Source of the DNA: a virus
IMG/VR virus record: IMGVR_UViG_3300044638_006012
Span: 1 to 35,624 of that record
DNA: 35,624 nt
Strand: one strand, 5' to 3'
The notes beneath the pieces were generated by a model, which saw only the letters and a list, made by a program, of their open reading frames with translations, was not told the DNA's origin and did not search any database. Made by a program: the position numbers and the translations under genes. Of the stretch, positions 1 to 35,624 are shown piece by piece. Position 1 is the first letter of the stretch. Each line of letters begins with the position of its first letter.

Positions 1-415
1 TGGTTTGGGTTCCCGTCTGAGTCTCGGTTCCCGTTTCAGTTGAGGTCTCGGTATTGGTTTGAGTCCCCGTTTGAGTTTCGGTTCCGGTCTCTGTTGAAGT
101 CTCGGTATTGGTTTGAGTCCCCGTTTGGGTTTCGGTTCCCGTCTCTGTTGAGGTCTCGGTATTGGTTTGGGTTCCCGTTTGGGTTTCGGTTCCCGTTTCG
201 GTTGAAGTCTCGGTATTGGTTTGGGTTCCCGTTTGGGTCTCCGTTCCGGTCTCTGTTGAGGTCTCGGTATTGGTTTGGGTTCCCGTTTGGGTTTCGGTTC
301 CCGTCTCTGCTGAGGTCTCGGTATTGGTTTGAGTCCCCGTCTGGGTTTCCGTTCCCGTCTCTGTTGAAGTCTCGGTGCTAGTCTGAGTCCCCGCTTGGGT
401 TTCGGTTCCGGTCTC
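1..415 (-). repeat. 54-bp in-frame tandem repeat, about 7.7 copies visible
   Basis: The unit recurs exactly every 54 bp: the landmark ctcggt occurs at 47, 101, 155, 209, 263, 317 and 371 on the plus strand. Copies differ mainly by synonymous or conservative changes (E/Q, S/T). On the minus strand each unit encodes 18 residues of the form (TX)9, X being E, G, E, Q, G, Q, N, E, S. The array continues past base 1, so total copy number is unknown. Such arrays expand and contract by slippage or recombination and are prone to misassembly. Confidence 0.95.
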
Positions 416-697
416 CTGCTGCATCCCTGCTTCTGAGGTCGTGTTAATCTGTGATCCGCGCACCTCAGTCGTTACCTGCTCGGGCGTCGCTTCTGTTTTT
501 ACTGTCGGAGCGCTAACTACAACTTGTGTTTTCGCTAGAGAATTGACTCCGGCAGGAATCACCACCTCGTACTGAAAAGCCATTTTATCAGGGAGCGCCA
601 CAACAACGTGCTGTCGCGCCGAAATAACTCCCGCCTTCACCTCTTGGATGACTTGCGATATGGCGGCGGCTACATTTGCAAGGCGGATCTGTGGCAT
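1..697 (-). CDS. Threonine-repeat virion-associated protein, 3'-truncated by window edge
   Basis: The ATG is at 697-695, four bases after the TAA of the preceding adaptor-like gene. The frame stays open to the window edge (232 codons), so the C-terminus is missing. The first ~95 residues look globular (begins MPQIRLANVAAAISQV; contains a VVVALPDKMAFQYEVVIPAG stretch). The rest is an 18-residue tandem repeat in which almost every second residue is Thr, alternating with Glu, Gly, Gln, Asn and Ser. This resembles a mucin-like stalk or an extended beta structure with Thr on one face. Position after the adaptor genes suggests a tail, neck or decoration protein. No SD is visible. I do not recognise the family. 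The repeat could be an O-glycosylation substrate, given the nearby glycosyltransferase-like genes; this is inference. Confidence 0.8.
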   Translation of the reverse strand, partial: MPQIRLANVAAAISQVIQEVKAGVISARQHVVVALPDKMAFQYEVVIPAGVNSLAKTQVVVSAPTVKTEATPEQVTTEVRGSQINTTSEAGMQQETGTETQAGTQTSTETSTETGTETQTGTQTNTETSAETGTETQTGTQTNTETSTETGTETQTGTQTNTETSTETGTETQTGTQTNTETSTETGTETQTGTQTNTETSTETGTETQTGTQTNTETSTETGTETQTGTQT

Positions 698-700
698 GGT

Positions 701-1567
701 TTAGTAATTGTATGGGGTTTTTACCCTGTTAAATGACGGGCCGGAATCGGCAGGGATTCGTTGTAAAAGAGAAACCGCCCGCTCTGCATCTGCCATCACT
801 CCCTTATTGTCCTCTCCCTGGGGCCATAGCTGGCCGGTTGCTAGCCGTCCAAGCGCTATTGGGTACAAGATCGCTAGGGCGTGTTCTGGCGCAACGGGGA
901 TAACTGTGTCGCTTGTAAGTTCAGGTAGCTTGAATTGCTTCGGGCGTACCTCCATCGTTGCGGTGATGCCACACGCTGACGCGGGGATCGGGACTAGCCG
1001 CATGAGGTAAGAGGGCGAGACTCCCGCTGCTTGTCCCCGCGCTTCCACCACGAATCGAACGGGGGAACCAATGGGGGCCTCGCCCAAGAATGACATTTCA
1101 TCGTTCTGCCTGGTCAATGCTCTGACAGACGAGCCGGCGCTGATAAGTAGGGGCTGGCCTACAAAGCGGGAAAAATCCTCTCCAAGAATAAGGACATCAG
1201 AGTAAATCGTTGCTGCGGCAGCGCCGGAAGCTCCCGCAAAAGGTGCCTGCAAGGTATTTAGTGAATCAATCTTGTTGATTCCTTCATCTCCTGAAATCTG
1301 GATGCTTTTGCCGATATGCTCGGCGGTTACGCCGCTTACCTGCTTGCTTCCATTGGTTGCCGTCACCTGAAGTTGGAGGGGCGCATGGATAGAATAGTGA
1401 ACATTCTTGCGCTGGCGGTAGGTAAATGGTGCCAGCATGAAGAAATCCATGAGCGCCCCATTGATGGCGTCTAGCACCTCTTGCGCGTCGTCAATAACGA
1501 GTGTGTGAAGGTCATTAACCTTCAAGCGCCGGCATAGCCGGTTCCCAAGTTGGATTAAGGTCATCAT
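701..1567 (-). CDS. Head-tail adaptor-like virion protein (288 aa)
   Basis: The N-terminal helical stretch (DDAQEVLDAINGALMDFF, residues ~26-43) followed by a beta-rich body matches the general plan of the SU10-type phage adaptor family, whose members bridge portal and tail. This is from pattern memory, not a search. The start ATG at 1567 overlaps the upstream stop (ATGA) and has a GGAGG-type SD five bases upstream; a second ATG follows directly. The gene ends in TAA at 703-701. It sits downstream of another adaptor-like gene and upstream of the Thr-repeat protein, consistent with a neck module. Alternative: minor tail or head-completion protein. Confidence 0.6.
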   Translation of the reverse strand: MMTLIQLGNRLCRRLKVNDLHTLVIDDAQEVLDAINGALMDFFMLAPFTYRQRKNVHYSIHAPLQLQVTATNGSKQVSGVTAEHIGKSIQISGDEGINKIDSLNTLQAPFAGASGAAAATIYSDVLILGEDFSRFVGQPLLISAGSSVRALTRQNDEMSFLGEAPIGSPVRFVVEARGQAAGVSPSYLMRLVPIPASACGITATMEVRPKQFKLPELTSDTVIPVAPEHALAILYPIALGRLATGQLWPQGEDNKGVMADAERAVSLLQRIPADSGPSFNRVKTPYNY

Positions 1568-2286
1568 TCACCCCTCCCCTGTTCAGGCTGTGGCCTGGTA
1601 TCGTTGTCTGCCTTCGGCTTCGGATTGAGTAGCTTCAGGTTGGCAATCGCCTTCTCGTAATCCGCCGAGTACATGGCGGCTTCATCCTTCATGATCCAGT
1701 AATGGCTTCTCATGGCGTGACCACGGGAAAGCGGCATTAGGTAGGTCTCCACCCAAGAGAGTGGGACAGGTAATGAAATTGAAGTGTCCGTAAGGTCGGC
1801 GGCTGAAATGTGCGGAACCTCAAAGGTGGTATCCACGGACGCTACTAAAGCGACGCCTGCGAGCGCCGGAGGGGTAATATGGAGGATCGCGCCAGCCTCG
1901 CCGTCGTAGGTTCTTTCTAGGAAGTAGGCTTCAGGCGTTCCGCTGGCCGCGCTTGGATTATAGGTTGCGGCGTAGTAATCAACTTCCTGCCTCCTGGCGA
2001 GTGGCCGGAGATTCCGACCGCCAACGCGAACGCGGATAATGTTTGTGCTTGGCTCTATTGGTAGCTCTGCCTTTGAAGTATCACGCCCACTCCCGCCGTA
2101 GGTTAGGCTGTGGGTTTGCGTGTAGCGAAAATACTCCCCCGTCTCCCGAAAGATGTCCTGAATTGCGGCATTGATCGCATTAGCCACAACATCAGCCACA
2201 AAAGCAGGCGCATTGATTGGCTCCTCCATCCCTAAAAGGCGATAAAGGTCTTCTCTTACTTTCGTGATAGGGAGAGATTCGGACAT
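1564..2286 (-). CDS. Head-tail connector/adaptor-like protein (240 aa)
   Basis: The N-terminal segment (residues ~25-50, VADVVANAINAAIQDIFRET) forms amphipathic helices, followed by a beta-rich middle with a VRVGGRNLRPLARRQEVDYY stretch and a helical C-terminus ending in a charged, disordered tail. Length and layout are typical of connector proteins encoded just after the capsid gene in podovirus-like phages. The start ATG at 2286 lies three bases past the preceding TAA with no SD, so coupled translation is likely. The 3' end overlaps the next gene by four bases. Function is inferred from context and composition. Confidence 0.6.
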   Translation of the reverse strand: MSESLPITKVREDLYRLLGMEEPINAPAFVADVVANAINAAIQDIFRETGEYFRYTQTHSLTYGGSGRDTSKAELPIEPSTNIIRVRVGGRNLRPLARRQEVDYYAATYNPSAASGTPEAYFLERTYDGEAGAILHITPPALAGVALVASVDTTFEVPHISAADLTDTSISLPVPLSWVETYLMPLSRGHAMRSHYWIMKDEAAMYSADYEKAIANLKLLNPKPKADNDTRPQPEQGRGE

Positions 2287-2288
2287 GG

Positions 2289-2615
2289 TTAGGTCAAAAC
2301 AAGTTCGGCGCTTGGCTGCTTGGGTGGCCGGCCTCTCTTTTTGAGAGGTGGCTGAGAAATTGATTGAGGCTCTTCAGCCTCCTTTTGTTCGGCATCAACT
2401 ACCCTGGGAACAATCCGGAACCAGTAGTTTTGTGATGCGAACATATCCGGCGCTACTTTATTGAACTCCTCAGAGTCAATTTCGCGACCAAGATAAATGT
2501 GCATGGCGTAGCGCTCGCTCCATTCAAAGCGGTAGGACGCGCCGGAATCGCCGGTGTGGTGGGTGACAAGCCCACTACTCATAAGAGTATCGGGCATGGT
2601 GATAATGAGTCTCAT
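2289..2615 (-). CDS. Small hypothetical protein with AT-hook-like tail (108 aa)
   Basis: I do not recognise the family. Residues 1-75 look like a compact beta-rich domain (SYRFEWSERYAMHIYLGREI). The C-terminus is disordered and holds the basic motif KKRGRPPK (residues 92-99), an AT-hook-like R-G-R-P core that binds AT-rich minor groove in other proteins. It is first after the terminator-like hairpin that follows the capsid gene, and is tightly linked to the adaptor genes. An internal Met at residue 7 is an alternative start. A DNA-contacting head or neck role is possible but unproven. Confidence 0.6.
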   Translation of the reverse strand: MRLIITMPDTLMSSGLVTHHTGDSGASYRFEWSERYAMHIYLGREIDSEEFNKVAPDMFASQNYWFRIVPRVVDAEQKEAEEPQSISQPPLKKRGRPPKQPSAELVLT

Positions 2616-2639
2616 GCGTGTGGTGGGATAAATTCAAAG

Positions 2640-2665
2640 AGGGAGGGGGATTTCTCCCCCTCCCT
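2640..2665 (-). terminator. Strong hairpin after the capsid gene (probable terminator/attenuator)
   Basis: This is an 11-bp perfect stem (2640-2650 with 2655-2665), very G/C-rich, closed by a four-base loop that reads GAAA on the minus strand, a GNRA-type tetraloop. It starts 17 bases after the capsid stop codon. On the minus strand it is followed by CTTTGAATTTAT, a weak T-rich run, so termination may be partial. It would set capsid transcript level apart from the downstream connector genes. Confidence 0.65.
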
Positions 2666-2682
2666 GAATGAATCATTGGCCT

Positions 2683-4176
2683 TTAGGCAATGAGCGGGAG
2701 AGGGATTCCCGCGTAGGGCATGGCGTGTTCCACAACGAGGTAGTTGGGGAAGCGGCCATCGACGCGCTTGTAGGGAGACTGACCGAAGACGCTGGTGATG
2801 TAGGTCTTCTTCAAGAACTCGCCGTCAAGCTTCTCCTCGGTGCGCTCGTTACGGAAACGGCCATAGCCGCGAACCGCTGCGTTTGCGCCAAGGATGAGGG
2901 AGCGACCAATGGGAACACCGGCAGCATTGCACTCAAGGATCATAGATCCTTCAGGATGCGAGTTGGTGATCTTGGCGTCGTCCCAAGGCCCGTTAGCGGT
3001 CGGGGTGACAAGTCCAAGGCTCTTGACCTTGAAGGAATCAGCCGTACCCGTGGAGGGGATGAGCATCTTGTTAACCGTAAGGACATTGAAGCCGTTGGCA
3101 TCAAGCCCGTTGCCGGTGAACCCGTAGAAGCCGTACTTTCCGGCATTGGCACCCGTGAGGTTGACAATGAGGAGGTAGCGCTGCGTGGAGTCTGCGGCAA
3201 GCTGGTTAGACGGGGTGAAGCGATAGGCGTAGTTGCTGAAGAACTCGAAATAACGAGCCTTCACCGCTGCCGCCGTGCTGTTGCCGCCGCCGAAGATGTT
3301 GAATCCTGCGGTTGGGTTGGTGATCGCCGCCCCAAGGTAGGCCTTGGGATTCATGGCGGAACCAACTGCACCGAAGCCGTCGTGATCGAGCGGGTTAAAC
3401 TCGCGGATAACGTGGCCGTTCACATCGACGTATCCACCCGAGAAAATCGGGTTCTCGTCGCCGCGAACACCAGCCAGGTTAAGAGCCTGACGGTAATCTG
3501 CGGAGTTTTTCAGGGAGACAAGTCCCTCGCCAAGGCCGACCACAATGAAGCGGTTGATCTTGTTGGGGCCGATCTTGTTGACCATAGCAGGGCGAGCGCC
3601 AAGGGTTTTAAGGCGCTGACCGCCGCTGATGATGGTGTCCATGGAAATGGTGTCGGCGCTCTTGAGGAGATCGCGGGAACCCTTTCCGTTGGCGAAGGCG
3701 GTATTATCCACTCCACCGGACTTGATGAACATCATCTGAAGACGCTCGGTCTTCTTGCGGCCAAGCCACTTGCCCAACTGCTCGGGGACGCCGGCTTTCA
3801 GTTCGCTGATAAGAGCGGTCTGATCCTCGGTGCGGAGGTTGTGGGCCGTAGCGTGACGGAGGTAATCCACCTCAAGGGAGAAGGAACCGACGCGGAAGGC
3901 CTCGGCGTTATCTCCAATGATTTCGTCACCCTGAACGCCGTCCCCGTAGAGACCGCTCATGGTGCGGAAGGTGATGGACTGACCGGCACCCTTGGCGAGG
4001 TCGGTGATGGACTGGATTGGGGAATCGGAGCCGGAACCCTCAAACTCACCGAAATAATCTTCGGCCTGTTCGGAGATTTCTACTCCCTTCTTCCACAATT
4101 TAGGCAGAAAGTCGGCGCTCTGGGCGACCAACTGACTGCTCAAGTTAGTATTACTGGGTATGCTGTATGCGGGCAT
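2683..4176 (-). CDS. Major capsid protein, DUF4043 / N4-gp56-like (497 aa)
   Basis: The length, position directly after a scaffold-like gene, and features such as the acidic N-terminal arm, the ITFRTMSGLYGDGVQGDE segment (residues ~68-85) and VDYLRHATAHNLRTEDQTA (~103-121) fit the N4-gp56/DUF4043 group of HK97-fold capsid proteins. The C-terminal part carries a KKTYITSVFGQSPYKRVDGR stretch typical of the P-domain end. Start ATG 4176 is preceded by a hairpin and no SD. A strong terminator-like hairpin follows the stop, as expected for the most abundant structural product. The family assignment is from memory of sequence patterns. Confidence 0.85.
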   Translation of the reverse strand: MPAYSIPSNTNLSSQLVAQSADFLPKLWKKGVEISEQAEDYFGEFEGSGSDSPIQSITDLAKGAGQSITFRTMSGLYGDGVQGDEIIGDNAEAFRVGSFSLEVDYLRHATAHNLRTEDQTALISELKAGVPEQLGKWLGRKKTERLQMMFIKSGGVDNTAFANGKGSRDLLKSADTISMDTIISGGQRLKTLGARPAMVNKIGPNKINRFIVVGLGEGLVSLKNSADYRQALNLAGVRGDENPIFSGGYVDVNGHVIREFNPLDHDGFGAVGSAMNPKAYLGAAITNPTAGFNIFGGGNSTAAAVKARYFEFFSNYAYRFTPSNQLAADSTQRYLLIVNLTGANAGKYGFYGFTGNGLDANGFNVLTVNKMLIPSTGTADSFKVKSLGLVTPTANGPWDDAKITNSHPEGSMILECNAAGVPIGRSLILGANAAVRGYGRFRNERTEEKLDGEFLKKTYITSVFGQSPYKRVDGRFPNYLVVEHAMPYAGIPLPLIA

Positions 4177-4199
4177 GGTAGTGTTTTTTTGGAACTACC
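4177..4199 (-). promoter_or_regulatory. Leader hairpin abutting the capsid start codon
   Basis: On the minus strand GGTAGT pairs with ACTACC (4194-4199 with 4177-4182), enclosing an 11-base loop with a run of seven A. The stem ends directly at the capsid ATG. No SD precedes this start, so the A-rich loop may help ribosome recruitment, or the hairpin may tune translation. Inference from sequence only. Confidence 0.4.
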
Positions 4200-4223
4200 G
4201 CCGCCCTGCGCCTGCATCCGGCT

Positions 4224-4237
4224 CCGGCAATCGCCGG
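4224..4237 (-). promoter_or_regulatory. Small GC hairpin in scaffold-capsid intergenic region
   Basis: A perfect 5-bp inverted repeat CCGGC/GCCGG with a four-base loop lies in the 81-base gap between the scaffold stop and capsid ATG. It has no following T-run, so it is more likely an RNA-stability or processing element than a terminator. It is short and could be chance. Confidence 0.3.
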
Positions 4238-4257
4238 TCGGTTGAGGTTTTTAGTTG

Positions 4258-5310
4258 TTAACGTGCAAGCGAGGCAACAAGGGCGCGTAGCCCGTCCTCA
4301 TCCTTTACGTTATCAAGCAGTTCGTCGGCTGTTCCGCTGATGACTGCTTGGCTTGGCCTGCTGGTGCGGGCTGCTGCCGGAGCAATCGGGGTTGCCGGAC
4401 GAATAGATGACTGCGGGGTTGTGACTGCCGCGCGTGATGGCTGTGTGGCCTTGGGTGAAGTTGGCTTGTTCGCATTTGGGGGAATCCCCAGTTCATTAGC
4501 TGCCATCTGTGCAAGCTTTTCGGGCTTGTTGGCGCTGTAGAATAGGGGGTTGCCTGTCTCTTTGAGTACCTGGTCAATCTCAAGCATCTTGGTAACAAGG
4601 GGAGAGTTTGCATCGGTGACATCAGGGTAATACTCAACCGCGCGGGCCTTGGAGTTATCCACATCCGCGTTAAAGCGGGCTGTTTCCTCTTCATAGGCGC
4701 GGGCTTGAGCGACCTTGATTTCCTCGATGGTCTTCTGTGCCTCCTCGATCTGCTCGTCAAGATCAGGAACCTTATCCAACTCGATATTTGTGAAAGCCGC
4801 CTTTCGTAGTGCTTTAAGCTCTACGATCTTCTCTTGGGTAGCCTCCAAGGACGGAATTTCCCGTTCGTCTTGGATGACCTGCCCTTGATCTGCCGGCACC
4901 CTCACCCTCTCAAGCGCTTCAGCTAGGGAGAGGTCGGGGTTGCGCTGACGCAAAAGAAGGGCCTTGCGCTCTTCTTCGGGCCAGTTTCCGACGCGAAGGC
5001 GCTCCGGCAAGCGATCCTCGCCTAGAACAGTAGGATTTTCCTGCTCTTGGCTTGGCGCTTCAGGCGTCTCTTGTGGGGCTTCCTGGGGTTCCTGCTGCTG
5101 TGCAAGCAGGCTTTCGAGATTGGAAGTCAAATTGCGATAGCCAGCTTCATCCAAGGTCTCAACATCCATCGACGCGGGCTGTGACGCCGCGCTGTCAATA
5201 GTTTCGTCCGAGGTTGTAGTTGACGGAACCACGGCAGGAGCCTCTTGCGGGGTCTCCGTGGACATTGGGGTTTGATCGGCTTCCGCCTGATCTGGGAGTA
5301 GTTCACTCAT
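4258..5310 (-). CDS. Scaffold-like protein (350 aa from ATG 5310)
   Basis: It lies immediately upstream of the capsid gene, has a Gln/Glu/Pro-rich disordered N-terminal third, a charged coiled coil (about residues 155-215) and a Pro/Ala-rich linker before a short helical C-terminus (ADELLDNVKDEDGLRALVAS). This is the usual layout of phage scaffolding proteins, where the C-terminal helices contact the capsid protein. The frame is open to a GTG at 5379, but I prefer ATG 5310. That start sits eight bases after a -10-like element, begins MSE like several genes here, and avoids overlap with the divergent gene at 5363. No SD is visible. No protease domain is seen in it. Confidence 0.75.
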   Translation of the reverse strand: MSELLPDQAEADQTPMSTETPQEAPAVVPSTTTSDETIDSAASQPASMDVETLDEAGYRNLTSNLESLLAQQQEPQEAPQETPEAPSQEQENPTVLGEDRLPERLRVGNWPEEERKALLLRQRNPDLSLAEALERVRVPADQGQVIQDEREIPSLEATQEKIVELKALRKAAFTNIELDKVPDLDEQIEEAQKTIEEIKVAQARAYEEETARFNADVDNSKARAVEYYPDVTDANSPLVTKMLEIDQVLKETGNPLFYSANKPEKLAQMAANELGIPPNANKPTSPKATQPSRAAVTTPQSSIRPATPIAPAAARTSRPSQAVISGTADELLDNVKDEDGLRALVASLAR

Positions 5311-5318
5311 TAAGGCTT

Positions 5319-5346
5319 GTTTTATTCTTGTTCTGTTTTCTGTCAA
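5319..5346 (-). promoter_or_regulatory. Sigma70-like promoter for scaffold/capsid genes
   Basis: On the minus strand a perfect TTGACA (5346-5341), a 16-base spacer and TAAAAC (5324-5319, four of six matches to the -10 consensus) precede ATG 5310 by only eight bases. Initiation about seven bases after the -10 would give an mRNA that is almost leaderless. The geometry matches the promoter at 24673-24701. Confidence 0.4.
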
Positions 5347-5362
5347 ATGCTTTTTTACGTCT

Positions 5363-5638
5363 GTGTCGTATAAATCCACCCAACTGCCTACGGGTCAACT
5401 TGCGCAAGCGGAGCAAGATTTGACTGATCTTAACTACCTAAAGTCGCAATCGGCATGGAAGCGCTACGCTTTAAGGCGCATGAAGGAAATTGAGGAGTCC
5501 GCGCGGGCGGCTGTTCTTGCTGATGGTCTATCTCCCCAGGAGCGCCATGAGCGGCATTTAGTATGGAAGGCCCTCCAATCGGCTATGCAGTTCCCCGAAA
5601 CTGATGAGCGCGCAGTACGGAAGCTGGTAGAAGGCTAG
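5363..5638 (+). CDS. Small plus-strand protein, helical (91 aa)
   Basis: This is the only plus-strand gene outside the giant gene. Its protein looks genuine, not a shadow: it is mostly alpha-helical with balanced charge (SAWKRYALRRMKEIEESARA, then LSPQERHERHLVWKALQSAM) and resembles small conserved phage proteins of unknown role. It starts at GTG 5363 without an SD; no ATG fits better. It is divergent from the scaffold-like gene (52-base gap) and its TAG overlaps the TAG of the convergent glycosyltransferase-like gene within one palindromic CTAG (5635-5638). Its function is unknown; a separately expressed regulator is possible. Confidence 0.7.
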   Translation: MSYKSTQLPTGQLAQAEQDLTDLNYLKSQSAWKRYALRRMKEIEESARAAVLADGLSPQERHERHLVWKALQSAMQFPETDERAVRKLVEG

Positions 5639-6684
5639 ACTGAAACGAATGCCTGTGGCCTCTGTCGTAGATGGCCCCTGCACTCCCCCTCGTTCTCATG
5701 GTAGGCGCGGAAGTGGACAATCTCAGTCTTTCCGTCCCGATCCTGACGCTTAATGTGATCGCAAACGATATGAGGGACACACGCGATCTTGAGTCCGTGA
5801 GGGTGGAATCTTGACCAGCAAAGGAATAAATCCTGTGTTCCCCTCCCCTCGTAACCCGTAAAATCTGAGTGGGCTAGTGCGGCTTTAGATAGCAAAGTGC
5901 AACCTAGCCCGCACCAATCAGAAGGGACGACTGCCCCAAGGCCAATAGCAGGATAGGCGAAATCCATCCACCCACGGCGGCGATAGCCCTTGGCGTTGAG
6001 TTCAAAGACGTTGCCTGTAGGCGGGGACTTCTTGACCCATTCCCGAAGTCTTCCCATGCGCTTGCCTTCCCGCTCCCCTGTTTTCTGTGCCGCTTCAGCC
6101 TCCTCTGCGTTAGTCGGCTTTGTGATCGCCTTCAGTCGCTCCTCGCATTTCTCAAGCAGGAGTTTGAGGCGGGGCTTGAGATTCCTCTCCTCTGGGAGGA
6201 AATCCTCGGCGATCTGATGCTGGGGAGAGCCGAACCCTCCAAGGAATAATCCATTCGGGTAGGTAGCAGCTGCTATGTCGTAGTAGGGACGGCCATCGGC
6301 TTGTGGCATGGCAAGCGTCCATTCGAGAACACGCAATCCATGAGCCGGAACTATCGTGTCGCTCTCTACCACCCAGCATTGGTCGGCGCGGATCTTCCTC
6401 GCAAAGGCGAAGCCTGCCCCCTGCAAGGCGGCGATCCTAAGTTGCGCCTCCTCTTTGTAGTCCTTGGCATCATCCTTGAAGGGATGTTTTAACACGCTCA
6501 CCTTCCAGCCTTCGGGAAGCTCGCGCTTGGCAATCTCGGCGGCGGCTTCCCCCTCTTTGCTCTCATCCGTCGAGAAGATGAAATGCGCCTCGTCGTGGTG
6601 GGATGCTGCGGCGGCTATAGCACGGACGCATTGAGGCCATGCGTGGAGGTAGCCACGGGTTGCAGAAACGGTGATGGCGATCAT
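5635..6684 (-). CDS. GT-A-like glycosyltransferase (349 aa)
   Basis: The fold order fits family-2-type (GT-A) glycosyltransferases, which use a nucleotide sugar and a divalent metal. There is an N-terminal beta-strand (MIAITVSATRGYL), a strand ending in VVESDTIVP (residues ~105-113) where E-S-D would replace the usual DxD metal site, and GCTLLSKAALA (~261-271). A C-terminal block has GTQD (282-285) and a late His (H310) in VCDHI. A charged helical insertion (~165-220) splits the middle. Start ATG 6684 overlaps the upstream TAA and has GGAG seven bases upstream. Its place between structural genes suggests it modifies virion proteins, though host surface glycans or modified DNA bases are alternatives. 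Confidence 0.7.
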   Translation of the reverse strand: MIAITVSATRGYLHAWPQCVRAIAAAASHHDEAHFIFSTDESKEGEAAAEIAKRELPEGWKVSVLKHPFKDDAKDYKEEAQLRIAALQGAGFAFARKIRADQCWVVESDTIVPAHGLRVLEWTLAMPQADGRPYYDIAAATYPNGLFLGGFGSPQHQIAEDFLPEERNLKPRLKLLLEKCEERLKAITKPTNAEEAEAAQKTGEREGKRMGRLREWVKKSPPTGNVFELNAKGYRRRGWMDFAYPAIGLGAVVPSDWCGLGCTLLSKAALAHSDFTGYEGRGTQDLFLCWSRFHPHGLKIACVPHIVCDHIKRQDRDGKTEIVHFRAYHENEGECRGHLRQRPQAFVSV

Positions 6685-8387
6685 TAAAACACTCCAAAAT
6701 CTGCATTAGTAGCATCACCTGATATAACTTTTGGCAAATAGTTAACATCAAGCCTATCTCTTGGGTATGCATAAACTCCATACCCCTTGATTAACGGAAC
6801 TGCGTCAAACACAGAAATAACATTATCCATCACTGAGGCAAATGAAGCATTCGCCATCCCCCCCCAGTCGCTAGCAGGCATAACTACCTCTTTAATTGTC
6901 AGTCTGTGGAACCCTTGATTCCATTCAGAATCTACGTACCACCCGTCAAGTCCCTTAATTTCGCCGTAAACTGTGCTGTATGTGCCTGAGTTTACGGCAT
7001 TGCCTGTAGTAACTAGCATTGCTTGCGCGCCAAAAGGAGTCAGGACTTGGTAATTTCTGTTAATCTCTGGAGTTCCACCAATAACAACATTATAGTAGGC
7101 ATCTACTGCATTATTCAGATATCGCTCACAGTTCTTTAAGACAACGGGACATGATTCTGAAGTCTGAAGCATCATTGATCCGCTTGAGGTCTTAACGCTA
7201 CTTGTCACCGTGTTTACTGAGTCGGTGGCCCTAGCGTCTGTAGCACTCCATGTTGAGTAGCAATTACCCTCACTATTAAAAGAAACAGTGATCGTTGTAT
7301 ATTTATCGGAAGCAATAGTATCAAATCCACCTGTGGTGTTTGTGGTTGCGGTAACCACCGAGTATGTTCCCGCTGGGTTTGGAATCAGATTGTTAATCCT
7401 TCCACCCGCTACATGATTCCAGTTGGGGATGGTTACTTCAGCATTTCCTGTATACCAAAGCGCGCCCGAAGTTTTATCCCCCGTATTAAACGGAATGCTT
7501 GGTATTTCAGCCTTGAAAAGAGGCTTATTCTCGTAGAAATACACCCCCCCCACATTTTCGGTAACTGTCAGATTGCTCCATCCCTCATACCACCAAGTAT
7601 AAGGGAGGTAGTTAGCACTTGCCACGGAAGTCACAGTAGGGTTGCCTGAACTGCGCGTAATCCACCACGGAGTATAAAGTGACGTGGTGGTTGCTGGAAA
7701 CCTATCCAATAATTGCTTTTTAGTAACGAGAACTGTGTCTGTTGCTCCAATTCCAACGCGAACCGCATCTACTGTCCCCTTGTTTTCAAAGTATGAAACC
7801 TTTGGATAAAACGAATAACTTGTTGCTGTAGGAAAATCGGTAATCGGCGTGTAACTTGCCGCACTAATAATAAATAAGACCTCATTGCCATCTGCAAAAT
7901 AGCTAATTAGTGGATTAGGGAGTTTGTTTCCTCTGATAAAGGTGTCATAACTTGAATTGTCAGGATAAGGTATCACAGTTTCGATCATTACATAGTCACC
8001 ATAAGTAACACTATCGAGAGTGAGGGTAATCCCACTCATCCATTCAATAGTATATGCTCCGTCGATTCCAGTTTGTAGCGAAAGTTCATACCAAGGAAAT
8101 CCGCTAGTCTTTAGGCCACGATAAGTCGTGTTGCGAGTTTTATATGTTTGGTATGTTATTACTGCCGAAGTACTAGAGCGTGTCAGAGTAAGCTCGGAAG
8201 CCGCATTTGTTGTCGTACTCCAGACAGAAATAGTGCCTTGGGCCGTGCTACTCACCATATCGCCCGTAGCAGATGTATAAACGCTTGTAGTTTGTACTTC
8301 ATAGGGGACGGCCCTATCTGCCGTATCATGAACAGGGTCATCTTCCCCTGCCTGAAACCATGTAGGCACACCTGAGACAACAATCAT
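6684..8387 (-). CDS. Ser/Thr-rich probable virion surface protein (567 aa)
   Basis: I do not recognise the family. The protein is rich in Ser, Thr, Val, Tyr and Asn, with many alternating beta-strand patterns and few long helices, as in phage decoration or fibre-like proteins. It contains several aromatic-rich strands (YTPWWITRSSG, YLPYTWWYEGWSNL). No signal peptide or transmembrane helix is evident. The ATG at 8387 overlaps the upstream gene (ATGA) and the 3' end overlaps the next start (TAATG), so it belongs to a tightly packed operon. By eye its DNA is AT-richer than its neighbours, suggesting separate acquisition. It precedes a glycosyltransferase-like gene and is a plausible substrate for it. 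Confidence 0.65.
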   Translation of the reverse strand: MIVVSGVPTWFQAGEDDPVHDTADRAVPYEVQTTSVYTSATGDMVSSTAQGTISVWSTTTNAASELTLTRSSTSAVITYQTYKTRNTTYRGLKTSGFPWYELSLQTGIDGAYTIEWMSGITLTLDSVTYGDYVMIETVIPYPDNSSYDTFIRGNKLPNPLISYFADGNEVLFIISAASYTPITDFPTATSYSFYPKVSYFENKGTVDAVRVGIGATDTVLVTKKQLLDRFPATTTSLYTPWWITRSSGNPTVTSVASANYLPYTWWYEGWSNLTVTENVGGVYFYENKPLFKAEIPSIPFNTGDKTSGALWYTGNAEVTIPNWNHVAGGRINNLIPNPAGTYSVVTATTNTTGGFDTIASDKYTTITVSFNSEGNCYSTWSATDARATDSVNTVTSSVKTSSGSMMLQTSESCPVVLKNCERYLNNAVDAYYNVVIGGTPEINRNYQVLTPFGAQAMLVTTGNAVNSGTYSTVYGEIKGLDGWYVDSEWNQGFHRLTIKEVVMPASDWGGMANASFASVMDNVISVFDAVPLIKGYGVYAYPRDRLDVNYLPKVISGDATNADFGVF

Positions 8388-8905
8388 GACACGATGAGGT
8401 TGTACCAGCGATCCACGCCTGGAATGCCTGGAGGAGGAGCGACTGTTTTGTCGGTCTGGATTACCAGCGCGGAACTAACCACGGGATTGCCAGCCCCAAT
8501 CGTCCGAAACGCTTCCCCGTCCTTGGTAAGGCCAAAGACGAACTGAACCTCTGAAGGCAATGCCGATGGGATCAGAGTTGGAAGTGGAGGAGGTGTCGAA
8601 CCTGTAAGGATTTCTGCCGCTGTAACCTTGGTTCCATCCGTGCTTAACTTGCAGATGAAATAGGTGAGATTGGAGGAAATTGAGAAATCGTTAAAGATGT
8701 TGGATGGAATAATTCCGGCGACGAGACCTGGCTGGATAGTTGCCACATACCCGCTTCCCGATGTTTTCAAAGATATATCAAATGGCTTGTCGGAGGCTTG
8801 TTTTGGCCCCATTAGGCCCCTTACAAAATACGCCCTCTCACCTGGAACCTTGATCTGAATTAGCGGCCAATTATCGTCGGGCCTTTTGTGTTGCGACTTA
8901 CTCAT
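8384..8905 (-). CDS. Hypothetical protein between portal and surface-protein genes (173 aa)
   Basis: No family recognised. It has a basic N-terminus (MSKSQHKRPDDNW), a beta-rich centre, a Pro-rich linker (STPPPLPTLIPSALP, residues ~103-117) and a C-terminal strand region ending VDRWYNLIVS. It starts 14 bases after the portal stop, without SD, and overlaps the next gene by four bases (ATGA), so it is co-translated with that gene. It could be a chaperone or an attachment partner for the downstream Ser/Thr-rich protein. That is inferred from linkage only. Confidence 0.6.
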   Translation of the reverse strand: MSKSQHKRPDDNWPLIQIKVPGERAYFVRGLMGPKQASDKPFDISLKTSGSGYVATIQPGLVAGIIPSNIFNDFSISSNLTYFICKLSTDGTKVTAAEILTGSTPPPLPTLIPSALPSEVQFVFGLTKDGEAFRTIGAGNPVVSSALVIQTDKTVAPPPGIPGVDRWYNLIVS

Positions 8906-8919
8906 GAATCGCCAGTGGG

Positions 8920-11103
8920 TTACTTCACAGGCATCAACTGGCCTGGATCATTGATTGGAATAGATGGAGACGGCTCTTGGCTTGCCATGTCCGGCCCTTC
9001 AGGTAAGGGAGACCCATCCGGCAATGTCGGCGCGGGCGGTAGCGGCATGATGATGTCCTCGGCCTGCTCTACCTGAAGCGCTTTCAGGGATTGGACATAG
9101 AGGGTTTTTACCCTCTCCTGCACCATTGGCGGGAGGTTGTAGAATTGCACGACCAGATTAGCGGCTTGAACGCTGCTTTCTAGTACCTGCTCACTCTTGG
9201 AGCGGGTTAGAAGTAAGCTTACGTCCAAGTCCATGACCCGCACTTGGTCGGGGGTGAGTGACATAAGAGACCTTCCTTCGCCCTCGGTAACAGTGAACAC
9301 CTCTTCAGAATCCATGTTTGCGTAGATTGTATGGATTGCCCGCTTTAGGGTTTCGGTAATCCCTGGCTCAAGGGCCTCAAGGAAAAGCCCGAACATCTCA
9401 TTCCCGCTCTTCTCGATATTGCGAACACCCGTGGCGAGTTTGGCAGAGGGAAGCCCGCTAAACTGCTGATCCATCGCGTTCACAACACCACTCTCTAGCT
9501 GCATGACCTGCATGAATAGTTCAAGGATTTCAAAGAGGGGCCTGCCCTTCACTTCCGGAAGGGTAACGTATTCTAGCGCCTCCTCCTTTTTGGCGTCGGG
9601 AAGCAGGGTGTAGGTTTGCCCGTTGTTAAAGGAAAGGTCGGGGTTGCGCTGCCCTTCGATTGTTTTGGAGGGATTCCAGAACGTCACACGCCCGCTTCCG
9701 CTCTCGCTGAAGTTTCGGCGGTTAAGGATCAGGTCAACAGTCTCTTGTGACATTTCAAACATCTCCATGCCGCCGACTCCGTGCCACCTTCCATCAATAG
9801 GATTGACGGAAATAACGCTGAATGGGCGCTTCCCGTCCGGCGTGACATTGCCCGTGTAGTCGTAGTAAATCGGGACATTCCGGCGCTTGTCCATAACGAG
9901 CATGATTTCTTCAACCAATCCGTCCCCGTCTGCGTCAAAAGAAAGGTAACACTCGGCAATCTCGCACGTTGGGTTCTCAACGGCGCTGTCCGTGTTAAGC
10001 TCCCCCCACTCCCTACGGGGCTGGTTTCGTCCCGTTTTGGGGATATTTCCCTCGCTGGCAAGGCTTTTTAGAAGCTCCACCATCTTTCTACTGCTCTCTA
10101 CATCCTCTTCCGTGCTGGCGGGATTCATGATGTCGCGGCGGCTATACTGGTCAACCAGTCCCATGACTGGCATATCATAGAGGTGGGCGACGAAATCAGC
10201 GCTTTGAATGTCTTCAGCGACAAGCGGGCAGAGCCAGTCCTTGTAATAGACTACGCCACAATCCGGCCCGCGATACGTCGTTGTCTTCTTGGTGACAAGT
10301 TTTTCGGCATAGATCGGGACTTGGGGCTGTGGGGTCTGGCCGTCTCGCTCTAATACCATAACCGGCAAGGGCTGGCCCGTTGTGGGGTCAACTGCCGGCA
10401 CAAAGGCGTCGTTCTGCGTAATCACCTGCCCGTCCAGTCCAAGAGCCTCGTTCCCGTCCTGATCCACTAGGACGTTTTCAAGGCTCTTGAAAATCTGATC
10501 GCGAACTTTGTGGGTAGTCTTCACGACCGCCTCACCTCGGATGAAGGCGCATTCAATAGCCTTCACGAGTTGGCGCTTGATCTGCGTGTGTTCTTGGATC
10601 TTCCATCGGGCGTGTTTCTCGATAAGATCCGCCTGTTGCTGGTCGCTTTTGCCAACAGGGTAGCAACCGAACCAAGGATCAGTTGAAAAGAAGAAATCCA
10701 CGGCGCGGGCAATCATCTGGCGAACCATGCGGCGCGCAACGGGAAGGGTTAGGTTGCTTTCTGCAAAGATCCCCCCAAGGGCGAAGCGCCTCCATTCAAC
10801 CTTGTTGTGATAAGACATTTCATAGAAATCCCGCTTCCCCATGAAGGTGCGGCCCCCAACCTGTTTCTCTGGGTCTTCTCGCTCGTACCAGTTGTGGGAA
10901 ATCGTGATATGCCGGCCAAGCTCAACGTCTAGCTGCTGCAATCGCTGAATGGCGTGAGCCATAAGCCTATCCTCTCCTTCCTTGTCCAGCCGGAGGGCTG
11001 TTGGGAATGGTACGCGCGGCGCATTAGGGTCATATTGCACCCCGTTTTCTGGTACGGCTTTCTGATTTAGCGCGCGCGCGGCTTGATTGTCGGAAGTAGG
11101 CAT
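8920..11103 (-). CDS. Portal protein (727 aa)
   Basis: Portal proteins form the dodecameric DNA channel at one capsid vertex and dock the terminase. The size, the N-terminal helical region with NWYEREDP (residues ~66-73), the conserved-looking LPVARRMVRQMIARAVDFFF block (~119-138), the central beta-rich wing and the C-terminal helical stem/crown (SGLPSAKLATGVRNIEKSGN) fit the large P22/SU10-type portals. The C-terminal ~40 residues are Pro-rich and disordered. It is preceded by the GT-B-like gene (33-base gap, A-rich leader, no SD). Terminase, scaffold and capsid genes on the same strand support the call. Confidence 0.85.
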   Translation of the reverse strand: MPTSDNQAARALNQKAVPENGVQYDPNAPRVPFPTALRLDKEGEDRLMAHAIQRLQQLDVELGRHITISHNWYEREDPEKQVGGRTFMGKRDFYEMSYHNKVEWRRFALGGIFAESNLTLPVARRMVRQMIARAVDFFFSTDPWFGCYPVGKSDQQQADLIEKHARWKIQEHTQIKRQLVKAIECAFIRGEAVVKTTHKVRDQIFKSLENVLVDQDGNEALGLDGQVITQNDAFVPAVDPTTGQPLPVMVLERDGQTPQPQVPIYAEKLVTKKTTTYRGPDCGVVYYKDWLCPLVAEDIQSADFVAHLYDMPVMGLVDQYSRRDIMNPASTEEDVESSRKMVELLKSLASEGNIPKTGRNQPRREWGELNTDSAVENPTCEIAECYLSFDADGDGLVEEIMLVMDKRRNVPIYYDYTGNVTPDGKRPFSVISVNPIDGRWHGVGGMEMFEMSQETVDLILNRRNFSESGSGRVTFWNPSKTIEGQRNPDLSFNNGQTYTLLPDAKKEEALEYVTLPEVKGRPLFEILELFMQVMQLESGVVNAMDQQFSGLPSAKLATGVRNIEKSGNEMFGLFLEALEPGITETLKRAIHTIYANMDSEEVFTVTEGEGRSLMSLTPDQVRVMDLDVSLLLTRSKSEQVLESSVQAANLVVQFYNLPPMVQERVKTLYVQSLKALQVEQAEDIIMPLPPAPTLPDGSPLPEGPDMASQEPSPSIPINDPGQLMPVK

Positions 11104-11136
11104 TGTGCTTGTTTTTGTCTTTGCCTGCTTTATGTA

Positions 11137-12231
11137 TCACCTGTTTTGGTTCTTGGAAAGACTCGCTTTCTCTTTAAGAAGGAAATCCCACCACGGCCAA
11201 GCGTAGCTAGGGTTTGCTGTGGTTCCCAAAACGCTCTCCCTGGCGGTGAGGCTCATTCTCTCCCGCCTTTCGTCATCAAAGGCGAGCATTGAGGCGTAAA
11301 ACGCGGCCTCGTCTGGGGTTTTACAGAGAAACCCCGTCTCCCCGTGGGTGATCTGCTCCCTAAAGCCCTGGGAATCAGTCGCGATTGGCACCGCCCCGCA
11401 AAGCATCGCTTGGGTGGTGGCAATCCCAAAAGACTCTACAAACGGGTAATAATGCAGGAGAACATGGGCGCGGCCATAGAAAGCGGCCATTTCCATTGGA
11501 TCACTTATATGGGGGTGCAGGGCAACATTCAGGTATCCGCTCCACTTGCTTGACGGATCGCATGGGTTCCCAACCTTGTCGGCTGCGTTCTGTCCCCAAC
11601 CTGCGACTTCTACCTGAACGCTCTTGTGGTTAGGGCAAAGGATTCCACCATACATCCTCCAACTCTCTTCATCCCATTTCGCCGGATCATCTCGGGTTGC
11701 CCTCACGACGCGGAATGTATCATTGCTTTTTTCGGGCGCGGTTAGCGGCATATATTCACTGTCGGGATTGATATAGATTCGGTAGTTCTTTCTGTGGGCA
11801 ATCTTTGTTCCCTTTCCGATTTGATTGACAAGTTGCGGGCCTACCAAGTCGCCATTTGCTTCAGTCTGAAAGAAATACTCGTCGATTAGCCCGTCTTTAT
11901 GGGCCTGCACCTCAACATCGACAACGTAACTCATGCATGACGACCAGACTACCCATTTGGGCCTGTCTGAGTATTCCCGCATATAATCGAACATCTTATC
12001 TTCCCCGAAACTCATCAAGACATTGCATTTTTCAAACAGCCCTGGCCGGTAGTTGACTACTGTGCAGCCAAGCCCGCGAAGAAAATCAGCCCTGTCGCTC
12101 CGCACGATAGGGTCTTCCTCCGGCACAATGCAGCGCACCGGCACGTTGCGGGAGCGCAAAAGCTCGATTGCGCCCAACAACTCCGGCCCGCAACCTCCGG
12201 ACTGGTGGATGATCCCGAAGAAGTTAATCAC
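11137..12231 (-). CDS. GT-B (GT4-like) glycosyltransferase (364 aa from GTG 12231)
   Basis: The C-terminal Rossmann half has the GT4 signature: VESFGIATTQAMLCGAVPIA (residues ~265-284), then FREQITHGETGFL. GT4 enzymes are retaining sugar transferases with an E-x7-E pair; here the second Glu is Gln (E266, Q274), which may reduce or change activity. The frame extends to an ATG at 12282, but GTG 12231 is better. It overlaps the upstream TGA (GTGA) and has a perfect AGGAGGT four bases upstream, and translation from it opens directly on the first beta-strand. It pairs with the DUF3431-like gene. A virion-modifying role is inferred from its place beside the portal gene. Confidence 0.75.
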   Translation of the reverse strand: MINFFGIIHQSGGCGPELLGAIELLRSRNVPVRCIVPEEDPIVRSDRADFLRGLGCTVVNYRPGLFEKCNVLMSFGEDKMFDYMREYSDRPKWVVWSSCMSYVVDVEVQAHKDGLIDEYFFQTEANGDLVGPQLVNQIGKGTKIAHRKNYRIYINPDSEYMPLTAPEKSNDTFRVVRATRDDPAKWDEESWRMYGGILCPNHKSVQVEVAGWGQNAADKVGNPCDPSSKWSGYLNVALHPHISDPMEMAAFYGRAHVLLHYYPFVESFGIATTQAMLCGAVPIATDSQGFREQITHGETGFLCKTPDEAAFYASMLAFDDERRERMSLTARESVLGTTANPSYAWPWWDFLLKEKASLSKNQNR

Positions 12232-12875
12232 GCTACCTCCTCCATCTCTACCCCATAGATCACATTGAAATAATACTCGCAAATATCACCAAACCTACCG
12301 CCCCCCAGTTCAAGCGAGATTCGCGCGAGTCGCTCATAGAATGATTTTGGACGCCTTCTTATTACCTCTTTTGTGGCATAATGCTGAGACCCCCACACCC
12401 CGCAACTAAATGGCTGCGTGTGCAATTCCGCTGGGACAATCCATGTCAATTCCCCAAACTGCCACCCTTTGCCGACTGCTTTATGGAAGGGCCTGCCGCT
12501 CATAAAATAATCAAAGATATTGGTCAGTTTATCTCTTGATATGTTTAGGAGGATTTCAGGTGTATGTCCCGTGTATGGGTTCCCCTGCATGAAGAGGATA
12601 ATATCGTCCAATTCGTCATAATGCTTGGCGATCCACCTAACCCATTGGCCGCAGTCCTTCCCGCCGTTCGGGGTTTTCTCTATGGTGACTTTGGGCGCCC
12701 TGCTTGGGATGACTGGCTCCTCTCCCGCATAGGAGATTGTAATCGAGTAATCTTCCGGCACTCCTTGAAGCCATTGAAGAGGTTCGTTGTGATGCGCCAC
12801 GACTACTCTAATACTCGGTTGATTACTGGGCGCCGGTTTTGTTTTCTTTACTGGGTCTATTGTATTGTCTTCCAT
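12228..12875 (-). CDS. DUF3431-like putative glycosyltransferase (215 aa)
   Basis: After a ~20-residue disordered N-terminus, the protein has VVVAHHNEPLQWL (residues ~24-36), NGGKDCGQW (70-78), HYDELDDIILFMQG (85-98) and SQHYATKEVIRRRPKSFYERL near residue 160-180. This order recalls the DUF3431 family, whose members have a GT-A-like arrangement and often sit in glycan gene clusters. The assignment is from memory. It begins 22 bases after the giant gene's stop, with no SD, and overlaps the GT4-like gene at its 3' end. The two probably act in one glycosylation pathway. Confidence 0.65.
   Translation of the reverse strand: MEDNTIDPVKKTKPAPSNQPSIRVVVAHHNEPLQWLQGVPEDYSITISYAGEEPVIPSRAPKVTIEKTPNGGKDCGQWVRWIAKHYDELDDIILFMQGNPYTGHTPEILLNISRDKLTNIFDYFMSGRPFHKAVGKGWQFGELTWIVPAELHTQPFSCGVWGSQHYATKEVIRRRPKSFYERLARISLELGGGRFGDICEYYFNVIYGVEMEEVA
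12235..12243 (-). promoter_or_regulatory. Ribosome binding site fixing the GT4-like start at GTG 12231
   Basis: The minus strand reads GGAGGAGGT, then three bases, then GTG. This is the best-matching SD among the annotated single-frame genes and argues against the upstream ATG at 12282. Confidence 0.8.
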
Positions 12876-12897
12876 AGGTTGTTGGTCTCTATCTGTT

Positions 12898-15800
12898 TTA
12901 CTTACTCCCGAAAAGGATTTCTTGAAGGGATCTTTCTCTCCTTGGGCTGGTCATAATAACTTCTTTCCTGGCCTGCTTTCGGGCATCCGCGAGTAGCTTC
13001 TTAACCCGATCCTTGTCATCCTCGGTTGGGTTTTTAGCCATGGAGGGAGTGATAGCGGCGCGGCTAGTGGCGGCAAAAGTCTTCCCTGCCTTCTCTGCAA
13101 ACCTTTGGAACGTCTTATCATCCATGAATTTCACCTCGCCAGTCACGGGGTCAAAGTAACGGCGCGACGCCCTAGCTGGGGCGTAGGCCTCTGATGGGTT
13201 GTTCTTGTTCCAGTTAGAGAAAAGCCTGTCTGCCGGCTGCACCTTCGGCGCGGGCGAGGCCTGCGTTGGCAGGAGCAACCTCGATGCCGCGCTGCCCTCC
13301 TTCTTCACAGGGTTGCCGTAAAGGTCGATTCGGGGCTGATTCACGCTAGCCATCGGCGCCGCTGATTGCATGAAGCGCTGGGCGATTCCTGCCGGTAGGT
13401 TCTTGGGCGATGTCTCAATGCTGGTTTCTCTGACGTAGGGATCAAAAGCCCGCATGGGCTGGCGTAGGATATTGGGGACAAATGTAGAGGCGAAGGTTGC
13501 CGCCCAATTTGCCATGCTCTTGGGATCTTGGATAAATCCGGCAATATCGCTCATGCCCCTGCCGTATGTCTTATCGGTGATCTGGCCCAAGATCCGGCTT
13601 GAAATGTACCCCAGAATGTCGCTTCCGCTCTGATTGTCGCGGGCCATCTTGCCGGCCTTCACTAGGTCGGCTGTCGTGCCTAGAACTGTGGCAATCGGCT
13701 CGATGCGCCCGTAGTTGAACAGAGTGTCACCGATCCGGATATGGTAAGGAGGGGTTCCGGAACGCTGGCTCAAGTCCCGCAATCCAGTCATCCCCCTTTG
13801 GAACGGCTCGCTTCCGGTGATAAGAATAGACTTCTTTTCATCATCATCATCCCCTGGGACAACTCCCCACATCATCGAGAGGAGCGCCCAAGCCATGACC
13901 TGCTCGGCGCTGTCGCGCACAAACTCGCTGGCGACGTATGGGTGAGGGTTGAGTTTTCCGTTGCGGATCTGGTAGAAGCCGTGCCTTGCCCCCTTGTAGA
14001 GCATGGAAGCGCTACCAACTGGGGTCTTCCTAACTCCCGTGCGGAAGATGTTGTAGACGGTATTAATGAAGGGGACGAAGAACTTACCTGGCTTGTAGTT
14101 GGAAAGGCCCTTATTCAATGCAACCGCTCCACCTTCAATCAAGTTCCCCCCCTCATCTAGGGAGCGCAATTTCTCTTGGAAGGCCAAGATTGTAGCCCGT
14201 CCAACTGCCCGTTCCCACGACTGCGAGCCAATGGTTTCTACTTCGCTGGCGATAAACTCGGAAAGCTCGTTGCCATTGTATCCGTTGGCCTTTCCGATCC
14301 TGTAAGCCTGCGCTCCAACTTCCATGCGGGCGACCATCGTTTTCGAGAAGTCATCCATGAAGGCAAGCGCCCGCAATGGAACGCGGATCACCCTACCGGC
14401 CTTGCCCTTGATGGCGGTTCCGGCGCTGGCACCTGGGATAAATCCGCTGGGGTTAATGCTCAACTCATGGCCTAGCAGATCATAATCCACCATGCTTTGC
14501 TCCGCGTCGTAGGCACGGATTCCGGCGCGGAAGGCGGCGCTCATGCTCCCCTTCAAGCCGCTGATGAGGTGCTTGAACTCACCGGCGCGGGGGCTGTCTT
14601 TGTCCCCTACCATTGAATTGACGAGGGTTTCCATTCCGCGCTGAAAGGTAAGGTCAAGCGCGGCGTTGGCCGTATTGCCGGCAATGTTGGCAACGTGGGT
14701 TGTGATTCCCGAAAGAAGGCTAGCCATCCAATACTCGTGAACCATATCAAGCGCCCCCTTGTCGGTGGCGGCGACAAGGCGCGCAATCTTGATAACCTCA
14801 ATCGGGTCTTCAAGCGTGAAAGGCTTCTTGCCGGATTTCTTGCCGGTTCCGGCATTCTCTCCAAAGCCAAGGGCGTCAATGATCCTTGCAAACTCGGCTT
14901 CCGCTGCCTCCTCGCTGATTTGGCGGGGGGATCGGGCATATACCGCGTTCATATCCTGCTTCAGGTCGTCAACAGTTAGGCCCTTGCGAACCTTGTCAAA
15001 GTGGCGCTTTTTAATGCTGGCAACGGCCTTTAGCCTCATGGCCTTCACCTGCGAGACGCTAAATCCAAGCGTTTTAGCGATATTCTCGTACTTCTGCCCT
15101 GCCTGCATCATGCGTAGGGCCTGCTGTTCCTTGTCGCTGAAGCCCCTCAAGGTGTTCTCCACGACGCGGGAGCCGATAAGTGAAATCTGAACCTCCCCCT
15201 TAAGGATGTCGTCAAAGGTCACTCCCATTGCTTTCAGGGCCTTCTCAATCTCTGACATCCGGCGATCCACGGCGGCGGTGATTGCGGCCTCGCGCTCTGC
15301 TGGGCTTTCAATCTTTTCAATGGCCGCTTGGTCTGCCTTCCCTGGGGAAAATATCATCTTGGCAAGGAACTCGCGGTGACGCTCCTTGGGAGTCATGAAC
15401 ATATCGCGGCGGGCTGATAGACTGCGGGCCTCCTCCCTGCCTGTCTCTCTGTAGGCATAGATCAGCTTTGCGACTTCTGCCCTCTTTGCTGGGTCGGTAG
15501 CTGCGGCGGCTGTCTCGCGGGCAACAATCATCATTGCGGCCTTTGTCTCGGCGGGGGTTAGGCTTCCGCCAAGCATACCGGCCTGAATGAGGCGCTTGCG
15601 GGTTCCCTCGTAGTCACTCTTCAGCATGGCGCTAGCCTCGGCCTGCCATTGCTTCTGCGTCTCCGTGGTTGCGATCCGCTCCCGATACTCATCAACACCC
15701 ATGATTTGCGTATTGAGAGCGCCAAGGGCAAGGCGGGGGCTTCCGGTGGTGCGTTGCCCTGGCGCTTGGGTCTCGGCCTTGGCCTGCTGTTCAAGCATGG

Positions 15801-18800
15801 AGTCGGCGTCTAGGTCATTAAAGGCATCTTCCACCTGTTGCGCGGCGCGGGAATCCAGCCCGCCAAAGTAAGAAGAGCGGGCAAAGGCAGCCTGTCCCTC
15901 GTTCTTGATGCTCTCGCGCATCTCTGGGGTGATGGCGACTTTCCAGATTGATGCCGTCTTATCTGGAAAGCCCGACGGGTCTTCAGCGTAAGCGGGTTGA
16001 GTAACAACCTCTCCCTCCTCAACCTTCGCTCCCCACTTCTTGACGTACTTGCCGATCTCTTTAGGAAGGATTTGGTCGTAGAAGCCTTTCATGCCTTCGC
16101 CACCTACCTTTAACTCTTCTCCAGTAAGTTCATGGTGTCCATCTAATCTCATTGCATAAGGATCAAGAAGTCTTTGTGCCGCTTCTTTTCCTATGACATC
16201 TGGAAGCTCTTCTGGAGAAACAACTTTATTGATAAGCTCATCTCCATTGCGTCCATACGCTTTTAATACAGTTCCAAACTTTTGACCCATCTTGGAATTG
16301 GGAGGGAAATATCGTAGCTTCTCAACTTGCTTACTCAAGTCATACCGCCCCGCCTGCGTCTCGCCCTTAGTCCATCCGATCCACTCCTTGTCGCCTTCAA
16401 TGGCATCACGCAATGCACGCTTGAACATCTGGACTGACCAATCTTTGCGGAATGGTGCGTCTGGGGTTTTGCTGACATCTGCAAGAGCATCGTCTTGATC
16501 TCTCCTCCATTGCTGAAAAGATTCGGATTTAGTTTTCCATTCTTGTTCAGCTTGCTCTTTATTTAGGCCACGCTTTTCAGCCCATGTAATAAAGTTTTCT
16601 TGCGGAATGTTTTCTTTATACCCCTTCTCCCTTCCCTGCTGATGTCTGTCAGACTGAATCTCTTCAATAAAGAGACCATCCTTGCCAGAGGCATCTTGGC
16701 GCTCGTCCAGCCTCATGTGGGCGACGTAGTTGGGGATGTTGGGGAAGTGGGAGGAGCGATATTCACCAACTCCTGCAAGGTCTCTTTCTCCTCGCCCATC
16801 AATCCTAGCTTCCTCAAGAGTTTTGTAATTCCCCACTTCCCCGTCCTTGAATATGACATCAAACGACCCATCTAAAAGTTGTTTATATGAAGCGACTGGG
16901 TCTATTTGCGACTTAAATGGCATCGTTAGCACAACTTCCCTGTAGTTCTCGCCACCAGGGAGCGTGTATTGAGAGTATTTATTGGCATTTCCGCCATCTG
17001 ATATTTGATCAAGATCGTAGCGCAGCTTAAAGGGAAGTTCTCCGTATTCCACTTCTTCGCCATCCTTGTTTTCAAAAGTGTATTCTTCTGAATTAGGATC
17101 ATATTCTGCGGTAAATCCATACTCTTTAGCGACTCGCTCAATTTCGTTCGCCCCACGCGTCCTCTCCTCAAACTTCACGGCCCCCTCGTTCTCAAGGTAC
17201 TCAAGTACCTCTTGCTTGGTGACGCTCTCTTTCCCCTCTAGGAAGCCTTCAAGATTGCTCCACTTGATCTCGTCGGGCTTTACCCCGCTTCCCTTGACTG
17301 GGTCGATGATGGCGCGGATTTGCGCGACTGAAGCCTTGTTTGGCATCTTCTGGTCGATTGTCCTCTGAAGCTGGGAGTAGAAACCATCCCCCTGCATCCT
17401 CGGCGCGCGGGCTGCAACTGCCGGCACTTGCCCGTATTGCGCCGGTTCCTCAAGTAGCCCTGCTTCCCTATAAGAGAAGTCGCCTAAAACTGCATCCATT
17501 ACTGGCACTTGGTATAGCATTCCTGCCACTTGAATCTCCCGCATGAATTTGCGCCATGCGTCACTGTTTTTCTCGCCTTCCGCGAGCCTTGATCCATCCG
17601 GCGCTGTCTCTGGGAGCGATAGGGCTATGCCGTAGGTTCCATGAGTGAGTGATTTTTTGTAAATATCGGTTGGGGTTGCGTCGAGCGGGTGCCTGTCCAC
17701 GCTGATGATCCCAAGTCGGGTATTCAGGTTAAGGACATGAATCATGCCTGGGTCTGCGGTCTGAAGCGTAGCGCGGATCTGGCGAACGCGCTCTGCCTTG
17801 TCGATTGTGGGTGTTTCGCTTGCCGGCACAGCCTCCCAATCTGCCATTGCGCCGGTCGCCATCTCGCTGATCTTGGGGACAACCTGAAGCTTTGGCTTTA
17901 ATTTGCCCGCTGGCTTTATGCCGCTTCCCTGAAATCCTGCTTCCGAAAAGCTAAAATAAGACTCTCCATTGGTGATAATGTGGTCGATCAATGGCACCTC
18001 CATAAAGGTAGCGGCCTCATTGATCCTCCTCGTCAAGCGGCGGTCGGCCTCACTTGGCTGCGGGTCTCCAGAAGGGTGGTTGTGAGAAAGAATCCACCCT
18101 TTAATCTCTCGGCCAATCTGGGCTGCGGCCTGCTTTCCGCGCTCTACTGCCCTCAAGATTTCGCGGGGGTGGGCAATGGTTTCATTGAGCGAGCCAATGG
18201 ATACAATCTCGGAGTGGATGACTTGGTTGGAGTTGTCCAACACGACAACCTTTAGGCTCTCAAAGTAGGGAGTCCTGTGCGCCAAGGTGTGCGCTGCTAG
18301 GTCGGCAGGGCTATTAATAATCGCCCCCTGAATGCTGAACGGAATGCCCTTGCTCTCTGCGTAGGCGCTAATCAGCTTGGAAAGCGGAATGCCGTTCTGA
18401 ATCGCATTCCTAACCGCCTCGGTGTCGCCCTTTAGAAGTCCCCTGTAAGCGGCGGCTTGTTCGGCGCGCGCTTGTCGAAGCTCGTCCCGATCCACTCCTG
18501 TGGAAGCGGGTACTTCCCTTCTTTGGTAAGGGGTGGTTGAAGCGCTTGCAGCTTGCTTGAATGCCCTTCCTGCTTTTTCTCTCTTTTCTTTGGGTACATT
18601 GGCAAAGTCAAGATACGCCTGAATCTCGCCTTCTGCCACCGATATTTTCCCTTCCTGCATCCTCGGCGCGCGGGCGGCGACTGCCGAAACGTAATCCGCA
18701 TCCCCCTCGCGCTTGCCAATGTTGTAATCAGCCAGCGCTTCGCGGGCCTCTTTTGCGGCTTCTAGGGCGGCTTGGTAGTCGGGGTTATCCGCCGTCCTCT

Positions 18801-21800
18801 GCTCATCGGCAAAAGAGTTAATCTTACGGGCTGCGGCAACAAAGTTGTTTTTCAGCGCTTCGCCCTCGGATACGGGGGTTGCAGTCGCTTCCGTGGCCAC
18901 CGCTGCATCTGAAGCGGCTTTAGCCTCCTCTTCCTTCAGCCCAAGCTCTTGCCTGTAGACTTTCCTCATCTCCTCAAGCTCCTTAACTAGGGCCTCGTAT
19001 TCTTCGGCGTAGGGCCAAGCGGCGGCTTCTGGCATCTCCGCAACCTGCCGGAGGTTTTCTAGGTTGTTGCGCTGGCTGGATTTAATTCCCTCGATGGTCT
19101 CCCCAAGCTCCTCTAGTCGAGAAAGCAGGGTTGCGGGGCTAGTTACTTTTCCAAAGGCTATGTCATCCTCCCTGTCTTCAGGGCGGGAAATTAGCTCGTA
19201 GTTGATTGTGGTCTTTTCAACCATCGACTGCGCCTCTTCATCGTAAACTTTATCTATTGTGGCAAACGACGACAATCGGAGAGGCAAGCCGTTCACGCTG
19301 ATAGAGGTTACGTCTGGGGCAACCTGCCTTCCGCTTTCGGTAAGCATGAGTCGGTTGCGTGAATCCTCAAGCGCGGCTTTTATGGCATCGGCTGTCTCGG
19401 TTTTCGTTTTAAACGTCTCACCGCCGACTTCGATATTTACGCCCTTCTCTGTAACTGAGGCGGCAATAGCTTCCATTGCGGCAATAGATGGGGCAACTCG
19501 ATCAGCGCGCTCACCATCAACGCGAAGATATGTCTTTGCGTTCCGGATCTCGGTTGCTCTCCTAGCAGACTCGTCAATGTTCGCCTGCCTAGAGATTCCA
19601 AGCTCCTTGAGCCTGTTTTCAATCTCCCAGATTCTAAGGGAGGTTTTGCCTCCCAAGACTGCCTGTTGCTCTGAAAGGTTCAGGGAAACATCGTCCTCCT
19701 CTAGCTCTCTGCCGGTGACTTTGCCGGAAAGCGCCGCGTAACTTGTGCGCTGCTTGGTGACAAGCTTCTGCCAAAGCGAGGAATCAAGTGTGTCCTCCAT
19801 GCCGTATCGGTAAAGCTCAACAGGAACGCCTAGCTCTCCATGAATGTTCCCCTGGCGATACACGCGACCATCGCGCTGTTCAAGCCCTGCCGGAGTCCAA
19901 GGTACATCGAGGTGATGGGCGGCAATCATTAAGCGCTGCATATTGACGCCGGTTCCTAGCTTCTGGGTTGAACCCATGATGATGCGCACCTCTCCACTAT
20001 TCACCCTGTCAAAAAGCGCCTGCTTATCCTTGTCTGTTTTATACTTCTTGTCGGTGATGACTGCGATCTGCTCGGCGGGAACCCCCCTTGCAATTAGCTT
20101 TTCTCTGATGTCCTCGTAGATATTGAACCGGTCGTCGGTGTAGGCCTTGCTTGGGTCTTCATCCTCTTCCTCGTCCTCGTCGGTCTCTTCACTCTCATTA
20201 ACCGCCTCATCCGTATTTATCTTGGAAACCTTGTTTGGGTCTTTCTCGATGTCGAGATTAGAGGCCATCACCTCGTCGAAGATGGCTGTTTTTACGGATC
20301 GGTAGCTATCTGCAAAAATAACCTGTGTGCCGGAGTATTCCGTAGTTCGCTCATAAATACCCATGAGCTTTTCAATCATGGTATTCACCTTACTCCCTGG
20401 CTCGTCTTTGGCTTGCGGGTCAATCAGTCGGATGTCGATGGCGGCGGCGCGACTTGCCATGTAACTTTGAACCGGAACGGCCATCAGTTTAGGGTTTTCC
20501 TGCTTCTGTTTTCCTGTGAATCCCTCGTATTCCTTCAAGACTTCTCGGATATATCGCACCCACTCGGTAGCTCCTTTTGTGCGATTGATCGCAACTAGCT
20601 CCGGCGCGCCACCTTTGATGTCGGGGCGGTTTTTCACAACCATGTCGTCCCCTAGCTTGATGTCTGCGGCTTGGCGCAGGAAAGTATTCCACTCTGGAAG
20701 ATTCACGAATTTGGCAAGGCGCTCGACGTTCTTATACTCGCCATTTGGCCCCATTTCACTCTGCGTCACAACTTCAGCAAACTTGCTATGGAATTGGTCA
20801 AATAGCTCAACCTTGTATTCCTTTAGGACATTGGGGGCCACCAGGCGGATCATGTTCCAGATTTCGCCTAGCGTGTTGGTGACAGGGGTTCCCGTCATGG
20901 AGAAGATGTTTTTCCCTCCCGTCTTGGCTTGGATCTGCCTTGCCCTCATGAAGAGCGCATAAGCCCGCTTGCTCATGCTTCCGTCAATTCCCTTGGCTGT
21001 AAGGTGGGTTGTGAACGGGATTTTCTTAAACTCATGCACCTCATCCACAATCAGGGAATCAACCCCTAGCTGCTGGAAGTTGAGAAGATCCTTTTCGGTA
21101 TTCTTGCGGTCTTTTGCTTTATCAATCGCAGTCTCAAGCTTTTCAATCAGCTTAACGAGAGCCTTTACTGTCGGTGGTTTTTTTCTGTCGGCCTTGGCGT
21201 CAAACACGCTGTCGTATCCCGCTTCCTTCAGCGTGGCAAGGGCCTCGTCAATAAGGCTCTTGGATTGAGCGATTTCAACATCCGGATCGTCGGAGATTCC
21301 GCTAAAGGTGCTGTGTGCAATAACAACGGCGTCCCAATCGCCTGCCGCAATCCGCATTAGAAACTCCTTCTTTTTGGCTCCGGCCAACTCGTCCTTTCGT
21401 CCGATGAGAATGCGACTACTTGGTGCCATCTTCGCAATTTCCTTCGCGAAACCCTCCAGGGTGGCATTGTGAACGACGATCATGGGCTTTTTAGCCATTC
21501 CAAGCCGTCGCATTTCAAGAGCGATAGCTGTGCCAATGACAGTCTTCCCCCCTCCGACTCCGTGGGCAATCAGCCCGTACCCTTCCTGAATAGCCCGCCA
21601 AATTGTGTTTTTCTTGTCGGGGTAGATGCCGAAATCCTTGTTTGCCCAAGGAAGAGAGAGGAATTGGCCGTCATAAGTACGCTGAACGTGTGCGTTGACT
21701 TCCTCGTTGTAGATGTCGGTCAACTGGCTTGCGACTGCTTCATTCTCATTTGCCCATTTGACAAAGCGCTCGGTCAGCAACTTTGCCTTTTCACGGGCCG

Positions 21801-24800
21801 CTTGGGTTGCTGGCTCGTTGCGCTTTCCTCCGTCTTTTTTGGGGAAGTTGATGACAATCGGGTTGAAGTTCAGGAGTGAATCCATGACGTGTTCAATCCC
21901 TACGTCGTTGGTTTCAAAGTCCTTGTAAGCGACGCCAGATTTCCAAGTGCGCTTGTCTTTGACCATTGCCCAATCGCTACTTCCTGCCGCCGTTTTGTAG
22001 ATGAACTTAAAGCCCTGAACTCCAAGCGATTCTAGGAACTGGGTATAAACCTCGGAAGGAATCCAGGTTGCTCCAACCTTAAATTTAATATCAGCGATCC
22101 CTACGCGCTGCGGTTGAACCCCCTCTAGGAGGTCAACATTGCGCTGATAAGCTGGCCCTGAAGCCCTTGCGATCTGTAGCTTTTTGCGAACATTGCCGGA
22201 GATGTATTGCTCCCGCGAGTAAAGCTGCCCTGTTGACGGGTCTTGGAATGCAATTCCCCTTTCAAGAAGGCCCTTTTCAACCTGCTCTTGGGTTTTGTCA
22301 ATGAGTCCAGCAATGAACTGGGTATCAATCCGATTGCGCCACCCAAGGGAAATGCCGTAAGCATCCTCTATTGTGTCGGCTTTGGTTGGCTCGGATCGCG
22401 GCTCAAGTACCCGCTTGGAGAAAACATCGGCCTTCTTGTAGGCTTTCTTGGTCTTGCCCTTAACGATGTCGGTGATGTTTTGCAGGGAGGTTGCCTTTCT
22501 TTCCACCTCTAGCTCTGCGCCAAGGAGACGGAAAATGTCGGGATCGCCAGCAAAGAGGGATTTATTGAAGGAATCGTGGATGTAGGTTGACGTTCCCAGG
22601 GCTGAATTTGTGATCTTTCCTGTTCTGGTTTTCTTTGTAACCCGAATTTTGATAAACCTATCGTAAGCGGCATTTAGGGCCGCTCGGTTTTCCTCAATCT
22701 CTGCCTCTGTTGCTGTGTCTGAAAGCTCAAGGTCGTATTGCTTGTTGAGAGCGTCCCTAAGAGTAATGAACCCATCCACCCTTTGCGCGTTTTCGGGGGC
22801 ATTTAGCGCTTCATCCGGCGCCTCTTGGCCTTGGAAGAAGTATTTCCCGTCCTTTTTGATGACGTTCCCGAATTTAAGTGTGCCGGTAGCGCCGGTTCTT
22901 ACTGGGCCGGTCTCGTCCACCTTCCCCATGATGGACTTTGGAAGGGATGCAAGTTGCCTCATCATGGCAACGGAAGGCGGGTTGTTCAAATCCCCGTGTA
23001 CGGTCATTTCCTTTTCATCCCCATACATTGACCCGTCATCGTCTAGGAGTCCGAAAATGTTACTTGGGTTGTTTGCGAAGTATTCATTGATACGGATCGG
23101 CTCGCCCTTCTGTGTTTTTGAGTCTCCGAGGTTCACCCATGACTGCCCATAAGGGAACGGCTTCCCGTCCTTCTTCCGCAAAATGATAACGTCCGTAACG
23201 ACATCGGTTCCCGCGTTGTCCTTAAAAGCATCGTTTGGAAGCCTGTAGGCAGCAACTAAGTCGGCGCGCTCGGCAAGCCACTTGCGGATTTCGGGGTTTC
23301 CCTTGTCCATCGTAAAGGCGCTTGTGATAAACGCCATGACGCCACCTGGCTTTAGCTTTGTGAGGGTCTTCCCAAAGAAGTAATCATGCAGGTTCTTGGT
23401 AGGCCCGCCCATTGCCTCAAGCGCTGGGTCATTTACTGGGACGTTTGCAAAAGGAACATTGGAGATAGCAAGGTCAATAGAGTTGTCGGCTATGTCTGCC
23501 GTCTGGAATCCCGTGTTTTGAATGTCGGCCTCTGGGTAGAGGGCCTTGAGGATTTTGGAGGTGTATCGGTCGAGTTCTACGCCGAAAAGCCTACTCTTAT
23601 CCGCAACCTCGGAAGGCATAAGGCCAAAGAAGTGGCCGATTCCTGCACCTGGCTCTAGGACATTGCCACCTTCAAACCCTAGCGCCCTTACCGCGTCCCA
23701 CATTCCGGCGACGATTTCGGCGCTTGTGTAGTGGGCGTTGATCGTACTGCGCTTGGCTGCGTTGTATTCAGCGTCAGAGAGAAGCGACTTAATCTCATCG
23801 TGGGCCTCCCCCCATTGATTCTTCCAATTCTCAAGAGATTGGGCCTTGCTGCGGTTGCGTTCGGCGGTTGCGGCATAGTAGGCATTTTCGCCGTATCCCT
23901 CGTATCGCGTTGCCTCGGCGCGAAGGTTCTCGATTTCACCCCTGGCGACTTGTTCGGCCTTGTCGTCGTCAAAGGATTGGGACAAAGCGCCCCAGCCTGA
24001 GAACTTTACAAGCTCCTGCTTTTCTTCTGGTGTGGCAAGTCGCCCCTCAGACTCAAGGGCCTTAATGATGCGTATGGCGGCTAGGTTTGCCTTCAGCTTG
24101 CCCGTAACCCCCTTGGGGGCTAGCCTCTGATCCCGATTTAGGGAGATATTCCGCTCTGCGCTACCTTCTTCAGGTCTCTCAATGGCTACTCCTGTTCCTG
24201 CCTGAGAAATTGTTCGGCCTTTTCTTGCAGGTCGTCCGGCATCTGCTCCTCGTCCTGATCCTCCCACCCCTTCGGATACGGGAACAACTGCTGCATCGCC
24301 TCCACCTCGTCCATCTGCCCCTTCAATAGAAGTAACTGGATCGTTTTGCTGTCCAGCATCAGAAGGAAGCTCTGCTTCTGATTTAGCGCTTTCAAAATCT
24401 CGCTCGGCTGATTGCTGTCCAGCCATGAACGAAAACAACTCTCCCATTCCTCCGATTTGCGTAGGTTCTTCCGTTCCTGCGGGTTCAGGTCTCCGCGCAT
24501 CAGTCTCGCCTCTTCGGGTGTTGGGTTGTTCATTGTTCTGGGCCTCTGTATTTACGTTCGTCTCATCGTTCTGGCCTGTCAAGCTTTCGGGAGTCGTTTC
24601 CGTCCCCCCTACAGAGAACAAGTCGGCGGTCGAATCGTCTTGGAATCTACTGCGTCGGGCCGCTGCCGCGTCTTGACTTTGGGCGCCTGCGGTCGTAACA
24701 TTTGATCGTATGAGTGAAAAGCCCCTATCGGTTGCCGAACGCAAATCCTTGGTTGAGAAAGCCGCCAAGTTGGAAGGCGTTTCCATTGAAGACATTCCTG

Positions 24801-27800
24801 ATGGGCTTTCCGATAACGCGCTTCGGGTGCTGGCTGGTAAGTCACCAACTCCATCCGAAAGGTATCTAGCCTCTGAGGACATGGAAGAGGTTAAGGAATA
24901 CCTCGACTCTGCGCCCTGATTGTCTTTCTTGTAGGCGTATTTGTAAAGTTGGCGCATCCGGCCCTTTTTGCGGCGCAACACCTTCTGCATTAACGTAACC
25001 TGAGAATCCTTCATTGGATTCTTCTTGTCGCTTAACCGGCGCTCAATCTCACGAACAACGTCGTAGAGGTCGTGCGCCTCCTGTTTCACTTGAAGCATGG
25101 TGGGCTGAAGCATAAGGACTTCTTTGACCACGGAATCGCCGTCGCGAACAAACTTCATCGCAACGTCCTTGTAATCCCATTCAGGCATATCAAACCTGTT
25201 TGTGAAGTCGATTGCGCCGTTAGGGGAGTAAAGCTTATATCCGGCATTGAACATCGACTCAACGAAGCGCATGGCGTCTTTCACTACCCCTTCAGGATTG
25301 CGCTTGTCGCTTACTACAGTCGCCCGCAAGAGGTCGGACGGGATTGCTGCTTTTCTGCCAATCTTTGAAAGAGCCGTGTCCAGTTTTTTGACGGCGTATT
25401 TTGAGTATTGCGACTGGAACTTAACGCCTGAACCCCTGGCGGCTGCATCAATGTCGCGAAGGAATTTTGGGGCTTGGGATTGCGCCTGATTGTGTATTTC
25501 GGTAATGGCGGCTTTTAACTCTTCATCGTCTTTGAATGTGGCTTTTGCAGCGACGGCATTGCCATCAACTTCACCCTCACTCTCGACTTTGCCAACGATT
25601 CCCCTTCGCCGGTTGTTATTCTCGATTGCGATCTTGATTAAGTCGCTAACGCTCAAGGTCTCTCCAAAAATATCGGCCTCATCTGTTTGCTGATTTACGG
25701 CCAAGTTGATGTCTCGGAGTAGTGCCGCGAAATTCTCTTGGGTTACTGAAGCCGAAAGCTTTCCACCTGTCCCTGTTTTGACGTTATCCAGTAGGGCTTT
25801 TGCAATGGCCTGAACATCGGCGCCTGCTGCGCCCCTCCCGCCTGCCCCTTGGGTGAGCGCGTCGTTTTCCTGTTGGGCCGCAATCTTGAGAAGGGCTTGC
25901 TTTAGGGTGAGGGGGTTCTTGGGTCTTTCCAACTCGGAATTAACTCTTTCAAGGGCCGCCGCTAAGGAATCAGCGAGTTCAGGAGAGTTTTTCTGCCGGA
26001 GTTTCACGCCAAGTTCCGCGGTGCCGCCAATAAGCGCCCGCATGGTACTCCTCGCGGGATTGCTGGCTGTGTCGCCGCGAAGGTCGAAATATACCTCATT
26101 CAGCTTGTCGCTCTTTAAGCCGGACGCAATCACTAACTGTTGAACGTATTGCTGGCTCTGTACGGGGTCGCTGGCAGTAGCCTCCATGAGGTTCCTATCC
26201 AGCCCTAGTGACTTGTCGTTGATGAGCTTCCTTACAATTTGTTGCGCGTCGGAAGGATCGGTGTCCATCGTGAGCGTTGAAAGCGTACTTGGGGGGATCT
26301 TGATATTTGCGTCGATCTTTGCGCGCTGGGTAGTTCCCTGGATCTTCCCTTGTGAAGGGTTGAGCTTGTCCACCATCTGCTGATAGGCGCGGGCCTCTTC
26401 AGGGTTGCGAAGGTCGTAGTCACCCAAAAAGCGATAAACTCTGTGACCCTCTGGGACATTCTGAAGGCCGAACACTCCCGCGCTCTGCCGGAGTGAGTCT
26501 GAAAGCCTTGCCTGATCCTCTTGCGAGGAAAGGTTGATTCCCATTTCGCGGCCATTGCCGCCTGCTGTCTGGAATACGGTTTTTGTGTTTCCTTCCGCAT
26601 CCGTGAAAGTGACGCGGGCAATCTGTGGGGGGCCTCCTGCGGCGCTCGGGCTGTTGTTAATGATTTCATCAGGAATTAGCGCTCCTGGCATTGCAATAGA
26701 GTTGACCTTTCCCTGCTCGGTTGCGTCGGTGTCGTAGGGGCGGGTATTTTCGCCCCCGTAATTTGGGTTCTTGGGGAAGAGCGCTGCCGGCGATCCGTCG
26801 CCAGAAGAAACTGGGGTGTGGCTCGTTTGGACAACGCCAGCCGGAAGAGTGACGTAACGCGAGGGGAGTTGCTCGTTATTGGCGGCAGTCACGATTGCGG
26901 GCCTCCCCTGATTCACCCCCTCCATCGTGGAGGCGTCAATCTGCGCGGCCTGCTCTTTGGCGTTGCCTTGGCGGGCCTTGGCTCGCTCTTGGGCGGCTTT
27001 CCTCTCCTCCTGCTCGGCTTTCAGGCGGTTGTTCTCCTGCCGCAACCGGACTGTTTCAGTTACGGACTCCGCGCCTGTGGTGGTTGCCGTTTCTGGCTGT
27101 TTTGCGGTGCTTTCGGGCTGTTTTTGACGATTTTCTGTCGATTCTTGCGTTTCGACGGCCTTGGCTTCGGGTTTAATACCCATAAGGGCCTGAATATCGG
27201 CATAGCGGGTTTCCATGGAGGAAACCATTTCGTCCAGCCCTGCGTCGTAATTTTTCGTGTTTCCGGCAACCTTCTTCAGAGCATCAAGCGCGCTCCGGAG
27301 GTATTTCATCATGGCCTCAAAAAAACCGTTTGCGTCGGCGCTCTCTGTCACCCTGCCTTCAACTCGCATCTGGGCAAGTTGACGGGCAAACTCATTCATG
27401 AAGTTGAAAGCGTTCTCTGGGCTGTTGGGGTCGGTCTGGTTAGAAAGGCGATCCAAGATCGAAACCGCATTGCCTGAAGCTTCATTTTCCCCGTCACCAA
27501 TAGGCTGTCTGCTCTCTTCCCCGTAATAGTTGTTGTAAGCGCCGATAACCGCCTTAGATAACTCGATTCCGACAGGAGTCTTGCCGATATTGGCAAGATT
27601 GCCTCGCATATCTTCAAACCTCGATCTGGTCTCTTCGTGAACGAAGCTACTAAAGGTTCCCTTGCCCTCTTCGGTTTTTGCGTTCCATTGGTCGCGCAAA
27701 TGGGAGAACCAGCCAAAGTGTAGCCCCTCCTCTCCAAACATTGAATGAAGGTACTCGGAGGCATTTCCCTCTGTAGTTTTGCCCATTCCGTTACTGGCGC

Positions 27801-30800
27801 TGGCGTTACGGGCCATCACAGCGGGGTTGTGCATGAAAATGATCCTTCCGTCATCCGTGAAGGTGACGAGCGCCCCTGAATTGCCGGCCTTGTCTTTTGG
27901 AACCTCTTCGACCTCTAGCCCTACTTCTTTTCCAGCCTCGCGAAAGCCCGATGCAATTCCTCTTGCTTCTCTAGCGATAACCGTAGGAACGGCGGGGTTG
28001 AGGCGGGTAGCGTTGATCTTCCGGCGCTGCTCGGATTGGGAATCACCGCTGGGAGCGAATGGGGAGGCGGCTCCTGTGCTATCTCCTTGGTTAGCTCCAT
28101 CAGTTCCCACCGGAATCTCGCTTCCTTGTCCAATTCCTCCTGTTGTTCCTTGGTTACTACCTGGAGCATTCCCGATAGGTTGTTCACCCTCTCCTGTAGC
28201 TCCTGCCGTTGCAGGGCTTCCGTCAGTCGTTCCGGTTGTTCGTGCATTTTGGGCCTCCTGTTGGCTGTAAATCTCCTTCAGTCTTGCCGTTTCGTCTAGT
28301 GGGATAAGGTTTTCGCTGATGGGGGCGTTGTTTCCCATCCATGAAATCGCCTCGTCCGTGATAACCATCTGCCCCTGTTCCATACGGACAAGAGGAGGTA
28401 GGGTTTGCGTAACCGGCGCACCTGTCGCTGGGTCTGGAGTCGTCACATTGCGCGGCCTGAGTAACATTTCGCGCTCGCTGCCGGTCAAAAGATTCTGATC
28501 CAGCCCGCTAGCAATCTTGACTAGGCCGGTTGCCATTGAGCGATTTTCCGCGTTCGGCATTGCAAGGATCTCTTGTGCGGCCTGAACGGAAAGAATGGAG
28601 CGCTGCGAAGCCTCCTCTGCCATTCCCTGCATCTTATTCAGGAAATCAGCCCTTTCATTGATTGCTGATCCTAGCTGCTCAAGGGCAATTCCTTGAGCCT
28701 CGTAGTCAGTACCCTTAAAGAAACCCCCATCTACGCCTGCCTCGCTTGCTTTCTGGCGCGCCTCGGCCACTTTTGCATCCATGGCTGAAAGCTGGGTCTG
28801 CATATCTGCAATGGCCTTCCCTGAAAAAACTGGGGCGATTTGGCGAGCAAAGGCAATTTGTTCGGGCCGGACTGCCGGACTGCCTTCAGGGAGTTGACTC
28901 GTAACTGCCTCCGCTGCGCGCTGGTCTGCGGCGTATTGCTCCGGCTGCGGAACTCCTTGTTGGGCATCAATGGTTGGGAGGGAACGCCATTGGTTGCCAA
29001 GCTCCGAAATGCGGGCATTTGTTCCGCCGCTCTGGTCGTAAGAGGCAATCGCCTTATCAACCTGCGCGGAATACTCTGTTGCAGCCTTGCGCTGGCTTCG
29101 GATATTTGCCGCATTCATGCCGCCTGCCATAAGGAGACCCGTAAATCCTGCTATAGCTCCAGCTTCGGCGGCTTCTCCAAAGATTTTACCCCAATCGTCT
29201 TTTGTTAGTCCGGCTAGCTTGTCATAAACTCCCTGTGCTGCGTTTTGGAAGAACTCTTGACCGCCCTCTTCAACAAATTGCGCGCCGGTATTGACTAGGA
29301 ATTTTTTAACTGAACCAGGAACGACTTTTTCAAGCCGTGCAAACATATTTCCGATTGGTATAGCTTCGGTTGCGTCAAGTCCTGCCTTTACTGCGGCTCG
29401 GGCATAGGCTTTTGCGCCCGTTGCCCCCATTTCCAAGGCTTCCCTATAGCCTGTTCCAAATCCTGAAAGAGCGCCGATGGATGCAATCGCTGTTTTAGTT
29501 GAGCCTCCCGCCATGTACGCAAAGGAAGATCCAGCGCCGCGCGCTAGTTGTGCCGTCACTGTGTCGGCCTTATCTCCCATCCACTCTGCTGTTTGCTCTC
29601 TTGCTCCCTTTGCGAACTGGGCAAGAGTTGTATCCTCAAGCTTCTGGCCGGTAGCCGCTGCCTGTATGGTGGCAAGGGTCTCTACGAAACCAAGGCCAAC
29701 ATCTTGAAGTCCAGCATACGGCGCAACGGCGACGGCACGAATGCGTCCCCCAAATTCATCCTTGAGTGCTTCTTTGAGCGCTTCTCCGTAAGATTGCGGC
29801 TTGCCTCCGCCTAATCCCTTGATGAATTGGGCCTGCTCGCCCCCTGCTTCTGATTTCTTGGCGTCGTACTCGGCAAGCGCGTTTTCCTTTTGATTCTGGA
29901 ACTCTTCAACGAGGATCTTTTTCTCTTCGGCGGTTTTGCTTCCCCAGTCTTCGGGAATCTCCATCTTTTTCCGCATGATTTCATTTCGCTCGTCGATGAT
30001 CTGCCGCTGATACGGCATAATCCCGCTTTTCAGGTCGCTCCTCCTCTGCGAAAGGCTACCGGCTTGGCCTTGTGGCGTCGCGCCAGCCGGTGATGCAGGC
30101 TGTGATCCGCCTGTCTGCGGGGTGGCGGCGGCAGTCTGCGTTAAATCCCTGTTGTCCTTAAAGGAAAGCTGCATATCGGGGCCTACCGATACGTCAATGG
30201 AGCGCGTCCCCTGCTTTGGGGTCGTTGATTGCGCGGGGGAATTGATGGCCTGAACCGCCGCGTTCCTAACTTGAAGCATGGCGTTGGCGTTTGCGCCTGC
30301 AACCTGCATCTGCTTGGCAAGATCCTCTAGCCTTGACCGGCTTGCGCTCGCCTCTTCGCTGTTAGTGAAAATCCCCTTTTTTAGGCGCTCGCTCTCGGCG
30401 GTATATTGGCGCTGTATTTCGTCAAATACGCCCTTTTTCTCCATGAATGACTTATCCATGCCCGCCAGGTCTTCCCTAGTCGGTGCATCGGCGGCAAATG
30501 ATCGCGCCGCTGCCTCTGAAGCGGTCTGCATGACCATCCGCTGTTGCTCATGATTGCTTTTATCAAGCCCAACCTCCTGCCGCTTCTTGGCAATGGCGGA
30601 AATCATAGGATCGGCGTCGATCTCTTCAGGCGCTTTGCCTGCTTTAATGAGCATTTCGCGGCGTTTTGCCTCTGCTGCCTCGTAACCTGAAAGCTGATTG
30701 GTGGCTTTTAGAATGTCGCCTTCCGTTTTTACACGCTTACTCTCGGCATCTGCCGCAATTTGCCGCTGCGCGGCCTCCTCGCGCTGTTTTTCAAGCGCGG

Positions 30801-31584
30801 CAAGCTGTGCTTGCGTCTTGTCGGCTTGGGATTTTGCTACAACGGCATCCGCTGTTGGCTTGGCCCCCATATTGAAGAACCAGCTACCTCCTTCGGTCTT
30901 CCCCGCGCGCTCGTTTTGCTGGTCGAGTTGCGTATTTTGCTCGGTAATTGCTTTTGAAAGGTCTTCCGACTCGGCTTTTGATGAAGCTGCGGCAAGGGAA
31001 GCCTTCGCCTCGATGTCGCTTATTCCCTCGTTTGCTGATTTCCGCATGGCATCCTCGCCATGCTTAGCAACCTTCACCGCCGCATCCCTGATTGCTGGGT
31101 CGATATTTTGGCTATCCTTCAGGTCGTAGGCGCTGGCAATGGGTGACCAAGGCTGATATTTGTTCTGCTTGTAGAGCATTCCAGGGTCATTGTCGGCTCC
31201 TCCAATGGGAGCGCCGGCATCCGGATCGCTCATTTTCACTACTCCCGTCTTATCTACCTGAGTCCGAACGGGTCGCCCTTCGGGAGTGTAGTCAACCTTG
31301 TCACTTTCATGAAAAACAGGATTGCCGGCCTCGTCTGCATCCGGCATCACGCGGCCAAACTCATCTGTGTGAAACTTCTGACCGGTGGCCCTCATCCGTC
31401 GCTCTAGCTCATGGCTTGCGCTAGACTTGGCAAACCTCTCATCCTCCCTCCTGCGGCGCTCATCTAGCGCTGACGCTTTGGAATCAAGTCCAGACATTGC
31501 AACTGCCCGATTCTGGTCGTAGTCAAGCCCCCCAAGGTCTGCGGCAAAGGTGGGCTTATTATCTGGGTTGAGAGGATCAGCCAT
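12898..31584 (-). CDS. Giant polyvalent protein: methylase-helicase-JAB multidomain (6228 aa)
   Basis: One unbroken frame of 18.7 kb runs from ATG 31584 (A-rich leader, no SD) to TAA. It belongs by architecture to the phage polyvalent proteins (P1 DarB-like), several of which are packaged in the virion and enter the cell with DNA to counter host defences. Visible parts, by residue: coiled coil ~190-310, hydrophobic Gly/Ala-rich ~600-830, EExxH segment ~1277-1289, DdrB/ParB-like ~1575-1800, RelA/SpoT-like ~2010-2220, N6-methylase ~2524-2806, SF2 helicase ~3310-3990, JAB ~4416-4552, degenerate JAB ~4611-4712, phage-common domain ~4732-5243, HTH ~5481-5533, LPD38-like region ~5610-6050. Low-complexity linkers separate them, and two of these carry other genes. 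Position between terminase and portal supports a packaged, injected product. Confidence 0.9.
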   Translation of the reverse strand: MADPLNPDNKPTFAADLGGLDYDQNRAVAMSGLDSKASALDERRRREDERFAKSSASHELERRMRATGQKFHTDEFGRVMPDADEAGNPVFHESDKVDYTPEGRPVRTQVDKTGVVKMSDPDAGAPIGGADNDPGMLYKQNKYQPWSPIASAYDLKDSQNIDPAIRDAAVKVAKHGEDAMRKSANEGISDIEAKASLAAASSKAESEDLSKAITEQNTQLDQQNERAGKTEGGSWFFNMGAKPTADAVVAKSQADKTQAQLAALEKQREEAAQRQIAADAESKRVKTEGDILKATNQLSGYEAAEAKRREMLIKAGKAPEEIDADPMISAIAKKRQEVGLDKSNHEQQRMVMQTASEAAARSFAADAPTREDLAGMDKSFMEKKGVFDEIQRQYTAESERLKKGIFTNSEEASASRSRLEDLAKQMQVAGANANAMLQVRNAAVQAINSPAQSTTPKQGTRSIDVSVGPDMQLSFKDNRDLTQTAAATPQTGGSQPASPAGATPQGQAGSLSQRRSDLKSGIMPYQRQIIDERNEIMRKKMEIPEDWGSKTAEEKKILVEEFQNQKENALAEYDAKKSEAGGEQAQFIKGLGGGKPQSYGEALKEALKDEFGGRIRAVAVAPYAGLQDVGLGFVETLATIQAAATGQKLEDTTLAQFAKGAREQTAEWMGDKADTVTAQLARGAGSSFAYMAGGSTKTAIASIGALSGFGTGYREALEMGATGAKAYARAAVKAGLDATEAIPIGNMFARLEKVVPGSVKKFLVNTGAQFVEEGGQEFFQNAAQGVYDKLAGLTKDDWGKIFGEAAEAGAIAGFTGLLMAGGMNAANIRSQRKAATEYSAQVDKAIASYDQSGGTNARISELGNQWRSLPTIDAQQGVPQPEQYAADQRAAEAVTSQLPEGSPAVRPEQIAFARQIAPVFSGKAIADMQTQLSAMDAKVAEARQKASEAGVDGGFFKGTDYEAQGIALEQLGSAINERADFLNKMQGMAEEASQRSILSVQAAQEILAMPNAENRSMATGLVKIASGLDQNLLTGSEREMLLRPRNVTTPDPATGAPVTQTLPPLVRMEQGQMVITDEAISWMGNNAPISENLIPLDETARLKEIYSQQEAQNARTTGTTDGSPATAGATGEGEQPIGNAPGSNQGTTGGIGQGSEIPVGTDGANQGDSTGAASPFAPSGDSQSEQRRKINATRLNPAVPTVIAREARGIASGFREAGKEVGLEVEEVPKDKAGNSGALVTFTDDGRIIFMHNPAVMARNASASNGMGKTTEGNASEYLHSMFGEEGLHFGWFSHLRDQWNAKTEEGKGTFSSFVHEETRSRFEDMRGNLANIGKTPVGIELSKAVIGAYNNYYGEESRQPIGDGENEASGNAVSILDRLSNQTDPNSPENAFNFMNEFARQLAQMRVEGRVTESADANGFFEAMMKYLRSALDALKKVAGNTKNYDAGLDEMVSSMETRYADIQALMGIKPEAKAVETQESTENRQKQPESTAKQPETATTTGAESVTETVRLRQENNRLKAEQEERKAAQERAKARQGNAKEQAAQIDASTMEGVNQGRPAIVTAANNEQLPSRYVTLPAGVVQTSHTPVSSGDGSPAALFPKNPNYGGENTRPYDTDATEQGKVNSIAMPGALIPDEIINNSPSAAGGPPQIARVTFTDAEGNTKTVFQTAGGNGREMGINLSSQEDQARLSDSLRQSAGVFGLQNVPEGHRVYRFLGDYDLRNPEEARAYQQMVDKLNPSQGKIQGTTQRAKIDANIKIPPSTLSTLTMDTDPSDAQQIVRKLINDKSLGLDRNLMEATASDPVQSQQYVQQLVIASGLKSDKLNEVYFDLRGDTASNPARSTMRALIGGTAELGVKLRQKNSPELADSLAAALERVNSELERPKNPLTLKQALLKIAAQQENDALTQGAGGRGAAGADVQAIAKALLDNVKTGTGGKLSASVTQENFAALLRDINLAVNQQTDEADIFGETLSVSDLIKIAIENNNRRRGIVGKVESEGEVDGNAVAAKATFKDDEELKAAITEIHNQAQSQAPKFLRDIDAAARGSGVKFQSQYSKYAVKKLDTALSKIGRKAAIPSDLLRATVVSDKRNPEGVVKDAMRFVESMFNAGYKLYSPNGAIDFTNRFDMPEWDYKDVAMKFVRDGDSVVKEVLMLQPTMLQVKQEAHDLYDVVREIERRLSDKKNPMKDSQVTLMQKVLRRKKGRMRQLYKYAYKKDNQGAESRYSLTSSMSSEARYLSDGVGDLPASTRSALSESPSGMSSMETPSNLAAFSTKDLRSATDRGFSLIRSNVTTAGAQSQDAAAARRSRFQDDSTADLFSVGGTETTPESLTGQNDETNVNTEAQNNEQPNTRRGETDARRPEPAGTEEPTQIGGMGELFSFMAGQQSAERDFESAKSEAELPSDAGQQNDPVTSIEGADGRGGGDAAVVPVSEGVGGSGRGADAGRPARKGRTISQAGTGVAIERPEEGSAERNISLNRDQRLAPKGVTGKLKANLAAIRIIKALESEGRLATPEEKQELVKFSGWGALSQSFDDDKAEQVARGEIENLRAEATRYEGYGENAYYAATAERNRSKAQSLENWKNQWGEAHDEIKSLLSDAEYNAAKRSTINAHYTSAEIVAGMWDAVRALGFEGGNVLEPGAGIGHFFGLMPSEVADKSRLFGVELDRYTSKILKALYPEADIQNTGFQTADIADNSIDLAISNVPFANVPVNDPALEAMGGPTKNLHDYFFGKTLTKLKPGGVMAFITSAFTMDKGNPEIRKWLAERADLVAAYRLPNDAFKDNAGTDVVTDVIILRKKDGKPFPYGQSWVNLGDSKTQKGEPIRINEYFANNPSNIFGLLDDDGSMYGDEKEMTVHGDLNNPPSVAMMRQLASLPKSIMGKVDETGPVRTGATGTLKFGNVIKKDGKYFFQGQEAPDEALNAPENAQRVDGFITLRDALNKQYDLELSDTATEAEIEENRAALNAAYDRFIKIRVTKKTRTGKITNSALGTSTYIHDSFNKSLFAGDPDIFRLLGAELEVERKATSLQNITDIVKGKTKKAYKKADVFSKRVLEPRSEPTKADTIEDAYGISLGWRNRIDTQFIAGLIDKTQEQVEKGLLERGIAFQDPSTGQLYSREQYISGNVRKKLQIARASGPAYQRNVDLLEGVQPQRVGIADIKFKVGATWIPSEVYTQFLESLGVQGFKFIYKTAAGSSDWAMVKDKRTWKSGVAYKDFETNDVGIEHVMDSLLNFNPIVINFPKKDGGKRNEPATQAAREKAKLLTERFVKWANENEAVASQLTDIYNEEVNAHVQRTYDGQFLSLPWANKDFGIYPDKKNTIWRAIQEGYGLIAHGVGGGKTVIGTAIALEMRRLGMAKKPMIVVHNATLEGFAKEIAKMAPSSRILIGRKDELAGAKKKEFLMRIAAGDWDAVVIAHSTFSGISDDPDVEIAQSKSLIDEALATLKEAGYDSVFDAKADRKKPPTVKALVKLIEKLETAIDKAKDRKNTEKDLLNFQQLGVDSLIVDEVHEFKKIPFTTHLTAKGIDGSMSKRAYALFMRARQIQAKTGGKNIFSMTGTPVTNTLGEIWNMIRLVAPNVLKEYKVELFDQFHSKFAEVVTQSEMGPNGEYKNVERLAKFVNLPEWNTFLRQAADIKLGDDMVVKNRPDIKGGAPELVAINRTKGATEWVRYIREVLKEYEGFTGKQKQENPKLMAVPVQSYMASRAAAIDIRLIDPQAKDEPGSKVNTMIEKLMGIYERTTEYSGTQVIFADSYRSVKTAIFDEVMASNLDIEKDPNKVSKINTDEAVNESEETDEDEEEDEDPSKAYTDDRFNIYEDIREKLIARGVPAEQIAVITDKKYKTDKDKQALFDRVNSGEVRIIMGSTQKLGTGVNMQRLMIAAHHLDVPWTPAGLEQRDGRVYRQGNIHGELGVPVELYRYGMEDTLDSSLWQKLVTKQRTSYAALSGKVTGRELEEDDVSLNLSEQQAVLGGKTSLRIWEIENRLKELGISRQANIDESARRATEIRNAKTYLRVDGERADRVAPSIAAMEAIAASVTEKGVNIEVGGETFKTKTETADAIKAALEDSRNRLMLTESGRQVAPDVTSISVNGLPLRLSSFATIDKVYDEEAQSMVEKTTINYELISRPEDREDDIAFGKVTSPATLLSRLEELGETIEGIKSSQRNNLENLRQVAEMPEAAAWPYAEEYEALVKELEEMRKVYRQELGLKEEEAKAASDAAVATEATATPVSEGEALKNNFVAAARKINSFADEQRTADNPDYQAALEAAKEAREALADYNIGKREGDADYVSAVAARAPRMQEGKISVAEGEIQAYLDFANVPKEKREKAGRAFKQAASASTTPYQRREVPASTGVDRDELRQARAEQAAAYRGLLKGDTEAVRNAIQNGIPLSKLISAYAESKGIPFSIQGAIINSPADLAAHTLAHRTPYFESLKVVVLDNSNQVIHSEIVSIGSLNETIAHPREILRAVERGKQAAAQIGREIKGWILSHNHPSGDPQPSEADRRLTRRINEAATFMEVPLIDHIITNGESYFSFSEAGFQGSGIKPAGKLKPKLQVVPKISEMATGAMADWEAVPASETPTIDKAERVRQIRATLQTADPGMIHVLNLNTRLGIISVDRHPLDATPTDIYKKSLTHGTYGIALSLPETAPDGSRLAEGEKNSDAWRKFMREIQVAGMLYQVPVMDAVLGDFSYREAGLLEEPAQYGQVPAVAARAPRMQGDGFYSQLQRTIDQKMPNKASVAQIRAIIDPVKGSGVKPDEIKWSNLEGFLEGKESVTKQEVLEYLENEGAVKFEERTRGANEIERVAKEYGFTAEYDPNSEEYTFENKDGEEVEYGELPFKLRYDLDQISDGGNANKYSQYTLPGGENYREVVLTMPFKSQIDPVASYKQLLDGSFDVIFKDGEVGNYKTLEEARIDGRGERDLAGVGEYRSSHFPNIPNYVAHMRLDERQDASGKDGLFIEEIQSDRHQQGREKGYKENIPQENFITWAEKRGLNKEQAEQEWKTKSESFQQWRRDQDDALADVSKTPDAPFRKDWSVQMFKRALRDAIEGDKEWIGWTKGETQAGRYDLSKQVEKLRYFPPNSKMGQKFGTVLKAYGRNGDELINKVVSPEELPDVIGKEAAQRLLDPYAMRLDGHHELTGEELKVGGEGMKGFYDQILPKEIGKYVKKWGAKVEEGEVVTQPAYAEDPSGFPDKTASIWKVAITPEMRESIKNEGQAAFARSSYFGGLDSRAAQQVEDAFNDLDADSMLEQQAKAETQAPGQRTTGSPRLALGALNTQIMGVDEYRERIATTETQKQWQAEASAMLKSDYEGTRKRLIQAGMLGGSLTPAETKAAMMIVARETAAAATDPAKRAEVAKLIYAYRETGREEARSLSARRDMFMTPKERHREFLAKMIFSPGKADQAAIEKIESPAEREAAITAAVDRRMSEIEKALKAMGVTFDDILKGEVQISLIGSRVVENTLRGFSDKEQQALRMMQAGQKYENIAKTLGFSVSQVKAMRLKAVASIKKRHFDKVRKGLTVDDLKQDMNAVYARSPRQISEEAAEAEFARIIDALGFGENAGTGKKSGKKPFTLEDPIEVIKIARLVAATDKGALDMVHEYWMASLLSGITTHVANIAGNTANAALDLTFQRGMETLVNSMVGDKDSPRAGEFKHLISGLKGSMSAAFRAGIRAYDAEQSMVDYDLLGHELSINPSGFIPGASAGTAIKGKAGRVIRVPLRALAFMDDFSKTMVARMEVGAQAYRIGKANGYNGNELSEFIASEVETIGSQSWERAVGRATILAFQEKLRSLDEGGNLIEGGAVALNKGLSNYKPGKFFVPFINTVYNIFRTGVRKTPVGSASMLYKGARHGFYQIRNGKLNPHPYVASEFVRDSAEQVMAWALLSMMWGVVPGDDDDEKKSILITGSEPFQRGMTGLRDLSQRSGTPPYHIRIGDTLFNYGRIEPIATVLGTTADLVKAGKMARDNQSGSDILGYISSRILGQITDKTYGRGMSDIAGFIQDPKSMANWAATFASTFVPNILRQPMRAFDPYVRETSIETSPKNLPAGIAQRFMQSAAPMASVNQPRIDLYGNPVKKEGSAASRLLLPTQASPAPKVQPADRLFSNWNKNNPSEAYAPARASRRYFDPVTGEVKFMDDKTFQRFAEKAGKTFAATSRAAITPSMAKNPTEDDKDRVKKLLADARKQARKEVIMTSPRRERSLQEILFGSK
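13430..14760 (-). other. C-terminal LPD38-like region of the giant protein
   Basis: Residues ~5610-6050. The opening MASLLSGITTHVANIAGN is the kind of motif found at the start of the polyvalent-protein domain LPD38, common at the C-terminus of giant phage proteins. It is followed by Gly-rich amphipathic helices and FFVPFINTVYNIFRTG. The function of the family is unknown; packaging or membrane contact during injection has been considered plausible. The name is from memory. Confidence 0.5.
14985..15144 (-). other. Sigma-region-4/LuxR-like helix-turn-helix in the giant protein
   Basis: Residues ~5481-5533 begin GFSDKEQQALRMMQAGQKYE and continue NIAKTLGFSVSQVKAMRLKA. The pattern S-x-x-E-x-x-x-L-x(6-7)-G-x(3)-IA-x(2)-L-x-S-x(2)-V-K is that of sigma70 region 4 and LuxR/GerE helix-turn-helix domains, which contact DNA through the second helix. 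It sits between helical regions of unknown role. It may tether the protein to DNA or act on host transcription. Confidence 0.65.
15855..17390 (-). other. Phage-common domain of unknown function in the giant protein
   Basis: Residues ~4732-5243. It opens FYSQLQRTIDQKMPNKAS, continues with IKWSNLEGFLEGK and VTKQEVLEYLE, then YVAHMRLDERQDASGK, LFIEEIQSDRHQQGREKGY, WIGWTKGETQAGRYDLSKQV and GMKGFYDQILPKEIGKYVKK. The same series recurs in many phage and mobile-element proteins. No enzymatic function is established to my knowledge. The conserved EIQSD, TTG/TKGE and GMKGFYD blocks look like an active-site set. Confidence 0.6.
17391..17423. repeat. 33-bp dispersed direct repeat, copy 1
   Basis: It matches 18654-18686 at 31 of 33 bases. 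In the giant frame it encodes the linker AVAARAPRMQ (residues ~4721-4731), immediately before the FYSQLQR domain. Confidence 0.85.
17445..17755 (-). other. Second, degenerate JAB/RadC-like domain of the giant protein
   Basis: Residues ~4611-4712. VLNLNTRLGIISVDRHPL and WRKFMREIQVAGMLYQVPVMDAVLGDFSYREAGLL align in order with the end of the preceding JAB domain (LTRRINEAATFMEVPLIDHI, then YFSFSEAGF). The HxHPSG-x-S-x2-D metal motif is absent. It looks like a tandem duplicate that has lost its catalytic site and may now only bind. Confidence 0.55.
17928..18340 (-). other. RadC-type JAB/MPN domain of the giant protein
   Basis: Residues ~4416-4552. The JAMM metal motif is complete: H4501-N-H4503-P-S-G, then S4511 and D4514, followed by IDHIIT typical of RadC. 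JAB domains are zinc hydrolases, often isopeptidases; RadC-type members are frequent in mobile elements. In polyvalent proteins this domain may process conjugates or the protein itself. Confidence 0.8.
18654..18686. repeat. 33-bp dispersed direct repeat, copy 2
   Basis: It matches 17391-17423 at 31 of 33 bases, while surrounding sequence does not match. In the giant frame it encodes AVAARAPRMQ (residues ~4300-4310). The two copies bracket the segment holding the JAB pair. Confidence 0.85.
19615..21660 (-). other. SF2/SNF2-type helicase domain of the giant protein
   Basis: Residues ~3310-3990. Walker A is AHGVGGGKT (K3347), motif II is DEVH (D3514), motif III is MTGTP, and motif VI is EQRDGRVYRQGN (3902-3913). 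All ATPase residues are present. An acidic insertion (ESEETDEDEEEDEDPS) separates the two RecA-like lobes. With the methylase just upstream this is the arrangement seen in DarB-like proteins. Confidence 0.9.
23160..24015 (-). other. N6-adenine DNA methylase domain of the giant protein
   Basis: Residues ~2524-2806. The entry FSGWGALSQSF precedes the SAM-binding motif I VLEPGAGIGHFFG (E2644-G2656) and motif IV NVPF (2709-2712), where Val replaces the first Pro of the NPPY/F catalytic loop. This variant is common in methylase-helicase phage proteins. Expected role: protecting incoming phage DNA from restriction. Confidence 0.85.
24186..24533 (-). CDS. Overprinted gene in +1 frame within giant-gene linker (115 aa)
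   Basis: The ATG at 24533 has AGAGG nine bases upstream and the frame ends in TAG. The product is unlike a shadow frame: balanced charge, good helices (PEEARLMRGDLNPQERKNL; FLLMLDSKTIQLLLLKGQMD), Trp residues in helical context (SEEWESCFRSWL), and an acidic coiled C-terminus. The giant frame over the same bases (residues ~2351-2466) is low-complexity Gly/Glu/Pro/Ala/Thr, as expected if this frame is the constrained one. It lies between the RelA/SpoT-like and methylase domains. No family recognised. Expression is unproven. Confidence 0.55.
   Translation of the reverse strand: MNNPTPEEARLMRGDLNPQERKNLRKSEEWESCFRSWLDSNQPSEILKALNQKQSFLLMLDSKTIQLLLLKGQMDEVEAMQQLFPYPKGWEDQDEEQMPDDLQEKAEQFLRQEQE
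24673..24701 (+). promoter_or_regulatory. Sigma70-like promoter for the antisense gene at 24710
   Basis: TTGACT (24673-24678), a 17-base spacer and TAACAT (24696-24701) match consensus at five and four of six positions. The ATG follows the -10 by eight bases, so the mRNA would be nearly leaderless. It lies inside the giant coding region on the opposite strand. Confidence 0.45.
24710..24919 (+). CDS. Antisense small gene within giant-gene linker (69 aa)
   Basis: The product reads as a compact helical protein (MSEKPLSVAERKSLVEKAAK, then GVSIEDIPDGLSDNALRVLA, then SERYLASEDMEEVKEYLD) with balanced charge and no shadow-like bias. The giant protein over the same bases (residues ~2222-2292) is a Ser/Ala/Thr-rich linker. 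A promoter-like element lies just upstream and there is no SD, so leaderless translation would be needed. Antisense transcription here could also reduce giant-gene mRNA. No family recognised. The case rests on protein quality plus promoter match. Confidence 0.5.
   Translation: MSEKPLSVAERKSLVEKAAKLEGVSIEDIPDGLSDNALRVLAGKSPTPSERYLASEDMEEVKEYLDSAP
24925..25557 (-). other. RelA/SpoT-like nucleotidyltransferase domain of the giant protein
   Basis: Residues ~2010-2220. FQSQYSKYAVKKLDTALSKI precedes DLLRATVV (D2084), an RFDMPEWDYKDVAMKF strand region, EVLMLQPTM (E2155) and EAHDLYDVVRE (H2171, Y2174). This order matches (p)ppGpp synthetase domains, whose catalytic Asp (in D-x3-R) and Glu (in E-h-Q) are both represented, with the downstream H-x2-Y. 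The likely fold is the Rel synthetase fold; the product (alarmone, or a nucleotide or tRNA modification) cannot be told from sequence. Confidence 0.6.
26185..26862 (-). other. DdrB/ParB-like domain of the giant protein
   Basis: Residues ~1575-1800. The core motif GGNGREMGI (G1675-I1683) fits the GNGR motif of DdrB-like ParB-superfamily domains found in polyvalent proteins, followed by the helical RFLGDYDLRNPEEARAYQQM. ParB-superfamily domains bind or cut nucleic acids or bind nucleotides; which applies here is unknown. Confidence 0.6.
27325..27942 (-). other. Zincin-like segment of the giant protein
   Basis: Residues ~1215-1420. A domain with INATRLNPAVPTVIAREARG, a beta hairpin (GRIIFMHNPAVM) and the helix EYLHSMFGEEGLHFGWF. 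HExxH is absent, but E1285-E1286-x-x-H1289 aligns with the E-E-x-x-H helix of some phage zincin-like domains. Metalloprotease activity is uncertain. Confidence 0.4.
27921..28247 (-). CDS. Overprinted gene in +1 frame with perfect SD (108 aa)
   Basis: ATG 28247 is preceded by AGGAGG with a six-base spacer, better than most annotated starts here. The product has an N-terminal coiled coil (TEALQRQELQERVNNLSGML, then VTKEQQEELDKEARFRWELM, residues ~9-52), a Pro-rich centre and a C-terminal helix (LEKQEELHRAFARLEKK), ending in TAG. The giant frame over these bases (residues ~1113-1221) is a Gly/Thr/Asn/Gln-rich linker rich in GGA codons, as expected if this frame sets the codon choice. It lies just before the zincin-like segment. 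No family recognised; expression is unproven. Confidence 0.6.
   Translation of the reverse strand: MHEQPERLTEALQRQELQERVNNLSGMLQVVTKEQQEELDKEARFRWELMELTKEIAQEPPPHSLPAVIPNPSSAGRSTLPASTPPFLRLSLEKQEELHRAFARLEKK
28254..28259 (-). promoter_or_regulatory. Shine-Dalgarno site for the overprinted gene at 28247
   Basis: AGGAGG followed by CCCAAA and ATG on the minus strand. It is internal to the giant gene, where no start is needed for that protein. Confidence 0.6.
29095..29787 (-). other. Hydrophobic Gly/Ala-rich region of the giant protein
   Basis: Residues ~600-830. Alternating Gly/Ala-rich amphipathic helices (SSFAYMAGGSTKTAIASIGA, GEAAEAGAIAGFTGLLMAGG) and an EEGGQEFFQNA motif. Similar segments occur in injected phage proteins and may insert in the host membrane during DNA entry. 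Inference from composition. Confidence 0.45.
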
Positions 31585-31586
31585 AT

Positions 31587-31715
31587 TTATTTTTTTGGTT
31601 TCTTTTTACCCTTCGTGGCTGGGATTTTCTTAACTGAAGATGGGGTGGCCGGCATTGGCGTTTCGATTGGGGCCGCAAATGCGGCGGCTCCTGAAGTGGA
31701 TGGCGCTTCGCTCAT
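31587..31715 (-). CDS. Small basic-tailed protein (42 aa)
   Basis: ATG 31715 overlaps the preceding TGA (ATGA) and the gene ends in TAA two bases before the giant ATG, filling an otherwise empty 128-base gap. The product starts MSEAPSTS, is Ala/Pro-rich, and ends in a Lys-rich tail (VKKIPATKGKKKPKK). Such short basic proteins may bind DNA or act as a translational coupler. Four-base overlaps on its side match the rest of the operon. Function unknown. Confidence 0.55.
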   Translation of the reverse strand: MSEAPSTSGAAAFAAPIETPMPATPSSVKKIPATKGKKKPKK

Positions 31716-31987
31716 ATATCCGCGTCCTGCTTGGCAACTTCAGGGCCTTTGTATTTTGCGGAGATAATCTGACGATTCTTCTTCTGTTCATCGGTAAGAA
31801 GCGGGCTTCTCGACCTGCCTCCTTGGGGGATGTTTCCGATTTTTCCTCCCTTTCCATAGACAAGCTTTTGCATAACTCCGTCTTTCTGCGCCATTACAGG
31901 TACGGTTTTCCCGTTGACATCAATGCCGGCGATCTTGTCGCCCTTGGAAACCGGCTCGCCTTCTTTTTTGTAAAGCTGTGGGTTCAT
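31712..31987 (-). CDS. Hypothetical protein with lipoyl/biotinyl-like half (91 aa)
   Basis: Residues ~10-50 (EGEPVSKGDKIAGI, then TVPVMAQKDGVMQKLVYGKG) follow the spacing of a biotinyl/lipoyl or HlyD-type barrel: G-x2-V-x2-G-D, then A-x-x-D-G-V, then a K-V/L-x-x-G turn. The modified Lys position cannot be assigned with confidence. The C-terminus is basic and disordered. ATG overlaps the preceding TGA and its own stop overlaps the next ATG, so translation is coupled. It may be a small virion or packaging accessory; the fold is a guess. Confidence 0.5.
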   Translation of the reverse strand: MNPQLYKKEGEPVSKGDKIAGIDVNGKTVPVMAQKDGVMQKLVYGKGGKIGNIPQGGRSRSPLLTDEQKKNRQIISAKYKGPEVAKQDADI

Positions 31988-33366
31988 ATTTCTGGAACTG
32001 GGGTGGGGCCTTGGTAGCTAGAAGCGATTCTCTTTTTCCCCTTCTTCTCCTCAAGCGGGAGTTGCGGTGTCTGGCGATCTTGACGATCTGCATCCGCGTT
32101 GGAGGCCAGAGTGTTGCTTGTCCTTGCGGCAAGCGGGTTTGGCTCATCTGTTCCCTGTCCTGAATTGAGCATAGCGGTAACGGGGCTTTCTGGCCTGACG
32201 CCCCCCTTCTGATACCTGTCAACATTCGCATTAAAGGCGGCTACGCTGGCATCGGCATCGGTTTTTGCCTGCGCGATAGCCTCTTTTCCTGGCATTCCGT
32301 TAATTGTTCCTGGCTGGCTTCCGGCAACCGTATTTGGAGTCGTGTATCCTGGGACATTATTCGCCCCGCCTTGGATTTGATACTGACCAACTCCTCCTGA
32401 AGGGCTTGGCTTGTATGCCACAAATACCTTTTGGTCATTCGTGCGCTGTGCCGGATTGTTCTTGGTGGCGCCTCGCTCCTGCATGGCATTGAAAGCTTCG
32501 CCCGACATTACAAAGCTGCGCTCCTTACCTGGAACAAGGTCGCTGCCTTGAAATTCCGGATCATTCCGGCTCGCGTCTCTAGCTGCCGCGTTTTGACTTT
32601 GCGAGGCGGCAACTACTGTTGCCTGATCCGCGGTAGGGGAAGCGGGCTTGTACCTAGTCGTGGTAACGTCGCCGCCGCTTCCGGTGTAAGTCGTGGCACC
32701 CGTCACCCTGCCAATCATGGGATTAGCCCCCTGTCCTCGGGCATTCCGCTCATCCGCTCTTGCCTGAAGTATGGCGCGGTTCTGCGCTTTTTCTTCCGGC
32801 GTGTTGCCTGCGGTTAGTCCGGCTGCTTCCCTGCGTTCTTGAATATCTACCTCGTCGTTTCGGTACATCAGGGCTTTGTTAGCCCTATCCTGATCTGTTT
32901 CTCCTGGCGGTCGGTAATTACCGCTTTGGCTTCTCCGAAACTTCTCCAATCGGTCTGTATTTACCTGCTCCGACTTTTCAAGATTCCCCTTCCCTGCCTG
33001 CTCGTTGGCAAAATCCGCTTTCTGGCTTTCGTGCATCACGTTATCCCAGTATTTCGCATGGTGCGCCGTGCGCTCTGCGAGAAGCGCCTGAACCGCCGCC
33101 TCGTTTCCGTTGCGACTAAGCCCCCTCACTTTTCGCTGATATTCACGATCTCCGGCGAGGGATTGCGCGACATATAGCTCCTTGGCGCTTGTAGGGCGCG
33201 AAGACGGGCCGGCGTACATCTTGGCAGCTTCATCGGGCGTAACTGCGCGCTGTTTCCTTTCGGTTGTGGGAGTTAATGATTCATTTTTGGGCCTTTTATC
33301 CATCTTGTCGAATCCCTCCTTATCCAAGGAAGAGGGCTGAAAAACAGTTGATGGGGTTTCGCTCAT
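31984..33366 (-). CDS. Disordered hydrophilic protein following terminase (460 aa)
   Basis: No family recognised. The sequence is rich in Gln, Asn, Ala, Arg and Gly, with a short helical region (KYWDNVMHESQKADFANEQA) and long low-complexity stretches, ending in a basic motif (EEKKGKKRIASSYQG). The frame opens at GTG 33393, but ATG 33366 (MSETPSTVF) is likelier because of its MSE opening, which recurs in neighbouring genes. No SD supports either. Position between TerL and the giant gene suggests a packaged internal protein or linker partner of the giant protein. Confidence 0.65.
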   Translation of the reverse strand: MSETPSTVFQPSSLDKEGFDKMDKRPKNESLTPTTERKQRAVTPDEAAKMYAGPSSRPTSAKELYVAQSLAGDREYQRKVRGLSRNGNEAAVQALLAERTAHHAKYWDNVMHESQKADFANEQAGKGNLEKSEQVNTDRLEKFRRSQSGNYRPPGETDQDRANKALMYRNDEVDIQERREAAGLTAGNTPEEKAQNRAILQARADERNARGQGANPMIGRVTGATTYTGSGGDVTTTRYKPASPTADQATVVAASQSQNAAARDASRNDPEFQGSDLVPGKERSFVMSGEAFNAMQERGATKNNPAQRTNDQKVFVAYKPSPSGGVGQYQIQGGANNVPGYTTPNTVAGSQPGTINGMPGKEAIAQAKTDADASVAAFNANVDRYQKGGVRPESPVTAMLNSGQGTDEPNPLAARTSNTLASNADADRQDRQTPQLPLEEKKGKKRIASSYQGPTPVPEI

Positions 33367-33413
33367 AGATGCACCGACAATATGAGGGCGCACACAGAAA
33401 ACAAGTGTTTTTT

Positions 33414-35360
33414 CTAGGTATATTGCCTGACTCGGGAAGGAACACCAATCGGCGCTCTCATGGCCTCTATCAAGTCCCTTGGAACACTTCTTACAACCTG
33501 CTTTTCCCGCAACGTGGTTGCCCCGCTCATGCAGAAAAGGCCGATTGCCAGCGACATTACGTCATCATCATGCTTCCCTGGCAAAGCTTCTGCCTTGCCT
33601 CTGTCATTTACGATAAATGCCCGCATCTGCGACAAAATCGACGGGCAATAAATATCCAACTCCCCTTCCCTGATGGATGCGGCAAGCCTTTCGATAAGCA
33701 TAGAGCGGTTCCCTGTCCTCCCTGCCCCGTCGCTCGTCTGCCATCCAAGCTTTTCTGTCGTCCTATTGCTCAACTGGTCAAAGGCCTGCCTCCTGTAAAT
33801 GGAGACGGCTGGGTACTGCCTCAAAAGCTCAATCAGCGCCAACCCTGGGCCGTTCACTTCCGGCACAACCAAGCAATTCCCGTAATGCGACGACAACCTA
33901 ACTACAAAATCCGCTAAAACATCCAAGTCAAACCGCGCCGGTGATGAAATCCGCGCGACAACTGCCGCCTTCCTCTCAACTCCTCCGCTGACATAGGGCG
34001 CGCGCAAAATCATGGCGCTGTGGCAATCCGGATCTTTACCGCTCGCCTGCGATCCCGTCATTACGTCCACCGGCATAATGTAGGAGCATCCTTCCTTGGG
34101 CTGCTCCCAGATTGTGAACACCGATTCATTTTTATCCGTGTTCCTCCATACAACCTCCCCGCCCTGCTGAACGTCCAAGATTCCAGTCGCCGGCATTGCC
34201 GCCTTCACCTGCTTCCCGATGTTTGCCATCCCCTGCCCGTCAAACCGGAGTCTTCCGCTAGATAGCCAGCAATCCTCTTCGTTGCTAGGATACTCCTGAT
34301 CGAAAAGCCGCGCCTCCCCTTGGCACTCGGTTGCAATCGTCCTGCGCCGGTAGGCAATATGACCAAGGCGCAATGAGTAGCGCGCCATAATCTCCTTCTC
34401 CTCTAGCGTCAGCGATTCCTCCAAGTTGGAGGCGGCAGGGGGGTCTAGCTTGTCCTCGGAATCCGAAAACTCATACCAAGGGGAAAAAATCCGTACATAC
34501 CCGTTGCTCGGCTTGCCAGCCATGAAGTCATCTAGGCTTATGGCCTGCGCGTACCTCTCATAGAAAGCTCCCGCTGCCCCGTTCGGTGTCGATTCCATGA
34601 GGACAAGCGTATCCGCGAGCCAGGGAACGCAGTTAAGCAATCCATTCAGGATTACATCGGCGCTCCTAGCTCCGTCGTTCTGCCAATGCGCCACTTCGGA
34701 AAGCACCATCACTTGAAAGGTTCCCGATCTGCCTGGATCACTCGCGCCCGCTGTCTCGCTTACAATGCGACTCCCATGCGACCAATTTCCTCCCTCTGCC
34801 AGCACCTTGCCATTATTCCCCCAAGGAAACTTGTCGCTGTCATTGTACCTTCGCACCATCGAAAGAAGGTTTTGTGTCGTCTTATCCTTGTTGCCAACAA
34901 AACACGCCGCTGCCCTGAAGTTCCTCAAATGGGTATAGGAGAGCGCCGTGGATATTGTGGAAGATCCCTTTTGGCGAGGCTTCAAACAAATCAGGCGACA
35001 CGGGACTCCCATCTTTCTCGCGTGAAGGTAAGCCATGACAATCTTCCGCTGATACTCGTTCGCGCGGGGGGCTACAATCTGGCCGGACTTGTCCAGAATC
35101 TTGCCGAACACTTCAAACCACATCGTCGGGGTTGATCGCACCATCAGCGTAATGTCGGATGGAGTGAGTGAGGCCAAAGAAGGAGACGGCGGGGGGGTCG
35201 TGTTGGATTTGGCTGTATCCTGTATGATCGGCGGCGGCAAAGTTGGAGACGGCGGGGGGGTTCCGTCGTCGCCCGCGCCGTCGCCCGCTCCCGATCCGAC
35301 GCGCGCTGCGCCCCTGGGTCTGCCGGCCTTCCGTTTTGGTTTATCGCTACTGGCTGTCAT
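33414..35360 (-). CDS. terL: Terminase large subunit (648 aa)
   Basis: TerL pumps DNA into the prohead and cuts concatemers. Walker A-like KPRQKGSST lies at residues 127-135; Walker B ends VMVLSE (217-222), with Ser-Glu rather than Asp-Glu, a variant I recall in some terminases; the coupling motif is ESTPNG (256-261). The RNase-H-like nuclease has D432 (MPVDVM), E501 (VPEVNG) and the KHDDDVM cluster (D598-D600). The N-terminal ~65 residues are disordered, with an AT-hook-like KRKAGRPRG (10-18) and two Pro-rich repeats. It starts at ATG 35360 without SD. Full length and motifs suggest an active enzyme. Confidence 0.92.
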   Translation of the reverse strand: MTASSDKPKRKAGRPRGAARVGSGAGDGAGDDGTPPPSPTLPPPIIQDTAKSNTTPPPSPSLASLTPSDITLMVRSTPTMWFEVFGKILDKSGQIVAPRANEYQRKIVMAYLHARKMGVPCRLICLKPRQKGSSTISTALSYTHLRNFRAAACFVGNKDKTTQNLLSMVRRYNDSDKFPWGNNGKVLAEGGNWSHGSRIVSETAGASDPGRSGTFQVMVLSEVAHWQNDGARSADVILNGLLNCVPWLADTLVLMESTPNGAAGAFYERYAQAISLDDFMAGKPSNGYVRIFSPWYEFSDSEDKLDPPAASNLEESLTLEEKEIMARYSLRLGHIAYRRRTIATECQGEARLFDQEYPSNEEDCWLSSGRLRFDGQGMANIGKQVKAAMPATGILDVQQGGEVVWRNTDKNESVFTIWEQPKEGCSYIMPVDVMTGSQASGKDPDCHSAMILRAPYVSGGVERKAAVVARISSPARFDLDVLADFVVRLSSHYGNCLVVPEVNGPGLALIELLRQYPAVSIYRRQAFDQLSNRTTEKLGWQTSDGAGRTGNRSMLIERLAASIREGELDIYCPSILSQMRAFIVNDRGKAEALPGKHDDDVMSLAIGLFCMSGATTLREKQVVRSVPRDLIEAMRAPIGVPSRVRQYT

Positions 35361-35504
35361 TCGCGTCTGTTGGTGGTTGGTATAGGCTGATAACTACAGA
35401 TAACACACATTATGAATAGTTGCGGGCCTTGATTATCAACGACTTATGAAACCCCTGAATAGCTGATAAAATCCCGAAAAGTTAAGTAATTCATTCATAG
35501 GTAC
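35361..35504 (-). promoter_or_regulatory. Intergenic region upstream of TerL with short repeats
   Basis: This is the longest gene-free stretch (144 bases) and AT-rich. It has a weak promoter candidate on the minus strand (TTGATA at 35439-35434, CATAAT at 35414-35409, spacing 19). It has direct repeats TGAATAG[TC]TG at 35413-35422 and 35456-35465, and two GATAAC copies ten bases apart (35389-35394, 35399-35404). These could be operator sites; each is short enough to be chance. Confidence 0.35.
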
Positions 35505-35624
35505 TTACGCATCATGGTGGGGCGCTGTCCCATTTTCAAGCATGGGCGACAATAGCCCTGACTCTATAAGCCGCATCGCCTCTGGGCTATGGGTGGCTGC
35601 GGCTATCGCCTCCCTCAAGCTCTC
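35505..35624 (-). CDS. C-terminal end of a gene upstream of TerL (partial, 39 codons)
   Basis: An open minus-strand frame enters at the window edge and ends in TAA at 35507-35505. The visible residues (SLREAIAAATHSPEAMRLIE, then SGLLSPML) form regular helices and end PHHDA. The start lies outside the window. A small terminase subunit is the usual neighbour here, but nothing in these residues proves it. Confidence 0.5.
   Translation of the reverse strand, partial: ESLREAIAAATHSPEAMRLIESGLLSPMLENGTAPHHDA

Follow-up and report, generated by a model that had tools for sequence, protein, structure and literature searches.

Does a giant phage gene carry a second gene in another of its reading frames? 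The question is raised by a locus in IMG/VR virus record IMGVR_UViG_3300044638_006012, where an open reading frame (ORF) of 108 codons lies wholly inside a much longer gene; the stretch of DNA analysed (positions 1 to 35,624 of that record, 35,624 nucleotides) is called the window here. ORFs that are wholly nested in a longer gene are usually dropped by standard gene finders, with the consequence that real proteins are missed. The original prediction held that this ORF encodes a separate protein made from the giant mRNA, and it rested in large part on the perfect Shine-Dalgarno (SD) sequence in front of the start codon.

The giant host gene

The host gene (12898-31584, minus strand) encodes a DarB-like polyvalent protein of 6228 aa, which combines a methyltransferase-SNF2/helicase dyad, a RadC/JAB domain and a match to an internal virion protein family at its C-terminal end. 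Its methyltransferase-helicase core matches phrog_10089, the DarB-like antirestriction family, with E=0, and the fusion of an N6-methyltransferase with an SNF2/SF2 helicase by which a DarB-like protein is recognised is present (phrog_10089, Pfam SNF2/Helicase_C). The SF2/SNF2 helicase region, which extends from the ResIII to the Helicase_C matches, covers residues ~3333-3912 (19849-21588), the RadC-like JAB domain match residues ~4425-4550 (17935-18312) and the match to phrog_6651, the internal virion protein family, residues ~5922-6052 (13429-13821), all on the minus strand. DarB-like relatives with 30-34% identity are found in phages of Vibrio, Pseudomonas, Erwinia, Klebsiella, Burkholderia and others, and the giant is one of the polyvalent proteins as Iyer et al. 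(PMC5512222) define them. As the gene for the portal protein is close by (8920-11103, minus), the giant gene can be placed in the head/packaging region; the protein is probably carried in the virion, which is an inference. A possible zincin-like metallopeptidase was noticed, by eye only, 3' of the nested ORF, where the motif HSMFGEEGLHFG / HTMVSEEIEHAG is common to the window giant (residues ~1280-1295) and the giant of a second phage, L016 (residues 1080-1092).

The nested frame and the expectation from chance

The nested ORF, termed N1, runs from ATG to TAG in the +1 frame relative to the giant gene (27921-28247, minus strand) and overlaps giant residues ~1113-1222. Its coordinates, strand, frame and length of 108 aa had been given correctly, as had the nature of the giant frame at this place, which is a hydrophilic interdomain linker rich in Gly, Thr, Asn and Gln. 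The hexamer AGGAGG, a Shine-Dalgarno-like motif read as Gln-Glu-Ala in the giant frame, does lie six bases 5' of the ATG (28254-28259, minus), and most starts do lack such a motif, with only two of ten checked gene starts in the window having one. From stop to stop the +1 frame comprises 118 codons, which leaves about ten open codons 5' of the ATG. The product, with peptides such as LTEALQR and VNNLSGMLQVVTK, is predicted to form a long helix at residues 4-57 and another at 86-107 (pLDDT 73.7, pTM 0.38, a model that is confident only in part), and its heptad a/d pattern is above average (0.60 vs 0.33 overall), in keeping with the coiled coil that had been proposed.

The simplest alternative is a chance ORF, in which the codon usage of a linker of Gly, Thr, Asn and Gln gives rise incidentally to the length of N1, its helical composition and its SD-like motif, and no protein is made. 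The window taken by itself lends this some support. The giant gene contains six +1 ATG-ORFs of at least 100 aa, compared with a mean of 3.9 in synonymous shuffles of the gene, the longest +1 ORF reaches at least 108 aa in 97% of such shuffles (P=0.97), and the probability that at least one long +1 ORF has a strong SD is 0.165. AGGAGG occurs 19 times where 18.2 occurrences are expected. With the amino acids of the giant held fixed, the probability that the +1 frame is open at N1 is 0.21, and that of an ATG together with AGGAGG at this place is 0.14. The length of N1 and its SD are therefore within chance expectation for this giant gene, and neither proves anything. Four further long +1 ORFs (26232-26669, 28731-29114, 27396-27764 and 14607-14939, all minus) score low for coding and do not turn up among the windows with the highest +1 conservation in the frame-0 scan described below; they look like chance ORFs and can be used as internal negative controls. 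The reference databases contain no homologue of N1. On the other side, helix-forming residues make up 0.52 of the N1 product against a synonymous expectation of 0.41±0.04 (P 0.004), and its codon score lies at the 99th percentile of +1 windows. N1 was at first read as a chance ORF on the strength of the chance statistics and the missing homologues, a reading that was overturned once a search with the upstream flank had led to a second phage. An antisense ORF over the same bases (27779-28270, plus strand) was rejected as a chance ORF; stops are present in all antisense frames of the second phage.

Frame-specific constraint in a second phage

The phage contig IMGVR_UViG_3300032239_001093 (L016) is independent of the window and shows 62% identity to it in part of the upstream flank, with 50% identity to giant residues 482-1110 and 30% to residues 1115-1499. 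A host gene for an overprinted frame should itself be a coding gene, and this is the case, since the giant frame is open and alignable through the linker and conserved on either side. The linker of L016 contains a +1 ORF of 143 aa (L016:2723-3154) which aligns along N1 with 48% identity, compared with 30% for frame 0 over the same alignment columns. Like N1, it is a whole ORF in another frame within a longer coding gene, which is what an overprinted gene has to be in the first place. The +1 alignment has a score of 158, as against 37.5±9.5 after synonymous randomisation of the linkers of both giants, and none of 3000 randomisations reached 158.

The position of the changes is more telling than the score, as the z-scores in this comparison may partly reflect residual shared ancestry, and more weight is therefore given to the contrasts in phase and in pN/pS. 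In an ungapped block of 37 codons within N1, giant positions 1, 2 and 3 have.51,.22 and.22 substitutions per codon, respectively, whereas the values are.35,.27 and.64 in the upstream flank and.47,.41 and.68 in the downstream flank. The wobble position in the N1 block is thus shifted to the +1 frame. Among the changed codons of this block, 11 are synonymous and 13 nonsynonymous when read in +1, as opposed to 2 and 21 in frame 0. Linker wobble bases that are so unusually conserved could also be fixed by a nucleic-acid element, i.e. an RNA structure or a packaging or recombination signal, without any protein being involved. Such an element would not be expected to leave changes with +1 codon periodicity, mostly synonymous or conservative in the +1 frame, and the start region is less structured than average; this explanation can practically be set aside.

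The same conclusion is reached from pN/pS, which in N1 is 0.52 in the +1 frame compared with 1.13±0.20 in the controls (minimum 0.79), while frame 0 in the N1 region has 1.58 compared with 0.46±0.12 (maximum 0.75). The 93 control windows overlap and are not independent, and the codon alignment was built on the +1 product, which favours +1. A scan of the alignable giant that was registered on frame 0, and hence has no bias to +1, agrees nonetheless: the N1 linker ranks first among 217 windows, with z 6.5 on a background of mean 0.65 and sd 1.4. Purifying selection on the N1 frame thus goes beyond that imposed by the host frame. No comparable contrast is present between window and L016 in the +2 frame, which has stops in both, or in any antisense frame, where L016 has stops. 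Frame-0 similarity in the N1 linker is in turn above that implied by +1 alone (z 7-9), which fits true dual coding.

A chance ORF fails to explain the conservation of giant-frame wobble positions in L016 together with a pN/pS of 0.52 in +1, and it has become very improbable. The original prediction would have been refuted by a related phage with stops in the +1 frame and a conserved giant frame. In L016 the +1 ORF is open and better conserved than the giant frame, and the constraint per frame in this homologous linker strongly supports selected +1 coding and with it a separate protein, for which there is no expression evidence.

The evidence for selection on N1 comes from one genome pair only. 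The C-terminal half is less well conserved, and the lengths differ (108 vs 143 aa). N1 was not found in the records L012 to L015, at least at profile sensitivity, a repeat of the scan with alignments gave L016 alone, and searches of viral contigs with the N1 protein and with the downstream flank gave no relative. The giant of L016 also contains an extra module of ~245 aa (residues ~665-911), which falls precisely at the junction of the conserved upstream region with the N1 linker. This position marks the junction as a place where modules are exchanged.

A second nested gene and a third candidate

The original prediction described a single nested gene. This holds for N1, but a second and better supported one had been missed. 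With L015 and L014, the frame-0 scan has its maximum over giant residues 2346-2463 (z 8.8 for L015 and 7.3 for L014), precisely at a +1 ORF of 115 aa within the linker that precedes the methyltransferase (24186-24533, minus; giant residues ~2351-2466). This gene, N2, has the top codon score among the six long +1 ORFs of the giant. Homologues are found at L013:3755-4165, L014:13614-14024 and L015:11770-12162 with 46-51% identity to the window copy, and N2 is better supported than N1 as it is seen in four phages. W, C and F residues and the motifs SWL and FPYP..WED are invariant among the copies; Trp/Cys/Phe/Pro motifs are kept over 115-136 codons and the indels are whole codons, which is further evidence against a nucleic-acid element. 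All six pairs have a pN/pS of 0.42-0.57 in +1 and of 0.94-1.67 in frame 0; in the three pairs that include the window, the only ones covered by controls, the values lie beyond every control window. AlphaFold2 with the four sequences predicts a compact helical fold (pLDDT 85.9, pTM 0.79), for which a fold search in viral and PDB libraries gave no match, with no E below 2.8. When compared directly, N1 and N2 are unrelated to each other. With two independent loci within one gene, an artefact is very unlikely.

A further +1 ORF, the third candidate for a nested gene, is ~68 aa long and has ...IxPPGLQS at its end; it was observed in L012 to L015, in the linker that follows their zincin-like region (L013:638-841; giant nucleotides ~4598-4798 in L014, ~4625-4828 in L015 and ~4868-5077 in L012). 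Its +1 pN/pS is 0.48-0.83, the contrast to frame 0 is clear in some pairs only, and it was not seen in the window. An all-against-all comparison of alternative frames was swamped by trivially conserved DNA and is uninformative alone.

The spread of these ORFs is patchy, with N1 in the window and L016, N2 in the window, L013, L014 and L015, and the third candidate in L012 to L015; the nested genes seem to travel with their linker modules. A patchy distribution is also what a homing-type hidden element would produce, that is, an inserted selfish ORF whose shifted frame happened to be open and came to be used as linker. The extra module just 5' of N1 in L016 could be taken in the same sense, and the published case of this type, the ShiLan element, likewise lies within a methylase gene. 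That element carries an HNH endonuclease, whereas neither N1 nor N2 has a nuclease match in Pfam, PHROGs or PDB. In addition, N2 is located in the same linker of four divergent phages, which suggests vertical retention, and no empty site with sharp borders was seen. There is thus only a slim chance that the nested genes are elements of this kind.

Initiation of translation

The SD in front of N1 lends the original argument no weight: it is expected by chance, and it is missing in L016 even though ORF and ATG are kept. N2 has no SD in any phage. In contrast, the ATG is kept in every copy of N1 and N2, and the region from -30 to +23 is predicted to fold less strongly around the nested ATGs than around 96-100% of all ATGs that these genes contain. 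Compared with their own linkers, four of the six nested ATGs are in the least structured 1-4%, with L015 at 6% and L016 at 18%. A/C-rich leaders are common to N1, N2 and several ordinary genes of the window. The start of the giant gene itself (31582-31606, minus) has an A-rich leader without SD, AAAAGAAACCAAAAAAATAAAT followed by ATG, which suggests that phage and host rely little on the SD.

Programmed +1 frameshifting would also account for a conserved frame, as a truncated giant of ~1110 aa would then carry N1 as an alternative C-terminus and no free protein would exist. The roughly ten open +1 codons before the ATG of N1 in the window, the +1 frame that is likewise open upstream of N2, and the lack of an SD at all nested genes except N1 in the window are compatible with this. 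However, a +1 stop is present in L016 three codons 5' of the conserved ATG, which makes a frameshift less likely; the conserved ATGs of N1 and N2 lie in unstructured mRNA, and no shared slippery site was seen in a search that was not systematic. Frameshifting is therefore regarded as improbable. The likeliest route is that ribosomes initiate internally and independently with no SD required, an inference made without expression data; the SD of N1 would help, if at all, in the window phage alone.

Possible functions of the nested products

No homologue of the N1 or N2 product was found in Pfam, PHROGs or PDB, or in phages or plasmids searched by both DNA and protein, and searches of genome contigs gave no relative. 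A membrane segment is absent from the nested products, with a maximum 19-residue hydropathy of 0.16-1.23 (0.16 for N1 and 0.92 for N2 of the window), and a role as lysis protein is therefore unlikely. Comparison of the P1 head proteins Ulx and DdrA with N1 and N2 gave no similarity, with an hhalign probability below 1% in all four comparisons. By analogy with P1, the nested products might be co-expressed helpers of the giant virion protein that act in its assembly, loadability or capsid delivery. In the absence of any homologue of known function this remains a conjecture, and a tentative one.

A model of the locus

Taken together, N1 (27921-28247) is very likely a genuine overprinted, dual-coding gene, with the giant mRNA read in two frames. 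Both frames are open, the +1 frame is under purifying selection, the giant frame is relaxed, the ATG is conserved and the start is unstructured. From frame 0 the DarB-like polyvalent protein would obtain a hydrophilic interdomain linker, and from the +1 frame a separate, helical and coiled-coil-like protein of ~108 aa (143 aa in L016) would be made; N2 is a further +1 gene, unrelated to N1, within a different linker of this giant gene. At the internal ATG, which lies in mRNA with little structure, ribosomes would initiate independently, an SD being as dispensable as at most starts here, and the products may help the giant in the way Ulx and DdrB help DarB of P1, as analogues and not as homologues. 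With so little constraint on their own sequence, the linkers can bear overprinting.

A broader version of this model is conceivable, though we would not yet favour it: giant polyvalent genes may systematically host unrelated, exchangeable +1 genes in their linkers, of which N1, N2 and the third candidate of ~68 aa would be examples, initiated independently of an SD, made in proportion to the giant and aiding assembly, packaging or injection. N1 and N2, each more strongly selected than the giant frame over its bases, point to low-complexity linkers in giant phage proteins as a reservoir of genes that annotation has missed. The locus is also a rare system in which the frame of the long gene is relaxed and the "hidden" frame is constrained.

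Comparison with known systems

The giant resembles DarB of P1 and the methyltransferase-SNF2 polyvalent proteins (PMC5512222, phrog_10089), as its core aligns with ~30-34% identity to DarB-like phage proteins and it is encoded near a portal gene. By contrast, it is far larger (6228 aa) than P1 DarB (~250 kDa) and has out-of-frame genes in its linkers; the word "overlap" is absent from the text of Iyer et al. 2017 (PMC5512222). Among the head proteins of P1 that are listed with DarB, Ulx aids the localisation of DarB and DdrB its addition to the capsid (PMC9024508). The nested products are near in size to Ulx (17 kDa) and DdrA (13 kDa), but Ulx, DdrA and DdrB are separate genes, and the resemblance is one of context only.

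Classical overprinted viral genes (PMC8227390), among them the embedded lysis genes of ssRNA phages (PMC7693330), encode a novel protein in an alternative frame of a gene that already exists and are often lineage-specific. N1 and N2 share the alternative-frame principle with them, but they occur in a tailed dsDNA phage, where no pressure towards compactness is obvious, and, unlike the embedded lysis genes, lack a membrane-spanning segment. The literature searched contained no case of several +1 genes, unrelated to one another, within the linkers of a single giant phage gene.

The nearest published analogue found is the ShiLan element, an out-of-frame HNH endonuclease in an uninterrupted phage DNA-methylase gene, where the stretch concerned is thought to be a tolerated loop (PMC11855218). 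Like this element, N1 and N2 are protein-coding ORFs in another frame of a phage gene; unlike them, it is a mobile nuclease and an insertion with clear borders, whereas N1 and N2 are two unrelated genes in two linkers of one giant gene. Judged from sequence data, the overprinted gene would be of a known kind, in a setting for which the literature searched gave no precedent.
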